From an uncultured Eubacteriales bacterium (GTDB taxonomy: Bacteria; Bacillota; Clostridia; Christensenellales; Aristaeellaceae): a stretch of DNA of 57,712 bases. Shown here piece after piece: positions 1 through 57,712 of the stretch; position 1 is the first letter of the stretch, and the number at the start of each line of letters is the position of its first letter. Location of the stretch: positions 1 to 57,712 of the forward strand of contig CADCHI010000024.1 of NCBI GenBank assembly GCA_902801165.1, in the 5' to 3' direction. The notes under the pieces were generated by a model. That model was given only the letters and a program-made list of their open reading frames with translations. It had not been told where the DNA came from and ran no database searches. A program made the position numbers and the translations under genes.

Positions 1-1
1 G

Positions 2-3000
2 AAGCAGAAGGTTTCCGAGCGCTACTACGGCGTGGACGGCGAGCCTGCGCTGTACCGGGAGAACTACAGCGGCATCGACCGGCGGTTCGACGAGAACGGC
101 CGGGTGATCGCGGAGCGCTACTACGATATCACCGGCCAAGTGGGCGCGAACGCCAGCGGCGTGGTGGTGATCGAGCGCCGGTACGACGAAGCGGGTCATG
201 TGACCTGGTACCGCTACCTGGACGCCGAGGGCCAGCCGATGGCGGTGAACAACATCTCGGAGCTGGAGCAGGGCTACGACGCGGCGGGGAACGTGAACCG
301 CGAGGTGGTCTTGGATGGCTCTGGCAACCGCGCGCTGCATCCGGACGGCTGGTGCGAGCACACGAGCGTGTACGACGAGAACAAGCGGAGGGTCTCCGAG
401 CGCTACTACGGCGTGGACGGCGCGCCTGCGCTGTATCGGAACAGCTACAGCGGCATCGACCGGGAGTACGACGAAAACGGCAAGGTGACGCGGGAGACCT
501 ACTACGACATCAACGGCGAGGTCGGTGCAAACGCCAGCGGCATCGTGACCGTGACCCGCGTCTACGACGCTGAGGGCCGGCAGATCCTACAATCCTACCT
601 GGACGCCGAGGGCCAGCCGATGGCGGTGAACGGCGTGTACCAGCTGGAGCAGGGGTACGACGAAGCGGGGAATGTGAACCGCGAAGTGGTGCTGGACGGC
701 GAAGGCAACCGCGCGGTGCACCCGGACGGCTGGTGCGAGCACGACACGGTATACGACGAGAACAAGTGGAAGGTCTCCGAGCGCTACTACGGCGTGGACG
801 GCGCGCCCGCCCTGTTCAAGGAGAACTACAGCGGCATCGACCGCATGTTTGACGCCGAGGGCCGGGTGATTCGCGAGACCTACTACGACATCACCGGCGA
901 GGTCGGCGCGAACGCCAGCGGCGTGGTGATCGCAGAGCGGGAATACGACTTGGCGGGCCATCAGATTCGCCAGACCTGGTTGGACGCCAGCGGCCGGCCG
1001 ATGGAGCTGGACGGCTTCAGCGCCCTGGCGCAGAGCTACGACGACGCCGGAAACCTGACCGGCGAGATCGTCTACAACGCCGCGGGCCAGCGGACGCTGC
1101 ACCCGGATGGCTGGGCTGAGCATACCGCCACCTATGACGCCGCCGGAAGAAAGCTGACCGAGCGCTACTATGGCGTAAACGGCGAGCCCGCGCTGTACCG
1201 AAACAATTACAGCGGCGTGGATCGGCAGTATGATGCCGACGGCAATGTGCTGCGGGAGACCTACTATGACATCACCGGCGGGGTCGGCGCGAACAGCGGC
1301 GGCATAGTGACCGTGGAGCGCCGTTATGACGGCGCGGGCCATGTGACCTGGTATCGCTACCTGGACGCCGAGGACCAGCCGATGGCGGTGAACGGCGTTA
1401 CGGAGATGGAGCAGGGGTACGACGCGGCGGGAAATATCAACCGCGAGGTGGTGCTGGACGGCTCCGGCAATCGTGCGCTGCATCCGGACGGCTGGTGCGA
1501 GCACGTCACGGAGTACGACGAGAACAAGAACAAGACCTCCGAGCGCTACTACGGCGTGGATGGCGAACCGGCCCTGTTCAAGAGCAGCTACAGCGGCGTC
1601 GACCGCCGGTTTGATGGGAGCGGCCACGTGATTCTGGAGCGCTACTACGACGCCAGCGGCGAGGTCGGACCGAACCGGGAGGGCATCATCGCCGCGGCCC
1701 GCGAGTACGACGCGCAGGGCAGGCAGGTGAAGGTGCGCTATCTGGACGCGGACGGCCAGCCGATGGCGGTGAACGGCGTTTACCAGCTGGAGCAGGGCTA
1801 CGATGCGGCGGGGAACATGAACCGCGAGGTGGTGCTGGACGGCGCGGGCAACCGCGCGCTGCACCCGGACGGCTGGTGCGAGCACACCACGACTTACAAC
1901 GAGAAGAAGCAGAAGATCTCCGAACGGTATTACGGCGTCGACGGCGAGCCCGCGCTCTACAGGGGCGACTACAGCGGCGTCGACCGGGAATATGACGAGG
2001 ACGGCCGGGTGATTCGCGAGACCTATTACGACCTCAACGGCGAGATCGGCGCGAACAAGAACGGCGTGATCACGGTGGAGACGGGCTACAACGACGAGGG
2101 CAAGGTGGCCGAGCTGCGCTACTTCGACGCGGCGAACCAGCCGATGGTCCTGCCCTCGATCGGCGCCTGCATCGAGTGCCGCGAGTACGACGAATACGGC
2201 AACGTGTGCCGCACGCAGCTGTTGGACGGCGACCGGAAGCCCATGCGCGGCGCTTCGCGCTGGGCGGCGGCGGAGTACGTCTTCGATGACCAGCGGCACA
2301 AGTTGTCGGAGGCCTATTACAACGAACGGGGCCGCCTCTGCCTGGTGGAGGGCGGCTACGCAAAGATCGTCCGGGAATATGACGAGCTGGGCAACGTGAC
2401 CCTGGAGACCTACTACAATGCCAACGGCGTGCCCGCGGACAACGCAAAGGGCGTGACCACCGTGCGTCGCCAGTATGATGGCGGCAAGGTCGCGGTGTAC
2501 GAGGAGTATCGCAACGCGGCGGGCGAGCTGCGCATCGACGGCACCAACGGCTGCGCCGCCATTTCCCGGGCGCTGGACGACAAGGACCAGGTGCTGCGGG
2601 AGAGCTACTTCGACATTCACGGGAACTCGATGATCAATCCCAAGAAGAAGTACGCCACCCTCACGCGGGACTACGACGAGGCCGGGCATGTGATCTCCGA
2701 AGCCTACTTTGACGAGGACGGCAACCCCATGGAGGTCAACGGCGTGCACCGCACGTCGAAGCGCTACGACAGCGCGGGCAACGTGGTGATGGAGCAGCAG
2801 TACGACCGCGACCAGCAGCAGAAGCTGAACGGCCAGGGCTACGCCACGATCGTTCGGCGCTACGACGAGCAGAGGCGCCTGACCGAGGAGAGCTACTACG
2901 ACGCGGAAGGCGCGCGGGTGGACAGCAAGGCCGGCTACGCGGTGATGCTGGTGGACTACGGTACGAGCAATAAACCCGCCAGCCGCCGCTACTTCGGCGC

Positions 3001-3991
3001 GGACGGCGCGCCGGCGACGACGAAGGGCTATCACCAGATCGTCTACACCTACGACGCCAAGGACAACGTGCTCTCCGAGAGCTACTACGACGCGGAAGGC
3101 ATGCGCGTCTGCTCCGACGACGGCTATGCCGCGGTGGTCAACAGCTACGACGGATACAACCGGGTATTGGACACGTCCTACTTCGATACCGACGGCGGCA
3201 TGATGATGACCAAGAAGGGCTATGCCCGGATCGTGACGCTGCGGGACGACAAGGGCAACGTGGTGCAGGAGACCTACTTCGACGAGGCAAACCAGCCCCT
3301 GACCCTCAAGGACGGCTACGCCGGCATCCGGCGGGTGTTCAACGAGAAGAACAAGGCGATCGAGGAGACCTTCCTGGACGAGGCGGGCAATCCCACGCCG
3401 TCCAAGGGCAGGAAGTACGCCACGATCCGCTATGTCTACAACAGCAGCGGCACAAAGCTGCGGGAGAGCTACTACAACGCCGAGGACAAGCTGATCGTCC
3501 CCAGCCGAGGCGGCTGCGCGGAAAAGGTGTGGGTGTACAACGATGACGGCAAGATGCTGTCCGAACAGTATTTGAACGCCTCCGGCGAGCTGCTGGAGAA
3601 CAATGCGGGCTACGCGGGCATCAACTACTGGTACAGCGACGACTACACGGTGGAGGAGCAGTCCTACATCGGGGCCTCCGGCAGGACGCTGACCGGCTGG
3701 ACCTCCATGGGCTACTGCAAGATCCGCAAGACCTACAAGCTGGGCACCACCCTCCTGCTGAAGGAGGAGTACCTGGACGGCAAGGACCAGCCCACCCGGA
3801 ACCGCTCCTTCGTGTATGGCCGGGTGCTGGAATACGACGACAGGGACCGGCTGATCCGGGAGTACACCTACGGCGAGAACGGCCAGCCCTACAGCGGCAA
3901 TCGAAGGTATTCGATCACCGAATACAGCTATGATGCGACCGGCGCCCGCACGGCGACGCACTACAGTTCCGGCGGCTGGCGCGTGGACTGA
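2..3991 (+). CDS. Giant YD/RHS-like tandem-repeat protein, 3' part (5' end outside window)
   Basis: The reading frame is open from the first bases of the window, so the true start and any signal peptide lie upstream. About 1,329 residues are visible. They consist almost entirely of repeats built on YD-x-x-G-N/H and YY-D-x-x-G units, resembling the YD/RHS-type repeats of secreted or surface proteins. The first ~2.3 kb is a tandem array of a 127-residue unit made of three ~42-residue sub-repeats. Recurrent landmarks are SERYYGVDG, YSGIDR, GEVGAN, YLDAEGQPM and HPDGWCEH. After about residue 760 the repeats become shorter (about 40 residues) and diverged. No catalytic, toxin or sortase motif is seen at the C-terminus, which ends YSSGGWRVD. 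Function is unknown; adhesion or surface display is inference only. The next gene begins 66 bases downstream and encodes a secreted peptidoglycan-binding-domain protein, which fits an envelope context. Confidence 0.8.
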   Translation, partial: KQKVSERYYGVDGEPALYRENYSGIDRRFDENGRVIAERYYDITGQVGANASGVVVIERRYDEAGHVTWYRYLDAEGQPMAVNNISELEQGYDAAGNVNREVVLDGSGNRALHPDGWCEHTSVYDENKRRVSERYYGVDGAPALYRNSYSGIDREYDENGKVTRETYYDINGEVGANASGIVTVTRVYDAEGRQILQSYLDAEGQPMAVNGVYQLEQGYDEAGNVNREVVLDGEGNRAVHPDGWCEHDTVYDENKWKVSERYYGVDGAPALFKENYSGIDRMFDAEGRVIRETYYDITGEVGANASGVVIAEREYDLAGHQIRQTWLDASGRPMELDGFSALAQSYDDAGNLTGEIVYNAAGQRTLHPDGWAEHTATYDAAGRKLTERYYGVNGEPALYRNNYSGVDRQYDADGNVLRETYYDITGGVGANSGGIVTVERRYDGAGHVTWYRYLDAEDQPMAVNGVTEMEQGYDAAGNINREVVLDGSGNRALHPDGWCEHVTEYDENKNKTSERYYGVDGEPALFKSSYSGVDRRFDGSGHVILERYYDASGEVGPNREGIIAAAREYDAQGRQVKVRYLDADGQPMAVNGVYQLEQGYDAAGNMNREVVLDGAGNRALHPDGWCEHTTTYNEKKQKISERYYGVDGEPALYRGDYSGVDREYDEDGRVIRETYYDLNGEIGANKNGVITVETGYNDEGKVAELRYFDAANQPMVLPSIGACIECREYDEYGNVCRTQLLDGDRKPMRGASRWAAAEYVFDDQRHKLSEAYYNERGRLCLVEGGYAKIVREYDELGNVTLETYYNANGVPADNAKGVTTVRRQYDGGKVAVYEEYRNAAGELRIDGTNGCAAISRALDDKDQVLRESYFDIHGNSMINPKKKYATLTRDYDEAGHVISEAYFDEDGNPMEVNGVHRTSKRYDSAGNVVMEQQYDRDQQQKLNGQGYATIVRRYDEQRRLTEESYYDAEGARVDSKAGYAVMLVDYGTSNKPASRRYFGADGAPATTKGYHQIVYTYDAKDNVLSESYYDAEGMRVCSDDGYAAVVNSYDGYNRVLDTSYFDTDGGMMMTKKGYARIVTLRDDKGNVVQETYFDEANQPLTLKDGYAGIRRVFNEKNKAIEETFLDEAGNPTPSKGRKYATIRYVYNSSGTKLRESYYNAEDKLIVPSRGGCAEKVWVYNDDGKMLSEQYLNASGELLENNAGYAGINYWYSDDYTVEEQSYIGASGRTLTGWTSMGYCKIRKTYKLGTTLLLKEEYLDGKDQPTRNRSFVYGRVLEYDDRDRLIREYTYGENGQPYSGNRRYSITEYSYDATGARTATHYSSGGWRVD
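11..2302 (+). repeat. 381-bp in-frame tandem repeat array
   Basis: The codon that opens the SERYYGVDG landmark recurs at 11, 392, 773, 1154, 1535 and 1916, which is five consecutive spacings of exactly 381 bp (127 codons). The next, degenerate copy is at 2303, a spacing of 387. The copies are highly similar at the nucleotide level, which suggests recent duplication or gene conversion. Confidence 0.9.
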
Positions 3992-4057
3992 TCCGCCGGG
4001 GGCGGCCATATCGGGATAGAACAGCGCTCAGGCGCACAGTACAAGGAGGACGGAACG

Positions 4058-5140
4058 ATGAATATGAAGCGGATGATTGCGATGCTCATGGCGCTGGCGA
4101 TGCTGCTGGCGGGGACCTGCGCGCTGGCCATGCCCGTTCGATACACCGACGGCACGGACACCCTGGCCGCCGTCAGCGAGGCGGACGGCGCGGAGGTCAG
4201 CCTCGATGTGCAGCAGTACCAGCTGCTGGGCTACGATGAGAATGGCAACTACCTGATCTTTGCCGACCAGGGCTTCTACGCCGTGGCGCCGGAGGAGCTC
4301 TCCGGCGTGGTGGCGCTGCTGGACGCTGAAGCTACGGCGCAGCTGGGCTCCGTGGAGGGCATGGAGCCGGTCTCGAGGGGCACCAAGAACGATGCCGTGC
4401 AGGCCTTCCAGGCGGCGATGATCGCCATCGGCGCGCTGAACGGCGTGGCGGACGGCAACTTCGGCCCGGGCACGGAGGCCGCGGTGCAGGCCTTCCAGAC
4501 CGCCCAGGGCCTGGAGCCCACCGGCATCGCGGACGGACGCCTGCAGCTGCTGGCCATCTCCATGGCCCAGCCGGCCCAGGAGATCGAGGTTCCCATGTCG
4601 CCCGAGGAGATGTACGCCGCCATCGCGGACCGCACGGACGTGGACATGCAGGTGCTCTACGAGAGCGGCCTGGTGCTGGACTACGACGACATGACGGGCG
4701 TGGGCTTCATCACCGACGGGCAGACGCTGGACTTCGACGTCTCTGGCGATTCCGACCTGGACCGCTACCAGCTGACGGCCCGCTTCGGCCTGCTGGTGAA
4801 GGACCGCGAGGACGGGACCGTGTCCGTCGAGCCCGCCGTGCAGGTCAGCTGCCTGTGCGTGCGCAGGCCCGTGCTGGAGTCGATCATCGTCAAGTCCGGC
4901 ACCAAGCGCGGCACCGCGACGATCGACGACCTGAGCGCGACCCTGGAGGGCGTCAACTCCCTGGAGCAGGGCACCGCCCTGCTGAACGAGGGCATGGTGG
5001 CGGCGCTGGCCGGCGCGGCCGAGGCGGGCGAGTTGAAGCTGAGGTTCAGCGGGCGCTACAACAGCTTCGACGTGCAGGTGAACCGCGAGGCCCTGGCTTC
5101 CCTGTCCAGGATCGGCGACGTGGCGCAGCGCATGCGCTGA
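4058..5140 (+). CDS. Secreted protein with a peptidoglycan-binding (PG_binding_1-like) domain
   Basis: 360 residues. The N-terminus is a clear signal peptide (MNMKRM, a hydrophobic stretch, then an AxA site near residue 24), so the product should be exported. Residues about 100-170 match the PG_binding_1 pattern: a conserved SRGTKNDAV-Q-FQ segment, then G-x-ADG-FG-P-T-AAVQAFQ and a GLEPTGIAD turn. This fold commonly binds cell-wall peptidoglycan and often accompanies hydrolases. The remaining ~190 residues carry no catalytic motif I recognise. The start is supported by an AAGGAGG site just upstream. It lies between the repeat protein and a cytidylate-kinase-like gene, probably co-transcribed with both. 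The cell-wall role is inferred from the domain only. Confidence 0.75.
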   Translation: MNMKRMIAMLMALAMLLAGTCALAMPVRYTDGTDTLAAVSEADGAEVSLDVQQYQLLGYDENGNYLIFADQGFYAVAPEELSGVVALLDAEATAQLGSVEGMEPVSRGTKNDAVQAFQAAMIAIGALNGVADGNFGPGTEAAVQAFQTAQGLEPTGIADGRLQLLAISMAQPAQEIEVPMSPEEMYAAIADRTDVDMQVLYESGLVLDYDDMTGVGFITDGQTLDFDVSGDSDLDRYQLTARFGLLVKDREDGTVSVEPAVQVSCLCVRRPVLESIIVKSGTKRGTATIDDLSATLEGVNSLEQGTALLNEGMVAALAGAAEAGELKLRFSGRYNSFDVQVNREALASLSRIGDVAQRMR

Positions 5141-5154
5141 GGGGGTAAGCATAG

Positions 5155-5733
5155 ATGAGCAATCGTATCATCACCGTCAGCCGCGAATTCGGCAGCGGCG
5201 GCAGGACCATCGGAAGGATGGCGGCGTTGAAGCTGGGCATTCCCTGCTACGATCAGGAGTTGATCGACAAGGTTGCCGCGGAGAGCGGCCTGGTCCGCGA
5301 GTTCGTGGCCGAGCACTCCGAGGACATCCGCGGGGGCTGGTTCGGCTATGCCGGCGCCAGGGACTTCTACGGGCGGTCCATCAACGACACCCTCTATGCC
5401 GCCCAGACAAAGGTGATCCGGGAGCTGGCGGAGAAGGAATCCTGCGTGATCATCGGGCGCTGCTCGGACTACATCCTGCGGGAGGACGACAACGTGCTGA
5501 TGGTGTTCATCCACGCCTCCATGGAGAAGCGGGCCGAGCGCATCGTGCGCCAGTACGGCGAGCGGGACGGCGATCCCTACCAGCGACTGAAGGACAAGGA
5601 TCGCAAGCGCCGGGCCTACTACCAGCTGTACACGGACCGCAAGTGGGGCGCGATGGAGAACTACCAGTTGGCGCTGGACAGCGGCAGCCTGGGCCTCGAA
5701 AAGTGTGCGGAGATCATCGCGAGCCTGTATTGA
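5155..5733 (+). CDS. Cytidylate kinase-like family protein
   Basis: 192 residues. The N-terminus ITVSREFGSGGRTIGR is the P-loop-like segment typical of the cytidylate-kinase-like family, followed by CYDQELID and an IIGRCSDYIL segment. A later R-x-x-Y-Y-x-x-Y-T segment matches the C-terminal part of the family. These short proteins resemble CMP kinase but usually stand apart from the housekeeping cmk, and their true substrate is mostly unassigned. It starts 14 bases after the preceding stop, with a GGGGG-type ribosome site, and is followed closely by a LysR gene. Family assignment is confident; the phosphorylated substrate is not known. Confidence 0.85.
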   Translation: MSNRIITVSREFGSGGRTIGRMAALKLGIPCYDQELIDKVAAESGLVREFVAEHSEDIRGGWFGYAGARDFYGRSINDTLYAAQTKVIRELAEKESCVIIGRCSDYILREDDNVLMVFIHASMEKRAERIVRQYGERDGDPYQRLKDKDRKRRAYYQLYTDRKWGAMENYQLALDSGSLGLEKCAEIIASLY

Positions 5734-5748
5734 TCAGCGAGGGAAGCT

Positions 5749-6636
5749 GTGCAGACGAGTTATTTGAGATACATGGTGGAGATCGAGCGGACGCGCTCCA
5801 TCACCCAGGCGGCGGCCAACCTCTTCCTGAGCCAGCCCAACCTCAGCCGGATCCTCCGCGAGATCGAGGAGCAGCTGGGCTATGCCCTGTTCGAGCGGAC
5901 CAGCCGGGGCGTGCGCCCCACCGAGGAGGGGAACGCCTTCCTGCGGCACGCCCGGCGCATCCTCAGCGAAGTGGAGGCCATCGAGGGTATCAGCGTCGGC
6001 CGGCGCCAGCCGGACCGCTTTCGGATCTGCATGCCCCGGTCCACCAGGATCATGGCGATGACCATCGACTACCTGAACACCCTGCCGCCAGACCGCGCGC
6101 TGGACGCGATGCTGCGGGAATGCCACGTGCGCCGCGCCTTCGACTCCATCGCGGCGGGGGAGGCCGACCTGGCGATCATCCGCTATCGTGCGGAATACCA
6201 GCGTTACTTCGAGGACCAGGCCGCGGAAAACCGGCTGGACTTCGAGCTGCTGAACAGCTACCGCTATCGCATCACCCTGCACCGCGACCATCCGCTGGCC
6301 CGGCGCGAGGAGATCGCGGCGGCTGACCTGGACGCGCTGACCGAGATCATCCACGGGGACACCTTCCGTGCCCACAGCGTTTCCGGCGGGCCGCGCAAGC
6401 GCATCCACTCCGTGGATCGGCACGCGCAGCTGATGCTGGTCTCCCGGGTGCCCGACGCCTTCATGTGGTCCACATCGGTGCTGCCGGAGGACCTGGAGCG
6501 CTGGAACCTGGTGCAGCGAAGCGTGGTGGACAACCGGGTGGACTACTGCAACGCGCTGGTGTCCGTCGCCCCGGAGCAGCTCAACGACATCGAGCGGGGC
6601 TATGCGGCCTTCGTTCGGGAAAGGCACGGGAATTGA
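5749..6636 (+). CDS. LysR family transcriptional regulator
   Basis: 295 residues starting at GTG, with an AGCGAGGGA ribosome site. Residues 1-60 form the LysR winged helix-turn-helix (SITQAAANLFLSQPNLSRILREIEEQ arrangement and the FERTSRGVRPT wing). Residues about 90-290 are the effector-binding domain. It follows the kinase-like gene after 15 bases and ends in a strong hairpin, so it closes the left-hand operon. The next gene (alcohol dehydrogenase) has its own promoter and could be a target, but nothing in the sequence proves this. The effector is unknown. Confidence 0.9.
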   Translation: MQTSYLRYMVEIERTRSITQAAANLFLSQPNLSRILREIEEQLGYALFERTSRGVRPTEEGNAFLRHARRILSEVEAIEGISVGRRQPDRFRICMPRSTRIMAMTIDYLNTLPPDRALDAMLRECHVRRAFDSIAAGEADLAIIRYRAEYQRYFEDQAAENRLDFELLNSYRYRITLHRDHPLARREEIAAADLDALTEIIHGDTFRAHSVSGGPRKRIHSVDRHAQLMLVSRVPDAFMWSTSVLPEDLERWNLVQRSVVDNRVDYCNALVSVAPEQLNDIERGYAAFVRERHGN

Positions 6637-6643
6637 AGGATGT

Positions 6644-6691
6644 GGAGCCTGCCATATCAAATGTGATATGACAGGCTCCGATTTTATATTT
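6644..6691 (+). terminator. Rho-independent terminator after the LysR gene
   Basis: 16-bp arms (GGAGCCTGCCATATCA and its complement) with one mismatch and a 4-base loop, followed by ATTTTATATTT. It ends the operon running from the repeat protein to the LysR gene. Confidence 0.85.
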
Positions 6692-6718
6692 CACAACGCG
6701 CGCCCGTGGTTATATAAT
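6690..6718 (+). promoter_or_regulatory. Promoter of the alcohol dehydrogenase gene
   Basis: TTCACA at 6690-6695, a 17-base spacer and a perfect TATAAT at 6713-6718, about 100 bases before the start codon. The -35 box overlaps the T-tract of the preceding terminator. Confidence 0.8.
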
Positions 6719-6733
6719 AGCTATTGTAAGAAT

Positions 6734-6769
6734 CGGCGCGAAAGCGCCGGCGGTCCGCCTTCGGGCGGG
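6734..6769 (+). other. Two short tetraloop hairpins in the alcohol dehydrogenase leader
   Basis: A 6-bp stem closed by GAAA (6734-6749) is followed 5 bases later by a 5- to 6-bp stem closed by TTCG (6754-6769). GNRA and UNCG are the two most stable RNA tetraloop classes. They lie 50-85 bases upstream of the start codon and do not cover its ribosome site. mRNA stabilisation is a plausible role, by inference. Confidence 0.6.
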
Positions 6770-6820
6770 CGAATTGTGGCTGGCTCAAGCAGCCGCGTTG
6801 ATATTGAGGAGGAATGCATT

Positions 6821-8044
6821 ATGGCACGTTTTACTCTGCCCCGTGACATCTACTTTGGCAAGGGCGCTCTGGAGAACCTGAAGAACCTGAAGGGCAAGAA
6901 GGCCATCATCTGCGTGGGCGGCGGCTCCATGAAGCGCTTCGGCTTCCTGGATCGCGCGAAGCAGTACCTGGAGCAGGCCGGCATGGAGGTCGCGCTGTTC
7001 GAGGGCATCGAGTCCGATCCCTCCGTGGATACCGTCATGAAGGGCGCTGCGGTCATGCAGGACTTCGGGCCCGACTGGATCGTGGCCATCGGCGGCGGCA
7101 GCCCCATCGACGCGGCCAAGGCCATGTGGATCAAGTACGAGTACCCGGAGTGCACCTTCGAGGACATGTGCAAGGTGTTCGGCATCCCCGAGCTGCGCCG
7201 CAAGGCCCACTTCTGCGCGGTGTCCAGCACCAGCGGCACGGCCACCGAGGTGACCGCGTTCTCCATCATCACCGACTACCAGAAGGGCATCAAGTATCCC
7301 ATCGCGGACTTTGAGATCACCCCCGATGTGGCCATCGTCGATCCCGAGCTGGCCGAGACCATGCCCAAGAAGCTGGTGGCCCACACCGGCATGGACGCCA
7401 TGACCCACGCCATCGAGGCCTACGTGTCCACCGCCAACAGCGACTACACCGATCCGCTGGCCATCCACGCCATCGAGATGATCATGAAGGACCTGGTGCC
7501 CTCCTACAACGGCGACATGACTGCCCGCGACCACATGCACGACGCCCAGTGCCTGGCCGGCATGGCGTTCTCCAACGCGCTGCTGGGCATCGTCCACTCC
7601 ATGGCCCACAAGACCGGCGCCATCTTCGCCGACTACGGCGCGCACATCATCCACGGCGCGGCCAACGCCATGTACCTGCCCAAGGTCATCGCGTTCAACG
7701 CCAAGGACGAGACCGCCAAGAAGCGCTACGGCGTGATCGTGGACTACATGGGCATCGCCGACAAGGCCGATTCCGACGATGTGAAGGTCCAGAAGCTCAT
7801 CGCCTTCCTGCGGGGCATGAACGACCAGCTGAACATCCCGCACTGCATCCAGCACTACGGCGCGGACAGCTATCCCTGCGAGCAGGGCTTCGTGCCGGAG
7901 GACGTGTTCCTCCAGCGGCTGCCGGAGATCGCGAAGAACGCCATCGCCGACGCCTGCACCGGCTCCAATCCCCGCCAGCCCAGCCAGGAGGAGATGGAGA
8001 AGCTGCTGAAGTGCTGCTACTACGACACCGAGGTCGATTTCTGA
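6821..8044 (+). CDS. Iron-containing alcohol dehydrogenase
   Basis: 407 residues. I choose the ATG at 6821 because GAGGAGGAAT lies just upstream and MARFTLPRDIYFGKGALE is the usual family N-terminus; the frame is open further upstream but is not needed. Motifs include the NAD(P)-binding GGGSPIDAAKA, AHTGMDAMTHAIEA (metal-ligand Asp/His region) and GIVHSMAHKTGA, followed by ADYGAHIIHGAANAMYLP, which carries the remaining His ligands in a slightly extended loop. The family reduces aldehydes or ketones to alcohols with NAD(P)H in the cytosol and often disposes of fermentation reductant. It is monocistronic, with its own promoter and terminator. The substrate (ethanol, butanol or a diol) cannot be told from sequence. 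Confidence 0.92.
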   Translation: MARFTLPRDIYFGKGALENLKNLKGKKAIICVGGGSMKRFGFLDRAKQYLEQAGMEVALFEGIESDPSVDTVMKGAAVMQDFGPDWIVAIGGGSPIDAAKAMWIKYEYPECTFEDMCKVFGIPELRRKAHFCAVSSTSGTATEVTAFSIITDYQKGIKYPIADFEITPDVAIVDPELAETMPKKLVAHTGMDAMTHAIEAYVSTANSDYTDPLAIHAIEMIMKDLVPSYNGDMTARDHMHDAQCLAGMAFSNALLGIVHSMAHKTGAIFADYGAHIIHGAANAMYLPKVIAFNAKDETAKKRYGVIVDYMGIADKADSDDVKVQKLIAFLRGMNDQLNIPHCIQHYGADSYPCEQGFVPEDVFLQRLPEIAKNAIADACTGSNPRQPSQEEMEKLLKCCYYDTEVDF

Positions 8045-8073
8045 TCGATTTTACCCAAAGCTTATATCGGCTT

Positions 8074-8104
8074 GAGCCCCGACGTGCAATCGGGGCTCTT
8101 TCTG
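8074..8104 (+). terminator. Terminator after the alcohol dehydrogenase gene
   Basis: Perfect 9-bp stem GAGCCCCGA / TCGGGGCTC with a 7-base loop, followed by TTTTCT. Confidence 0.88.
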
Positions 8105-8159
8105 TGCTCTGCATCGGCGGAATAACCTGCATTATGGGCTGGCCTTTAGCGGTATTCTG

Positions 8160-8168
8160 TGTTATAAT
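8160..8168 (+). promoter_or_regulatory. Extended -10 promoter of pyk
   Basis: TGT-TATAAT at 8160-8168 is a consensus extended -10 (TGnTATAAT). No good -35 box lies 16-18 bases upstream. The pyk start codon is 37 bases downstream. Confidence 0.7.
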
Positions 8169-8204
8169 GTTTACAAATCCAATGGAGTACGAGGGGGAGA
8201 TACG

Positions 8205-9617
8205 ATGAGAAAGACCAAGATCATCTGTACCATTGGCCCGGCGAGCGAATCCGAGGCCGTGCTCACGGCCATGTGCCAGGCGGGCATGAACATCGCCCGC
8301 ATCAACTTCTCTCACGGCACCCACGACGAACACCGGAAGAAGGTGGAGACCATCCGCCGCGTGCGGGAGCAGCTCGACCTTCCCATCGCCATCATGCTGG
8401 ATACCAAGGGACCGGAATACCGCATCAAGACCTTCCAAAACGGCAAGATCACACTGAAGGAGGGCGCGCCCTTCACCCTACGGGTGGACGACGTGCCTGG
8501 CGACGAGACCAAGGTCTCCGTCACCTACGCCGGCCTGGCCGACGACCTGGAGCCGGGCGACCGGGTGCTGCTGAGCAACGGCCTGCTGGCGCTGGACGTG
8601 CAGCGGATCGAGGGCAGCGCCATTCACTGCGTGGTAGCGGTGGGCGGCGAGCTGTCCGACCGCAAGAGCATGAGCTTCCCCGGCAAGGTGCTCAACCAGG
8701 TGTACCTCTCCGAGGCGGACAAGGCCGACCTGCTGTTCGGCATCGAGAACAAGGTCGATTACGTGGCCTGCTCCTTCGTCTCCCGCAAGCAGGACCTGCT
8801 GGACGTGCGCCAGTTCCTGGACGCCAACGGCGGCCAAAGCATCAGCCTGATCGCCAAGCTGGAGAACCAGTCCGGCATCGACAACGTGGAGGAGATTTGC
8901 GAGGCCTGCGAGGGCATCATGATCGGCCGCGGCGACATGGGCGTGGAGATCCCCTACGAGGAGCTGCCCGCCGTGCAGAAGAGCCTGATCACCAAGTGCC
9001 GCCTGATCGGCAAGCGGGTGATCACCGCCACGGAGATGCTGGAGTCGATGATCTACAACGCCCGGCCCACCCGAGCGGAGATCTCCGACGTGGCCAATGC
9101 CGTGTACGACGGCACCAGCGCCGTGATGCTCTCCGGCGAGACCGCCGCGGGCAAGTATCCCGTGGAGGCCGTGGCCGCCATGGCGAAGATCGCCGAGGCC
9201 ACCGAGAACAAGATCGACTACGCCCAGCGCTTCTACGACGCGACCTTCCAGACCCACAGCACCGTGGACGCCATCTCCCACGCCGTGTGCGCCATGGCCA
9301 TCGACGTCGGCGCGAAGGCCATCGTGGTCTGTTCGCTGTCGGGCCGGACGGTGCGCATGATCTCCCGCTTCCGCGCGCCGGTGGACATCCTGGGCGTCAC
9401 CACCAGCAAGCAGACCATGCGGAAGCTGGCCCTCTCCTGGGGCGTGGTGCCCGCCATGAGCGTGGAGTACACCTCCACGGACGTACTGTTCTACGTGGCC
9501 ACGCAGCTGGCCCAGGAAAAGCTGGGCCTGAAGCCCGGGGACAAGATCGTCATCACCGGCGGCGTCACCAACGGCAAGTCCGGCAACACCAACCTGATCA
9601 AGGTGGAGGTCATCTGA
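8205..9617 (+). CDS. pyk: Pyruvate kinase
   Basis: 470 residues. It catalyses phosphoenolpyruvate plus ADP to pyruvate plus ATP, the last step of glycolysis, in the cytosol. It begins KTKIICTIGPASES with NIARINFSHG. The active-site region is LIAKLENQSGIDN (catalytic Lys) and MIGRGDMGVEIPYEELP, followed by ATEMLESMIYNARPTRAEISDVANAVYDGTSAVMLSGETA. The length matches the compact form (about 470 residues) and lacks the extra C-terminal PEP-utiliser-like domain of Bacillus-type enzymes. The start has a GAGGGGGAGA ribosome site. It has its own extended -10 promoter and a hairpin after the stop. Confidence 0.97.
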   Translation: MRKTKIICTIGPASESEAVLTAMCQAGMNIARINFSHGTHDEHRKKVETIRRVREQLDLPIAIMLDTKGPEYRIKTFQNGKITLKEGAPFTLRVDDVPGDETKVSVTYAGLADDLEPGDRVLLSNGLLALDVQRIEGSAIHCVVAVGGELSDRKSMSFPGKVLNQVYLSEADKADLLFGIENKVDYVACSFVSRKQDLLDVRQFLDANGGQSISLIAKLENQSGIDNVEEICEACEGIMIGRGDMGVEIPYEELPAVQKSLITKCRLIGKRVITATEMLESMIYNARPTRAEISDVANAVYDGTSAVMLSGETAAGKYPVEAVAAMAKIAEATENKIDYAQRFYDATFQTHSTVDAISHAVCAMAIDVGAKAIVVCSLSGRTVRMISRFRAPVDILGVTTSKQTMRKLALSWGVVPAMSVEYTSTDVLFYVATQLAQEKLGLKPGDKIVITGGVTNGKSGNTNLIKVEVI

Positions 9618-9640
9618 CGCCTGTCATTGGATTTGTACGT

Positions 9641-9669
9641 GACCCGGAAAGCGGAACGTTTTCCGGGTC
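9641..9669 (+). terminator. Hairpin after pyk (possible weak terminator)
   Basis: Perfect 10-bp arms GACCCGGAAA / TTTCCGGGTC. The following bases (GGCGGTTGTAT) lack a clean T-tract, so read-through into the DUF554 gene is likely. Confidence 0.5.
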
Positions 9670-9721
9670 GGCGGTTGTATGGAAACGAGCTGACAGCTAT
9701 CGAAGCGAGGGGGCGTGAACC

Positions 9722-10423
9722 ATGCCGACCGGCGTGATCATCAACGTGCTGTCCGTCGTGCTGGGCGGGCTGCTGGGAAGCGCGATGGGAGACAGGCTGT
9801 CCGAACGACTCAAGCAGGACATGACCGTCGTGTTCGGCATCTGCGCCATGTCCATGGGCGTTTCCACCGTCGTGCTGATGAAAAACCTGCCCGCGGTGAT
9901 CTTCGCGGTCATCGCCGGGACCTTGATCGGCACGCTGGTGGACATCGACGCCCAGATTCGCAAGGGCACCCGTGCGCTGCTGGGGCGGATGCGCCTGGGC
10001 GGAAATATCGACCTGCAACTGGCGGTGACCGCCATGGTGCTGTTCTGCGCCAGCGGCACCGGCATCTATGGCTCGCTGATGTCCGGCATGACCGGCGACC
10101 ACAGCATATTGATCGCGAAGGCCGCGCTGGACTTCTTCACCGCCATGATCTTCGCCTGCCAGCTGAAGCGGACGGTGTGCCTGATCGGCGTTCCCCAGCT
10201 GGCCATCATGCTGCTGCTGTTCTTCGGCGCTCGGCTGATCCTGCCGCTGACCAACGATGCCATGATCGCCGATTTCAAGGCCTGCGGCGGCATCGTGCTG
10301 CTGGCCACCGGCTTCACCATCATGAAGGTCAGGCAGATCCCCGTGGCGAACATGCTCCCGGCCATGGTGCTGGTCATGCCGCTGAGCTGGCTCTGGGCGT
10401 CGGTGCTGCTGCCGCTGCTGTAG
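9722..10423 (+). CDS. DUF554 family membrane protein
   Basis: 233 residues, almost entirely hydrophobic helices separated by short charged loops (6-7 predicted segments). It begins GVIINVLSVVLGGLLGSAMGDRLSE, followed by FGICAMSMGV and TLIGTLVDID, which is the DUF554 (YdfK/YqgA-like) signature. The family is a multi-pass inner-membrane protein of unknown function. The start is supported by GAGGGGG 11-16 bases upstream. A strong bidirectional terminator separates it from the convergent SIS-domain gene. Confidence 0.88.
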   Translation: MPTGVIINVLSVVLGGLLGSAMGDRLSERLKQDMTVVFGICAMSMGVSTVVLMKNLPAVIFAVIAGTLIGTLVDIDAQIRKGTRALLGRMRLGGNIDLQLAVTAMVLFCASGTGIYGSLMSGMTGDHSILIAKAALDFFTAMIFACQLKRTVCLIGVPQLAIMLLLFFGARLILPLTNDAMIADFKACGGIVLLATGFTIMKVRQIPVANMLPAMVLVMPLSWLWASVLLPLL

Positions 10424-10448
10424 CCTGCCGATACAATCGATGCGATAA

Positions 10449-10496
10449 AGCAAAACCCATGCCGTTTGTTCAGCATGGGTTTTGCTCTGTTTTGAT
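10449..10496. terminator. Bidirectional terminator between convergent genes
   Basis: Perfect 14-bp stem AGCAAAACCCATGC / GCATGGGTTTTGCT with a 10-base loop and T-rich flank on the + side (CTGTTTTG). It lies between the DUF554 gene (+) and the SIS gene (-). Confidence 0.85.
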
Positions 10497-10519
10497 GTCG
10501 TTTTTAGTTGCGGGAAGAA

Positions 10520-10544
10520 GATCCTTCGCTTCGCTCAGGATGAC
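10520..10544 (-). repeat. Dispersed-repeat-like GTCATCCTGAGC... segment
   Basis: On the minus strand the segment begins GTCATCCTGAGCGAAGCGAA and continues GGATC. From memory, near-identical intergenic strings occur in many unrelated bacterial genomes. Only one copy is in this window, so the repeat status rests on memory, not on the sequence. The rest of 10497-10653 shows nothing I recognise. Confidence 0.35.
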
Positions 10545-10653
10545 GTCGACTCGCTTGTCAAGCAAACGGAGTCGCGGCCTTGGCCTTGGCGCAGCGCCGA
10601 GGTTTCTCTCCATTCCTTGTTTGACGACAGCATGATCTGCTTGGCGCAGGGGT

Positions 10654-11268
10654 TCAGCCCTTCGCCTGCGGCGCGCCGTTGAGGCGCTCGCCGACGGCCC
10701 CGCCGGGGTGGATGCGGGCGAACTGCTCGCTCCGGTAGCCCGTCTCCTCGATCAGGGCGGCCTGGAGGGCGTGGGCGATCACGCACAGGGCGGTGGTGCT
10801 GGTGGTGCCCTGGGCGTTGTACTTGTCCGTCTCCCGGTTCACGTGCTGCACCAGCACGACGTCGGCGGCCTGGGCCAGGGGCGACTCCGTGTTTTCGGTG
10901 ATGGTGATGACGGACACGCCCTTCTGCTTGCAGATGTCGAGGATCGGCAGCAGCTCCTTGGTCTTGCCACCCCGGGAGGCGAAGATCATCACGTCACCGG
11001 CCTGGAGAAAGCCGGACGCGCCGTGCACCGCCTCCGCCGGGGAGATAAAGCGGGCGGGGCGCTCGATGCAGCACAGCAGGTGGGCGATGTGCTGGCAGAC
11101 GATGCCCGAGTGGCCGCAGCCGGCCGTGCCGATGCGGGGGGCATCCTTCAGCAGGCGGACGGCCTCGGAAAAGGCGTCGTCGTCAAAGAAGGCCTTCATC
11201 TCCTCAATGCAGTCCCGTTCGATGTCATAGGCGGCCTTCGCGGCCGCCAGCGCGCTTGCGCTGATCAT
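10654..11268 (-). CDS. SIS-domain sugar-phosphate isomerase/binding protein
   Basis: 204 residues. I choose the ATG at 11268, preceded by GAGGAGGAA, rather than the upstream TTG at 11289. The SIS fold is shown by RIGTAGCGHSGIVCQHIAHLL (phosphosugar-binding loop), DVMIFASRGGKTKELLPI (Ser/Thr-rich phosphate site with Gly-Gly) and a C-terminal HPGGAVGE resembling KpsF/GutQ-type arabinose-5-phosphate isomerases without CBS domains. Such proteins bind or isomerise phosphosugars. It starts 13 bases after the CBM9-like gene, in one operon with that gene and the ROK regulator. The neighbours point to sugar catabolism; the substrate is unknown. Confidence 0.82.
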   Translation of the reverse strand: MISASALAAAKAAYDIERDCIEEMKAFFDDDAFSEAVRLLKDAPRIGTAGCGHSGIVCQHIAHLLCCIERPARFISPAEAVHGASGFLQAGDVMIFASRGGKTKELLPILDICKQKGVSVITITENTESPLAQAADVVLVQHVNRETDKYNAQGTTSTTALCVIAHALQAALIEETGYRSEQFARIHPGGAVGERLNGAPQAKG

Positions 11269-11281
11269 AGGGCGTTCCTCC

Positions 11282-11875
11282 TCAGTCAAAGATCATCAGG
11301 CCGAAGTCCTGGGGACGGTGGAAGCTCGGCGTGTCGCTGGTGCAGGGGTTCCAGGCCAGGTAGTGCTCGGCCACGGTCAAATCGCCGCACTTGTAGCAGT
11401 TGGCGCGGATGCCGTCGCCGGCCTTCGGGGCGAAGCCGGGCACGAACACGCGCACGAACTCAAAGGGCACGGCGTACTCCACCTCCCAGCCGTCCGGGGT
11501 ACGCCGGGTCTCGACGCCCAGCCAGTCCCGCTCGGGCAGCAGGCGCACCGCCTCCTTGCCGTCCCCGAAGCCGAGGTACAGGCTCCCGTTCGGGTTGAAC
11601 TCGATGTTGAAGTAGCGGGGGTCGCCCGGGGTGGGGGAGAAGAAGAACTCGAGGCAGCTGTCCTCGCAGGGCATGCCCAGCGGGCCGGTGTGCTCCGCGC
11701 GGATGTTCGCCTCCCGGGCCCTCAGGCGGACATACAGCCGGTCGCCGTCCCAGGCGATCTGGGCCCAGGCGGAGATGTCCACCCGAGGCCGCCAGAGCTG
11801 CTCGTCGATGTCCAGCACCGGAACGGAGCTCCAGTCCGGTTTGCCGCTGACGCGGACGATGTGGTATTGCTTCAT
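11282..11875 (-). CDS. CBM9-like carbohydrate-binding protein, no signal peptide
   Basis: 197 residues from the ATG at 11875; the open frame continues upstream in the ROK coding region but is not credible there. The protein resembles the family-9-like carbohydrate-binding (DOMON-like) fold: AQIAWDGDRLYVRLRA, then DSCLEFFFSP, YFNIEFNPNG, and GWEVEYAVPF. There is no signal peptide, so it appears cytosolic, unusual for a carbohydrate-binding module and typical of short stand-alone 'family 9-like' proteins of unknown role. Its ATG overlaps the ROK stop (ATGA), showing translational coupling. The CYKCGD segment is not a zinc site I can name. Confidence 0.72.
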   Translation of the reverse strand: MKQYHIVRVSGKPDWSSVPVLDIDEQLWRPRVDISAWAQIAWDGDRLYVRLRAREANIRAEHTGPLGMPCEDSCLEFFFSPTPGDPRYFNIEFNPNGSLYLGFGDGKEAVRLLPERDWLGVETRRTPDGWEVEYAVPFEFVRVFVPGFAPKAGDGIRANCYKCGDLTVAEHYLAWNPCTSDTPSFHRPQDFGLMIFD

Positions 11876-13098
11876 GGGGTACTCCCTTCTTTGAGCATGC
11901 TGTACACCCAGCGGTATTCGTCGCTGTGCAGGAATTGGGTAAACATCTCCGCCGCCGCGCCAAGGGGGATGCGGCTCTCGAGCTCGGGGGAGGTGCAGAT
12001 CTCGTAGTCCCGGGACAGCTCCAGGGTCTGGCTGCGAATGGCCTCCCCGAGGCGGTCCAGGTAGAAGCCGCCCAGCTCCAGCATGTAGCCGTAGAGCACG
12101 ATCCGCTCCGGGTTCAGCAGGTTCACGGCGTTGGCGATGGCCGTTCCCGCCAGCCGCGCGGCGCGGTCGACGTAGTGGCGGCACAGGCTGTCGCCCGCCT
12201 CCAGGGCCTTGCGCAGGGCCTGGGGGGAGAGGTCGCCGTGGCCCAGGGAGGTGCTCGCGCCGCGCTCGATGGCGGCGGCGATGCTCCGGGCCAGCTCCGG
12301 GAAGGACGCGCCGGTCTCCACGCAGCCCGCCTTGCCGCAGTAGCACAGCTCCCGGGCGTTCAAATCCACCACGGTGTGGCCCAGCTCGCCGGCCACGCCG
12401 TGGGCGCCGCTGATGGGCGTGCCGTTGCAGTAGATGGAGGTGCCGATGCCGTTGGAGAGCTCCACGCAGATGAAGTTGTCCGAGCCCTTGGCCGTGCCGT
12501 ACTGCCGCTCCACCAGCGCCGGCAGCGTGACCGCGCTCAGCGTCCGCACCGGCAAGCCGAAGCGCGCCTCCAGCATCGGGTTAAGCCGCAGGTGCACCCA
12601 GTCGTTGAAGTGGCGGTAGTTCGCGGAGATCGGGCTGCCCTTCTGGTAGCCGGCGGGGTCGACCAGCGGGTCGCCGATGCCGATGCCCACCATGTGCATG
12701 TCCCCGACATCGGCCAGCAGCCGCTCCACGCACCTGGCGATGAGCTCCGTCAGCGCGTCGGGCCCGCAGCCGGGGTCGCCCTGGCAGACCTCTTCGCGGA
12801 CGATGGTGCCGTCCAGGCGGGCCAGCACGGCGGTCGCGCGGTTGTGGGCGATGGAGATGCCCACGGCGCAGATGGCGCGCCGGTTCAGGTCCACCGTCGG
12901 GCGGCGGCGGCCGGTGCTGTGGGCGGACAGCCCCGCCTCGACGGCCAGACCCTCGTCCAGCAGTTCCTTGGCGATCTCGCCCACCGTCGCCAGCCGGAAG
13001 CCCGACATCTCCATCAGCTTGGTGCGGCTGATGGGTCCGAAGGCGTTGATCAGGTTCAGCAGGACGTAGCGCTGGAAATCGCGGTTGTAGCTCTTCAT
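11872..13098 (-). CDS. ROK family transcriptional regulator (NagC/XylR-like)
   Basis: 408 residues from the ATG at 13098 (MKSYNRDFQRYVLLNL). An in-frame ATG at 13131 has no ribosome site; GGGAAGGA lies about 14 bases before 13098, so the start is not fully settled. Residues 1-75 form a winged helix-turn-helix (GPISRTKLMEMSGFRLATVGEIAKELL). The rest is the ROK sugar-kinase-like fold with GVAGELGH and the CYCGKAGCVE zinc-binding signature. The DNA-binding domain makes it a regulator rather than a kinase. The family responds to sugars or sugar phosphates. It leads the ROK / CBM9-like / SIS operon and probably controls it and perhaps the neighbouring catabolic genes. Confidence 0.9.
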   Translation of the reverse strand: MKSYNRDFQRYVLLNLINAFGPISRTKLMEMSGFRLATVGEIAKELLDEGLAVEAGLSAHSTGRRRPTVDLNRRAICAVGISIAHNRATAVLARLDGTIVREEVCQGDPGCGPDALTELIARCVERLLADVGDMHMVGIGIGDPLVDPAGYQKGSPISANYRHFNDWVHLRLNPMLEARFGLPVRTLSAVTLPALVERQYGTAKGSDNFICVELSNGIGTSIYCNGTPISGAHGVAGELGHTVVDLNARELCYCGKAGCVETGASFPELARSIAAAIERGASTSLGHGDLSPQALRKALEAGDSLCRHYVDRAARLAGTAIANAVNLLNPERIVLYGYMLELGGFYLDRLGEAIRSQTLELSRDYEICTSPELESRIPLGAAAEMFTQFLHSDEYRWVYSMLKEGSTP

Positions 13099-13133
13099 GG
13101 TTTTCGCGCCATCCTTCCCGTTTCGCCGCATGG

Positions 13134-13189
13134 AAAATGAAAACGGGGGACGCCCCGGCGGGAAGGGCCGCCGCCCGTGTGGGCGGCGG
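13134..13189 (-). terminator. Two successive hairpins ending the aminotransferase operon
   Basis: A perfect 9-bp CCGCCGCCC / GGGCGGCGG stem with a 4-base loop (13168-13189) is followed on the minus strand by a CGGGG / CCCCG stem and GTTTTCATTTT. The pair separates the DegT gene from the ROK operon. Confidence 0.7.
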
Positions 13190-13227
13190 TCTCATCCCGG
13201 CGCGAGGTCGGCCCCCTTGTGATCGGA

Positions 13228-14553
13228 TCAGATGCCGCGCTGCATCTCGTAGACGGACTCGAGGATGGAGTCGGCCATGTAGTCGACCTGCTCCTTGGTC
13301 AGCCCGTACACCGGGAAGTGGGTGAAGCGCTTGTAGAACACTTCCTCGCAGTTCGGGCAGGTCTCGGCGATGGCGTCCTCGTCATAGCCGTAGGTCTGCA
13401 TGATGTTGAAGCGGTACAGCGGGCCGAAGTGGGGGATGTTGGTGACGCCCCGGGCGTCCAACTTCTTCTTCAGCAGCTGCACGTCGCCGCCGGCCTTCTC
13501 CGGGTTCACCAGCAGCTTGTACAGGTGGAAGGTGGGCTTGATGTCCTCGTTGCCAAGGTCCTGCAGGCTCAGCGCGTCGCCGGCCTCCTTCAGGCGGTCG
13601 TTCAGGTAGGTGGCGCAGGCGCGGCGGGCGCCGATGATCTCCTCGATGCGCTTGATCTGCTGGCACAGGCCCAGGCCCTGGATCTCGGTGGTGGAGGCGT
13701 TGCCGGCCACGAAGGGCTTCTTCCAGCCTTGGCAGGCGGTCACGTCATACAGCCAGTCCTTGATCTTGCGGGAGAAGTCGGTGCCCAGGAAGCGGGCGCG
13801 GCGCATGTCGCCCTTGAAGGCCTCGATGTTGGTGCACAGGATGCCGCCCTCGCCGAAGGAGGTGATGTTCTTCACCTCGTGGAAGCTGAAGGCGCCGAAG
13901 TCCGCGATGGTGCCCAGCATCTTGCCGTGGTACATGCCGCCGAAGCCGTGGGCCGCGTCCTCCAGCACCAGGATGTTGTGCTCCTTCGCCAGCTTCATGA
14001 TGGGGTCCATGTCCACGGGATAGCCGCCGATGTGCACCGGCACGATCATGCGGGTGCGGTCGGTGATCTTGCGGGCCACGTCCGCGGGGTCCATGTTCAG
14101 CGTGAGGGGATCCACGTCCGCGAACACCAGCTTGCAGCCGATGGACAGCGGATAGGCCATGGTGGCGATGAAGGTGATGGCCGGCACGATGACCTCGTCG
14201 CCGGGCTCCAGGTTCACGTACTTGTAGGCGATCTCAAAGCCGGCGGTGCAGTTGGTCACGAAGGTGGAGCCGGTGGTGTGCAGGTACTCGTCGCACATGT
14301 TCTCCGCCCGGGCCACCACGTTGTCCAGGGACAGCTTGGCCGGCGGCTCGGAGACCTTGTCCAGCGCGAAGATGTCCTTCTGGACGTCGGCGATGATCCT
14401 GTCGTATTCCTCGCCCTTGCCCTGCATCATGAAGCGAATGACCTCCATGACGTCCTCGGCATTGTAGTTTTCACCGACGGCAGCCCAGGGGACCCGGGTC
14501 TCACCGGTGTTGTATCTGAAGTCCGATGCCTTTTTCTTGTTGTCGCTCGCCAT
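13228..14553 (-). CDS. DegT/DnrJ/EryC1/StrS family PLP-dependent aminotransferase
   Basis: 441 residues. The fold-type I sugar aminotransferase signature is clear: VTNCTAGFEIAYKYVNLEPGDEVIVPAITFIAT, then DVDPLTLNMDP, VHIGGYPVDMD, LEDAAHGFG, and the PLP Lys in FHEVKNITSFGEGG. Members usually aminate keto-sugars with glutamate. The segment at residues about 35-80 (MQGKGEEYDRI...CDEYL) is about 40 residues longer than in typical family members. The next gene upstream in transcription is a Gfo/Idh dehydrogenase, so oxidation of a sugar and transamination of the ketone, or the reverse, is a reasonable pairing by inference. The ribosome site AAAGGAG lies ahead of the ATG. Confidence 0.9.
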   Translation of the reverse strand: MASDNKKKASDFRYNTGETRVPWAAVGENYNAEDVMEVIRFMMQGKGEEYDRIIADVQKDIFALDKVSEPPAKLSLDNVVARAENMCDEYLHTTGSTFVTNCTAGFEIAYKYVNLEPGDEVIVPAITFIATMAYPLSIGCKLVFADVDPLTLNMDPADVARKITDRTRMIVPVHIGGYPVDMDPIMKLAKEHNILVLEDAAHGFGGMYHGKMLGTIADFGAFSFHEVKNITSFGEGGILCTNIEAFKGDMRRARFLGTDFSRKIKDWLYDVTACQGWKKPFVAGNASTTEIQGLGLCQQIKRIEEIIGARRACATYLNDRLKEAGDALSLQDLGNEDIKPTFHLYKLLVNPEKAGGDVQLLKKKLDARGVTNIPHFGPLYRFNIMQTYGYDEDAIAETCPNCEEVFYKRFTHFPVYGLTKEQVDYMADSILESVYEMQRGI

Positions 14554-14719
14554 AGATGATGCTCCTTTCTGCCGCGCCGCGGGGCGCGATGTGCCATTTG
14601 GTTTTGCGTGGTCATTTCAGAGGAACGGTCGGGAATCCCGGCGGCGGCTGGAGAAGCCGCGCCGGCAGCATACTTTCATGTTCCCGCGCTTCGCTTGTTC
14701 CGTGCGAGGGGTTTGACGA

Positions 14720-15763
14720 TCACAGGTCGATGATCCTGCCCGTGTCGTTGGAGAGATAGGCCGCCTCCATCACGCGCTGCACCTGTACCGCGTCGGAGGC
14801 GGGCACCTCCAGCGGCGCGCCGGTGAGCAGCGAGTTGCAGAAGCTCTCCACCTCCCGCTGGTAGAGGTTTCCGAAGGTCACGTCGATGTGCTCGCCCTGG
14901 GCGGTCTTGGAGTTCTGCACGGCGTCGTAGCCGCCCTGGGGACCCAGGAACAGCGCGTCCAGCTCGCCGCCGTCCACCTGTCCGATCACGTTCTGGCCCA
15001 TCAGGCGGCCCTGGTCGCCGAAGAACTCCAGGCGCCAGCGGGCGGCCTCGTCCGGGATGTTGAAGTTGGACTGCACCATGCACTGCACGCCGTTTTCCAT
15101 GCGCAGCATCACCATGGAGGAGTCCTCCACCTCGTAGTGGAAGGACAGCGTGTCGTGGAACGCGGCCACCTGCTTCACCTTGGTGCCCAGCACGTACTGC
15201 ATCAGGTCGATGCAGTGCACGCCCATGTCCATCATCGCGCCGCCGCCGCCGGCCTTCTTGCTCTGGCGCCACACGCCGGGCATGTCCGGATACCAGCAGG
15301 TGAACTGGGAGAAGCCGGAGACGGGCCGGCCGATCTTGCCCTCGGCGATGGCCTTTTTCATGGCCTGGACATAGGCGCCGAAGCGCATCATCAGGCCCGC
15401 GGCGATCTTCACGCCCTTGGCCTCGCAGTAATCCAGCACCTTCTGGCCCTCCTCCGAGGACATGGCCAGGGGCTTTTCGATGAGGATGTGCTTGCCCGCG
15501 TCCGCGGCCATCATGGCCTGGCGCGCGTGCAATACCACCGGGGAGGCGATGTACACCGCGTCGATCTCGGGGTCGGCCAGCAGCGCCGCCTCGCTGTCAT
15601 AGGCGCGGGCGCAGTTCCACTTTGCCCGGCATTTTTCCGCCAGCTCCATGTTGATCTCCATGACGGCCACCAGCTCGGCATTGTCGCACAGCAGCATGCC
15701 CGGGATCGTGCGCCGATCCGCGATGCCGCCCGCGCCGATGACGCCCCAGCGAATTTTCTTCAT
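14720..15763 (-). CDS. Gfo/Idh/MocA family NAD(P)-dependent oxidoreductase
   Basis: 347 residues from the ATG at 15763 (MKKIRWGVIGAGGIADRR) with AGGAG upstream; the open frame upstream is a GC-rich artefact. The Rossmann motif GAGGIA is at residues 9-14, the family EKP motif (HILIEKPLAMS) near residue 95, and KKAGGGGAMMDMGVHCIDLMQY supplies the catalytic Asp/His. The family oxidises or reduces sugars, inositols and sugar phosphates. It sits between the sugar ABC transporter and the DegT aminotransferase and is probably co-transcribed with the latter (164-base gap, no clear terminator). Substrate unknown. Confidence 0.9.
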   Translation of the reverse strand: MKKIRWGVIGAGGIADRRTIPGMLLCDNAELVAVMEINMELAEKCRAKWNCARAYDSEAALLADPEIDAVYIASPVVLHARQAMMAADAGKHILIEKPLAMSSEEGQKVLDYCEAKGVKIAAGLMMRFGAYVQAMKKAIAEGKIGRPVSGFSQFTCWYPDMPGVWRQSKKAGGGGAMMDMGVHCIDLMQYVLGTKVKQVAAFHDTLSFHYEVEDSSMVMLRMENGVQCMVQSNFNIPDEAARWRLEFFGDQGRLMGQNVIGQVDGGELDALFLGPQGGYDAVQNSKTAQGEHIDVTFGNLYQREVESFCNSLLTGAPLEVPASDAVQVQRVMEAAYLSNDTGRIIDL

Positions 15764-16044
15764 AGCAATACACTCTCCTGACGGTCTTTGTGGTAAGGGC
15801 CTTTTCACCCATAAACGCCCCGGAGACCTGCCTTGACGCCGCCTTTTCCGGCAAGCCCTCGCTTTACAGGGCTTGCCGGGGCGGCGCACAGCGGCCCCCC
15901 CTGGGGTCCCCCGAAGGGGCGCCGTCCATGAACCGTCGCTCATGGATCGCGCCCGTCCGGCGGCAGCTTTCCCCGACGGGATGCCCGCGGACGACTCGCG
16001 GCGCGTCCGCCTCCCGGGGGGAGGCGGGAACAGCCGCTCGGGAT
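15764..16044 (-). other. GC-rich, hairpin-rich intergenic region without a gene
   Basis: Contains a perfect 12-bp hairpin at 15848-15879 (CCGGCAAGCCCT / AGGGCTTGCCGG) lacking a T-tract, a 9-bp CCGCCTCCC / GGGAGGCGG stem near 16008-16028, and an interrupted CCATGA / TCATGG repeat near 15930. No open frame looks coded. It forms the leader of the Gfo/Idh gene, or an intergenic repeat region; I cannot match it to a known RNA class. Confidence 0.4.
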
Positions 16045-16071
16045 AAGGAAAAGGGGCGCGAGGCCCCTTCT
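16045..16071 (-). terminator. Terminator after the sugar-binding protein gene
   Basis: On the minus strand, AAGGGGC / GCCCCTT with a 5-base loop followed by TTCCTTATCC, 17 bases after the stop. Confidence 0.7.
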
Positions 16072-16087
16072 CCCGTTTCTGAAAGGA

Positions 16088-17131
16088 TTAGTCGAAGGTC
16101 CAGAAGTCCTCGACGTTGGTGCTGTCGACCATGAACAGATCGATGTTGGTCTTGTCCGGGACATCCTCGCCATTGTAGTAGGCGATGGCGCCGTCGAAGA
16201 TGAACTGGGCCAGAACCCACGCATCGACGTTCAGGCAGGCGGCGTAGTGGGGATCCTCGTCATGCAGCAGGCCGAAGGGCTCGGAACCATAGGCGCCCAT
16301 GGAGAACACCTTCACGTCGTCCTTGCCGAGCTGCTCCAGCGCGGACACAGCGCCCTGAGCGCCGTTGTCAACGTCGGAGATGATGTACTCGTAGGGCTGC
16401 ACCACGGCGGCGACGGCCTTCTCAGCGGTCTCGCGGTTGCCCTGGCTGTCGTACTTGTCGATGATGTTGACCTTGATGTCGTCGGCGGCGTTGAAGGTGT
16501 CATGCAGGCCCTCGAAGCGGATCTGGCAGTGCTCGGACACCGCGTTGGTCAGCTCGATGATGGTGGCCTCGGTCTGGCCCTTCGCGCGCAGATAGTCCAG
16601 GAAGTAGTTGGCGGTGATGACGCCGGTGTCGTACTGATCCCAGGTCACGGTGGTGATGACCTTCTCGGTCTCGGTGTTGCCTTCCTCGTCGCGCCACTCG
16701 CCGTCGAAGATGATGATCGGGATGCCAGCATCATAGGCGGCGTTCAGGGCTTCGCTGACGCCCGTGAAGGTGGTGGGGTCGACCATCATGATGTCCACCT
16801 TGTTGGAGATCATGTTCTCGATCTGCTTGGTCTGGGTCTCGTCGTTCAGGTCGCCGTCCTCGACGGTGATATCAGCGCCGTAGTAAGCGCCCAGCGCCTC
16901 GAGGCCGCTGGCAACCGCCGCGCACCACTCGTCGCCCTTGTAGACGATGGAGCAGCCGATGCGCTTGCCTTCCAGCACGTCGGTGTCCTGCAGCTGGACC
17001 GCCGCCGGGATGCCCAGGGCCGCAGCCTTCTCATCACCGGACAGGGTGGAAGTGTCGACGGTCTCCGCCAGCGCGGCGACGCTGGTCAGCAGCATGGCCA
17101 GCACCAGGATCAGGGAAAACAGCTTCTTCAT
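16088..17131 (-). CDS. Sugar ABC transporter substrate-binding protein (RbsB-like)
   Basis: 347 residues. The signal peptide MKKLFSLILVLAMLLTSVAALAE ends in an AxA site and has no lipobox Cys. The mature part is a type 1 periplasmic-binding (ribose/galactose-binding-like) fold: GKRIGCSIVYKGDEWCAAV, then VDIMMVDPTT, AGIPIIIFDGEWRDEEG, and DVKVFSMGAYGSEP. It should capture a sugar outside the membrane for the ATPase and permease encoded just upstream in transcription. A 10-bp hairpin precedes its AGGAGG ribosome site and a terminator follows the stop, so its mRNA may be present in excess over the other subunits. Ligand unknown. Confidence 0.92.
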   Translation of the reverse strand: MKKLFSLILVLAMLLTSVAALAETVDTSTLSGDEKAAALGIPAAVQLQDTDVLEGKRIGCSIVYKGDEWCAAVASGLEALGAYYGADITVEDGDLNDETQTKQIENMISNKVDIMMVDPTTFTGVSEALNAAYDAGIPIIIFDGEWRDEEGNTETEKVITTVTWDQYDTGVITANYFLDYLRAKGQTEATIIELTNAVSEHCQIRFEGLHDTFNAADDIKVNIIDKYDSQGNRETAEKAVAAVVQPYEYIISDVDNGAQGAVSALEQLGKDDVKVFSMGAYGSEPFGLLHDEDPHYAACLNVDAWVLAQFIFDGAIAYYNGEDVPDKTNIDLFMVDSTNVEDFWTFD

Positions 17132-17152
17132 GGATACAACCTCCTCTTTTTA

Positions 17153-17176
17153 TTTAAACAGGCGCACCTGTTTAAA
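17153..17176 (-). other. Perfect hairpin just upstream of the RbsB-like gene
   Basis: TTTAAACAGG / CCTGTTTAAA with a 4-base loop, followed on the minus strand by TAAAAAGAGGAGG, so the stem ends a few bases before the ribosome site. It could be an attenuator after the ATPase gene or a 5' stabiliser of the binding-protein mRNA. A similar hairpin precedes the other binding-protein gene at 52440. Confidence 0.65.
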
Positions 17177-17224
17177 AATCGTGAATGGGTCCGGCCGGGA
17201 GGCCGGAGGTGACGGGTCTGTGGT

Positions 17225-18703
17225 TTACACGCACATCGCCATGATCTTCTCCTGGGTGGCCTCCTCGGCGGTCAGCTCGCCCATCTTGTGGCCCTCGTGC
17301 ATGACCATGATGCGGTCGCACATGCCCAGCAGCTCGGGCATCTCGGAGGAGATCATGATGACGGTCTTGCCCTCCTTGACCATCTCGTTGATCAGGCGGT
17401 AGATCTCGGACTTCGCGCCGACGTCGATGCCTCGGGTGGGCTCGTCCAGGAACAGGATCTCCGCCTCCTGGAACAGCCACTTGGCGATGACGACCTTCTG
17501 CTGGTTGCCGCCGGAGAGGTACTGCACCTCGGTGTCCATGGACGGCGTGATCACGCGCAGCTTCTTGGCGTATTCCTGGCTCAGCGTCTCCTCCAGGTCG
17601 CTCTTGATGACGCCCCTGGGGGCGATGCGGGGCAGGTTGACCAGCGTGGTGTTGCGCTTGACGGTCATGATCTGCACCAGGCCCTGCAGCTTGCGGTCCT
17701 CGGGAATCAGGCCGAGGCCGTCCTTGATGGCGTCCGCGAAGGTGCGGTAGTGGGTCTTCTTGCCGCGCACGAACACCTCGCCGGACTCGGGCTTGTCGAT
17801 GCCCAGAATCGCCCGGGCCAGCTCGGTGCGGCCTGCGCCGACCAAACCGGAGATGCCGAAGACCTCGCCTGCTTTCACTTCAAAGCTGATGTCCTTCAGG
17901 ATGCCCCGGGACAGGTGCTTGACCTCCAGGATCGTGCCGCCGATGTTGCCGGGCTCCTTCGGGTATTCCTGGCCCATTTCGCGGCCGACCATCATGTTGA
18001 TCAGGCTGGTGCGGTCAAGCTGTCCGATGGGCAGCGTGTCGATGTGCCGGCCGTCGCGCAGCACGGACACGTTGTCGCACAGGTCGAACACCTCGTCCAG
18101 GCGGTGGGAGATGTAGATGATGGTGATGCCCTTCTCCCGCAGCTGGCGGACGATGCGGAACATGACCTCCAGCTCGCGGTTGGTCAGCACGGCCGAGGGC
18201 TCGTCCATGACCAGGATCTTGGAGTTGTTGTTGATGGCGTGCATGATCTCGACGATCTGCTTCTTGGCCACCGTCAGGCTGGACACCTGCGCGTTGACGT
18301 CGATGTCCATGCCCAGGTCGTCCACGATCTCGCGGGCGCGCTGGCGCATGCCCTTCCAGTCCACCAGGTGGCCCTTCATCATCACGTTGCCCAGAAACAT
18401 GTTCTCGGCCACGGACAGCGGCTCGGCCAGCTTGATCTCCTGGTGCACCACGCTGATGCCGGCGGCGCGCGCCTCGATGGGAGAGGCGAACTTGCGGCTC
18501 TGGCCCTCCAGCACGATCTCGCCGTGCTCCGGGTGGTAGATGCCCGCCAGCACCTTGATCAGCGTGGACTTGCCCGCGCCGTTTTCACCCACCAGGCCGT
18601 GGATGGTGCCGCGCTCGATGTTGATGGTCACATCGTCCAGCGCCTTGACGCCCGGAAATTCCTTGGTGATGCCCTTCAGGCTCAATATGATATCCCTGCT
18701 CAT
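17225..18703 (-). CDS. Sugar ABC transporter ATP-binding protein (RbsA/MglA/XylG-like, two ATPase domains)
   Basis: 492 residues from the ATG at 18703; the open frame extends far upstream within the permease coding region and should be ignored. Domain 1 has Walker A GENGAGKST near residue 39, a degenerate signature (SSLTVAKKQIVEI) and Walker B ILVMDEPSAVL. Domain 2 has a modified Walker A (GLVGAGRTELARAILG), a canonical YLSGGNQQKVVIAKWL signature and ILFLDEPTRGIDVGAK. This asymmetric tandem layout is that of CUT2 sugar importers. It energises uptake with the permease (18745-19731) and the binding protein (16088-17131). Cytosolic face of the membrane. Confidence 0.95.
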   Translation of the reverse strand: MSRDIILSLKGITKEFPGVKALDDVTINIERGTIHGLVGENGAGKSTLIKVLAGIYHPEHGEIVLEGQSRKFASPIEARAAGISVVHQEIKLAEPLSVAENMFLGNVMMKGHLVDWKGMRQRAREIVDDLGMDIDVNAQVSSLTVAKKQIVEIMHAINNNSKILVMDEPSAVLTNRELEVMFRIVRQLREKGITIIYISHRLDEVFDLCDNVSVLRDGRHIDTLPIGQLDRTSLINMMVGREMGQEYPKEPGNIGGTILEVKHLSRGILKDISFEVKAGEVFGISGLVGAGRTELARAILGIDKPESGEVFVRGKKTHYRTFADAIKDGLGLIPEDRKLQGLVQIMTVKRNTTLVNLPRIAPRGVIKSDLEETLSQEYAKKLRVITPSMDTEVQYLSGGNQQKVVIAKWLFQEAEILFLDEPTRGIDVGAKSEIYRLINEMVKEGKTVIMISSEMPELLGMCDRIMVMHEGHKMGELTAEEATQEKIMAMCV

Positions 18704-18744
18704 TTCATCCCAACCTTTCTCAGTTTCATCGTCCACTGTCAAGG

Positions 18745-19731
18745 TCAGGACTTTTTGCGGTTGGACACGACGTCGAGCACGATGGCCAGCACCAGCACGA
18801 TGCCCTTCAGCACGTCCTGCACGAAGGGATCGACGCCCATCATGGAGAAGCCGTTGAACAGCGTGTTCAGGAAGATGCAGCCGAACATGGTGCCCAGCAC
18901 GAAGCCCTTGCCGCCCGCCAGGGAGACGCCGCCGATGATGGAGGAGATGACCGCGTCGAACTCGTAGTTCTGGCCGTTGGTGACGGCGACGGAGTTCAGG
19001 CGGCTCATCAGGATCAGGCCGCCGAAGGTGGCCAGGATGCCGCCCAGCACGAAGGTGCCGAAGTGGATCAGCTTCACGTTGATGCCGGAGAAGAAGGCGG
19101 CCTCGCGGCTGCCGCCCACCGCGTACAGCTTGCGGCCGATGCGGGTCTTGGAGGTGACGAACTGTGCGATGATGTACAGCGCCAGCATGATGACCACGCA
19201 GATCGGTATGACGTTCAGCACGTAGCCGCGGCCCAGCCAAGAGATCTCCTTGGGCATCTTCGGGATCGGGACGGCCTGGGTGATCAGCTTGGCCACGCCG
19301 TAGCAGATGTACTGGTTGCCCAGCGTGGCGATCATGGCCGGCACGCCGATGTAGGAGACCAGCAGGCCGTTCAGGGAACCCACGCAGATGCCGATCAAGA
19401 ACATGATGAGGATTGCCGGCAGAATGGGCCAGCCGGCGTTTTTCATCAGGATGCCGCCGACGCAGCTGGTCAGGCAGACCAGGCGGCCCAGGGAGAGGTC
19501 GAAGTTACCGGTCAGCAGCATGATGGACTGTCCGAGAGCCACGATGGCCACAGTCGCCGTCTGGAGCAGGATGGTCTTCCAGTTCTGCCAGGTCAGGAAG
19601 TACTGCGCGCCGAATTTCACGTACGACAGTATGGTGAACACGATGACCAGCAGCGCGATGCCCACCAGGGACATCCACTTTTTGACAAACGATTTGATTC
19701 TGTTGGGGGTGGAAACGCTCGCAGTATTCAT
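18745..19731 (-). CDS. Sugar ABC transporter permease (RbsC-like)
   Basis: 328 residues, about 9-10 hydrophobic helices. CUT2 permease landmarks are LTGNFDLSLGRLVCLTS (the usual GIDLSVG-type motif), NGLLVSYIGVPAMIATLGNQYI, IGRKLYAVGGSREAAFFSGINV (cytosolic loop contacting the ATPase) and SSIIGGVSLAGGKGFVLGTMFG. It forms the transmembrane channel of the importer with the ATPase encoded 41 bases downstream. It lies after the NagB-like gene in the same direction with a short gap, so one operon is likely. Confidence 0.94.
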   Translation of the reverse strand: MNTASVSTPNRIKSFVKKWMSLVGIALLVIVFTILSYVKFGAQYFLTWQNWKTILLQTATVAIVALGQSIMLLTGNFDLSLGRLVCLTSCVGGILMKNAGWPILPAILIMFLIGICVGSLNGLLVSYIGVPAMIATLGNQYICYGVAKLITQAVPIPKMPKEISWLGRGYVLNVIPICVVIMLALYIIAQFVTSKTRIGRKLYAVGGSREAAFFSGINVKLIHFGTFVLGGILATFGGLILMSRLNSVAVTNGQNYEFDAVISSIIGGVSLAGGKGFVLGTMFGCIFLNTLFNGFSMMGVDPFVQDVLKGIVLVLAIVLDVVSNRKKS

Positions 19732-19782
19732 TCAATCAGTCCTCCCGATTCTTCAAAACAACTCTGTGGCCTTCACCGGCGA

Positions 19783-20751
19783 TCAGTAGCCGACCTTCTC
19801 CCAGCACTCGAAGGGCGCCGCGACCTCCTCGCTGATGTAGACCTGGGTCTTCATGGTCTGAAGCATCGAGCTGGGCACCAGAGGCGTCACCGGGCCGTGG
19901 GTGACCAGGCGGGACGTCATGCGCTGCCAGGAGGAGAAGGTGTTGTTGGTCAGCAGGGCGTGCACCTCGATGCGCTCCTTGGCCCGCTTCACGTCCACGG
20001 GGCCGATGGTGGCCGCCCTGGGCGGCACGCTGGTCACGTAGCCGGACTGGCCGAACACGCCGTGCAGGCTGTTCTGCGCCACTGTCAGCGGGTGCAGCGT
20101 TACGATGCGGGCCTCCAGGTTCAGCCACTCGTCGATGTCGTCCCGCACGAACTCCGGCACGGGATCGATGAAGGCCGCGTGGCCGGTCCAGCCGGGGGAG
20201 GTGGAGATGATGTCCGCGCCGCCCTCGGTGATGTCGTTGATCAGCTTGGAGTAGTGGCCGATGTTCGCGTTCGTCGGATAGTGGACGTTCTCCAGCGGCA
20301 TGCGCAGCTTGGGGTCGATCTGGTACACCAGGTACTTCAGCATCGAGTGCACGAAGCCGGCCTCGTAGGTCTCGGGGGCGATGTTGCCCTCGTCGTCAGC
20401 CCACTCGTCCTCGGCGAAGATGTGCACCTTGGAGCAGTCCACCTGGAAGTAGTTGATCAGCTGCGCCAGGGGGATGTAGGTCTCGGGCTCCGGGTTGCCC
20501 AGGATCATGGAGAACTTCCTGCCGGCTTCGCTGGCGGCCTTGAGGCGGGCAAACAGCGTGGCGATCAGCACCGGGTGGGGGTTCATCATGACCTTCACCT
20601 TGAACTCGGGGTGCTGCCAATCCTCGTGCTTTTCCAGCTCTTCGCGGGTCAGAAGGCGCACGCGCTCGCAGACCTCACGATCCTTGAACGGCACATAGTC
20701 GCCCGATTTGAAGTAGAATTTCGTCGGAGGATCAAAGATGATGTCTTTCAT
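19783..20751 (-). CDS. NagB-like sugar-phosphate isomerase/deaminase, altered active site
   Basis: 322 residues, longer than typical glucosamine-6-phosphate deaminase (about 240-270). The NagB/RpiA/6-phosphogluconolactonase fold is visible as VLIATLFARLKAASEAGRKFSMILG, IFAEDEWADDEG (counterpart of the catalytic MDEY/DEW region) and TSPGWTGHAAFIDPVPEF (counterpart of GVDGHIAFNEP). In that second motif the canonical Asp is Thr, the His is kept, and Glu is replaced by Asp, so the amino-sugar deaminase chemistry may differ. Its ATG overlaps the stop of the NagA-like gene by four bases (ATGA), showing coupling. It probably acts on the phosphosugar released by that deacetylase; the exact sugar is unknown. 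Confidence 0.78.
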   Translation of the reverse strand: MKDIIFDPPTKFYFKSGDYVPFKDREVCERVRLLTREELEKHEDWQHPEFKVKVMMNPHPVLIATLFARLKAASEAGRKFSMILGNPEPETYIPLAQLINYFQVDCSKVHIFAEDEWADDEGNIAPETYEAGFVHSMLKYLVYQIDPKLRMPLENVHYPTNANIGHYSKLINDITEGGADIISTSPGWTGHAAFIDPVPEFVRDDIDEWLNLEARIVTLHPLTVAQNSLHGVFGQSGYVTSVPPRAATIGPVDVKRAKERIEVHALLTNNTFSSWQRMTSRLVTHGPVTPLVPSSMLQTMKTQVYISEEVAAPFECWEKVGY

Positions 20752-21899
20752 GGCTGCTCTTCTCCTTTTATTAGAATGGTTTTGACTTCCATATTATAGT
20801 CGGTGAGGATGAGGTCCGCCCGCTTGCCCACGGCGATCTCGCCGCGATCCGTGAAGCCGGTGGCCTGGGCGGGGTTGTAGGAGGCGAACTGGAACACGTT
20901 GACGATGGAGGCGCCGGTGTGCTTCATCATGTTGCGGCAGGCGACGTCCAGCGTCAGCTTGGAGCCGGCGATCTCGCCGGTCCAGTCGAAGTTGATGTCG
21001 TACACCCCGTCATAGCCCGGGGGCGTGGGGCCGTCCGCCGCGTAGGCGTCGGAGATCAGTATGATCCTGTCATCGCCCTTGATCTTGCGCACCAGCCGCA
21101 GCATGAAGGGGTCCACGTGGATGCCCCGGCTGTCGCAGATCAGCTCGGCGTAGATGTCGTCGTGGAAGTTCACGTATTCGTCCACGCAGACGCCCTTCAC
21201 CTCGGGGTACTTCTCGATGGTGCCTGTGGCGTCCGTGTGGTGGGTGCCGATGCGCAGCCCGTAGGGCTTCACCGCGTCCAGCTGGAAGGGCTCCGCCTCG
21301 CTGTGGGCGACGGCAAACACCGCGTTGGGATTGGCGGCCTTCACGTCCCGCACGTAATCCAGGATGTGCTCCCGCTCCGGGGCGACGCACCACACCCGGG
21401 CCAGGTCCTTGGCGGCGTCGATGATCGGCTGGTACTGCGCCTTTTCGATCGGCCCGCGCCAGGGGTTGTTCTCCTTGTCGCAGCCGAACTTGGGGTTCAG
21501 GTAGGGGCCTTCCATGTACAGGCCGCCGATGTTGGCGCAGCGGGGGTCCGCCATGGCCTTCCGGATGCAGGCGATGCTGTCCAGCCAGCCCTGCTGGTCC
21601 ATGCTGAAGTACAGCGCGGGCAGCACGGTGGTCGTGCCGTGGCGCAGGTGGTGCCGGGCCGCGGCGATGGGGTCGTCGATGAAGAATACCCGGTCGGAGG
21701 CGTGGGTGTGGATGTCGATCAGCCCGGGGCCCACGAACAGGCCGCCGGCGTCGAGGGTCTCACAGCCCTCCGGGACCGGCGTGGTGCGCATTTCGCCGAA
21801 GCCGGCGATCATCCCGTCCTCGATGAACAGGACGGCCTCCGGAATCAGGTGGTCGCGCATCACCAGTGTCGCGTTGACGATGGCCTTCACGCTATGCAC
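20748..21899 (-). CDS. N-acetylglucosamine-6-phosphate deacetylase-like amidohydrolase (NagA family)
   Basis: 383 residues, the family length. The amidohydrolase barrel shows GPGLIDIHTHASD, YMEGPYLNPKFGC (metal-binding Glu as in NagA EGPF), AVAHSEAEPF and GTHHTDATGTI (metal His residues), ILISDAYAADG (catalytic Asp), and the C-terminal FTDRGEIAVGKRADLILTD. Known family members remove the acetyl group from N-acetyl amino-sugar 6-phosphates in the cytosol. The start is GTG at 21899, overlapping the previous gene by 8 bases; a second in-frame GTG at 21890 is also possible. It is followed by the coupled NagB-like gene and a CUT2 importer. Confidence 0.85.
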   Translation of the reverse strand: MHSVKAIVNATLVMRDHLIPEAVLFIEDGMIAGFGEMRTTPVPEGCETLDAGGLFVGPGLIDIHTHASDRVFFIDDPIAAARHHLRHGTTTVLPALYFSMDQQGWLDSIACIRKAMADPRCANIGGLYMEGPYLNPKFGCDKENNPWRGPIEKAQYQPIIDAAKDLARVWCVAPEREHILDYVRDVKAANPNAVFAVAHSEAEPFQLDAVKPYGLRIGTHHTDATGTIEKYPEVKGVCVDEYVNFHDDIYAELICDSRGIHVDPFMLRLVRKIKGDDRIILISDAYAADGPTPPGYDGVYDINFDWTGEIAGSKLTLDVACRNMMKHTGASIVNVFQFASYNPAQATGFTDRGEIAVGKRADLILTDYNMEVKTILIKGEEQP

Positions 21900-23250
21900 C
21901 TTCTTTTCCTGGTTTCAGTTCGTCCAGCAGCGCCAGGCCCTCGTCGATGATCCGCTCCGCCACGCCCGCGGCGTAGACCGAGCTGCGGGCCTCGTAGCCG
22001 CCCTCGTCGTAGGCCTCCCGCATGGGGAAGTAGCCCTCGTAGCCGTTGGTGATGCAGCAGGGCAGCACCAGCGCCCAGTCCGGGGCCTGCTTCAGCGCCC
22101 GACCGATGCCCGTGAAGGGCTCGCCGGGGAGGCCCACCAGCGCCACGTCGCCGATGACGGCGCAGGTCAGGGGCATCTCGAAGGCGCTGGGCCCGTGCTC
22201 CAGCCGGAGCATCCGCTCCGCCTCGGCCACCACGGTGGTCAGCTCCATGCCCTCGAAGGGGATCTCCGCGTCCCGACCGGCCCGGTGAAGGGCCTCGTAG
22301 CGGCGGGCGGTCTCCAGCTCCTCCGGGCGAGGCAGGTTCGAGGGCACCTCGATGCGCCGGATCCTGCCGGCGAGGCGGTCGACCTCGCGCCAGCAAACCT
22401 TGTCGTAGACCTGGAGCACCGCGCCGGCCACCACGTTGCCGATGTGCCGGGCGTGGCCGTATCCCCGGGCCACGTCGTCAAAATCCATGAAGAGGTCGTT
22501 CAGGTCGCCGCCCACGGGGTGGACGTTGACGTGGTTGACGTCGCCCTGGGCCCCGTTGAAGAACAGGCAGCGCACGCCGTCCAGCGCCTTCTCCACCCGC
22601 CGGCGCAGGAACCCGGGCCAGTCCGCCGAGAGCCGGCTGCCGCCCACCACGTCGGGGTGGTTCCCGAAGTTGACCAGAACGATGTCCGGCGCGCCTTCCC
22701 GCTGGAAGCGCAGCACGTTCACCCGGTCGTCCACCTCGCCGATGGGGGCGAGGATGTCCGGGTTGTTGACGCCCGGATTGGTGCGGATGCCGCCGTCGCG
22801 CATGCGGAAGCGCCGGACGAAGGCGACGCCCGGGGCGCGGCCGGTGCCGCAGCCCATGCGGGCGGGCTTGAGGTCCTCCATCGCCGCGCGGGCGGCGTCG
22901 GCGAGGCGAGCCTCCAGCCAGCGGGTGTATTCCGCCACGGCGGGGTCGTCGCCCTCGCCCCAGAAGGGGGAGGTGTGGGTGTGGGTGGCGGAGATGAACA
23001 CGCATTCCGGCGCGATGCCGGCCGCCTCGGCGACGCGGGCCCGGCAGCGGTCGTACACCGCCGTCGGCGCGAGGCCGCAGTTGTCCACGCTGACAAAGGC
23101 CAGGGCGCTCTCCCCGCAGCGCAATGCGAGGACGTTGACCTCCAGCGGGTCCAGCACGCCCTCGGCGGTCCTGGGGACATAGTAGCCCGATATTCCAATG
23201 CCCATCAGGGGCGTGATATCCATTCGAGCGAAACCAGCTTTCAGAGTCAT
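21892..23250 (-). CDS. Neutral/alkaline ceramidase-like N-terminal domain protein, cytosolic
   Basis: 452 residues. It matches the catalytic N-terminal domain of neutral ceramidase-like proteins: FARMDITPLMGIGISGYY, ISATHTHTSPFW (conserved HTHxxP), FGNHPDVVGGS, FFNGAQGDVNHV (conserved NGxxGDVN) and GLPGEPFTGIG. These residues bind zinc in the amidase family. The usual C-terminal immunoglobulin-like domain and a signal peptide are absent, so it should act inside the cell, which makes true ceramide an unlikely substrate. It is the first gene of the NagA/NagB/ABC operon, directly behind a near-consensus promoter. Hydrolysis of an N-acylated or otherwise modified sugar is inference from context. 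Confidence 0.85.
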   Translation of the reverse strand: MTLKAGFARMDITPLMGIGISGYYVPRTAEGVLDPLEVNVLALRCGESALAFVSVDNCGLAPTAVYDRCRARVAEAAGIAPECVFISATHTHTSPFWGEGDDPAVAEYTRWLEARLADAARAAMEDLKPARMGCGTGRAPGVAFVRRFRMRDGGIRTNPGVNNPDILAPIGEVDDRVNVLRFQREGAPDIVLVNFGNHPDVVGGSRLSADWPGFLRRRVEKALDGVRCLFFNGAQGDVNHVNVHPVGGDLNDLFMDFDDVARGYGHARHIGNVVAGAVLQVYDKVCWREVDRLAGRIRRIEVPSNLPRPEELETARRYEALHRAGRDAEIPFEGMELTTVVAEAERMLRLEHGPSAFEMPLTCAVIGDVALVGLPGEPFTGIGRALKQAPDWALVLPCCITNGYEGYFPMREAYDEGGYEARSSVYAAGVAERIIDEGLALLDELKPGKEGA

Positions 23251-23288
23251 GTGCCCGCCTCGCTTCCCATGATAAATTCCATGGTGAT

Positions 23289-23317
23289 ATTTTAACTGTA
23301 ATTTTCATATTTGTCAA
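23289..23317 (-). promoter_or_regulatory. Promoter of the ceramidase-like/NagA/NagB/ABC operon
   Basis: On the minus strand TTGACA (23317-23312), a 17-base spacer and TAAAAT (23294-23289), about 40 bases before the start codon at 23250. Confidence 0.85.
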
Positions 23318-23549
23318 CAAAATTCCCTTGGGTATTGTACATTATCATCAAAATCGATAGAATAAAACGCAAAAAATTATGAAAGAAGCACAAACAAAAG
23401 CCGCGCAGTATTGAATTTTAGTTTTGATTTTGGAAATCTCAGAAGGGGAGCGCCCGGGTGACGGAGCGCACGGCCCAGAGGGAAAACTGAATAGGAAAAA
23501 GAAAAATAATATTTTCTATATGAAAATGAAATGGTCGAAAAACAAAAAT

Positions 23550-23578
23550 TTGACAAGCTGTGATTTATTCGATATAAT
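23550..23578 (+). promoter_or_regulatory. Consensus promoter of the TIM-like/YjbQ/DeoR operon
   Basis: Perfect TTGACA (23550-23555), 17-base spacer, perfect TATAAT (23573-23578), 35 bases before the start codon at 23613. Such a strong promoter next to a DeoR gene suggests repression. Confidence 0.92.
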
Positions 23579-23612
23579 GACAATAGAAAAAACTGAAAGA
23601 GAGGCGCTTTTT

Positions 23613-24305
23613 ATGACGAATATCAAGGCTCCCTTCTTTGAAATCGGGCCGAAGTCCTACCTCTACGGGCAGGATGTCATCGACCTGGCCGTGGCTGCCG
23701 ACGCCGCCAGCGAGCGGTACGGGGTGGACATCATCTTCACCACGCCCGTGGTGGAGATCGCCCGGGTCAAGGCCGCGACCCGGCACATCCACGTCTTCGC
23801 CCCCCACATGGACCCGCTGCGTCCGGGCCGGGGCCTGGCGGACACGCTGCCGGAATCGCTGGTGGCCGCGGGCGCGGAGGGTGTCATGCTGAACCACTGT
23901 GAAAAGCCGCTGAGCCTGAGCGTGCTGAAGGCGACCATCGAGCGGGCGAAGGAAGTGGGCCTGACGACCATCGTCTGCGCCGATTCCTGCGCGGAGGCCG
24001 GGATGATTGCCCACCTGAAGCCGGACATCATCGTGGCCGAGCCGTCGGAGCTGGTGGGCACGGGCGTCTCCTGCGGGCCGGAATACGTCAAGACCGCCAC
24101 CCGGGCCGTGAAGGACGTGGACCCGGATATCCTGGTGCTGACCGCGGCGGGCATCGCCAACGGCCAGGACGTGTATGACATCATCGCCGCCGGCGCGGAC
24201 GCCACGGGCTCCTCGTCCGGCGTCGCCAAGGCCGCCGACCGGGCCGCGATGGTGGACGAGATGATCAGCGCCGTGCGCCGCGCCTGGGACGAGCGGCACG
24301 CGTAA
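23613..24305 (+). CDS. Triose-phosphate-isomerase-fold protein, archaeal-type short form
   Basis: 230 residues from the ATG at 23613 with GAAAGAGAGG upstream; the frame is open upstream through the promoter but that part is not coding. Landmarks of a short TIM are the motif VMLNHCEKPLS (counterpart of the GHSERR electrophilic His region), ADSCAEAGMIAHLKPDIIVAEPSELVGTG (catalytic Glu in loop 6 region) and LTAAGIANGQDVYDIIAAGADATGSSSGVAKA (phosphate-binding loops). The arrangement resembles archaeal TIMs (about 225 residues) rather than the 250-residue bacterial form. Because it belongs to a sugar operon and not a glycolytic cluster, it may isomerise another short phosphosugar such as a tetrulose phosphate (inference). 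Confidence 0.82.
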   Translation: MTNIKAPFFEIGPKSYLYGQDVIDLAVAADAASERYGVDIIFTTPVVEIARVKAATRHIHVFAPHMDPLRPGRGLADTLPESLVAAGAEGVMLNHCEKPLSLSVLKATIERAKEVGLTTIVCADSCAEAGMIAHLKPDIIVAEPSELVGTGVSCGPEYVKTATRAVKDVDPDILVLTAAGIANGQDVYDIIAAGADATGSSSGVAKAADRAAMVDEMISAVRRAWDERHA

Positions 24306-24359
24306 CGGCGCGCACAGCCAGTCAATCAATTGCACACAACATAAAGGAGGAAACACAAC

Positions 24360-24980
24360 ATGGAATTCAAGGTCTATCAGAAGGAACTCGAACTGCAGTC
24401 CCGCGGCTGGGTGCCGACCTTCCACGACGTGACCAAGGAGGTCAACGAGATCGTCGCCGCCTCCGGCGTCAAGAACGGCACCTGCACCGTGGCCTCCCAC
24501 CACACCACCTGCTCCGTGATGATCCAGGAGTGCTCCCACGACATCGACAGCTTTGACCTGGAGTACCTCCAGCACGACCTGCTGGACATCATGCGCAAGA
24601 TGATCCCGGACTTCGCCGAGGAGCACCAGTACCGCCATCCCGGCCCGATTCACCTCAAGTACGGCCGCTTTGTGAACGAGCCCGGCGACTTCACCTCCAT
24701 GAACACCGACGGCCACCTGCGCAGCGTGTTCTTCGGCCGCAGCGAGGCGCTGACCATCAAGGACGGCGTGCTGGACGGTGGCGAGTTCGCCCACATCTAC
24801 TTCGTCGACTGGGACCACGTGCGCGCCCGCCATCGCCAGCTGAACATCACCGTGATGGGCACCACCGAGGACGTTGAGGACCGCAAGTGGAACAACGGCG
24901 AGGTCATCAACACCCTGCGCAAGTACACCGACGAGGAGAAGGCGGAGGACGTCCACTACACCCTGCAGCAGAAGCGCTGA
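24360..24980 (+). CDS. YjbQ family (UPF0047) protein
   Basis: 206 residues behind an excellent AAAGGAGG site. It belongs to the YjbQ/UPF0047 family, seen from VTKEVNEIVAASGVKNGTCTVASHHTTCSVMIQE, HDLLDIMRKMIPD, and HLRSVFFGRSEALTIKDGVLDGGEFAHIYFVDWDHVRARHRQLNITVMG. Databases describe members as secondary thiamine-phosphate synthase because of weak rescue in E. coli, but the real role is unsettled. This copy is longer than the usual ~140 residues and lies in a sugar operon between a TIM-like gene and a DeoR regulator, so a phosphosugar-related function is worth considering (inference). Confidence 0.85.
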   Translation: MEFKVYQKELELQSRGWVPTFHDVTKEVNEIVAASGVKNGTCTVASHHTTCSVMIQECSHDIDSFDLEYLQHDLLDIMRKMIPDFAEEHQYRHPGPIHLKYGRFVNEPGDFTSMNTDGHLRSVFFGRSEALTIKDGVLDGGEFAHIYFVDWDHVRARHRQLNITVMGTTEDVEDRKWNNGEVINTLRKYTDEEKAEDVHYTLQQKR

Positions 24981-25005
24981 ACCCGTGCCTGCCCGGAGAA
25001 CGCCC

Positions 25006-25755
25006 ATGGCTGGAAAGACACTGAAAATTGATCTGCGCCGCGCGAGGATCCTCGAGCTGCTGGACCGGGACCGCCAGGTCTCCGTCGCGCAGCTCAGCGA
25101 GGCGCTGGGCGCCACCACCGTGACGATCCGCACCGACCTGGCGGCCCTGGAACGGGAGAACCGCCTGCGCCGCGTGCGCGGCGGCGCCAGGGCCGTGGAG
25201 CCGGAGCCGGGCTTTGGAAGCTGGCCCCGGGAAAAGGCGGCAATCGGGCGCGCCATCGCGGAGCGCGTCCGGGACGGCGAGAGGCTGTTCATCAACTCCG
25301 GCACGACCTCCAGGGCCGTGGCCGCCGAGCTGAGGCGCTTCCGGGAGCTGGCGGTGGTCACCAACTCGCCGCCCGTGGCCGCCATGCTGTGCGACCGCTT
25401 CCATGTGGTGCTGCTGGGCGGCAGCGTGAGCGCCGGCGGCGACTTCACCTCCGGCGAGGACACACTGAACCAGCTGGCCCGCTACCAGACGGACTGGGCC
25501 ATCGTCTCCGTGGACAGCATCTCCGCCGCCGAGGGCGTGTCGATCTGCCACCCGGAGGAGTCCGCGGTCTCCCGAGGCATGCTGGAGCGAGCCGCCCGGG
25601 GCGTGATCGTCGCCGATCACACCAAGGTGGGGCGCACCGGCTTCGTGCGCATGTGCGCCGCTGCCGCGCCGCTGATGCTGGCGACCGACCGCGAGGCCGA
25701 CGCCGGCGAGTTGGACGCGCTGCGAAGCGCCGGCGTGGAGGTACTGCTGGCCTGA
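25006..25755 (+). CDS. DeoR family transcriptional regulator
   Basis: 249 residues from the ATG at 25006, with a CGGAGA site. Residues 8-60 form the DeoR helix-turn-helix (ARILELLDRDRQVSVAQLSEALGATTVTIRTDL). Residues 75-245 are the phosphosugar-sensing domain (FINSGTTSRAVAAELRRF, VVLLGGSVSAGGDFTSG, VIVADHTKVGRTGFVR), as in GlpR/AgaR/FruR-type repressors. It is the last gene of the TIM-like/YjbQ operon and is followed by a strong terminator. It is the obvious candidate to control both divergent arms; the inducer would be a sugar phosphate of this pathway. Confidence 0.93.
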   Translation: MAGKTLKIDLRRARILELLDRDRQVSVAQLSEALGATTVTIRTDLAALERENRLRRVRGGARAVEPEPGFGSWPREKAAIGRAIAERVRDGERLFINSGTTSRAVAAELRRFRELAVVTNSPPVAAMLCDRFHVVLLGGSVSAGGDFTSGEDTLNQLARYQTDWAIVSVDSISAAEGVSICHPEESAVSRGMLERAARGVIVADHTKVGRTGFVRMCAAAAPLMLATDREADAGELDALRSAGVEVLLA

Positions 25756-25770
25756 TCGCCGCAAACAGAC

Positions 25771-25825
25771 AAAAAACGGGCCCGGAACGCTATGAAAACG
25801 GCGTTCCGGGCCGATCTTTTGTTTT
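25771..25825. terminator. Strong bidirectional terminator between the DeoR gene and argH
   Basis: Perfect 12-bp stem GGCCCGGAACGC / GCGTTCCGGGCC, 10-base loop, GATCTTTTGTTTT on the + side and a run of A on the 5' side (T-tract for the minus strand). Confidence 0.92.
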
Positions 25826-25828
25826 GGA

Positions 25829-27199
25829 CTATTGCAGCTTCTCCCGGGTCGCGCGGATGGTTTCGCGCACCGCCTCGGGGGCGGGGCCGCCGGGGAGCTT
25901 GCGCTGGGAGACGCAGGTCAGCAGGTCGATGGCCTGGTAGACGTCCTCGTCGAAGACCAGGCTGAACTCCCGGTACTCCGGCAGGGTGAGCTCCTCCAGG
26001 GTCAGCCCCCGCTCGATGCAGTGCTTCACCAGCCGCCCCACGATGCCGTAGGCGTCCCGGAAGGGCACGCCCTTGCGCACCATGTAGTCCGCGCAGTCCG
26101 TGGCGTTGATGAAGCCGGCGGCGGCGGCCTTCTTCATGTTGGCAGGGTGGAAGGTGGCCGTGCGCAGCATCGGGGCCAGCACGGAGAGGCTCAGGTCGGC
26201 GGTGTCGATGGCATCGAACAGGGCCTCCTTGTCCTCCTGCATGTCCTTGTTGTAGGCCAGGGGCAGCCCCTTCATGGCGGTCAGCAGCGTCATCAGGTCG
26301 CCGTAGACGCGGCCCGTCTTGCCCCGCACCAGCTCGGTGATGTCGGGGTTCTTCTTCTGGGGCATGATGCTGGAGCCGGTGGAGAAGCGGTCCGCCAGGG
26401 TGACGAACTTGAACTCCCAGCTGCACCACAGGCAGATCTCCTCGCTGAAGCGGGAGAGGTGCATCATCATTATGGACAGGTCGCTGAGCAGCTCCAGGGC
26501 GAAGTCCCGGTCGGAGACGCCGTCCAGGCTGTTCAGCGAGATACCGTTGAAGCCCAGCAGCTCGGCGGTGTAGGCGCGGTCCAGCGGATAGGTGGTGCCC
26601 GCCAGCGCGCCGCTGCCCAGGGGCAGCACCAGCGTGCGGGCCTTGCAGTCGGCGAGGCGGTCCACGTCCCGCAGCAGCATCTGGGCGTAGGCCATCAGGT
26701 AGTGGCCGAGGGTCACGGGCTGGGCCCGCTGCAGGTGGGTGTAGCCGGGCATCACGGTCTCCAGGTGCTGCTCGGCCACGTCGCACAGGGCCGAGATCAG
26801 GTCCTTCGCCAGGCCGGAGAGCCGGTCGATCTCGTCCGCCAGGTACATGCGGATGTCCAGCGCCACCTGGTCGTTGCGGCTGCGGGCGGTGTGCAGCTTC
26901 TTGCCCGCCGTGCCGATGCGCGCGGTCAGCGTCGCCTCCACGAAGGTGTGGATGTCCTCGCAGGTCATGTCGATGGTCAGCGCGCCGGACTCGATGTCCG
27001 CCAGGATGCCCTTCAGGCCCTCCGCGATCTGCGCGGATTCCTCCGGCGTGATGACGCCCACCTTGCCCAGCATGATGGCGTGGGCGATGGAGCCGGTGAT
27101 GTCCTGCCGGAACATGCGGCTGTCAAAGCCGATGGAGTTGTTGATGGCGCTGAGGCGCTCGTCCACGTCGCCGCCGGTGCGGCCTGCCCATAGCTTCAT
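25829..27199 (-). CDS. argH: Argininosuccinate lyase
   Basis: 456 residues, the usual length. It splits argininosuccinate into arginine and fumarate, the last step of arginine biosynthesis. It begins MKLWAGRTGGDVDERLSAINNSIGFDSRM. It carries TARSRNDQVALDIRMYL, PGYTHLQRAQPVTLGHYL (catalytic His region) and the fumarase/aspartase superfamily signature GSSIMPQKKNPDITELVRGK. AAAGGAG lies ahead of the ATG. argG lies 2.3 kb away on the same strand, separated by a secreted hypothetical and an ADP-ribosylglycohydrolase, so arg genes here are neighbours but not adjacent. Confidence 0.97.
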   Translation of the reverse strand: MKLWAGRTGGDVDERLSAINNSIGFDSRMFRQDITGSIAHAIMLGKVGVITPEESAQIAEGLKGILADIESGALTIDMTCEDIHTFVEATLTARIGTAGKKLHTARSRNDQVALDIRMYLADEIDRLSGLAKDLISALCDVAEQHLETVMPGYTHLQRAQPVTLGHYLMAYAQMLLRDVDRLADCKARTLVLPLGSGALAGTTYPLDRAYTAELLGFNGISLNSLDGVSDRDFALELLSDLSIMMMHLSRFSEEICLWCSWEFKFVTLADRFSTGSSIMPQKKNPDITELVRGKTGRVYGDLMTLLTAMKGLPLAYNKDMQEDKEALFDAIDTADLSLSVLAPMLRTATFHPANMKKAAAAGFINATDCADYMVRKGVPFRDAYGIVGRLVKHCIERGLTLEELTLPEYREFSLVFDEDVYQAIDLLTCVSQRKLPGGPAPEAVRETIRATREKLQ

Positions 27200-27230
27200 A
27201 GTTCTGTTTCTCCTTTATCGGTGGTCGTTG

Positions 27231-27253
27231 GGTTCGGAAACCGGTTCGGAAAC
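27231..27253. repeat. Two 11-bp direct repeats upstream of argH
   Basis: GGTTCGGAAAC occurs at 27231-27241 and again at 27243-27253 (12-bp period), 30-55 bases upstream of the argH start. A regulator site is possible but it does not look like an AT-rich ARG box. Confidence 0.5.
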
Positions 27254-27304
27254 GGTCTCAAAATATCGAATTGTGAAGGAACCATCGGGCGATGATTCAG
27301 AAAG

Positions 27305-27332
27305 CATCGCAGGGGCGCCATAATTGGCGCCC
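27305..27332. repeat. Palindromic dispersed repeat, copy 1
   Basis: CATCGCAGGGGCGCC, four bases, TTGGCGCCC. A second copy lies at 29343-29369 with the same CATCGC flank. The rest of 27200-27421 shows no gene and no clear promoter. Confidence 0.6.
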
Positions 27333-27421
27333 GCGGCGGAAGGTCCGCTCCCAGCGGCATTTCTGCCGTCCCTACGAATGCGTTCCGCAATGTTGTTTAT
27401 TTTGAGGCAGTCCCGTCGCCG

Positions 27422-28153
27422 TCAGTAGGCGCTCAGGCGCAGCTCGTCCAGCAGGGGCAGCAGCGCGTTCAGGATTTCTGCGGCCTCGTCCTCCGCCGAG
27501 AGGGCGCCGAGGGCCAGGCCCGTGAGCATGGATTTCAGGTCGACGGCGCCGCTCAGGACGGTGAAGAGCGGCTCCGCGATGGCGCCGGGATCGACGAAGG
27601 CGGCATTGATGGAGGCCGTGCCCTCCGCCCGCATACAGAAGCTGACCAGCACCATCGGATGCTCCGAACCGTAGTCCAGCAGCACCCAGGCGCAGCCGGC
27701 ATCAGGCACGTCCATGGACCGGACCTCGGAATAGGCGGCCACCGAGCTGGCCGCTATCCATGTCGTGCCCAGCTGGGTGTTGAGCAGGCTGGCGGGAACC
27801 GTGGCGGCGCGTGTCAGCAGAAAGTCGCCGTAGTCCGCCAGCTCCGGGGCGATCAGGCCCTGGTCGACAAGGATGCCCAGCAGGGCGTCGAAGGCGGTTT
27901 GGGGCACGAAGGCTGCCCCGGCGCGGATCAGGGGCGTTTCAGCGGGCCAGTCGCCGCCCCACTGGCGGACCAGGTCGAGGATGTCCCCGCTGGCTGAAAA
28001 CAGCTCCGGATACCCGTCGATGGCGCACAGGCCGCTCAGCCGGGGCGCGACCTCCCGGGCGATGTCCACCAGGGCGGCGTTGGGGTCCTCCTCCGCCACT
28101 GAGCAGGGAACGACGATGAGCAGCGCCATCAGCAGCGCGATCAATCTCTTCAT
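27422..28153 (-). CDS. Secreted protein of unknown function
   Basis: 243 residues. The signal peptide MKRLIALLMALLIVVPCSVA ends near residue 20 (SVA-EE), and CSVAEE is not a convincing lipobox. The mature part is acidic and mostly helical, with no recognised domain. The segment GCAWVLLDYGSEHPMVLVSFCMRAEGTASINAAFV looks like a beta-rich core. Several proteins in this window share the short signal peptide style, so it is likely exported. It lies 28 bases after the ADP-ribosylglycohydrolase gene and may share its transcript; no functional link is evident. Confidence 0.7.
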   Translation of the reverse strand: MKRLIALLMALLIVVPCSVAEEDPNAALVDIAREVAPRLSGLCAIDGYPELFSASGDILDLVRQWGGDWPAETPLIRAGAAFVPQTAFDALLGILVDQGLIAPELADYGDFLLTRAATVPASLLNTQLGTTWIAASSVAAYSEVRSMDVPDAGCAWVLLDYGSEHPMVLVSFCMRAEGTASINAAFVDPGAIAEPLFTVLSGAVDLKSMLTGLALGALSAEDEAAEILNALLPLLDELRLSAY

Positions 28154-28181
28154 GGGGATTTCTCCTTTGGCCTTAGAGTGA

Positions 28182-29237
28182 TCACGACAGGCGCAGGCTG
28201 TGCGCGACGGCGTTCGTCATGAGCTCGGCCTGCTCCAGGATCACGTCCGTCAGCTCCAGCTGGTCGATCCAGTCCTTCGGCAGGGCGGACAGGCCCAGCT
28301 TCGCGCCGAGGATGTTGCCCGCGATGGCGCCGGTGGAGTCGCTGTCGCCGGAGTGATTCACCGCGCTGATCAGCGCCGCCTTCACGTCGTCCGGGTGCTT
28401 CAGGCAGCTGTAGACGGCGATGGCCAGGGCCTCGTCGCCCACCCAGCCGCCGCCCAGCGCGTGGATGGCGGCCACGTCCGGCATGTCGGTCTCGCTGAGC
28501 TTGGCGGCCCGGATCACCATGTCGGCGAATTTGTGGACGTCGGGCAGGTCCCAGCGCGCCTCGGTGGCCTTCAGCGACGCCAGCACCACGTCCTTCAGCG
28601 GCGCGTCGGAGTCGTCGTAGACCAGGCGCTGGACCATGTCGGACAGCATGCCCGCGGGGGCCCATCCGCCGGGATGGCCGTGGGTGATGGCGGCGGCCTC
28701 GGCGCCCTTCTCCAGGGCGGAGCCCCAGCAGCGCATGAAGCCCAGCGGGGCGGTGCGCATCACGCCGCCGCATCCCTTGGAGTTGTTGATGGGCTCGTCC
28801 ACGCTGCCCATCTTCCCGCTGCTCAGGGCGGCCAGGCAGGTGTTGCCCGGGGCGCGGCGCGTGTTCAGCTCCGGCGTTTGCAGCAGCTTGCTGACGGGCT
28901 CCCACAGAGGCCGCTCGGGGGGCCGGCAGCCCTGGGTCATGTACCAGCACAGGTAGGCGTGGTAGATGTAGTGCTCCACCTCCGCGCCGATGCCGCGCGC
29001 ATCGGCCCGCCAGTAGCCCAGCACCATGCCCTCGTTGGTGAACAGCGTCATCTGGGTGTCGTCGGAGATGCGGGCCTTGCCGTCGCGTTCCACGGGCATG
29101 GCGGTGATGCCGTCCTCGCCGTAGCGGCGCTGGATGGAGCTCCAGCCGTCGAATTCAATGGCATAGCCCAGCGCGTCCCCCAGGGCCCCGGCCATCAGGC
29201 AGCCGGCGATCCTGTCATACAGCTTGCTCCGTTCCAT
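28182..29237 (-). CDS. ADP-ribosylglycohydrolase family protein
   Basis: 351 residues. Family landmarks are RIAGCLMAGALGDALGYAIEF at the N-terminus, KARISDDTQMTLFTNEGMV (metal-binding Thr-Asp-Asp site), a GCGGVMRTAPLG segment, and NHSGDSDSTGAIAGNILGA near the C-terminus (second Asp-rich magnesium site). The family removes ADP-ribose from proteins, nucleic acids or small molecules, or processes related nucleosides, in the cytosol. AAGGAGG lies ahead of the ATG, and a good promoter is 33 bases upstream of it. No ADP-ribosyltransferase partner is seen nearby. Confidence 0.93.
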   Translation of the reverse strand: MERSKLYDRIAGCLMAGALGDALGYAIEFDGWSSIQRRYGEDGITAMPVERDGKARISDDTQMTLFTNEGMVLGYWRADARGIGAEVEHYIYHAYLCWYMTQGCRPPERPLWEPVSKLLQTPELNTRRAPGNTCLAALSSGKMGSVDEPINNSKGCGGVMRTAPLGFMRCWGSALEKGAEAAAITHGHPGGWAPAGMLSDMVQRLVYDDSDAPLKDVVLASLKATEARWDLPDVHKFADMVIRAAKLSETDMPDVAAIHALGGGWVGDEALAIAVYSCLKHPDDVKAALISAVNHSGDSDSTGAIAGNILGAKLGLSALPKDWIDQLELTDVILEQAELMTNAVAHSLRLS

Positions 29238-29269
29238 GTGCTCAGCCTCCTTGTAATCGCTTTTCCATT

Positions 29270-29298
29270 ATTATACACGGAGGCCATGCCCTTCGCAA
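29270..29298 (-). promoter_or_regulatory. Promoter of the ADP-ribosylglycohydrolase gene
   Basis: On the minus strand TTGCGA (29298-29293), 17-base spacer, TATAAT (29275-29270). Confidence 0.75.
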
Positions 29299-29342
29299 GT
29301 TTTCGATTTTACACGCATGATGCCTGAGGCGACACGCAACGA

Positions 29343-29369
29343 GGGGCGCCAATCGGCGCCCCTGCGATG
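29343..29369. repeat. Palindromic dispersed repeat, copy 2 (possible argG terminator hairpin)
   Basis: GGGGCGCC / GGCGCCCC with a 4-base loop, flanked by the same CATCGCA string as the copy at 27305. It lies about 80 bases past argG and could fold as a terminator, though the following bases on the minus strand (TCGTTGCG) are only weakly T-rich. Confidence 0.55.
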
Positions 29370-29450
29370 ATTGCCCGTTTGTCTTTTCACACGCCGCGGC
29401 TTTGGCCCGTCAGCCGTCTTGCCGCCGCGCGCGCGCCGGGGCTCGCGTTC

Positions 29451-30683
<1,233 letters not shown>

Positions 30684-30757
30684 TTTAAACGCTCCTGTTC
30701 GCCGCGGCGCGGCGGTGTATTTTCGGGCGGAGGCGCTTGCCTCTCGTTCGGTCGATG

Positions 30758-30790
30758 TGTATATTATACATCAAAAATGCGGGATGTCAA
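30758..30790 (-). promoter_or_regulatory. argG promoter overlapped by a palindrome (possible ArgR operator)
   Basis: On the minus strand TTGACA (30790-30785), 16-base spacer, TATAAT (30768-30763). The -10 box lies inside TGTATAATATACA (30770-30758), two 6-bp arms around one base, which fits a repressor site. Confidence 0.8.
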
Positions 30791-30829
30791 CGCAAAACAC
30801 CCGCATTTATGGAAATTTGCCGTTAATTG

Positions 30830-30847
30830 TATGCATAATTATTGAAT
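30830..30847. promoter_or_regulatory. ARG-box-like site upstream of argG
   Basis: TATGCATAATTATTGAAT agrees with the generic ARG box WNTGAATWWWWATTCANW at 16 of 18 positions by my count. It lies 40 bases upstream of the argG -35 box and 10 bases past the tadA stop. Confidence 0.5.
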
Positions 30848-30857
30848 ATTTATGTAT

Positions 30858-31331
30858 CTATGCAGGAGGCATGCCGTCCCTGCGGCCGCGCCGCGCGGCG
30901 AAGAAGTGCTCCAGCAGCGCCTGGCATTCCTCCGCCAGCACGCCACCGTCCGACGGGCAGAAGTGGGGGAAGGCCGGGTCCTCCGGGATGCGGTACAGGC
31001 TGCCTGCGCAGCCCTGCTCCGGGTTCGCCGCGCCGTAGACCAGCCGACCGACCCGCGCCTGCATGATCGCCCCGGCGCACATGGGGCAGGGCTCCAGCGT
31101 CACGTACAGCGTGCAGCGGTTCAGCCGCCAGTCGCCGCAGGTGGCGCTGGCTTGGCGGATGGCCAGCAGCTCCGCGTGGGCGGTGGCGTCGCGCGACGCC
31201 TCGCAGCAGTTGTGGGCCCGGGCGATGATCGCGCCATCCTTCACGATCACGCAGCCCACGGGCAGCTCGCCCTCCCGGGCGGCGGCTTCGGCCTCGCGCA
31301 GGGCCTCCCGCATGAAATCGGTGTCGTTCAT
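30858..31331 (-). CDS. tadA: tRNA-specific adenosine deaminase
   Basis: 157 residues from the ATG at 31331 (MNDTDFMREALREAEAAAREGELPVGCVIV) with GGGAGG just upstream. The open frame further upstream belongs to no real gene. It converts the wobble adenosine of tRNA-Arg to inosine. Zinc-deaminase motifs are TAHAELLAI (His ligand and proton-shuttling Glu) and EPCPMCAGAI (two Cys ligands), and RVGRLVYGAANPEQGC is typical of the family. It has its own extended -10 promoter about 100 bases upstream. Confidence 0.95.
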   Translation of the reverse strand: MNDTDFMREALREAEAAAREGELPVGCVIVKDGAIIARAHNCCEASRDATAHAELLAIRQASATCGDWRLNRCTLYVTLEPCPMCAGAIMQARVGRLVYGAANPEQGCAGSLYRIPEDPAFPHFCPSDGGVLAEECQALLEHFFAARRGRRDGMPPA

Positions 31332-31431
31332 GGTGCCTCCCATGATGATTGTCGGCGTATTCCATCGGAACACGCCCTGATCCTGTACAATTCCAAAAAT
31401 GTCCGCGGCAGGCCGGGGCGCTGTCACGGAC

Positions 31432-31460
31432 ATTATAGCAGGTTTTGGCTCGATTGTATA
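31432..31460 (-). promoter_or_regulatory. Extended -10 promoter of tadA
   Basis: On the minus strand TATACA (31460-31455), 17-base spacer, and TGC-TATAAT (31440-31432). Confidence 0.72.
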
Positions 31461-31528
31461 CCGTCGGGCGAGGGGATGGCGCGGTGTCAAGCCGCGGTCA
31501 ATGGTTGCGCCTGTCCCGTCGGTTCCGT

Positions 31529-32701
31529 TCAGATCGTCTTCAGGAACCGCTCCAGCCGGTCCATGGCCTCGGACAGGTTTTGCAGCGACGAGGCGTAGCA
31601 CATGCGCACGAAGCCCTCTCCGCCCTGGCCGAAGGCGGTGCCGGGGATGGCGGCCACGTGCTCCTGCAGCAGGAACCGCTCGCAGAACTCGGCGCTGGTC
31701 ATGCCGGTGGACTTGATGCAGGGGAACATGTAGAACGCGCCTCGGGGCTCGAAGCACTCCAGCCCCGCGCCGCGCAGCTTGTCCAGCAGGAAGCGGCGGC
31801 GGTAGTCGTAGTCCTTGCACATCATCTGGATGTCGCCGTCGCCGTCCCGCATGGCCTCCACCGCGGCGTACTGGCTGGTGGTGGGGGCGCACATGATGGC
31901 GTACTGGTGGATCTTGAGCATCTGTTTGATCAGCTCCTGGGGGCCGCAGACGTAGCCCAGGCGCCAGCCGGTCATGGCGTAGGCCTTGGAGAAGCCGTTG
32001 ACCACCAGGGTGCGCTCGTACATCTCCGGGATGTTGGCGATGGACACGTGGTGCCCACCGTAGGTCAGCTCGGCGTAGATCTCGTCGGACAGCACGATGA
32101 TGTTGGTGCCCTTCAATACCTCCGCAATGGCCTCCAGATCGCTTCTCTCCATGATGGCCCCGGTGGGGTTGTTGGGGAAGGGCAGCACCAGCAGCTTGGT
32201 GCGGGGGGTGATGGCCGCGCGCAGGGCCTCGGGGGTCAGGCGGAACTCGTCCTCGGCCTTCGTCTCCACGTAGACGGGCACGCCGCCCACCAGCTCCACG
32301 ATGGGGCCGTAGCACACGAAGGAGGGCACGGGGATGATCACCTCGTCGCCCTGGTTGACGATGGCGCGCACGGCGATGTCGATGCCCTCGCTGCCGCCCA
32401 CGGTGACCACCATCTGCTTCATGGGGTCGTAGTCCAGGGCGAAGCGGCGGTGCAGGTACTTGCTGATCTCCCGGCGCAGCTCCGCCAGGCCGGCGTTGGA
32501 GGTGTACTTGGTGAAGCCCTTCTCCAGCGCGTAGACGCCCGCGTCGCGGATGTGCCAGGGGGTGACGAAGTCCGGCTCGCCCACGCCCAGGGAGATGGCG
32601 TCGCCGGAGGCCATGTTCTCCAGCAGGTCGAAGAACTTGCGGATGCCGGAGGGGGCGATGCCCTTCACCCGGGAGGAGAGGGCGGATTCATAGTCGATCA
32701 T
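31529..32701 (-). CDS. Class I/II PLP-dependent aminotransferase (AlaT/YugH-like)
   Basis: 390 residues. Fold-type I aminotransferase with SLGVGEPDFVTPWHIRD, SNAGLAELRREISKYL, PFPNNPTGAIM, ILSDEIYAELTY and the PLP Lys in VVNGFSKAYAMTGWRLGYVCGPQ, then FVRMCYASS (substrate-carboxylate Arg). The family uses 2-oxoglutarate with alanine, aspartate or aromatic amino acids. Its ATG overlaps the stop of the Lrp gene by four bases, and the same regulator-aminotransferase pairing occurs in Bacillus alaR-alaT (yugG-yugH), so alanine metabolism is a fair guess. The substrate cannot be fixed from sequence. Confidence 0.9.
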   Translation of the reverse strand: MIDYESALSSRVKGIAPSGIRKFFDLLENMASGDAISLGVGEPDFVTPWHIRDAGVYALEKGFTKYTSNAGLAELRREISKYLHRRFALDYDPMKQMVVTVGGSEGIDIAVRAIVNQGDEVIIPVPSFVCYGPIVELVGGVPVYVETKAEDEFRLTPEALRAAITPRTKLLVLPFPNNPTGAIMERSDLEAIAEVLKGTNIIVLSDEIYAELTYGGHHVSIANIPEMYERTLVVNGFSKAYAMTGWRLGYVCGPQELIKQMLKIHQYAIMCAPTTSQYAAVEAMRDGDGDIQMMCKDYDYRRRFLLDKLRGAGLECFEPRGAFYMFPCIKSTGMTSAEFCERFLLQEHVAAIPGTAFGQGGEGFVRMCYASSLQNLSEAMDRLERFLKTI

Positions 32702-33177
32702 ACAAACAGCATCCTCTCTTCCTGCTCGGGCAGCTTGGCAAACAGGTGGTTCTTCTCCTTGTACTTCTTCAGGATGAAGTGGGTGGCGGTGCCGGTCACG
32801 CCGTCGATGACGGCCAGCCGGGCGTGGACGAATTCCGCCACGGCCCGCAGGCTGCGGCCCGTGATGGTGACGGCCAGGTCGTAGGCACCGGACATCAGGT
32901 AGAGGCTCTCCACCTCTTCATATTGATAGATGCGCTCGGCGATGCGGTCGAAGCCGTCGCCCCGCTGAGGCGCGATGCGCACCTCGATCAGGGCGGTCAC
33001 CAGCTCGTCGTCGGTCTTGGTCCAGTCGATCAGGGCGGGGTAGCCCAGTATGATGTGCTCGGCCTCGCAGCGGGCGATCTCCTCGGTCACGTCCTTCTCG
33101 TCCCGACCCAGCATGGTCGCCAGCTGCTGCGGGGTCTGCCGGCAGTCCTTTTCAAGCAGCGTCAAAAGCTCGTTCAT
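32698..33177 (-). CDS. Lrp/AsnC family transcriptional regulator (AlaR/YugG-like)
   Basis: 159 residues. The N-terminal helix-turn-helix (residues 1-55, TPQQLATMLGRDEKDVTEEIARCE) is followed by the RAM/AsnC ligand domain (LVTALIEVRIAPQRGDGFDRIAERIYQYEEVESLYLMSGAYDLAVTITGRS), whose GAYD segment is typical. Lrp-type proteins form octamers and sense amino acids. It is translationally coupled to the aminotransferase (ATGA overlap) and has a near-consensus promoter, so it likely controls itself and that gene. Confidence 0.92.
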   Translation of the reverse strand: MNELLTLLEKDCRQTPQQLATMLGRDEKDVTEEIARCEAEHIILGYPALIDWTKTDDELVTALIEVRIAPQRGDGFDRIAERIYQYEEVESLYLMSGAYDLAVTITGRSLRAVAEFVHARLAVIDGVTGTATHFILKKYKEKNHLFAKLPEQEERMLFV

Positions 33178-33248
33178 CGAAAAATGCCTCCATGGTGTGT
33201 GGTGAATGCCGCGGGCGGCACGGGGCCGCGCCCGGGCGCGTTGGGTAT

Positions 33249-33277
33249 ATTATAGGCGAATTGCGCGGGCAGGTCAA
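33249..33277 (-). promoter_or_regulatory. Promoter of the Lrp/aminotransferase operon
   Basis: On the minus strand TTGACC (33277-33272), 17-base spacer, TATAAT (33254-33249). Confidence 0.85.
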
Positions 33278-33350
33278 CAAATTTGGGATATCCTTGACGA
33301 TAAATTCACCTGGCCCGGTGGACTTCCGGCAATGAAAAGCGCGGCCGCAC

Positions 33351-33379
33351 TTGATTTCTTCATCAAATGGGTTTATCAT
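33351..33379 (+). promoter_or_regulatory. Probable promoter of the zinc-ribbon/CapA/XpaC operon
   Basis: TTGATT (33351-33356), 17-base spacer, TATCAT (33374-33379), 47 bases before the ATG at 33427. Confidence 0.6.
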
Positions 33380-33426
33380 ATCTACAATAGGCTATGTATG
33401 GCCATCTGTAGAGAAAGGCATTGAAC

Positions 33427-33993
33427 ATGGATTTTTTGAATGAATTCAGCAAGCGGTTCAGCAATGTGGCCCGCTCGGTCTCCGAGAAGTCGAAGGAGAA
33501 CCCGGAGCTGGCCCGGCTGAACGGCGAGGTCAAGGCCGCGGAGGCGGCGCTGGAGAAGCTCTACGCCCGCTACGGCGAGGCCTGCTACGCCCTCAAGGCG
33601 GGCAGGGGAGACGCCGCTGCCGTGGAGAAGCTGGCGGTGCGGGTGCAGGCGGCGCTGCTGGCGCTGGAGGAGCTCACCGCCAGGCGGGACGCCGCCCGGG
33701 AACTGAAGCGCTGCGCGAACTGCGGCGCGGTCCACCCGGCCCAAGCGCGTTTCTGCTCCAGCTGCGGCAAGCGCCTGCCGGAGGACGCCCCGAAGCCGGA
33801 GCCGGCCCCCGAGGCGCAGTACTGCAAGAATTGCGGCGCGGAGCGGGCCGAGGGCGACGTGCGCTGCCCGGTGTGCGGCGCGGACTTCGCGTCGGAGTCT
33901 CCGGAGGAAGCGCCGGCGGCCGACCCGGAGCCCGTCTACGAGGGCCCGGACATCGAGGAGCCCACGGACGACGAAGCCCGTCAATGGGAATAG
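33427..33993 (+). CDS. Double zinc-ribbon protein
   Basis: 188 residues. I choose the ATG at 33427, preceded by AGAAAGG, over the TTG six bases earlier. Residues 1-95 are helical and rich in charged residues, probably coiled coil (LARLNGEVKAAEAALEKLYARYGE). Two C4 zinc ribbons follow: CANCGAVHPAQARFCSSCG near residue 97 and CKNCGAERAEGDVRCPVCG near residue 136. An acidic, proline-rich tail ends the protein. No enzyme motif is seen. It is the first gene of an operon with CapA and an XpaC-like protein. Such zinc-ribbon proteins often serve as scaffolds or regulators; the role here is unknown. Confidence 0.8.
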   Translation: MDFLNEFSKRFSNVARSVSEKSKENPELARLNGEVKAAEAALEKLYARYGEACYALKAGRGDAAAVEKLAVRVQAALLALEELTARRDAARELKRCANCGAVHPAQARFCSSCGKRLPEDAPKPEPAPEAQYCKNCGAERAEGDVRCPVCGADFASESPEEAPAADPEPVYEGPDIEEPTDDEARQWE

Positions 33994-34037
33994 AGAGGAA
34001 CGTTCACTGAACCCACATCCGATTCGGAGGGATACGA

Positions 34038-35492
34038 ATGCAGCAGAGACCGAGGCCCACGGGCCGGCGCATGACGCGCCAGCAGTACGAGGCGCAGCAG
34101 CGGCAGAACCGGATCGCCATCGCCATCATCGCGGCCATCGCCGTGCTGATCATCGTTGCGGTAATCCTGATCCTCAAGCCCCACGGCGGCGGCGACGACG
34201 CAGTGGCCACCATGGTGGAGGCCGGCGCGGGCCAGCCCGCGGCGCAGACGGAGGCGCCTCAGACCCAGGCGCCCCAGTCGGACCAGCCCCAGGCGGGCGG
34301 GGTCGACCTGGCGGCCATGACGGGCACCGAGCCGGAGAACACCGTCCAGGCGACGGCGGCCCCGGCGGAGGAAGCGCCTGCCGCGGCGGAGACGCCGGTG
34401 CCCGAGCTGCCCCCGGCGGTGGACGAGGTGTTCTCCACCCGCAATCCGGACGGCGGCCTGCGCTCGGTGCGCATGCGCGTGATTGGCGACATCATGTTCT
34501 GCCAGAGCCAGCTGGTGTACGCCCGGGACAGCGGCTACGACTTCCACAACCAGTTCTCGATGATCGCGGACCAGCTGGCCAATGCCGATTACACCATGGG
34601 CAACATGGAGGGCACCATCGGCAAGTACAAGAGCTCGAACTACTCCGGCTATCCCCAGTTCAACGCGCCGGACGTGGCCCTGCAGCCGCTGAAGGACGCG
34701 GGCATCGACTTCTTGACGCTGGCCAACAACCACATGCTGGACCGCTGGAGCGGCGGCGTCAAGAACACCGTGGACTGGGTGGAGCAGTACGGCTTCGCCC
34801 ACGTGGGCGCCTACCGCACCCAGGCGGAGAAGGACAAGCCGGTGATCTATGAGGTGGGCGGCATCAAGTTCGGCTTCGTGGCCTACACCCACAGCACCAA
34901 CACCATGGAGCGCCGCGGCACCGACGCGGACGCTGTGGCCCTGGTGCCCTACATCCAGAAGGCGGACTTCGCCGCCGACGTGAAGAAGCTGCGGGACGCG
35001 GGGGCCGAGGTCGTGATCGCCTTCCCCCACTGGGGCAAGGAGTACGTCCGCACCCCCGACGACAGCCAGAAGAAGTACGCCAAGCAGCTGGCCGAGGCCG
35101 GGGTGGACATCATCATCGGCAGCCACTCCCACATGGTGCAGCCCATGGGCTACCAGACCGTCGCGACGGCCAACGGCGGCTCCCGGCAGGTGTTCACCAT
35201 GTTCTCCATGGGCAACTTCATCAGCGACCACACCGTGCAGTACACCGACAACGGCGTGATCCTGGACTTCACCGTGAACGAACACCAGGACGGGACCTTC
35301 ACCTGCGACAGCGTGGGCTACATACCGACCTATACCTGGAAGCAGAACGGGGCCGTCACGGTGCTGCCCTCGGGCAAGTACCTGAACGAGCGCCCCTCCG
35401 GCATGGACGACGAGAACTACAAGCGCATGGTGGCCAGCTACTACGAGATCATCGAGGTCATCGGCGACAAGTTCCAGCTGATCAACGGTTGA
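34038..35492 (+). CDS. CapA family protein (poly-gamma-glutamate/capsule-type metallophosphatase fold)
   Basis: 484 residues. A basic N-terminus and one transmembrane helix (residues about 26-46) are followed by a ~90-residue Ala/Pro/Gln/Glu-rich linker, so the catalytic domain should face outwards. The CapA domain (residues about 150-470) has the calcineurin-like pattern: MRVIGDIMF, ADYTMGNMEGTIG, FLTLANNHMLD, VVIAFPHWGKEY and IIIGSHSHMVQP. CapA/PgsA proteins are linked to poly-gamma-glutamate synthesis and export, but no pgsB/C genes are in the window. The start follows a GGAGGGATACGA site. It lies between the zinc-ribbon and XpaC-like genes. Confidence 0.9.
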   Translation: MQQRPRPTGRRMTRQQYEAQQRQNRIAIAIIAAIAVLIIVAVILILKPHGGGDDAVATMVEAGAGQPAAQTEAPQTQAPQSDQPQAGGVDLAAMTGTEPENTVQATAAPAEEAPAAAETPVPELPPAVDEVFSTRNPDGGLRSVRMRVIGDIMFCQSQLVYARDSGYDFHNQFSMIADQLANADYTMGNMEGTIGKYKSSNYSGYPQFNAPDVALQPLKDAGIDFLTLANNHMLDRWSGGVKNTVDWVEQYGFAHVGAYRTQAEKDKPVIYEVGGIKFGFVAYTHSTNTMERRGTDADAVALVPYIQKADFAADVKKLRDAGAEVVIAFPHWGKEYVRTPDDSQKKYAKQLAEAGVDIIIGSHSHMVQPMGYQTVATANGGSRQVFTMFSMGNFISDHTVQYTDNGVILDFTVNEHQDGTFTCDSVGYIPTYTWKQNGAVTVLPSGKYLNERPSGMDDENYKRMVASYYEIIEVIGDKFQLING

Positions 35493-35514
35493 TGCCCGCA
35501 AGGAGGCGCTGCGC

Positions 35515-36393
35515 ATGGACAATTTCCTGACAGAGAAGGCCAAGATCCGCCGGAAGTGGGAGATCCCTGTGATGGGGCTCTCGGCGATGTTTGTCGCGGC
35601 GGGCATAGAGGCCTTCGTGGAGGAAGCGGCCGAAGGGGCCATGGGCTACATCGACGTGGTGGCCTACGCGGTGGTGATCGGCGCTTTCGCCGCGCCGCTT
35701 GTGCTGGTGCTCCTGCGGTGGCTGCGCAGGCGCCGCGCCAACAGCATGGCAAAAGCCCTCGAGCGCCGTCCGGAGGCGTCCCTGCCCTTCGCGGAGCTGG
35801 ACAAGGTGCTGAAGGTGAAAAACGCCCCGGGGAAGCTGCAAAAGCTGATTTCGAAGGGCTACCTGCAGCGCCTGCGGCCGGACTGGACCGCCCTCACGCT
35901 GTGGCTGGAGCGCCCGCAGGCGGCGGTTGTTTACAGCGAACCCGAAGCGCCGGAGGAGGACTCCAGCGCGGCGGTGCTGAAGCGCATCCGCGCGCTGAAC
36001 GACGCCATCGACGATGCCACCGTGTCCGAGAAGATCGACCGCATCGAGGCCCTCACCGCCGGCATCTTCCGCACGGTCCAGGAGCGGCCCGAGCGGGCGG
36101 GGGAGGTCCGGCGCTTCGTGAACTACTACTTGCCCACCACGCTGAAGCTGCTGGAATCCTACAGCCTGATGGAGAAGCAGAGCTACCAGGGCGAGAACAT
36201 ACGGGCCTCCCGCAGGGGCATCGAGGATGCCCTGGGCAAGGTGGTGACCGCCATCGAGCAGCAGCAGGACCGGCTGTTCCGCTCCGAGAAGCTGGACGTG
36301 GAAACGGAGATCCAGGTGCTTGAGACGATGATGGCGAGCGATGGCTTAGGGCGTGTTTCTCAAATATCTGAAGCGCATTTTCGGCGTCTTTGA
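35515..36393 (+). CDS. XpaC-like (5-bromo-4-chloroindolyl phosphate hydrolysis) membrane protein, C-terminus altered by a mobile repeat
   Basis: 292 residues. Two transmembrane helices lie near residues 18-70. The XpaC domain follows: ALNDAIDDATVSEKIDRIEALTAGIFR and RRFVNYYLPTTLKLLESYSLMEKQ, then a helical end. The family's biochemical role is unclear. It is often paired with tellurite-resistance TelA-type proteins, which are absent here. The last ~14 residues (GRVSQISEAHFRRL) are encoded by a 164-bp miniature transposon that inserted at a TA within the codon at 36346-36348. The normal C-terminal end has therefore been replaced, though the domain itself seems intact. AAGGAGG precedes the ATG. 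Confidence 0.83.
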   Translation: MDNFLTEKAKIRRKWEIPVMGLSAMFVAAGIEAFVEEAAEGAMGYIDVVAYAVVIGAFAAPLVLVLLRWLRRRRANSMAKALERRPEASLPFAELDKVLKVKNAPGKLQKLISKGYLQRLRPDWTALTLWLERPQAAVVYSEPEAPEEDSSAAVLKRIRALNDAIDDATVSEKIDRIEALTAGIFRTVQERPERAGEVRRFVNYYLPTTLKLLESYSLMEKQSYQGENIRASRRGIEDALGKVVTAIEQQQDRLFRSEKLDVETEIQVLETMMASDGLGRVSQISEAHFRRL

Positions 36394-36495
36394 CTGCATT
36401 TCTACGTTGGTTTCCCTTGATTTACCGCCAGTAAACCTACGGAAAACCGCCTTGAAATGCAATCAAATCCACTCGAAACTGCATCTCCCGGCAGT

Positions 36496-36686
36496 TAGAG
36501 TCTGTTTCTAAAATGCCTGAAGTGCATTTTCGGCGTATTAGACTGCATTTCTGCGTTGATTTTCCTTGACTTAGCGCCACTAAGCCTGCGGAAAATCGCC
36601 TTGAAATGCAGCCAAATCCACTTCGCCTTGAAATGCAGCCAAATCCACTCGAAACTGCATCTTCCTGCATTTAGAAACACACTCTA
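36496..36686 (-). mobile_element. MITE copy B nested in copy A
   Basis: 191 bp including flanking TA dinucleotides at both ends (36496-36497 and 36685-36686). Terminal inverted repeats are TAGAGTCTGTTTCTAAAATG and TAGAGTGTGTTTCTAAATG. An inner hairpin has GATTTTCC / GGAAAATC and CTTAG / CTAAG arms. Without a 27-bp internal duplication the length is 164 bp. It inserted at a TA inside the right terminal repeat of copy A, with TA duplication as in IS630/mariner-type transposition. No transposase is encoded. Confidence 0.88.
36597..36650. repeat. 27-bp tandem duplication inside MITE copy B
   Basis: The 27-base segment that begins CGCCTTGAAATGCAGCC occurs at 36597-36623 and again at 36624-36650 with one difference at its last base. 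It accounts exactly for the extra length of copy B. Confidence 0.9.
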
Positions 36687-36745
36687 GAAACACACCCTTG
36701 GTAAACACCGGCGCGACGCTCACGCGATAGAAGGAGGCATGACCG

Positions 36746-37606
36746 ATGGCGGCAAGGCTGCTGGCCCGGGCGAAGATCAACTGGGCGCTGAACATCACCG
36801 GCCGCCGGGAGGACGGCTATCACCTGCTGGACATGCTGATGCAGACCATCGAGCTGTGCGACGAGCTGACCCTGGAGCCAGCGGACGAACTGACTCTGAC
36901 CGTGGACGGCGCGCCGGAGACCTGGGAGGGCAACCTGGTGATGCGGGCCGCCCGGGCGCTGTGCCGCCACGTCGGGAAGGACCTCGGCGCGAGGATGGCG
37001 CTGGCGAAGCGCGTCCCGGCCCGGGCGGGCCTGGGCGGCGGCAGCGCGGACTGCGCCGCGGCGCTGCGCGGATTGAATACGCTGTGGGGCCTGAGCCTGG
37101 GAGAGGACGAACTGCTGTCCATCGGCGCGACGCTGGGCGCGGACGTGCCCTTCTGCCTGACCGGCGGGCTGGCCCGGGTGTCCGGCATCGGAGAGGTCAT
37201 CGAGCCCGTTCCGAACGCGCCGGAGGTACCCCTGGTGCTGGTGACGCCCGGCGGCGGCCTGTCCACCGGCGAGGTGTTCGGCCTGTGGGATAAAGGCGGC
37301 TGGCCCGAGACGCCGCTGGACACCCGCGCGCTGGCCCGGGCTGTGGCGGACGGCGACCTCGCCGCGGCGGACGGGCTGTGCGCCAACGCCCTCACCGCGC
37401 CTGCGATCGCCCTGATGCCGGAGATCGGGCGGCTGATCGACCAAATGCGCGAGCTTGGCGCGGACGCTGCGTTCATGACCGGCAGCGGCTCCACCGTCGT
37501 CGGCGCCTTCGCGGATGGTTCCGCCGCCGCCCGGGCCGCGGCCCGGATCTCCGGCGCAGTGCTGACCCGCACCCTGTCCGGCCCGGCGTGGGAGGCGGAA
37601 GACTGA
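36746..37606 (+). CDS. ispE: 4-(cytidine 5'-diphospho)-2-C-methyl-D-erythritol kinase
   Basis: 286 residues. It phosphorylates CDP-methylerythritol in the non-mevalonate isoprenoid pathway. GHMP-kinase motifs are RAKINWALNITGRREDGYHLLDMLMQTIEL at the N-terminus (substrate-binding Lys and Asp-Gly-Tyr-His), PARAGLGGGSADCAAALRGLN (ATP loop, near residue 93) and a C-terminal AAFMTGSGSTVVGAF. Length is typical. The ribosome site GAAGGAGGC precedes the ATG. The two nested MITEs separate it from the XpaC-like gene, and its own promoter is not obvious, so transcription may come through the repeats. Confidence 0.95.
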   Translation: MAARLLARAKINWALNITGRREDGYHLLDMLMQTIELCDELTLEPADELTLTVDGAPETWEGNLVMRAARALCRHVGKDLGARMALAKRVPARAGLGGGSADCAAALRGLNTLWGLSLGEDELLSIGATLGADVPFCLTGGLARVSGIGEVIEPVPNAPEVPLVLVTPGGGLSTGEVFGLWDKGGWPETPLDTRALARAVADGDLAAADGLCANALTAPAIALMPEIGRLIDQMRELGADAAFMTGSGSTVVGAFADGSAAARAAARISGAVLTRTLSGPAWEAED

Positions 37607-37666
37607 TGCCGCAGGAGACTGAGCGGCACTTTAACAAACAATAGGCAAGTGTGCGGAAGATTTTTC

Positions 37667-37695
37667 TTGACATTCTCCCCAGCCGCATGTATAAT
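37667..37695 (+). promoter_or_regulatory. Consensus promoter of the tRNA-Leu gene
   Basis: Perfect TTGACA (37667-37672), 17-base spacer, perfect TATAAT (37690-37695), 12 bases before the tRNA. Confidence 0.95.
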
Positions 37696-37707
37696 ATCTG
37701 TGGTCAT

Positions 37708-37790
37708 GCGGTCGTGGCGGAATAGGCATACGCGCACGTTTGAGGGGCGTGTGGGAGACCGTACGGGTTCAAGTCCCGTCGACCGCACCA
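37708..37790 (+). tRNA. tRNA-Leu (anticodon GAG), CCA encoded
   Basis: 83 bases. The acceptor stem is GCGGTCG / CGACCGC, followed by A and an encoded CCA. The anticodon arm is CACGT-TTGAGGG-GCGTG, with GAG in the loop. A long class II variable arm (TGGGAGACCGT) and the T-arm ACGGG-TTCAAGT-CCCGT complete the cloverleaf. It keeps its full sequence although its 3' end is the attachment site of the adjacent integrated element. Confidence 0.97.
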
Positions 37791-37812
37791 ATCAAAAAAG
37801 TCCGAAAACACT
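37768..37812 (+). other. attL: 45-bp direct repeat at the tRNA-Leu 3' end
   Basis: Identical to 46411-46455 over 45 bp, starting TTCAAGTCCCGTCGACCGCA within the tRNA T-arm. After one mismatch another 18 bp match, covering the tRNA terminator. The left-hand copy completes the tRNA gene. Confidence 0.93.
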
Positions 37813-37831
37813 ACGTTTTCGGGCTTTTCTT
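37797..37831. terminator. Terminator after tRNA-Leu
   Basis: GTCCGAAAAC / GTTTTCGGGC stem followed by TTTTCTT. It is duplicated at the right end of the element (46440-46474). Confidence 0.88.
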
Positions 37832-37885
37832 ATGGGCTGAATTGTCGGTTTTCCCTTTAGTTTTCCCTTTACAGCTTTCAAAAGA

Positions 37886-39079
37886 CTATTTCAGCGCCGC
37901 AATATAGGTGTCCATGCGTTGTGCGGATGCCTGCCTCATGGTGTCGGTAACATGCCCGTACTGATCCAGGGTAAAGGCGGCTGTGTGGTGTCCGAGGTTT
38001 TCCTGAACGGTCTTTACATCATCCCCGGCTTGAAGGGATGAAACGGCGTAGGTGTGGCGCAGATCATGAAAGCGCCTCTCAGGAAGTCCGGCGGCTTTCA
38101 GTGCCTTTCGCAGATGGTCAAGAATCACAGAGTAGCAAAGATATTTCCCTGTATCGTAGGTGAAAACCAGATCGGGGATGCCATTGTCATTCCACAATTT
38201 ACCCGCGAGAAGCCTTTGCTCCATCTGCCGTTTCCGCTGCTGCTTCAAAAGATGCATCACAAAGGAAGCGGGCTGTATGGTTCGAGGCTTGTCATTCTTC
38301 ACCGATGCCAGCCGGTAAGCCTCGCCTTTTTTCCGGGGCCTGCAAAGCTGCTTGTCAATGGTGATTGTCCCTTTATCGAAGTCCACACACGCCCATTGCA
38401 GACCAAGGATTTCACCCTCGCGCAATCCAGTGAAAAGGTCGACTTTGATGATTGTCGAATACAACCCATCGTCAAGCGCATTCAACAGGGATTTGATTTC
38501 AGGCGCGTCCAACGGCTCGATTTTCGCCTTTTCTATGCGCGGTAGGTCAACTGAATCGGCGGGATTAGAACGAATATAGCCGAGGCGTACAGCCCTTTTC
38601 AACGCTTCATGAAGCACGCCGTGTATGTTCTTCACAGTCTTTGGAGAAAGCCCCTTATCGCGGCTCAGACTGTTATAGAATCGCTGGCAGGCGTCCGGGG
38701 ACAGGGCTGACAGCTTTACCGCGCCGAGGGCGGGAACAATGTGATTATCAATGTGCTGTCGGTAACTTGTCCGGGTGTTTTCCTTCACGCTGGTCAGGTA
38801 TTCGCTGTGCCAAGTGTTCAACCATTCGGAAATGGTCAACTTTGACGGTTCCGTATATGTACCCTGATCCAGTTCAGCCAATGCCTGCTTCATTTTCTGC
38901 AAAACTTCCTTTTGAGTCTTGCCCGATATGGATTTTTGAATCTGTTTCCCGTTTCCGGGATTTCTGCCGGTGGTGATTCGCGCCTCCCAGAAAGTATATA
39001 CCTTCCCCTTGCGGGTGACGGTCTTTTTGCGGATTGTTCCCGCCCCTTGCGGCGCTCTGCCTTTGTTTGCTTTTGCCAT
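37886..39079 (-). CDS. Tyrosine-recombinase integrase
   Basis: 397 residues from the ATG at 39079 (GGAGGATAAGGAC upstream). Residues 1-60 form an arm-type DNA-binding region (GAGTIRKKTVTRKGKVYTFWEARI). Residues about 65-165 are the SAM-like core-binding domain (LTISEWLNTWHSEYLTSVKENTRTSYRQHIDNHI). The catalytic domain has Arg in DLFTGLREGEILGLQW, HDLRHTYAVSSLQ (His-x-x-Arg), LGHHTAAFTLDQYGHV (His and nucleophilic Tyr). It lies next to attL and recombines the tRNA-Leu site. Divergent expression may be governed by the operator region at 40.1 kb through the leftward operon. Confidence 0.97.
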   Translation of the reverse strand: MAKANKGRAPQGAGTIRKKTVTRKGKVYTFWEARITTGRNPGNGKQIQKSISGKTQKEVLQKMKQALAELDQGTYTEPSKLTISEWLNTWHSEYLTSVKENTRTSYRQHIDNHIVPALGAVKLSALSPDACQRFYNSLSRDKGLSPKTVKNIHGVLHEALKRAVRLGYIRSNPADSVDLPRIEKAKIEPLDAPEIKSLLNALDDGLYSTIIKVDLFTGLREGEILGLQWACVDFDKGTITIDKQLCRPRKKGEAYRLASVKNDKPRTIQPASFVMHLLKQQRKRQMEQRLLAGKLWNDNGIPDLVFTYDTGKYLCYSVILDHLRKALKAAGLPERRFHDLRHTYAVSSLQAGDDVKTVQENLGHHTAAFTLDQYGHVTDTMRQASAQRMDTYIAALK

Positions 39080-39198
39080 GTCCTTATCCTCCAATCTGTT
39101 TCCTGCTTGCCGGTTCAGCCGTGTAGCATCCCGCCCCCTTGCGGCTTTCACTGATCCTGCCGGGGGAGGCGTTATGCCTCTCCCGGTGGTGGACCTTT

Positions 39199-39444
39199 TC
39201 AAGCTCCCTTAACCGCCCCTGCCCCGGCTTCAAAGCCAAGCTGCAAACCAGCCTTCAGGCCCTCGTAGAAGCCCAGGCGGGTAGCGGCAAGCTCATATGC
39301 CGCTACGGTGTCGACGTCTACCCTCCCGGCGTCAATCTGCCGGTCGATTTCGGCGCTGATCTTCTGCGTTTCTTCAGCTGCTTCGCCGGTGTGGTTGACG
39401 TTCAGGAATGCCTCAAACAGTGCTTCAAATGCGGGATTCATCAT
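39199..39444 (-). CDS. Small acidic helical protein of the element, unknown function
   Basis: 81 residues behind a GGAGG site. It is helical, with a Gly/Ala-rich C-terminal amphipathic segment (YEGLKAGLQLGFEAGAGA). The layout (EETQKISAEIDRQIDAGRVD, then AAYELAATRLGFYEGLKAG) resembles short proteins of the DUF6809 kind found in Clostridia elements, but similarity is only by eye. It lies between the integrase and the 113-residue protein and is probably co-transcribed with them. Confidence 0.6.
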   Translation of the reverse strand: MMNPAFEALFEAFLNVNHTGEAAEETQKISAEIDRQIDAGRVDVDTVAAYELAATRLGFYEGLKAGLQLGFEAGAGAVKGA

Positions 39445-39539
39445 GGTATTTACCTCCGTTTAATGGTTGATTATCGGTGTGGTTTGTGATAGAATGCAAG
39501 TGTCCGGAATCGTGATTGCGTTCCCGTTATCCGGCTGTC

Positions 39540-39574
39540 CCCCTTCCAAAGTGCCCGCTTTGGAAGGGGTTTTG
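39540..39574 (+). terminator. Strong hairpin downstream of the 113-residue gene
   Basis: Perfect 12-bp stem CCCCTTCCAAAG / CTTTGGAAGGGG with a 6-base loop. TTTTG follows on the + side only, so as a terminator it would act rightward. On the minus strand it may instead attenuate or stabilise the leftward operon. Confidence 0.6.
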
Positions 39575-39577
39575 TGT

Positions 39578-39919
39578 TCATGCCATCGGGGCGGGCTGGG
39601 TCTGATCGTAGGTGAAGTAGGACTGAATCCGGCTGCCCTTGCGGGTCGTGGGGTCGGCCACTTCCACCTTGAATACGGCCTCGCTGGTATGGATGACCTG
39701 CCGCCCGAGGGCCTTCCAGCCTGCCCAGGTGTGATACACCATATCGGCATATCCGGCGGCCTCGGCTGCCGCTTTGACCTTGACAGTGTTCGCGGCCTGC
39801 GCTTTGAGCCACTTCCAAGCCGTGGACAGCGCCTCGCCGAAGGTGATTGTGGCCCGTTTCGCGGCCTGCCGGTAAAGGCTCCAGGCCTTGGACATCAGGC
39901 GGGAAAGATTGTACCTCAT
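39578..39919 (-). CDS. Phage-type small protein, unknown function
   Basis: 113 residues from the ATG at 39919 with AAGGAGG upstream. The N-terminus RYNLSRLMSKAWSLYRQA and TFGEALSTAWKWLKAQ form a helical pattern of a kind I have seen in small phage and integrative-element proteins of Clostridia, followed by a segment (YHTWAGWKALGRQVIHTSEAVFKVEVAD) and a basic C-terminus. I cannot name a function. It is the first gene read from the operator-controlled leftward promoter at 40065-40093, so it is likely under direct control of the ribbon-helix-helix protein. Confidence 0.7.
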   Translation of the reverse strand: MRYNLSRLMSKAWSLYRQAAKRATITFGEALSTAWKWLKAQAANTVKVKAAAEAAGYADMVYHTWAGWKALGRQVIHTSEAVFKVEVADPTTRKGSRIQSYFTYDQTQPAPMA

Positions 39920-40064
39920 GAGATTTACCTCCTTTTCTGTTGGGGGATGTTGGGAAGGTGCGGGGGCGTTACGTCTCGACACTCTGGTCCACGAATCCTT
40001 GTCCGCATTTGACCGCCGGGCTGCCATTGCGTTCTCCGGCGTGCCTTCCCTTGCTGACATGAAC

Positions 40065-40093
40065 AGTATAGCATACTTGTGTTAGTATGTCTA
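40065..40093 (-). promoter_or_regulatory. Leftward promoter with an operator in its spacer
   Basis: On the minus strand TAGACA (40093-40088), 17-base spacer, TATACT (40070-40065). The first 18-bp palindrome (40072-40089) fills the spacer, so binding would block polymerase. Confidence 0.8.
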
Positions 40094-40155
40094 TTGGCAG
40101 ATTACACAAACATACTTGTGTTAGTATGTGCATATTGCATACTTGCGCCAGTATG
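40072..40155. promoter_or_regulatory. Three 18-bp palindromic operators
   Basis: CATACTTGTGTTAGTATG at 40072-40089 and 40111-40128 and the variant CATACTTGCGCCAGTATG at 40138-40155. Each has perfect 6-bp arms CATACT / AGTATG around a 6-base centre. Site 1 lies between the leftward -35 and -10 boxes and site 3 overlaps the rightward -35. The adjacent ribbon-helix-helix protein is the natural ligand. Confidence 0.88.
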
Positions 40156-40171
40156 TTTTTTGTGCTATAAT
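40143..40171 (+). promoter_or_regulatory. Rightward extended -10 promoter of the ribbon-helix-helix gene
   Basis: TTGCGC (40143-40148), 17-base spacer, TGC-TATAAT (-10 at 40166-40171), 26 bases before the ATG. Confidence 0.75.
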
Positions 40172-40196
40172 GTGTCGTGAAATGGAGGCGTATACT

Positions 40197-40484
40197 ATGG
40201 GAAAAACATCAAGTGCTGTCAAGAATCGATACAATCTGAAAGCCTATGACCGGCTTGCAATCACCATCCCCAAAGGCCGTAAACAGGCCGTGGAGGCGTT
40301 TGCCCGTGAACGTGGGGAATCTGTCAACGGCCTTGTGAACGCGCTTCTCCGGGCCGAAATGGGCCTGTCAGAAACCGAATGGCGGGCCGTGCAGACGGAG
40401 GAAGAAGCCCGCGCACTGACCGAGGCCACCATGAAAACAGGGTTGGACAGCGATCCACTTTTGCCGCTGCCGACAGAAAACTAG
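40197..40484 (+). CDS. Ribbon-helix-helix (Arc/MetJ-like) DNA-binding protein, 3' end altered by a MITE
   Basis: 95 residues from the ATG at 40197 (AATGGAGG upstream). The N-terminal half has the ribbon-helix-helix pattern: a strand YDRLAITIPKGRKQAVEAF, then ARERGESVNGLVNALLRAEM. The family binds DNA as dimers of dimers on short palindromes, matching the three operators directly upstream, so autoregulation and control of the leftward integrase-side operon are likely. Its TAG stop is made from the terminal TAG of MITE copy C, so the original protein probably ran on further. The DNA-binding half is intact. Confidence 0.82.
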   Translation: MGKTSSAVKNRYNLKAYDRLAITIPKGRKQAVEAFARERGESVNGLVNALLRAEMGLSETEWRAVQTEEEARALTEATMKTGLDSDPLLPLPTEN

Positions 40485-40645
40485 AGTGTGTTTCTAAATG
40501 CTGGGAGATGCAGTTTCGAGAGGATTTGGCTGCATTTCAAGGCGATTTCCCGCAGGCTTAGTGGGGCTAAGTCAAGGGAAATCAACGCTGAAATGCAGTC
40601 AAAGACGCCGAAAATGCGCTTCAGGCATTTTAGAAACAGACTCTA
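40482..40645 (+). mobile_element. MITE copy C (164 bp), inverted relative to A and B
   Basis: Bounded by TA on both sides. The ends are TAGAGTGTGTTTCTAAATG and, read inward from the right, TAGAGTCTGTTTCTAAAATG. It has the same inner fold as copy B (CTTAG / CTAAG arms) but in the opposite orientation. No coding capacity. It inserted at the 3' end of the ribbon-helix-helix gene, after the tRNA-Leu element had settled or within its ancestor. Confidence 0.88.
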
Positions 40646-40807
40646 ATCCACCGAAGTCCCGAGACAACAGCGGAGGGGGGCATCCACGGACGGAGGCAAC
40701 CCTTGCCGACAAAAACACACCTACGGGCCGTCAGGACGCCCCTGGAAGCGGTTTCCTGCTTGTGGGGGCGTCCCGTCGTTTTCCCGCGCAGCCCGTCAGA
40801 GGGGCCG
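40646..40807. other. Non-coding stretch after MITE copy C
   Basis: No gene seen. Contains an interrupted GACGCCCC / GGGGCGTC inverted repeat (40735-40742 and 40765-40772). It may be the old 3' part of the ribbon-helix-helix gene region, or a leftward terminator zone for the next gene. Confidence 0.4.
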
Positions 40808-41224
40808 TTACGGGGCTTTCTGGGGGTATCCTTTCAGGAAGCGCGAAAACTGTTGCTTGACGACGTCGCCGGTCAAGGCGGGGTCAAGTTTCCGGGCGAC
40901 ATCCGGCCACGGCAGGCAATCCACAAAGCGATATTGGAGGATCAGCCGCATCCGGGCATCCGGCACGGTGGACACAAACCGCTGCAAGGCGCATTCTTCG
41001 CGCCGGATTTCAAGCTCCAGGCCGGCGACTTCGATTTCCAGGTCCACGACAGCGGCGGTCAAACCTTCGACCCGGCTCCCGGCGTGAAAAGGTGCCCGCG
41101 GCATCCCGTCCACCCGGGAAGCCGGGATCGAACTCGCCGCCGCCCGCAGCTCGCACAGTCGCCCGTGTAGCTTCGCCTGAGCCCGCCGCAGCAGGTAGAC
41201 CCGGGACAACTCACGCAGGGTCAA
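40808..41224 (-). CDS. Phage-type sigma-like helix-turn-helix protein (DUF1492/ArpU-like)
   Basis: 138 residues. An N-terminal helical half (LSRVYLLRRAQAKLHGRLCELRAAA and VEGLTAAVVDLEIEVAGLELEIRREECALQRFV) is followed by a sigma-region-4-like half: IPDAR-type VPDARMRLILQYRFVDCLPWPDVARKL and DVVKQQFSRFLKG. This layout is typical of phage regulators such as ArpU or DUF1492 proteins that switch on late genes. The start is TTG at 41224, overlapping the preceding TGA (TTGA), with GGGGAAGA upstream, so it is coupled to the beta-helix protein gene. Late-gene control is inferred from family; no late genes remain in this element. Confidence 0.7.
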   Translation of the reverse strand: MTLRELSRVYLLRRAQAKLHGRLCELRAAASSIPASRVDGMPRAPFHAGSRVEGLTAAVVDLEIEVAGLELEIRREECALQRFVSTVPDARMRLILQYRFVDCLPWPDVARKLDPALTGDVVKQQFSRFLKGYPQKAP

Positions 41225-42012
41225 AATATCATCTTCCCCACAAAGGGGGACAGGGGCCCCAGCTTGTCAGCGGCACGGATGTATGAAGTAGCCGCAGCGG
41301 CGGCCTGCCGGTGTACCTCTGCGTACCCACGCACGGGGGCAAAACGCTCATCCCGTTCGTACCGTGATACCTCATCGAGGTATTGCTCCACCGATCCTAT
41401 AAAACATCCATATTTAACCGATATACCACCTTCGGAATTGTGGAAAAAAGTAGCGCGTCGTGCGGTGTGGTCAAGTGGGCCAGCTACAAAATAATGGTCT
41501 GCCCGTGCTACGTCAGCATCACCGGTCAACACCGCCCCGGCGTTTACCACCACACTCCCATGCACCAGAGCAGAACCGCAGATTATAGCTTGACCGAGAA
41601 CCTTTGCATCCTCAAATACCTGTACGCTGTCTTGGAGCAGAACACGGCCATCAATTTGGCTGTTCCCATAAATCTTTGCGTGATCTAAGACTCCCGCTAA
41701 ACCAGATACCCTTGCGTGGTCATAAATACGAGCCCCATCCCGGACAAACACAGAATCATAAACCCTTGCAGAACCGTAAACCTGAGCATTATCGCGAACC
41801 CTTGCGGAACCGCAAACCTGGGCGTCGTCGTGAACCCACGCACAGCCGTCATGGGAGAGGTTTTCTTTGCTTTCGATCCACCCGCCCAAATCACCGGCCT
41901 TTATGGCGGGGAGCCCATTACCGCGGTCAATGTCGATCAGGGCGCGAATACGGTGGAGCGTGATGTTGGAACTTATGGTTAAGGTGTCCTGGGTCAACTC
42001 ATACTTTTTCAT
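41221..42012 (-). CDS. Phage-associated left-handed beta-helix-like repeat protein
   Basis: 263 residues from the ATG at 42012 with GGAGGAAA upstream. It begins KKYELTQDTLTISSNITLHRIRALIDI, then KAGDLGGWIESKENLSHDGCAWVHDDAQ. A run of about 16 hexapeptide-like turns follows (GSARVRDNAQVYGSARVYDS... DHARVSG, DHAKIYGN, EDAKVLG), which should build a left-handed beta-helix. The C-terminal 80 residues are mixed, ending SYIRAADKLGPLSPFVGKMIF. Proteins with the same opening and turns are common in phages and integrated elements of gut Firmicutes; their role is unknown. It overlaps the upstream gene by 14 bases and the downstream one by 4. Confidence 0.82.
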   Translation of the reverse strand: MKKYELTQDTLTISSNITLHRIRALIDIDRGNGLPAIKAGDLGGWIESKENLSHDGCAWVHDDAQVCGSARVRDNAQVYGSARVYDSVFVRDGARIYDHARVSGLAGVLDHAKIYGNSQIDGRVLLQDSVQVFEDAKVLGQAIICGSALVHGSVVVNAGAVLTGDADVARADHYFVAGPLDHTARRATFFHNSEGGISVKYGCFIGSVEQYLDEVSRYERDERFAPVRGYAEVHRQAAAAATSYIRAADKLGPLSPFVGKMIF

Positions 42013-42304
42013 CGACGGTTTCCTCCGATCCCCCGTGTAGCATGTCGCGGTGTTGGGCTCCGCTGGCGGCCACGATTTGTTTCGATTCCCACCCGAGACG
42101 CGCCACCATAAACGCACGGCCGACGGTGCGCAATTCGTCCTGGGCGGCTTCAAGCCTGTCCATCACATCATCAAACGCGGTGGGGTCGGCATGTGTGACA
42201 GCGTTCTCAAGGTTGGCCACCCGGCACGCCGCCCGGTAACGGCGGCAGGACAGTTCTTTCAGTTCGTCCGGCCAGGATTGGTTGAGTTCAAAAATATCGT
42301 CCAT
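41999..42304 (-). CDS. Small hypothetical protein of the element
   Basis: 101 residues from the ATG at 42304 with AGGAGG upstream. It is acidic and mostly helical (MDDIFELNQSWPDELKELSCRRYRAACRVANLENAV, then FDDVMDRLEAAQDELRTVGRAFMVARLGWESKQIV), probably a coiled coil. I recognise no domain. It is the first gene of the three-gene phage-type set and overlaps the beta-helix gene by 14 bases. Confidence 0.65.
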   Translation of the reverse strand: MDDIFELNQSWPDELKELSCRRYRAACRVANLENAVTHADPTAFDDVMDRLEAAQDELRTVGRAFMVARLGWESKQIVAASGAQHRDMLHGGSEETVDEKV

Positions 42305-42427
42305 AAGCAATCCTCCTCTTGACATTTCGCCCCGTGATAAGCCCCACGGGGAAGGGCTATGTGAAGCGGCGAGGCGTAGCGGTCAGGCCTGCCGCGAAAG
42401 TTCCCGCGCGCGTGGTCGTGTCAAATT

Positions 42428-42679
42428 TCTTACAATCTTACAAACTTACAGCGTTTTCCTATAGAGTATTAAAATAGGGTGTATAGGCGTTATATATCCC
42501 CCCCTAATCACCTGTTTTTACAAGTCTATAAGAAAAAAGTGTAAGATTGTAAGAAAATGCTGAAAACCCCTGCGGCGCAATGGTTTTCGGCCTTACAAAA
42601 TGCCTTACAAACCATTTTGAAAGCGTAAGATTGTAAGACCGGAAATCTTACGCTTTCTGTTAATTGTTAGATTGTAAGA
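42428..42679. repeat. Iteron-like repeats, candidate replication origin
   Basis: The 383-base gap 42305-42687 has no gene. Repeats of GTAAGATTGTAAGA occur at 42541-42554 and 42625-42638, a variant GTTAGATTGTAAGA at 42666-42679, and an inverted copy TCTTACAATCTTACA at 42428-42442. Shorter CTTACAA units lie at 42592 and 42604. A perfect 13-bp inverted repeat (42619-42631 / 42645-42657) contains one iteron, and 42459-42540 is AT-rich. It lies beside the primase/helicase gene, the usual place for a satellite origin. Confidence 0.62.
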
Positions 42680-42687
42680 CAGGGTTG

Positions 42688-45105
42688 TTAGATTTTTCGC
42701 TTTCGGATGAAGCAGCGTTGGGTGCCGTAGTAATAGCCGCAATGCATGGGCTTTTCGGCCCGTTGCCATTCAGAGGTGTGTTCAAGCGCGTCACGAATCA
42801 TCTTTCGGTCGGTGGATGGAAACTTCATCTTCGATTCGTGGAATAGCTCAACCCACACTTCAAGGGGGCAAATCACATCCCGGTCAGTCAGCTTGATCTC
42901 ACTGACAATACCACCACCCCAGAAATCAAGTCGTCTGTTGATATCCCATTTCTGCCAGTCAACGGGAATCTGCTTTGAGGCAAAGTCCCGGATCAGTGTT
43001 TCGTTCGGGTCAGCGTCCCGATGTTGTTCCTGTATTCGTTTCGCGTATTGTTCCACTTCGCCGGTCAAATAGAGTTGTTCACCGACTCGCCAGCGGGCTT
43101 TTGCCTCGGCCCAAACCTGATTCACATATTCGTCGGTCAGGTCGTGCCAGACGTTGACCCTCGTCTCGTGTAGCCCCACATCCACCGGCCAGAATCGCCG
43201 GTTGCCGGTCGTGTCCTGAAGAAATTCAAACTGGTTACTTGTCCCGAAGAACACACAACGCCGGGGAAACTCCTTCATATGACGCCCGTAAGCAGCCCTG
43301 TAACGGTCTGCACGCAGGCTCAGGAACTGCTTTATGCGGGCAACGTCTGTCCGTCTAAAAGCGTCCAATTCGGCCACTTCCACAAGCCACACACCCGGTA
43401 ACAGTTCTGACGCATCCTTGCCTTCAAACGTGCGGATTGAGTCGTTGAACCATCCGCGACTCATCTTGTCAAGCAGGGTTGACTTTCCGAGGCCCTGCGC
43501 CCCTGCGAGGATCACCATATTATCGAATTTGCAGCCCGGTTCCATTGCACGCGCCACCGCCGCTGTAAAACCTTTACGGCATACTGCGCGGGTGTATATG
43601 TTGTCGTCCGCGCCAAGGAAGTCGATGAACAGGGTGTCAAGCCGTGGAACCTCATCCCACACCAAGCCGTTGAGGTAGTCTTGCACATCATTGAACTGGT
43701 GCGCTGCCGCGTGGATGTCCAACGCAGAATCTATGTTTTGCCGCTTTGTGATGTTATAGAACTTTTCGAGGTACCAATAAAGACCGTTGCTATCGGTATC
43801 GCTCCAAAGGCGGCGGCTGTTCTTCGTTTGCCACGGCAGAGGGCCCAACACCTCGCCGCGCCCTGCAAACTCATTCAACGCGAACCGCCCTTTCAATTCG
43901 GGGTCGTTGTCCAGAATCCGCACGACATTGTCAATCGTGGGAAGAATACTGCCGTTGCTGCTATTCCTCTCCAGCGTCAACCGCCATGCGTCGGGGATGT
44001 TTTCAGCGCTATCGAGAACGCCCTCAAACTCCTTTTTACCGGCTTCGATGCGTTCCCGATCCAAACGCAACAGCACTTTCTGGTCGGAGCTAGCCAGCTC
44101 GGTCATATGCTTGAAGGACGGCAGGCGGTTCGTGGGCGTGTCGGGAGCCATGTCCGCGTCCAGGTGCCCGTACTTGTGGAGGCGTACCATGTCAAATGCA
44201 TTGACCAGCCTGTTACCGCATGGGTCGGTTGCGTGGTGTGAGAACAAGAATTTGCCGTTGTCGTAGATGATTGCGCCGCCGGTCGTGGAGCCGTTGAGGT
44301 AGGTATATCGGTTCGGGTCGGTGTCCACGGGGGCGTAGATGCCCGGCAGGAACGTCTCCATAGCCTCCACAATGCTGTATTCTCGACAGAACATACCGAT
44401 CACACCAGTTTTTTCTTCCGGGTCGCCCTGCTGCACGGCAAGTTTCTGATAGTTGTTTGCACCGGGGACTTGCGGTCTCTCCGTCCAGTCCCTCCAATTC
44501 GTGTAGCTTGCCAGCACCTTGTCGACGCTCACGAATGGCCGGTCCCAGTATTTGAACACATACTTACCATCCGCGCAGCACGACGGCCAGTACATCAGCC
44601 GGGACGGCTCGAACGTAGTGGGGTCCATCATTGTGATGCCGATGTCAGCCGCCAGGCGGCGGCTCACGGCGTCGTATTCGTCCGGGGTTACGTCCCGGTC
44701 GAAAGGAAAACCAATGCGCAGACGGGGGCCCTCCGGGCGGTGCTTGCGGGTTGAGTAGACGAAACAACCGTACCCCATGCGGTCCAACGTTTCCAGAATT
44801 TTGTCTGTGCCGTATGGCGGGATCGTGTCGGTGTCCAGCATGGCTATACAGCGGTCGAGCACGGCGTCGGCCTTGCGGCGGGGACCGTTCAAACGCCCTC
44901 CCACAAACCCGCCAACGTCTTTCAGCGCGTCCTGGTCGGCCTTGGACATGGCAAGGTATTCGGCCAGCGTCTCTGTTCCCCGCCGGGGCTCGCTGAGACG
45001 CTCATACAGGCCGCTGACGGTCGTTTCTTGCGGCTTCCAATGAACAGACTTGCGACTGTCCCCGACAGTAATTGTGATTTGTCTGTCGTGATTCAGTGTA
45101 ATCAT
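42688..45105 (-). CDS. VapE-like primase/helicase
   Basis: 805 residues. The N-terminal ~300 residues look like a primase-polymerase region, with IAMLDTDTIPP (Asp-x-Asp) and RPEGPRLRIGFPFDRDVTPDEYDAV. The C-terminal part (about residues 470-760) is the virulence-associated E ATPase: VWDEVPRLDTLFIDFLG, Walker A LAGAQGLGKSTLLDKM, Walker B-type LPGVWLVEVAELDAFRRTD, then VFFGTSNQFEFLQDTTGNRRFWPV (arginine-finger region). This architecture replicates phage satellites and phages from a nearby origin, and iteron-like repeats follow its stop. The start ATG has only a weak AAAGGGAA site 12 bases upstream. Confidence 0.92.
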   Translation of the reverse strand: MITLNHDRQITITVGDSRKSVHWKPQETTVSGLYERLSEPRRGTETLAEYLAMSKADQDALKDVGGFVGGRLNGPRRKADAVLDRCIAMLDTDTIPPYGTDKILETLDRMGYGCFVYSTRKHRPEGPRLRIGFPFDRDVTPDEYDAVSRRLAADIGITMMDPTTFEPSRLMYWPSCCADGKYVFKYWDRPFVSVDKVLASYTNWRDWTERPQVPGANNYQKLAVQQGDPEEKTGVIGMFCREYSIVEAMETFLPGIYAPVDTDPNRYTYLNGSTTGGAIIYDNGKFLFSHHATDPCGNRLVNAFDMVRLHKYGHLDADMAPDTPTNRLPSFKHMTELASSDQKVLLRLDRERIEAGKKEFEGVLDSAENIPDAWRLTLERNSSNGSILPTIDNVVRILDNDPELKGRFALNEFAGRGEVLGPLPWQTKNSRRLWSDTDSNGLYWYLEKFYNITKRQNIDSALDIHAAAHQFNDVQDYLNGLVWDEVPRLDTLFIDFLGADDNIYTRAVCRKGFTAAVARAMEPGCKFDNMVILAGAQGLGKSTLLDKMSRGWFNDSIRTFEGKDASELLPGVWLVEVAELDAFRRTDVARIKQFLSLRADRYRAAYGRHMKEFPRRCVFFGTSNQFEFLQDTTGNRRFWPVDVGLHETRVNVWHDLTDEYVNQVWAEAKARWRVGEQLYLTGEVEQYAKRIQEQHRDADPNETLIRDFASKQIPVDWQKWDINRRLDFWGGGIVSEIKLTDRDVICPLEVWVELFHESKMKFPSTDRKMIRDALEHTSEWQRAEKPMHCGYYYGTQRCFIRKRKI

Positions 45106-45133
45106 CGTTCAAGCGTTCCCTTTCTACGTAGCT

Positions 45134-45337
45134 TTACATTACTTGCTTGTTGAGCCATTCCCTCAGTGCGTCGGTCGGGATTAATATCCTTCGTCCAAGT
45201 CGAAAACTCGGAAAGCCCTTAGAGTTGGCAAGGTCATAGGCTGTTTTTTCACACACACCCAATACCTTGGCCAATTCAGGCGTAGAAATAGCCATCTTCC
45301 CGATAACCAGAGGATGGTTTTCGATTGTTGTTTGCAT
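45134..45337 (-). CDS. Excisionase-like helix-turn-helix protein
   Basis: 67 residues behind AAGGAG. The pattern ISTPELAKVLGVCEKTAYDLANSKGFPSFRLGRRILIPTDALREWLNK is the MerR-like winged helix of excisionase-type DNA-binding proteins (HTH_17). Such proteins steer an integrase towards excision or act as small regulators. It starts 3 bases after the 60-residue HTH gene and precedes the VapE-like gene, in one operon. Confidence 0.85.
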   Translation of the reverse strand: MQTTIENHPLVIGKMAISTPELAKVLGVCEKTAYDLANSKGFPSFRLGRRILIPTDALREWLNKQVM

Positions 45338-45340
45338 GAT

Positions 45341-45523
45341 TTAAATCTCCTTCCCATTTGTCAATTCCGCAATGGCTTGCGTTACGCGCTTCAGCCGGTC
45401 ACCTTTTAACTCATGTCGGAGCCATACAGTAAACGTGTAAGGGCTGATCCCAATTGCGTCTGCAAGTTGCCAGTATTTCAATCCGGCGGCAGCTATGGCC
45501 CTTCTAATACTTTGATTCTTCAC
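45341..45523 (-). CDS. Small Cro-like helix-turn-helix protein
   Basis: 60 residues starting at GTG 45523, with AAGGGGG nine bases upstream. NQSIRRAIAAAGLKYWQLADAIGISPYTFTVWLRHELKGDRLKRVTQAIAEL is a compact Cro/CI-type helix-turn-helix with no second domain. It is the first gene of the leftward replication operon, directly opposite a larger repressor-like gene, like cro opposite cI in temperate elements. Confidence 0.8.
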   Translation of the reverse strand: MKNQSIRRAIAAAGLKYWQLADAIGISPYTFTVWLRHELKGDRLKRVTQAIAELTNGKEI

Positions 45524-45542
45524 AATATTCCCCCTTTTGGTG

Positions 45543-45575
45543 TTGACAGGTTGTTGCTGTTGCAGTATCATTATA
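45543..45575. promoter_or_regulatory. Overlapping divergent promoters of the Cro/CI-like switch
   Basis: Rightward: TTGACA (45543-45548), 17-base spacer, TATCAT (45566-45571). Leftward: a TATAAT at 45575-45570 on the minus strand, with no convincing -35 box. The two -10 boxes overlap by two bases, so the promoters should exclude each other. Confidence 0.7.
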
Positions 45576-45644
45576 TCAAAAGTGTCATTTAAATGCGTGT
45601 AATAGCTTATTGCGGTATATATTTGACGGTTTGGAGGTCGTAAT

Positions 45645-46253
45645 ATGGGACGCAGAAAAAAGGTTTTAACTGAGGATACGAAAAGACGTAGGGTGGAAGC
45701 TGGAAAGCGTATTGATGTGTCAAGGAAATCACACGGATTGACAATAGTAGATTTGGCAGAAAAGCTGAATGTCTGTGAAACAAGTCTACGCAACTACATC
45801 CACGCCCGGCAAGATGTGCCGGAGGATATCGCAAAAAACCTCCAATGTCTGTTTGGGTATACATATCTTTATTGGCAGGGGGAACCCGATGCAGAAACAT
45901 GGGATGCTTATATGGCATCCCAAGAGACGGCAGAAAGTGAAGCCTTAGCCGAATGGCAAAAAGAGCAGGAGAGGATAATGTCAGTTCGTGAAACATTTTT
46001 TGAAATGTTGGGATTCAAATACAAGGATATGTCCGACCACCCGGTTTTTATGTTTTCGAGTGTTTCCACCGATGACAGTGAATTTGGAAAGGCTGCTCGC
46101 GCGGATGCTGTCCATCAGCTGACCAATATTCAAAACGAGGATGAAAGATGGTATTTGAAAGAAAGTGAGTTTGCGGCGCTCTTGGATTCATTGAAGGATG
46201 TGATGCGGTTCCAGTGCTTCAAAGTGAATAGGGGAACAATGGCGCATAAATAG
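45645..46253 (+). CDS. Putative CI-like repressor of the element
   Basis: 202 residues with GGAGG upstream; strikingly AT-rich compared with host genes. Residues about 20-75 form a helix-turn-helix (SHGLTIVDLAEKLNVCETSLRNYIHARQDVPEDIAKNLQCLF). The remainder is charged and helical (EWQKEQERIMSVRETFFEMLGFKYKD) without the Ser/Lys peptidase motif of LexA-type repressors, so induction would not be by RecA-type self-cleavage. Its position opposite the Cro-like gene suggests it maintains the integrated state. It is the last gene before attR. The function is inferred from position and HTH only. Confidence 0.7.
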   Translation: MGRRKKVLTEDTKRRRVEAGKRIDVSRKSHGLTIVDLAEKLNVCETSLRNYIHARQDVPEDIAKNLQCLFGYTYLYWQGEPDAETWDAYMASQETAESEALAEWQKEQERIMSVRETFFEMLGFKYKDMSDHPVFMFSSVSTDDSEFGKAARADAVHQLTNIQNEDERWYLKESEFAALLDSLKDVMRFQCFKVNRGTMAHK

Positions 46254-46410
46254 ACGTGAGTTTTCCCTTTGTTTTTCCCTTTAGACATTACCGGGAAATA
46301 CCATGTCATTCCATAGAATGCAAAATGCGCTTGCCGGGAATCCATTGCTATCGGGGCCTTTTTCTATACGAATCCAGTCAATTCCAAGTGATTCCAAATG
46401 CCTCTTTCAA

Positions 46411-46455
46411 TTCAAGTCCCGTCGACCGCACCAATCAAAAAAGTCCGAAAACACT
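46411..46455 (+). other. attR: 45-bp direct repeat (tRNA-Leu 3' fragment)
   Basis: Identical to 37768-37812. It contains only the 3' 23 bases of the tRNA (from TTCAAG to CCA), so no second tRNA is formed. It marks the right end of the integrated element. Confidence 0.93.
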
Positions 46456-46474
46456 TCGTTTTCGGGCTTTTCTT
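46440..46474. terminator. Second copy of the tRNA-Leu terminator
   Basis: The GTCCGAAAAC / GTTTTCGGGC hairpin with TTTTCTTTTG, duplicated with the att site. It now lies after the CI-like repressor gene and may end its transcript. Confidence 0.85.
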
Positions 46475-46550
46475 TTGTCTATAAGCAGGTATTCTACCAC
46501 AGTTTTTACCACTATTGGATGGAGGCTGGACTGCTGTCTGCGGGCGTTGC

Positions 46551-47537
46551 TCAATCCCTTGTGCTTCCGCCGCTGGCGTAGGTGACGGGGATCTGGAGCA
46601 GGCAGGGGATGCTCCGGGCCCTGGATTGCAGCACGAGGTCCACACAGAGCCGCGCCATCTCCTCGACGGGCTGCACGATGGTGGAGCAATAGTAATCCTC
46701 GTCGCCGAAGCACTGCGCGCCGTCGTAGCCGATGATCTGCACGTCCTCCGGCACGCGCAGCCCCATTTGCAGCAGGGTGCGGCGGACCTTGTAGGCCAGC
46801 AGGTCCGTCGCGCAGAAGATGCCGTCGAAATCCAGCCTGCCGTCATGCAGGTGCGCGGCCAGGAAGGCCTCGAAGGCGGAATAGGGCGTGCCGTCGTCGA
46901 CGCACTCGCAGTGGTAGGGGATGCCGGCGTCCGTGCAGGCGCGGATGAAGCCGTCCCTGCGCTTGTCGGTCTCGTTGGGCAGGGAGGAACCCGTGCGCAG
47001 GAAGGCCAGGCGCTTGCAGCCGTTTTCCATGAGCTTCCGGGCGGCGAGGCTGCCGCCGCCGAAGTTGTCGCTGGCGACACAGGCGATGCCGGGGCCGAGG
47101 CTGCGGTCGATGGAGACCGTCGGGATGCCCTTGGGGATGCGCAGCTCGGGGTTGTAGGTCAGGCAGATGATGCCGCTGACCATCTGCTGCTCGGACATGA
47201 GCATGTACGCCTGCTCCAGGTCGAAGTTGCTCTCCGTGAGGAACAGCAGCATCTCGTGGGAGCGGTGGGACAGCTCCCGGCAGAGGCAGTCCGCCAGCCT
47301 GGAAAAGAACGGGTTGCGGAGGTTGGGCAGTATGACGCCGATGAAATTGCTCCGGCTGCTGCGCAGCGCCCGGGCCTGGGGATTGACGTGATAGCCCAGC
47401 TTCTCTATGGCGTCTTCCACGCGCCGCTGGTAGGTCTTGCCCACGGGGATGCCGTTGACGACCTTTGACACCGTGCCAAGGGCCACCCCGGCCTCCCGGG
47501 CCACATCCTTCATGGTAATGCTCTTGCTGTCTGCCAT
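46551..47537 (-). CDS. LacI family transcriptional regulator (first)
   Basis: 328 residues with GGAGGA before the ATG. The helix-turn-helix TMKDVAREAGVALGTVSKVVNGIPVGKTYQRRVEDAIEKLGYHVNPQARALRS is followed by a periplasmic-binding-like effector domain (IGVILPNLRNPFFSRLADCL, IPTVSIDRSLGPGIACVASDNFGGG, IIGYDGAQCFGDEDYYCSTI). LacI proteins of this sort sense sugars. It is the last gene of a leftward group with the YesL-like and membrane-anchored proteins, and lies just outside the integrated element. Confidence 0.93.
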   Translation of the reverse strand: MADSKSITMKDVAREAGVALGTVSKVVNGIPVGKTYQRRVEDAIEKLGYHVNPQARALRSSRSNFIGVILPNLRNPFFSRLADCLCRELSHRSHEMLLFLTESNFDLEQAYMLMSEQQMVSGIICLTYNPELRIPKGIPTVSIDRSLGPGIACVASDNFGGGSLAARKLMENGCKRLAFLRTGSSLPNETDKRRDGFIRACTDAGIPYHCECVDDGTPYSAFEAFLAAHLHDGRLDFDGIFCATDLLAYKVRRTLLQMGLRVPEDVQIIGYDGAQCFGDEDYYCSTIVQPVEEMARLCVDLVLQSRARSIPCLLQIPVTYASGGSTRD

Positions 47538-47559
47538 GGCGTCCTCCGATGGTGTGACA

Positions 47560-48309
47560 TCACGCGTCGCCCGTTGGCTCCGCGGTCAGATAGTCGATGT
47601 ACTGAAGGGCGACGTCCTGTCGGGCGCTGTTCCCGACGACGCCGAGGTACACGTCCCCGGAAAACTCCGCGCGCTCGAACAGGGGGAAGGCGGAGAGGAG
47701 GATGCCGTTGGCGACCTCCTCGGTGACGGCCTGGTAGGGAATGCTCTCGTCCAAGCGGTGCTCGATGTCGTTGTCCTCCAGAATCACGGTGTTCTCGACC
47801 AGGTGGTCGGCGATCCTCGCGGAGAGGTCGGCGTCCCGCTCCAGAAGCGCGTCCAGCGGCAGCAGGTAGCCGCCGGAGGACATGATGTCGAAGGCCTCAC
47901 GGTTCATCAGCAGCACGTCCAGCTGCCCGTTGGCCATGGCGGCCATCACCTTGAGCTGGGAGGCGTAGGCGTACTCGTGGTTCTGCACGGAGGCGTCCCG
48001 GCTCAGGTACAGGTTGCGGTACAGCTTGACCTCGGCCCTGGCCGGATTCGCGCCGGAGGCGCGGGTGAAGCCCTCGCCCAGCGCGGCGTCCACGATGTCG
48101 CCGACGGCGATGTTGGCATAGGCGACGTACAGCAGCGCGTCCTTGCGGGTCAGCCGGTAGTACAGCACGCTGCCGAGGCCGACCACGGCGATGAGGATCA
48201 GCACCAGCGGGAACTTGTAGTACTCAAAGAGGTGGTCCAGCTTCTGCGGCAGGCTCATGTTGGCCAGCGCCTCGCGGTTCTCCGCCCGCTCCGATTCGGT
48301 CAGCCTCAC
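47560..48309 (-). CDS. Membrane-anchored protein with a large extracytoplasmic domain, next to YesL
   Basis: 249 residues. A short cytosolic segment, then one transmembrane helix near residues 33-50 (FPLVLILIAVVGLGSVLYY), then about 195 residues probably outside. The outer part (YASQLKVMAAMANGQLDVLLMNREAFDIMSSGGYLLPLDALL) looks like a diverged solute-binding fold. The segment MSLPQKLDHLFEYYKFPLVLIL resembles proteins encoded next to DUF624 genes in Clostridia. It overlaps the YesL gene by four bases. Sugar sensing or presentation to the transporter is inference. Confidence 0.65.
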   Translation of the reverse strand: MRLTESERAENREALANMSLPQKLDHLFEYYKFPLVLILIAVVGLGSVLYYRLTRKDALLYVAYANIAVGDIVDAALGEGFTRASGANPARAEVKLYRNLYLSRDASVQNHEYAYASQLKVMAAMANGQLDVLLMNREAFDIMSSGGYLLPLDALLERDADLSARIADHLVENTVILEDNDIEHRLDESIPYQAVTEEVANGILLSAFPLFERAEFSGDVYLGVVGNSARQDVALQYIDYLTAEPTGDA

Positions 48310-49004
48310 GGCTCACTCTCCCCTTCGTCGGCTTCGCTGGCTTCGAGGGCGTCCCCGTCCTTGCGGTTCTCGGGGGCGTTGGGATCGTAGAGCAGGGGCC
48401 GCAGGATCTTCAGCAGGATATGGGCGCTGATGACCGCGCACAGGCCCTCGCCGAATATGATGAGGGGCGTGAACACGTTCACCACCAGGAAGAACATGGC
48501 GAAGTGGACGAAGACCACCAGGATGGTGACGAACAGGTAGTGGGTGCCGATGAGGAAGGCGTTTTTGAACATGTTGGCCGTGGTGTTGCTGGCGATGGAC
48601 AGCAGGGGGAAGATGTAGACCAGCACGATGACATAGGCGATCATGCAGGCGAAGATGCACGCCAGCAGCAGCGTCCAGACCACGGCGGCGGTGCCGGCGG
48701 AGGCGTCGCGCAGCCGGGAGAGCAGGATGGCGTCCCCGACGATCAGCGCGCCGACGCCCAGCATGATCAGCCAGATGATGGTCGCCTGCTTGAAGTTCTG
48801 CTTGAAGGAGCGGAAGAACATGGTGGTGATGTAGCTGCCCTCGTCCTTCGCGATCTTGAAGGAGGTGTAGTAGAGCGCCGTCGTGGATGCCCCGATGGTG
48901 ACGATGGGCAGGCAGCAGATCAGCCACATGACGTTCAGGCAGCAGCCGTAGCTGAGCTTCAGGAACAGCTGGCCGAATTTGCTGTCATAGGATAGGAATC
49001 GCAT
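48306..49004 (-). CDS. YesL family (DUF624) membrane protein
   Basis: 232 residues with AGGAGGCG before the ATG. It begins RFLSYDSKFGQLFLKLSYGCCLNVMWLICCLPIVTIGASTTALYYTSFKIAKDEG, the classic YesL/DUF624 start, and has five or so transmembrane helices. The family almost always accompanies LplB/YtcP/LipO-type sugar importers, as here, yet has no proven function. The acidic C-terminal tail (EASEADEGESEP) is a local extension. It is coupled to the downstream membrane-anchored protein. Confidence 0.9.
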   Translation of the reverse strand: MRFLSYDSKFGQLFLKLSYGCCLNVMWLICCLPIVTIGASTTALYYTSFKIAKDEGSYITTMFFRSFKQNFKQATIIWLIMLGVGALIVGDAILLSRLRDASAGTAAVVWTLLLACIFACMIAYVIVLVYIFPLLSIASNTTANMFKNAFLIGTHYLFVTILVVFVHFAMFFLVVNVFTPLIIFGEGLCAVISAHILLKILRPLLYDPNAPENRKDGDALEASEADEGESEP

Positions 49005-49053
49005 AGGAACGCCTCCTGATGTAAGGATAGGTGGGTAAACTGAAATTCATCTG

Positions 49054-49174
49054 AGTCAACAGGCATCAGGCAACAGGCATGAGTCAGAATGCCGCTTCCG
49101 CGTTTTGTCCAATCATATGATAAAGTGCGGCAGCCGCACTCTGACTGTTGCCTAATGCCTGTTGCCTGTTGTCT
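49054..49174. repeat. Long imperfect inverted repeat with CAACAGGCA units
   Basis: Arms 49054-49088 and 49140-49174 match at 29 of 35 positions and contain repeated CAACAGGCA / GGCAACAG units, with a smaller GTGCGGC / GCCGCAC stem inside. The gap 49005-49206 has no gene. It may be a repeat element or the leader of the YesL operon. Confidence 0.65.
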
Positions 49175-49176
49175 AA

Positions 49177-49203
49177 CTTGATATTTGCTTCGCAAATTTC
49201 AAG
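49177..49203. terminator. Hairpin after the second LacI gene
   Basis: CTTGATATTTGC / GCAAATTTCAAG, 12-bp arms with one mismatch and a 3-base loop, directly after the minus-strand stop at 49207. TTTT follows on the + side. Confidence 0.55.
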
Positions 49204-49206
49204 TTT

Positions 49207-50232
49207 TCACAACCGGGTCGAATCCCTATAGATCAGCTCCGTCTCCGTGTGCACGATGCGGTAGTCCAGGTTGGGCTCCTCGATGCGGGAGAGCAGCAGC
49301 TGCATCGCGGCGACGGCCATCACCTGGGTGTGTATGTGCACGGTGGTCAGCGTGGGCGTCATGATGCGGGAATTGGGGGAGTCGTCGAAGCCGCAGAACA
49401 GCACATCCTCCGGCACGGACTTGCCCAGCTTGCGCAGGGCGTACATCGCGTCCTCGGCGGCGAAGTCGTTGGCGCAGAGGAACACGTCCGGAAAGTCCAC
49501 GAGCGTCGCCAGCGTCTCCTCCAGCTTCTCGCGCTCGCTGGTCTTGATGCAGAAGCGTTCCTCCACGGGGACGTTCGCCATGAGCATGGCGTAGCGGAAG
49601 GCGGTGTAGCGCTCGAAGAAGGACTGGCAGTGCTCGTAGTCGCCGATGAAGCCGATCCTCTGCTTGCCCCGGACCAGCATGTCGTTGATGAACCGCGTGA
49701 TGGCGGTGGTGTTGTCCATGTAGAGCTGGTCGGCGGGCAGGTCGATGCCGTCCCGCTTGTTGGGGCCGTCCACGAAGAGCACCGGCAGGCCGAGGGCGCA
49801 GATCATCTCGTCGTAGGCCCGGTCGAACATCTCGACGCAGATGATGGCGCTGATCCGCCGGGGATCGAAGGTGAGCGGCAGGGTCCGGCACAGGAAGTTC
49901 TCCCGTTCCACCCGGTAGGTGTTCAGCGTATAGCCCCACTGCGGGAGGGCCTGCTTGAGCTTGTCCAGCATCTGCGTGGCGAAGTGGGCGGGGGAGAGGG
50001 CGCCTCCGCAGAGCAGCGCGATCTCGCCCTTGCCCTGCGCATCGTGCTCCGGGAAGATGCCGGAGTGCGCCTTTATATAGGAAAAGTGTTTGTAGCCCAT
50101 CTCGACGGCCTTTTCAAGAATCCGCTCACGGGTGGCGTCCGCGAGGCCGTCGGTGTTGTTGATGGCCTTGGACACGGTGTTGCGGGAAATGCCCAGCTCA
50201 TCCGCGATGTCCTGTATGGTAACTCTCTTCAT
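49207..50232 (-). CDS. LacI family transcriptional regulator (second), divergent from the sugar importer
   Basis: 341 residues from the ATG at 50232, preceded by AAGGAGG. The helix-turn-helix VTIQDIADELGISRNTVSKAINNTDGLADATRERILEKAVEMGYKHFSY is canonical. The effector domain has PVLFVDGPNKRDGIDLPADQLYMDNTTAITRFI and DVLFCGFDDSPNSRIMTPTLTTVHIH. Its promoter faces away from the importer operon, and repeated TGTGYAWWTGYA-like boxes lie around that operon's promoter, so it is the likely local repressor. The ligand is probably a fructoside or its product, judged from GH32 and the fructokinase. Confidence 0.93.
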   Translation of the reverse strand: MKRVTIQDIADELGISRNTVSKAINNTDGLADATRERILEKAVEMGYKHFSYIKAHSGIFPEHDAQGKGEIALLCGGALSPAHFATQMLDKLKQALPQWGYTLNTYRVERENFLCRTLPLTFDPRRISAIICVEMFDRAYDEMICALGLPVLFVDGPNKRDGIDLPADQLYMDNTTAITRFINDMLVRGKQRIGFIGDYEHCQSFFERYTAFRYAMLMANVPVEERFCIKTSEREKLEETLATLVDFPDVFLCANDFAAEDAMYALRKLGKSVPEDVLFCGFDDSPNSRIMTPTLTTVHIHTQVMAVAAMQLLLSRIEEPNLDYRIVHTETELIYRDSTRL

Positions 50233-50262
50233 AAGAGTGTGCCTCCTTGTCGATTCAACCAT

Positions 50263-50291
50263 ATTGTAACATATGATGATGCAAATGTCAA
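50263..50291 (-). promoter_or_regulatory. Promoter of the second LacI gene
   Basis: On the minus strand TTGACA (50291-50286), 17-base spacer, TACAAT (50268-50263), 31 bases before the ATG. The 300-base gap 50233-50532 also holds the importer promoter and operator-like boxes. Confidence 0.85.
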
Positions 50292-50393
50292 ATCAAATGT
50301 ATGCATTTTAGGCAAATACACTTGCTTTTTCCATTTTTCCGGGAAGAAAAACCCCCATTATGAGGGTTGTCGACAGAATGAATTGAGAAAAAA

Positions 50394-50501
50394 TGTGCAT
50401 ATGTAACGAATTAGTATTGACATGCCCCTGCTGGAATGATAAAATAAGGATGTAGCCCCCGATAGAATTGTGTAAATGCAACCTGCCGATGCAAATGCAC
50501 A
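50394..50501. promoter_or_regulatory. Operator-like boxes around the importer promoter
   Basis: TGTGCATATGTA at 50394-50405, TGTGTAAATGCA at 50469-50480, and on the other strand TGTGCATTTGCA at 50501-50490. The shared form is TGTGYAWWTGYA. One box is 11 bases upstream of the -35 and two lie after the expected transcription start. Likely LacI sites, by position. Confidence 0.5.
50417..50445 (+). promoter_or_regulatory. Promoter of the sugar importer/GH32 operon
   Basis: TTGACA (50417-50422), 17-base spacer, TAAAAT (50440-50445), 88 bases before the first ATG. Confidence 0.87.
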
Positions 50502-50532
50502 TTAGGGGAGAACAGCAAAAAGGAGGATTACA

Positions 50533-51474
50533 ATGAACAAGCCCTTGCCTGCCAAGGAAAAGGTGCCCCTCAAACAGAGGACGCACAACACTCTGGTGTA
50601 TCTGCGGCAGCACTGGCAGCTCTACCTGATCTTCATGTTGCCGGCGTTCGTGTTGACGATCATCTTCCGCTACGTTCCCATGGGCGGTGTGGCGATCGCC
50701 TTCATGGACTACAATCCTTTCCGAGGACTGTGGCACAGCGAATGGGTGGGATTCGAGCACTTCAATCGTTTCCTGTCCTCGCCCGACTTCATGAGATACC
50801 TGATGAACACTCTGAAGCTGAGCGTATTCGGCCTCCTGTGGGGATTCCCGGCTCCGATCCTGCTGGCGTTCCTGCTCAACCGCATCCTCAGCTCCAAGAT
50901 CAAGCAGAAGGTTCAGCTGGTGCTGTACATGCCCAACTTCATCTCGGTCATCGTCCTTTGCGGTATCGTCCGCATCATCCTCTCGCCGACCGGTATGGTG
51001 AACATGTTCCTGGGAACGAATTTCAACTTCATGACCATGCCCCAGGCATTCCGCACGATCTACATTGCCAGCGGTATTTGGCAGGGCGCTGGCTGGGCCT
51101 CCATCATCTACACCGCGGCGCTGTCCAACGCCAGCAAGGATCTGAAGGAGGCGGCCGTCATCGACGGCGCGAACCTGATCCAGCAGATCAAGACGGTCGA
51201 GTGGCCCGCGATCAAGGATACCGTGCTCATCCAGTTCATCATGGCGGTGGGCAACATCATGAGCGTCGGCTTCGAAAAGGCCTACGCCCTGCAGACCGAC
51301 CTGAACATGGGCGCTTCCGAGATCATCTCCACCTACGTGTACAAGAAGGGTCTTCTGGACGGCGACTATGGCTTCTCTACCGCGGTCGGCCTGTTCAATA
51401 CCGTCATCAACATTGTTTTGCTGATCTCCATGAATACCATTGTCAAGAAGATGAACGAAGGCAAGGGCATTTAA
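50533..51474 (+). CDS. Carbohydrate ABC transporter permease (LplB/UgpA-like)
   Basis: 313 residues, six transmembrane helices after a basic N-terminus. Landmarks are YLIFMLPAFVLTIIFRYVPMGGVAIAFMDYNPFRG at the N-terminus and the ATPase-contact EAA loop LSNASKDLKEAAVIDGANLIQQIKTVEWPAI. CUT1 importers of this type take up oligosaccharides. It pairs with the YtcP-like permease 18 bases downstream and the binding protein after that. The energising ATPase is not in the operon proper, but an MsmK/UgpC-type ATPase starts at 56966. AAGGAGG precedes the ATG. Confidence 0.94.
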   Translation: MNKPLPAKEKVPLKQRTHNTLVYLRQHWQLYLIFMLPAFVLTIIFRYVPMGGVAIAFMDYNPFRGLWHSEWVGFEHFNRFLSSPDFMRYLMNTLKLSVFGLLWGFPAPILLAFLLNRILSSKIKQKVQLVLYMPNFISVIVLCGIVRIILSPTGMVNMFLGTNFNFMTMPQAFRTIYIASGIWQGAGWASIIYTAALSNASKDLKEAAVIDGANLIQQIKTVEWPAIKDTVLIQFIMAVGNIMSVGFEKAYALQTDLNMGASEIISTYVYKKGLLDGDYGFSTAVGLFNTVINIVLLISMNTIVKKMNEGKGI

Positions 51475-51492
51475 GGAAGGGGGAGAGAGCGA

Positions 51493-52416
51493 ATGAGTGT
51501 TGCGAATACCACGGTTAGAAAGAAGAAGAGCGAGTTTGCCAAGTACCCCACCGGAGATAAGACGATCCTGATCATCGCCTATGTGATCCTGGGCATCTTC
51601 CTGTGCGCGATCATCATCCCGGTGCTGTACATCATACTGGCCTCCTTCATCGATCCCATTACGCTGCAGAACAAGGGCGTGACCTTTGACTTCAGCAAGT
51701 GGACGACGACGGCCTACACCCGAGTGCTGGGCAACACCCAGATTTGGGTGGGCTTCAAGAACGCGCTGATCTACTCGGTGCTGTTCACCATCATCTCCGT
51801 CATCATCACGCTGCTGGCGGCGTACCCGATGTCCCGCTCGGACTTCAGGTTCAGGAAGTTCTTCAATACCATCTACGTGATCACCATGTTCTTCGGCGGC
51901 GGCCTGATCCCCACGTACCTGCTCATCAGCGACCTGGGGATGCTCAACACCATCTGGGCCATCCTGCTGCCCGGCGCGTTCAGCGTCTGGAACATGATCA
52001 TCGCAAGGACGTACTATCAGGGCGTTCCCCACGACCTTGAAGAGGCGGCCTCCATCGACGGCGCCACCGAGATGGTTTACTTCTTCAAGATCCTGCTGCC
52101 GGTCTGCACGCCGATCATCGCCACCATCTGCATGTGGCAGTTCGTCGGCATGTGGAACAGCTACTTCGACGCCATGATCTACCTGAACGACGTATCCAAG
52201 CAGCCCCTGCAGCTGGTTCTGCGCGGCATACTGATTCAGAGCCAGCCGGAGCCCGGCATGGTTTCCGACATGCAGTCCACCGCAGCCCGAGCCCAGCTGG
52301 CCGAGCTTCTGAAGTACGCCACGATCATCATTTCCAGCCTGCCGCTTCTGATCATGTACCCCTTCTTCCAGAAGTACTTTGACAGCGGCATCATGGCCGG
52401 CGCCGTGAAGGGTTAA
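51493..52416 (+). CDS. Carbohydrate ABC transporter permease (YtcP/LplC-like)
   Basis: 307 residues with six transmembrane helices and AGGGGGAGAG before the ATG. Landmarks are DKTILIIAYVILGIFLCAIIIPVLYIILASFIDP, LLAAYPMSRSDFRFRKFFNTIYVITMFFGGGLIPTYLL, and the EAA loop GVPHDLEEAASIDGATEMVYFFKILLPVCTPI. It is the second half of the channel for the same importer. The C-terminus QKYFDSGIMAGAVKG is the usual family ending. Confidence 0.95.
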   Translation: MSVANTTVRKKKSEFAKYPTGDKTILIIAYVILGIFLCAIIIPVLYIILASFIDPITLQNKGVTFDFSKWTTTAYTRVLGNTQIWVGFKNALIYSVLFTIISVIITLLAAYPMSRSDFRFRKFFNTIYVITMFFGGGLIPTYLLISDLGMLNTIWAILLPGAFSVWNMIIARTYYQGVPHDLEEAASIDGATEMVYFFKILLPVCTPIIATICMWQFVGMWNSYFDAMIYLNDVSKQPLQLVLRGILIQSQPEPGMVSDMQSTAARAQLAELLKYATIIISSLPLLIMYPFFQKYFDSGIMAGAVKG

Positions 52417-52439
52417 CCCGACCGATCCCCGTTGAACTG

Positions 52440-52454
52440 ACAGGCCGTGCCTGT
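52440..52454 (+). other. Hairpin just upstream of the binding-protein gene
   Basis: ACAGGC / GCCTGT with a 3-base loop, followed by TAAATAAAGAGAAGGAG. The layout matches the hairpin before the other binding-protein gene (17153-17176, minus strand): an ACAGG..CCTGT stem, then AAATAAA and the ribosome site. Confidence 0.6.
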
Positions 52455-52479
52455 TAAATAAAGAGAAGGAGATAAGACT

Positions 52480-54114
52480 ATGCGCAAGATTTCCATGATC
52501 CTGGCCCTGTGCCTGTGCCTGGCGATGCTGGCGAGCGCCGCCCTGGCCGATGGCTACACCTTCCCGCTGGAGAAGACCGAGACCTTCACCGCCCTGACCA
52601 ACTATCCGGTGGGCACCGAATCCGATCCCAACAACCGCACCATCTTCAAGCGCCTGGAGGAGGCCACCAACGTGCATGTCGAGTGGCGCACCATCCAGTC
52701 CGACCAGTGGGGCGAGAAGATCTCCCTGGAGATGTCCAACGCCAAGACCCTGCCCGAGCTGGTGTTCAACGCCGGCTTTGACACCAATTCCCTGTTGAAG
52801 TACGCCAAGCAGGGCGCCATCATTCCGCTGGAGCAGTACATCGATACCTGCATGCCCAACCTGCAGAAGGTGTTCGAGCAGGCGCCCGAGTATCGCGTGA
52901 TGTGCACCGACGAGAACGGCCACATATGGGCGTTCCCCTGGATTGAGCAGCTGGGCTATGAGAAGACCGCTATTCAGACCATCGGAGATATGAGCTTCAT
53001 CAACCTGGATTGGCTGGAGTTCCTGGGCCTGGAGATGCCCACCACCGTGGACGAGTTCAAGGCTGTGCTGATCGCCTTCCGCGACAACGCCGACGCCCTG
53101 AAGGCCGAGTTCGGCATTGATGGCTCCATCATCCCCATGTCCTGCATCATGAATGACGGCGACCAGGATCCCGCCATTCTGATCAATGGCTTCGGCGAAG
53201 GCTATGGCGATCCCGATCGCGGCCGCCACATCGCAGTCACCAACGACAAGAAGGTCATCAGCGTGGCCACCACCGAGGGCTTCAAGAAGGGCATCGCCTG
53301 GCTGCATGAGCTGTATGCCGAGGGCCTGATCGACCAGGAAGCCTTCACGCAGGAATGGTCCACCTATGTGGCCAAGGGCAAGTCCGGCCGCTACGGCGTG
53401 CTGTTCTCCTGGGACGTGGCCAACATCGCCCAGGTCAGCATGGATGACCTGATCGCCGGCAAGGGCTGGGTGCCGCTGCCCGCGCTGACCGCCGACGTGC
53501 GCAACATCACTCCCCAGAACGGTTCCTACACCTCCGGCTTCGATCGCGGCCGCTGCGTCGTGACCGCCACCTGCAAGAATCCCGAGCTGGTCTGCTCCTG
53601 GATCGACCAGATGTACGCTCCGCTGCAGTCCCCGCAGAACAACTGGGGCACCTATGGCGAGGACGACGAGTTCGATATCTTCGAGATGAGCACCAACGAT
53701 GCCGGCGAGCCCATGCTCAAGCACACCTGGCTGGGCGACGCTTCCCCCGTTGAGGTCCGCGAGGCCGAGAGCGTGAACGGCCCCCTGGCCATCCTGGACA
53801 GCTACTATGGCGTGTATGTCACCCTGCCCGACGACGCGGCCTACCGCCTGAACTGGATCAAGGACGTCTACACCCCCGACATGACCCATGACTATGTGTA
53901 TCCCAACGTGTTCATGAACGCGGACGACATCAAGGAGATCTCCAACCTGGAGGCCGACCTGACCAAGTGCGTCAACACCGCTAAGTCCGACTGGGTGATG
54001 AACGGCTTCACCGACGCTGACTGGGAGAAGTTCCAGAACGATCTGAAGGCCTACGGCCTGGATCGGTATCTGGAGATCCACCAGAAGTACCTGGACGCCT
54101 ACTTCGCCGGCTGA
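52480..54114 (+). CDS. Extracellular solute-binding protein (LipO/family 1-like)
   Basis: 544 residues. The signal peptide MRKISMILALCLCLAMLASAALA ends at an AxA site near residue 23 and lacks a lipobox, so release or another anchoring mode is likely. The mature protein has the large type 2 solute-binding fold (TIFKRLEEATNVHVEWRTIQSDQWGEKISLEMSNAK, then DENGHIWAFPWIEQLGYEK and FINLDWLEFLGLEMPTTVDEFKAVL), typical of binding proteins that serve LplB/YtcP permeases. It should deliver an oligosaccharide to them. Hairpins before and after the gene may raise its mRNA level. Confidence 0.93.
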   Translation: MRKISMILALCLCLAMLASAALADGYTFPLEKTETFTALTNYPVGTESDPNNRTIFKRLEEATNVHVEWRTIQSDQWGEKISLEMSNAKTLPELVFNAGFDTNSLLKYAKQGAIIPLEQYIDTCMPNLQKVFEQAPEYRVMCTDENGHIWAFPWIEQLGYEKTAIQTIGDMSFINLDWLEFLGLEMPTTVDEFKAVLIAFRDNADALKAEFGIDGSIIPMSCIMNDGDQDPAILINGFGEGYGDPDRGRHIAVTNDKKVISVATTEGFKKGIAWLHELYAEGLIDQEAFTQEWSTYVAKGKSGRYGVLFSWDVANIAQVSMDDLIAGKGWVPLPALTADVRNITPQNGSYTSGFDRGRCVVTATCKNPELVCSWIDQMYAPLQSPQNNWGTYGEDDEFDIFEMSTNDAGEPMLKHTWLGDASPVEVREAESVNGPLAILDSYYGVYVTLPDDAAYRLNWIKDVYTPDMTHDYVYPNVFMNADDIKEISNLEADLTKCVNTAKSDWVMNGFTDADWEKFQNDLKAYGLDRYLEIHQKYLDAYFAG

Positions 54115-54128
54115 TCCAACGATGATTG

Positions 54129-54224
54129 CCGGCGGGCTCCGTGTGAGCCCGCCGGTCCCCGGCGGCCTGTCCGCCAACCGTGAACTGCTTTCCTCTCCCT
54201 GTTTTCCCCTTTCAGGGAGAGGAA
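54129..54224 (+). other. Two hairpins between the binding-protein gene and the GH32 gene
   Basis: CCGGCGGGCTC / GAGCCCGCCGG with a 5-base loop (54129-54155) and TTCCTCTCCCTG / CAGGGAGAGGAA with an 11-base loop (54190-54224), both perfect. Neither has a T-tract. They probably stabilise the upstream message or give partial termination before the enzyme genes. Confidence 0.7.
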
Positions 54225-54266
54225 GGCGCCTTTGATACCCATTACCACATCAGGAAGGAAACGCAT

Positions 54267-55766
54267 ATGATCAGCCAAGCATTGCAGAAGGCGCGGGATT
54301 TTGAATCCCAGTATATTCCCTACGTGCCCCAGGAGGAGCGCCCGGAATTCCACGTCACCGGCGGCATCGGCTGGATCAACGACCCGAACGGCTTCTCCGT
54401 CTACAAGGGCGAGTATCACCTGTTCTTCCAATACTATCCCTACAAGGCCATCTGGGGACCGATGCACTGGGGCCACGTCAAGACCCGGGATTTCATCCGC
54501 TGGGAGCGGCTGCCCGTGGCGCTCGCCCCGGACATGCCCTACGACAAGGACGGCTGCTTTTCCGGCAGCGCCGTGGAGCTTCCCGACGGACGCCATCTGC
54601 TGATGTACACCGGCGTGCGCGAGGAGCGGCAGGAGGATGGCTCGATGAAGCCCTGGCAGACCCAGTGCCTGGCCGTGGGCGACGGCGTGAACTACGAGAA
54701 GATAGATGCCAACCCGGTGATCACCGCCAAGGACCTGCCCAAGGGCGGCAGCACGGAGGATTTCCGCGACCCCAAGATGTGGCGCGAAGGCGACAGCTAT
54801 TACGCCGTAGTGGGTAACCGCCCCGCCGATGGCAGCGGCTCCATACTGCTGTTCAAGAGCGAGGATGGCTTCCACTGGACCTATCAGGGACGCGTGGCCT
54901 CCAACCATCGCCAGTACGGCATGATGTGGGAATGCCCCGATTACTTCAAGCTGGATGGCAAGGACGTGCTGCTGGTCAGCCCCCAGGAGATGAGCCCCAT
55001 GGGGCTGGAGTTCCACGCGGGCAACGGCACCGTCTGCATGATCGGCGAGGAGAACGAGAACAAGCACCTGATCCGGGAGAACGTCCACGCCATCGACTAC
55101 GGCATCGACTTCTACGCGCCTCAGACGCTCAAGGCGCTGGATGGCCGGCGAATCATGATCGGCTGGCTGCAGAACTGGGACACGGCGCGCAGCCACCCCA
55201 TCACCGACCGCATCTGCGGTCAGATGACCCTGCCCCGGGAGCTGTCCATTCGCGACGGCCGACTGATTCAGCAGCCTGTGCGGGAAATCGCGAATTACTA
55301 TGGGGAGAAGATCAGCTATAAGAACGTGCCCCTGTCCACCGAGACGTTCCTGACGGGCATCCGCGGAAGAACCATTGACATGACCGTGAACGTGCGGCCG
55401 GCCAATGGCAGCATGATGTATCATGCCTTCAGGATGAACCTGGCCAAGGACGGCGAACACGTAACGACCATTCGCTTCAAGCCCGATCAGGGCATTGTGC
55501 GGGTGGACCGCTCGCGTTGCGGATACCGGTTCGACATCGTGCACGTGCGAGAGTTCCCGGTCTATTCCAGGCACGGCTGCATCCGGATGAGGGTCGTCAT
55601 GGACAAGCACAGCCTGGAGCTGTTCGTCAACGATGGCGAGCAGGCTGCCAGCTTCGTGATGTACACTCCCGTGAGCGCGGACGTGATCAGCTTCGAAGCC
55701 GAGGGCGAAGTGCTGATGGACGTGGACAAGTACGACCTGATCTTTGACGAGGAAGAAGAGAAATGA
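54267..55766 (+). CDS. Glycoside hydrolase family 32 (sucrose/fructan hydrolase), intracellular
   Basis: 499 residues from the ATG at 54267 (AGGAAGGAAACGC upstream); the frame is open upstream but that part is non-coding. The three acidic catalytic motifs are present: GWINDPNGF (nucleophile Asp), EDFRDPKMW (transition-state stabiliser) and MWECPDYF (acid/base Glu). The five-blade propeller is followed by the beta-sandwich domain from about residue 350, ending in VMDKHSLELFVNDGEQA. No signal peptide, so it cleaves sucrose or fructo-oligosaccharides after import, releasing fructose for the kinase encoded next. Sucrose-6-phosphate is less likely because no PTS gene is visible. Confidence 0.94.
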   Translation: MISQALQKARDFESQYIPYVPQEERPEFHVTGGIGWINDPNGFSVYKGEYHLFFQYYPYKAIWGPMHWGHVKTRDFIRWERLPVALAPDMPYDKDGCFSGSAVELPDGRHLLMYTGVREERQEDGSMKPWQTQCLAVGDGVNYEKIDANPVITAKDLPKGGSTEDFRDPKMWREGDSYYAVVGNRPADGSGSILLFKSEDGFHWTYQGRVASNHRQYGMMWECPDYFKLDGKDVLLVSPQEMSPMGLEFHAGNGTVCMIGEENENKHLIRENVHAIDYGIDFYAPQTLKALDGRRIMIGWLQNWDTARSHPITDRICGQMTLPRELSIRDGRLIQQPVREIANYYGEKISYKNVPLSTETFLTGIRGRTIDMTVNVRPANGSMMYHAFRMNLAKDGEHVTTIRFKPDQGIVRVDRSRCGYRFDIVHVREFPVYSRHGCIRMRVVMDKHSLELFVNDGEQAASFVMYTPVSADVISFEAEGEVLMDVDKYDLIFDEEEEK

Positions 55767-56728
55767 AGCGCTTTGATGTCGTCGCGCTGGGCGAGCTGCT
55801 GATCGACTTCACCGAGAGCGGCGCCAGCGACCAGGGCAATCCGATCTTCGAGGCCAACCCCGGCGGCGCGCCCTGCAACGTGCTGGCGATGCTCCGCAAG
55901 CTCTCCAGGACCTGTGCCTTCATCGGCAAGGTCGGGAACGACATGTTTGGCCACCAGCTGAAGGGCGTGGTCGAGGCCGCGGGCATCGACGTGAGCGCCC
56001 TGAGGATGGACGACACAGTGCACACCACGCTGGCCTTCGTCAAGACCGACGCATACGGCGACAGGGATTTCTCCTTCTACAGGAACCCCGGCGCGGACAT
56101 GATGCTCACCGAGGACGAGCTGCCAATGGACATGCTCCGGGACACCCGGATCTTCCACGTCGGCACGCTCTCCATGACCCACGAGGCCGTGCGGCAGGCC
56201 ACCAAGGCCGCCGTGCTGGCCGCGAAGGAGGCGGGCGCGCTCATCTCCTTCGACCCGAACCTGCGACCGCCGCTGTGGGACAGCCTCACCGAGGCCAAGG
56301 CCCAGATGCTGTGGGGACTTTCGCAGGCGGACGTGGTGAAGATCGCGGACAACGAGATCGAGTTCCTCACCGGCACCTCCGACTATGACCGAGGCGCGAA
56401 CATCCTTCGCGGACGCTTCCCGAACATTCGCCTGCTGAACGTCACCGCCGGAGCCAACGGAAGCTACGCCTACTATCAGGACAAGCGGGTATTCGTGCCC
56501 AGCTTCCTGCTGGGAGGCACCATCGAGACCACCGGCGCGGGGGATACCTTCTGCGCCAGCGTGCTGAACTTCGTCCTGGAGCGCGGCCTGGACGGCCTGG
56601 CTCGGGACGACCTGAAAGCCATGCTTCGCTTCGCCAACGCGGCGGCCTACCTGGTCACGACCCGGAAGGGCGCGATCCGCTCCATGCCGGAGCCCGCGCA
56701 GGTGGATGCGATCCTGAACGAACACTGA
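55763..56728 (+). CDS. PfkB family carbohydrate kinase, probable fructokinase
   Basis: 321 residues. Its ATG overlaps the GH32 stop by four bases (ATGA). PfkB landmarks are VVALGELLIDFTESG, NPGGAPCNVLAMLRKL (substrate-binding Gly-Gly), SFDPNLRPPLW, and the catalytic ETTGAGDTFCASVLNFV (anion hole and Asp base). ScrK-type fructokinases make fructose 6-phosphate from fructose and ATP. Coupling to GH32 makes fructose the natural substrate. A sugar kinase with another substrate cannot be excluded by sequence. Confidence 0.92.
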   Translation: MKRFDVVALGELLIDFTESGASDQGNPIFEANPGGAPCNVLAMLRKLSRTCAFIGKVGNDMFGHQLKGVVEAAGIDVSALRMDDTVHTTLAFVKTDAYGDRDFSFYRNPGADMMLTEDELPMDMLRDTRIFHVGTLSMTHEAVRQATKAAVLAAKEAGALISFDPNLRPPLWDSLTEAKAQMLWGLSQADVVKIADNEIEFLTGTSDYDRGANILRGRFPNIRLLNVTAGANGSYAYYQDKRVFVPSFLLGGTIETTGAGDTFCASVLNFVLERGLDGLARDDLKAMLRFANAAAYLVTTRKGAIRSMPEPAQVDAILNEH

Positions 56729-56819
56729 CTGCTGCGATAGCCCACAACGACCCCATTTCAATGGCGGGGGACCACTCCACTCAATGGTTCTTCGCACATT
56801 CAAGAAGGAGGAAGCAGTT

Positions 56820-56953
56820 CCGCAGACTCGCGGTGCGGCAGTGTGGAGACCTGCCGTAATGCGGTTCGCGCAAGGCAAAGGCGCTGAATGTTTCCCATTC
56901 GGGAGCCCGCTGAATGCGCGACGCGAGGCAGCCCGGGAGGTGTCCCGGCTGCC
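56820..56953 (+). other. Structured leader before the MsmK-like ATPase gene
   Basis: The 237-base gap 56729-56965 holds a good ribosome site (GAAGGAGGAAG, 56804-56814) with no start codon at a proper distance, and several hairpins: CCGCA / TGCGG (56820-56838), CGGCAG / CTGCCG (56836-56856), GAATG / CATTC (56886-56900) and GGCAGCC(C)GGGA / TCCCGGCTGCC (56927-56953). The first two share bases 56836-56838 and so exclude each other. No known riboswitch class fits. Confidence 0.45.
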
Positions 56954-56965
56954 AGAGCAAATGAT

Positions 56966-57712
<747 letters not shown>

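Follow-up and report, generated by a model that had tools for sequence, protein, structure and literature searches.

A conserved sugar-breakdown gene set with unusual relatives of amino-sugar enzymes and a YjbQ-containing sugar-phosphate module in a gut-type Clostridia genome

Introduction

Do relatives of amino-sugar enzymes and a divergent group of genes for a TIM-like protein, YjbQ and a DeoR-family regulator serve one pathway, and if so, what does that pathway break down? We asked this of a locus in the window, that is, the whole stretch of 57,712 nucleotides from a gut-type Clostridia genome. A preliminary description of the cluster, made from the sequence alone, proved largely correct. 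The locus carries a conserved sugar-breakdown gene set, in which unusual relatives of amino-sugar enzymes are joined by a sugar-phosphate module containing YjbQ. Among open-licence papers, we found no description of this cluster.

Results

Gene content of the locus

The features of the locus are listed in Table 1. The six genes first named (NagB-like, NagA-like, ceramidase-like, TIM-like, YjbQ and DeoR) all exist as open reading frames, whose positions match those originally given exactly or almost exactly. Two near-consensus promoters had also been reported, and one was found for each divergent arm. The promoter scan gave 5 sites with at least 9 matches, whereas 50 shuffled sequences averaged 0.8 such sites (sd 1.0).

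The minus-strand run is longer than first noted. It continues past the CUT2 importer, and the arm covers 10,654-23,250; the genes for the SIS, CBM9-like, ROK, DegT and Gfo/Idh proteins were absent from the earlier list. The importer itself is present as described, but it occupies 16088-19731 and lies outside the segment 19783..25755 in which it had been placed. The closest solved relative of the SIS protein is 3fxa, named just "SIS domain protein".

The search for a shared operator consisted of two simple scans. Inverted repeats in the intergenic region revealed no common operator, and the exact 12-mers shared with the upstream stretches of 73 TIM and ceramidase-like genes were AT-rich only, each occurring in at most two genes.

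Table 1. Positions of the genes and promoter-like sites of the locus
Feature	Position	Strand	Basis and remarks
SIS-domain sugar-phosphate isomerase, KpsF/GutQ-like, below cut-offs	10654..11268	-	relatives in 28/80 loci
Small stand-alone CBM9-like protein (PF16011)	11285..11875	-	relatives in 25/80 loci
ROK-family regulator	11872..13131	-	best NCBIfam match NagC, 142 bits (cut-off 650); relatives in 11/80 loci
DegT/DnrJ/EryC1 PLP aminotransferase	13228..14553	-	family scans
Gfo/Idh/MocA oxidoreductase	14720..15763	-	family scans; closest model IolG, below cut-off
CUT2-type substrate-binding protein (Peripla_BP_4)	16088..17131	-	family scans
CUT2-type ABC ATPase	17225..18703	-	read from ORF; relatives adjoin NagB-like genes
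CUT2-type permease (BPD_transp_2)	18745..19731	-	family scans
NagB-like isomerase/deaminase paralogue, without canonical phosphate loop	19783..20751	-	family scans, structure matches, alignment
NagA-like amidohydrolase, GTG start	20748..21899	-	family scans, alignment; HxH, Glu130, His199, His220, Asp284 kept
Putative zinc hydrolase, ceramidase-like, no longer than the catalytic domain	21892..23250	-	family scan, structure matches
Promoter-like TTGACA-17-TAAAAT	23289..23317	-	11/12 matches; precedes minus arm
Promoter-like TTGACA-17-TATAAT	23550..23578	+	12/12 matches; precedes plus arm
Archaeal-type triosephosphate-isomerase (TIM) paralogue, catalytic residues conserved	23613..24305	+	family scans, alignment
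Long-form YjbQ/UPF0047 protein, 206 aa	24360..24980	+	family scans, structure matches
DeoR-family regulator	25006..25755	+	family scans

NagB-like, NagA-like and ceramidase-like proteins

The NagB-like protein has the fold of the GlcN6P deaminases, which make up all of its best 26 PDB matches (one of them, 6nbg, is titled hypothetical protein in one listing and named GlcN6P deaminase in another); 6-phosphogluconolactonases are the next structural matches. The protein fails the curated cut-off of the PRK00443 subfamily (23 bits against 326), and no other family was listed. Its residues D115, E116 and H191 correspond to D72, E73 and H143 of NagB, which we take to be the catalytic residues, and they are kept in all 20 aligned NagB-like sequences. 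The preliminary description had spoken of changed active-site residues, and the same alignment bears this out. That is, the TGST loop of NagB is replaced by LGNP in the window protein, with Thr or Ser in 0/20 sequences, and Arg occurs in 0/20 sequences in the R172 column. D141 of NagB is also replaced, and K208 aligns with Gln276 in one alignment and with Trp275 in another. The loop TG(S/G)T, Arg172 and Lys208 are presumably the phosphate ligands of NagB; we found no statement on Arg172 and Lys208 in this role in open-licence papers. Two arginines of the NagB-like protein, R277 and R281, are near-invariant (19/20 each). R277 adjoins the position aligned with K208, and could act as a substitute phosphate binder.

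The NagA-like protein scored 153.4 bits, under the curated nagA cut-off of 225.65. The HxH motif, Glu130, His199 and His220, which we take to be metal ligands as in NagA, and Asp284, presumably the catalytic Asp, are present in 25/25 NagA-like sequences. In the column of NagA Arg227, which we assume to bind phosphate, Arg occurs in 23/25 and Lys in 2/25 sequences, the window protein being among those with Lys. His143 of NagA is replaced.

For the ceramidase-like protein, all 4 structural matches at E<=0.001 were neutral ceramidase chains, and the motifs of what we take to be the zinc ligands of neutral ceramidase align. The ceramidase-type assignment first made is thus borne out in the fold, but ceramidase activity is not implied, because the protein misses the Pfam ceramidase gathering score (19.5 against 32.1) and is much shorter (452 aa) than the solved ceramidases (646 and 688 aa). 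Judged by eye, the protein is apparently intracellular.

TIM-like protein, YjbQ and DeoR

The TIM-like protein passes the PRK04302 subfamily cut-off (175.5 against 132), and its K14, H95, E97, E143 and GTG, that is, the catalytic Lys/His/Glu and loop 6, are invariant in 14 aligned rows. YjbQ passes the PF01894 gathering score (90.1 bits against 27) and falls 0.55 bits short of the TIGR00149 cut-off (67.2 against 67.75). Eight distinct YjbQ-family sequences with solved structures matched it; the solved members are 134-151 aa long, and match the window protein only in two separate stretches. In PMC7954711, YjbQ is termed of "unknown function", and its overexpression is described as rescuing an E. 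coli pdxB mutant. PMC5613172 gives YjbQ as an alternative to ThiE, with a thiamin phosphate synthase role, and the same role appears in a title cited by PMC4731195.

The genome also encodes a canonical TIM (193 bits) and a canonical NagB (272 bits) elsewhere; one TAG was flagged in the matched stretch of the latter, and the frame spans the whole family. Plain GlcNAc use does not account for the cluster, because these canonical enzymes are present. As a full explanation, ordinary GlcNAc use is ruled out by the canonical NagB together with the position of the window paralogue below its family cut-off.

Conservation in related loci

We compared 80 loci picked by the NagB-like protein, namely the best 80 of 157 confirmed ones, of which 23 are shorter than 14 kb; the module counts in these loci, and in 55 TIM loci, depend on a greedy choice of ORFs. 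At E<1e-30, the NagA-like gene was found in 59 of the 80 loci, TIM in 34, and the ceramidase-like gene and YjbQ in 32 each. Of the plus-arm genes, DeoR was conserved in the fewest loci (12). Gfo occurred in 3 and DegT in 2 loci, where short flanks may conceal some.

The relatives contain two linked modules. The first consists of the ceramidase-like, NagA-like and NagB-like genes, and the second of the TIM-like, long YjbQ and SIS genes, often with a xylulokinase-like FGGY kinase and sometimes with an FSA-type transaldolase. TIM or YjbQ was present in the fetched flanks of the NagB-like gene in 36 loci, and neither was present in 44. SIS was found in 28/36 loci with TIM or YjbQ against 0/44 without, FGGY in 25/36 against 3/44, and transaldolase in 9/36 against 0/44. 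TIM and the NagB-like gene lie on the same strand in 25/34 loci, in many arrangements. In five other loci with TIM/YjbQ, an AraA-type isomerase is encoded, and the fetched stretch shows no close NagB-like gene.

As first stated, the cluster of the window has no kinase, but 28/80 related loci do include an FGGY-kinase cluster, and a close partial copy (cluster C23) lies at the end of another contig of the same genome. These kinases are closest to xylulokinase, under the xylulokinase cut-off; xylulokinase-like FGGY kinases act on ketoses or polyols. Likewise, the window's cluster has no aldolase, but some relatives encode the FSA-type transaldolase (10/55 TIM loci at an 80-bit label threshold, a set that includes contigs fetched twice, e.g. 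L010/L108 and L046/L121); no classical aldolase was among the best 25 of 113 neighbour families. The wider system includes a kinase (FGGY), a step that had been suspected to be missing, and an additional isomerase (SIS). No hexosamine kinase was evident and no thiamin genes were seen among the neighbour families listed (best 25 of 123 and best 25 of 113).

A GH123 cluster flanks 4/80 loci; a comparison of three of these with PF13320 gave a match each time, and two of the loci, L072 and L073, have identical TIMs. GH123 is a beta-N-acetylgalactosaminidase family. As a pointer to N-acetylgalactosamine it is no more than a weak clue, since the family is not clearly enriched with the NagB-like gene (6/13 genomes against 54/187 others, in the set described below) and is absent at E<=1e-20 from the window's genome.

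Co-occurrence across genomes

We then scored 200 genomes of the window's family, mostly incomplete drafts. The NagB-like query matched 119 of them at E<=0.001, most of the matches reading as canonical or paralogous NagB. Genomes were counted as positive at >=1.5 bits per aligned residue, which gave 13 genomes including the contig-edge fragments G020 and G133. TIM was found in 12/13 positive genomes against 7/187 others, the ceramidase-like gene in 12/13 against 8/187, YjbQ (long and short forms pooled, E<=1e-30) in 11/13 against 8/187, and SIS in 9/13 against 8/187; Fisher tests were applied to these four. FGGY at E<=1e-110, with seven candidates per genome scored, was found in 8/13 against 23/187, and the window's genome was not among the matches (7/23 of its candidates scored). 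TIM and YjbQ occurred jointly in 18/200 genomes, TIM alone in 1 and YjbQ alone in 1.

Without G020 and G133, 11 NagB-like genomes remain, 10 of them with TIM. Eight genomes with mid-scoring paralogues (about 1.0-1.3 bits per residue; G037, G045, G052, G077, G088, G124, G130 and G173) were counted as negative. Among them TIM occurs only in G037, where the paralogue is 49% identical and stands in the same locus (L128). G140 was scored negative, although its TIM falls in the window's clade and it also has YjbQ, SIS, FGGY and the ceramidase-like gene. Together with the flanks described above, this strong co-occurrence upholds the proposal that the two arms form one unit.

Discussion

Model of the pathway and alternatives

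We tentatively read the region as a single catabolic locus of two conserved modules, in which phosphorylation follows the NagA/NagB-type steps; our confidence in this reading is somewhat short of even. The CUT2 importer of the first module would take up an unphosphorylated, probably N-acylated, amino-sugar-like compound, the ceramidase-like and NagA-like proteins would trim it, and the NagB-like isomerase/deaminase would yield a ketose. In the second module, the FGGY kinase would convert the ketose to a ketose phosphate, which SIS, the TIM-like protein, YjbQ and sometimes the FSA-type transaldolase may rearrange or split into intermediates of central metabolism. Such an order would be the opposite of the known GlcNAc route. 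We infer the order of steps, the substrate class and each reaction from the annotations, with which the route first suggested (import, deacylation, isomerisation and breakdown to small phosphosugars) also appears compatible. YjbQ would be a sugar-phosphate enzyme, that is, an isomerase, epimerase or lyase. In a bolder version of this order, which we consider somewhat improbable, the FGGY kinase would act only once a free hexosamine-like sugar has lost its acyl and amino groups and been isomerised, and YjbQ would be an obligate sugar-phosphate isomerase, epimerase or lyase in series with a dedicated TIM paralogue and SIS. Against the two-module model stand the 44/80 loci whose fetched flanks show neither TIM nor YjbQ (23/80 being shorter than 14 kb), the lack of an FGGY gene in the cluster here, and the few loci that share Gfo and DegT.

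The order with the kinase last is also opposed by the Arg or Lys at the Arg227 column of the NagA-like protein, which would suit a phosphorylated substrate, and by R277 of the NagB-like protein, which could take over phosphate binding. These residues would fit phosphorylation by an unlinked kinase after CUT2 import. The substrate of the NagA-like and NagB-like proteins would then be a phosphorylated sugar distinct from GlcNAc-6-P (e.g. a 1-phosphate or the phosphate of an N-acyl galactosamine), and TIM, SIS and YjbQ would follow downstream. The retained metal ligands and catalytic Asp of the NagA-like protein, the near-invariance of R281 as well as R277, the NagC-like ROK regulator in the operon and the GH123 cluster in the flanks of 4/80 loci are consistent with this order, but both R172 and the canonical loop for phosphate are missing from the NagB-like protein, no hexosamine kinase was evident among the neighbour families listed, and GH123 shows neither clear enrichment nor, at E<=1e-20, a copy in the window's genome. 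We consider this order somewhat improbable.

A route outside amino sugars seems rather improbable. Here the NagB-like protein would simply interconvert an aldose and a ketose, or act as a lactonase, and the NagA-like and ceramidase-like proteins would cleave another bond. The locus would break down an aldose, lactone or cyclitol derivative of an uncommon kind, with Gfo/Idh and DegT as added steps. The 6-phosphogluconolactonases share the fold of the NagB-like protein, the columns of NagB D141 and NagA His143 are replaced, sister loci have AraA-type isomerases in place of the NagB-like protein, and Gfo is nearest to inositol dehydrogenase, below cut-off. However, the equivalents of D72, E73 and H143 are kept in 20/20 sequences, the NagA-like protein with its conserved deacetylase metal site is found in 59/80 loci, and the ceramidase-like gene in 12/13 NagB-like genomes. 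Finally, the arms might be unrelated neighbours, the DeoR arm serving a separate sugar or YjbQ serving thiamin synthesis. The thiamin phosphate synthase role given to YjbQ in PMC5613172 and in a title cited by PMC4731195 opposes the two-module model and would favour this separation. So would the outcome of the two operator scans and the 7/187 genomes that have TIM without a close NagB-like gene, in many cases together with AraA-like enzymes or CUT1 importers. We think it very improbable in view of the frequent common strand of TIM and the NagB-like gene in varied arrangements, the 12/13 NagB-like genomes with TIM and the absence of thiamin genes from the neighbour families listed.

YjbQ has several solved structures and no settled function. 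Its near one-to-one pairing with the TIM paralogue in the genomes of the window's family and its linkage to SIS and FGGY point to sugar phosphates, and YjbQ, TIM, SIS and FGGY form a small enzyme set that could be combined in one tube to find the YjbQ reaction. If the kinase does act last, an amino-sugar route is concealed under NagA-like and NagB-like annotations.

Comparison with known systems

The locus resembles GlcNAc catabolism (NagA/NagB, regulated by NagC) in its deacetylase-like and deaminase-like pair, its NagC-like ROK regulator, and the fold and catalytic core of NagB. It differs in that its NagA-like and NagB-like proteins fall below the family cut-offs, the phosphate loop of NagB is lost, no PTS or hexosamine kinase is visible in the window's cluster, the canonical NagB is encoded separately, and the ceramidase-like hydrolase, TIM, YjbQ and SIS are added. 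With neutral ceramidase, the fold and zinc-ligand motifs are held in common, whereas the window protein is shorter and below the Pfam cut-off. With the YjbQ/UPF0047 family, the PF01894 match is held in common, whereas the window protein is longer (206 aa) and paired with TIM.

The ery (erythritol) pathway of Brucella and relatives, according to PMC5992420 and PMC10190533, comprises an ABC importer, a sugar kinase, the extra TIM paralogue EryH/TpiA2 acting on a tetrulose phosphate, the isomerase EryI and EryR, a regulator of the DeoR family. The likeness extends to the TIM paralogue, the second sugar-phosphate isomerase, the DeoR regulator, the ABC importer and, counting relatives, the sugar kinase. 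TIM and DeoR are in the window; the FGGY kinase is found just elsewhere in the genome, as a partial copy, and in relatives. In contrast to ery, SIS stands here where ery has RpiB, and YjbQ and the upstream NagA-like, NagB-like and ceramidase-like genes belong to the locus described here.

Genes of the cluster

The source genome is a 3.55 Mb draft (88.6% complete), of which the window is contig C24. The preliminary description had placed six genes at 19783..25755, those for NagB-like, NagA-like and ceramidase-like proteins being divergent from those for TIM-like, YjbQ and DeoR proteins. All six were intact open frames at or very near these positions, and the near-consensus divergent promoters claimed for them matched 12 of 12 and 11 of 12 consensus positions, both with 17-base spacers. 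The CUT2 importer assigned to the cluster is present, and its position is just outside this interval. UPF0047, TIM, DeoR and Amidohydro_1 domains exceeded the Pfam cut-offs; the ceramidase-like protein gave only a sub-threshold match, and the NagB-like protein matched no Pfam family at E<=0.001.

The minus-strand run continues past the importer through five further genes (see table). Judging from strand and spacing, the genes of this run probably form one operon. The 10-mer ATATGAAAAT occurs at 23301-23310 and 23518-23527, each divergent promoter having one copy nearby, oriented alike with respect to transcription; in such AT-rich DNA this may be chance.

Genes beyond the importer and genes adjoining the cluster
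Feature	Position	Strand	Remark
Gfo/Idh	14720-15763	-	same-strand run past importer
DegT	13228-14553	-	same-strand run past importer
NagC-like ROK protein	11872-13131	-	same-strand run past importer
CBM9-like protein, small, stand-alone	11285-11875	-	PF16011 in window member
SIS isomerase	10654-11268	-	same-strand run past importer
ArgH	25829-27199		by-eye reading of frame
ADP-ribosylglycohydrolase-like	28182-29237		by-eye reading of frame
ArgG	29451-30683		by-eye reading of frame

Conserved neighbourhood and co-occurrence

The scan of genome contigs with the NagB-like protein confirmed 157 relatives, and the best 80 of these 157 loci were used for locus counts. Their titles name Clostridia, Oscillospiraceae, Lachnospiraceae and similar groups, many of ruminant or other herbivore origin. 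ORF clustering showed that the recurrent partners of the NagB-like gene include NagA-like, TIM, ceramidase-like and YjbQ genes; FGGY kinase and SIS genes were each found in 28 of the 80 loci, CBM9-like genes in 25 and FSA-type transaldolase genes in 9. Gene order differs widely across the 80 loci, which makes it improbable that the association stems from inheritance of one set gene order. A lipoate-protein ligase family lies between or near YjbQ and NagB-like genes in 5 of the 80 loci (L056, L067, L072, L073 and L081), and LplA domains were seen in 4 of the neighbours scanned. Pyruvate-dehydrogenase-type genes adjoin in loci L029-L031 (read by eye, one gene tested).

Comparing the 36 loci with TIM/YjbQ with the 44 without, the counts were 28 vs 0 for SIS, 25 vs 3 for FGGY and 9 vs 0 for transaldolase. 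That is, these three genes track TIM/YjbQ and not the NagB-like gene as such. We therefore distinguish two modules: module 1, consisting of the CUT2 importer and the ceramidase-like, NagA-like and NagB-like genes, and module 2, consisting of TIM-like, YjbQ, SIS and FGGY kinase genes, sometimes with the transaldolase.

Among 200 genomes of the window's family, 13 were positive for the NagB-like protein at a threshold of at least 1.5 bits per aligned residue. TIM was found in 12 of these 13 and in 7 of the other 187; the corresponding counts were 11 and 8 for YjbQ, 12 and 8 for the ceramidase-like protein, 9 and 8 for SIS, and 8 and 23 for FGGY at E<=1e-110. The window's genome does not figure in the FGGY count, since the nearest copy there is only a fragment. 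A partial FGGY kinase gene at the end of contig C23 resembles the module's own type and has 71% identity to a member of the cluster. TIM and YjbQ occurred jointly in 18 of the 200 genomes, and each alone in one. Fisher p-values for all partners except FGGY ranged from 1e-8 to 2e-23, but they do not come from independent tests, as the genomes are related and the set of 80 loci shares members with that of 200 genomes. The set was found only in the window's genome among the 11 sampled genomes of its genus, a pattern that points to horizontal transfer or repeated loss.

Residues and predicted structures

The preliminary description had noted changed active-site residues in the NagB-like protein, and this was borne out when the window protein and 19 relatives (20 rows) were aligned with the canonical NagB of the same genome. 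The positions of Asp-72, Glu-73 and His-143, the catalytic residues of the canonical enzyme, are conserved in all 20 rows. In contrast to the canonical enzyme, 16 of 20 rows have Thr at position 141 (Asp) and the others Ala, Ser or Met, and 19 rows have Asp at position 148 (Glu). At the site of the TGST loop the window reads LGNP, and 0 of 20 rows hold Thr or Ser there; position 172 is Arg in 0 of 20, and position 208 (Lys) is an invariant Gln in one alignment and Trp in another. Phosphate binding by the NagB-like protein would thus appear less likely from these residues, and no more than less likely because Arg-277, adjacent to the aligned Lys-208 position, is Arg in 19 of 20 rows. In a structural search with the predicted model (mean pLDDT 83), GlcN6P deaminases ranked first, followed by 6-phosphogluconolactonases. 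Further NagB-like paralogues lie in the same genome at C42:2399-3334 (294 bits) and C89:4054-4338 (109 bits, a fragment).

For the ceramidase-like protein (model pLDDT 92.5), neutral ceramidases were the sole structural matches of the model at E<=0.001, and their zinc-ligand motifs align with it. In the NagA-like protein, the metal site and catalytic Asp are conserved in 25 of 25 rows; at the column of the phosphate-site Arg, 23 rows hold Arg and 2, including the window, hold Lys, and the His-143 column (NagA numbering) holds Asp in 18, Asn in 4, Glu in 2 and Leu in 1. The catalytic residues of the TIM-like protein are conserved.

Ordinary use of N-acetylglucosamine was rejected as a full explanation of the cluster: a canonical NagB (272 bits, above the cut-off) and a canonical TIM (193 bits) are also present in the genome.

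Module 2 apart from the NagB-like gene

Seven TIM-positive genomes of the sample possess no close NagB-like gene. FGGY kinases were found in the TIM/YjbQ loci of 6 of these 7, and CUT1 importer genes in 5 of the 6 (the weak importer label of locus L125 being below the labelling threshold); the seventh, G040, has TIM and YjbQ only, within the fetched contigs. AraA-type isomerases occur in five TIM loci, three in genomes without a close NagB-like gene (G014, G027 and G036) and two being second copies in NagB-like genomes (G005 and G020). Amidohydro_2 proteins were 4 of the 98 neighbours scanned. Most TIMs from loci without the NagB-like gene form a separate clade (9 rows, support 100/100), and in all nine loci of this clade a second, shorter YjbQ is close by. 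The short YjbQ, of about 164 aa, adjoins TIM in L122, L125, L128, L131, L135 and others; several of these loci also carry a long YjbQ within a few kb.

Because module 2 occurs in loci free of the NagB-like gene together with FGGY kinases and AraA-type isomerases, it looks like a general ketose-processing unit, fed by NagB-like or AraA-like enzymes. Our reading is that the NagB-like enzyme may produce a ketose on which the kinase then acts, mainly because AraA-like enzymes substitute for the NagB-like one.

Comparison with known systems

According to a 2021 review, the function of YjbQ is unknown, and its overexpression rescues a mutant of pdxB, which encodes 4-phosphoerythronate dehydrogenase (PMC7954711). 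This rescue is consistent with action of YjbQ on small sugar phosphates; against such a role, YjbQ is taken as a thiamin phosphate synthase in other work (PMC5613172, and a title cited in PMC4731195). Among known systems, the Brucella erythritol pathway may come closest in plan to module 2; that pathway also combines a kinase and a DeoR regulator with a TIM paralogue and further isomerases (PMC5992420, PMC10190533).
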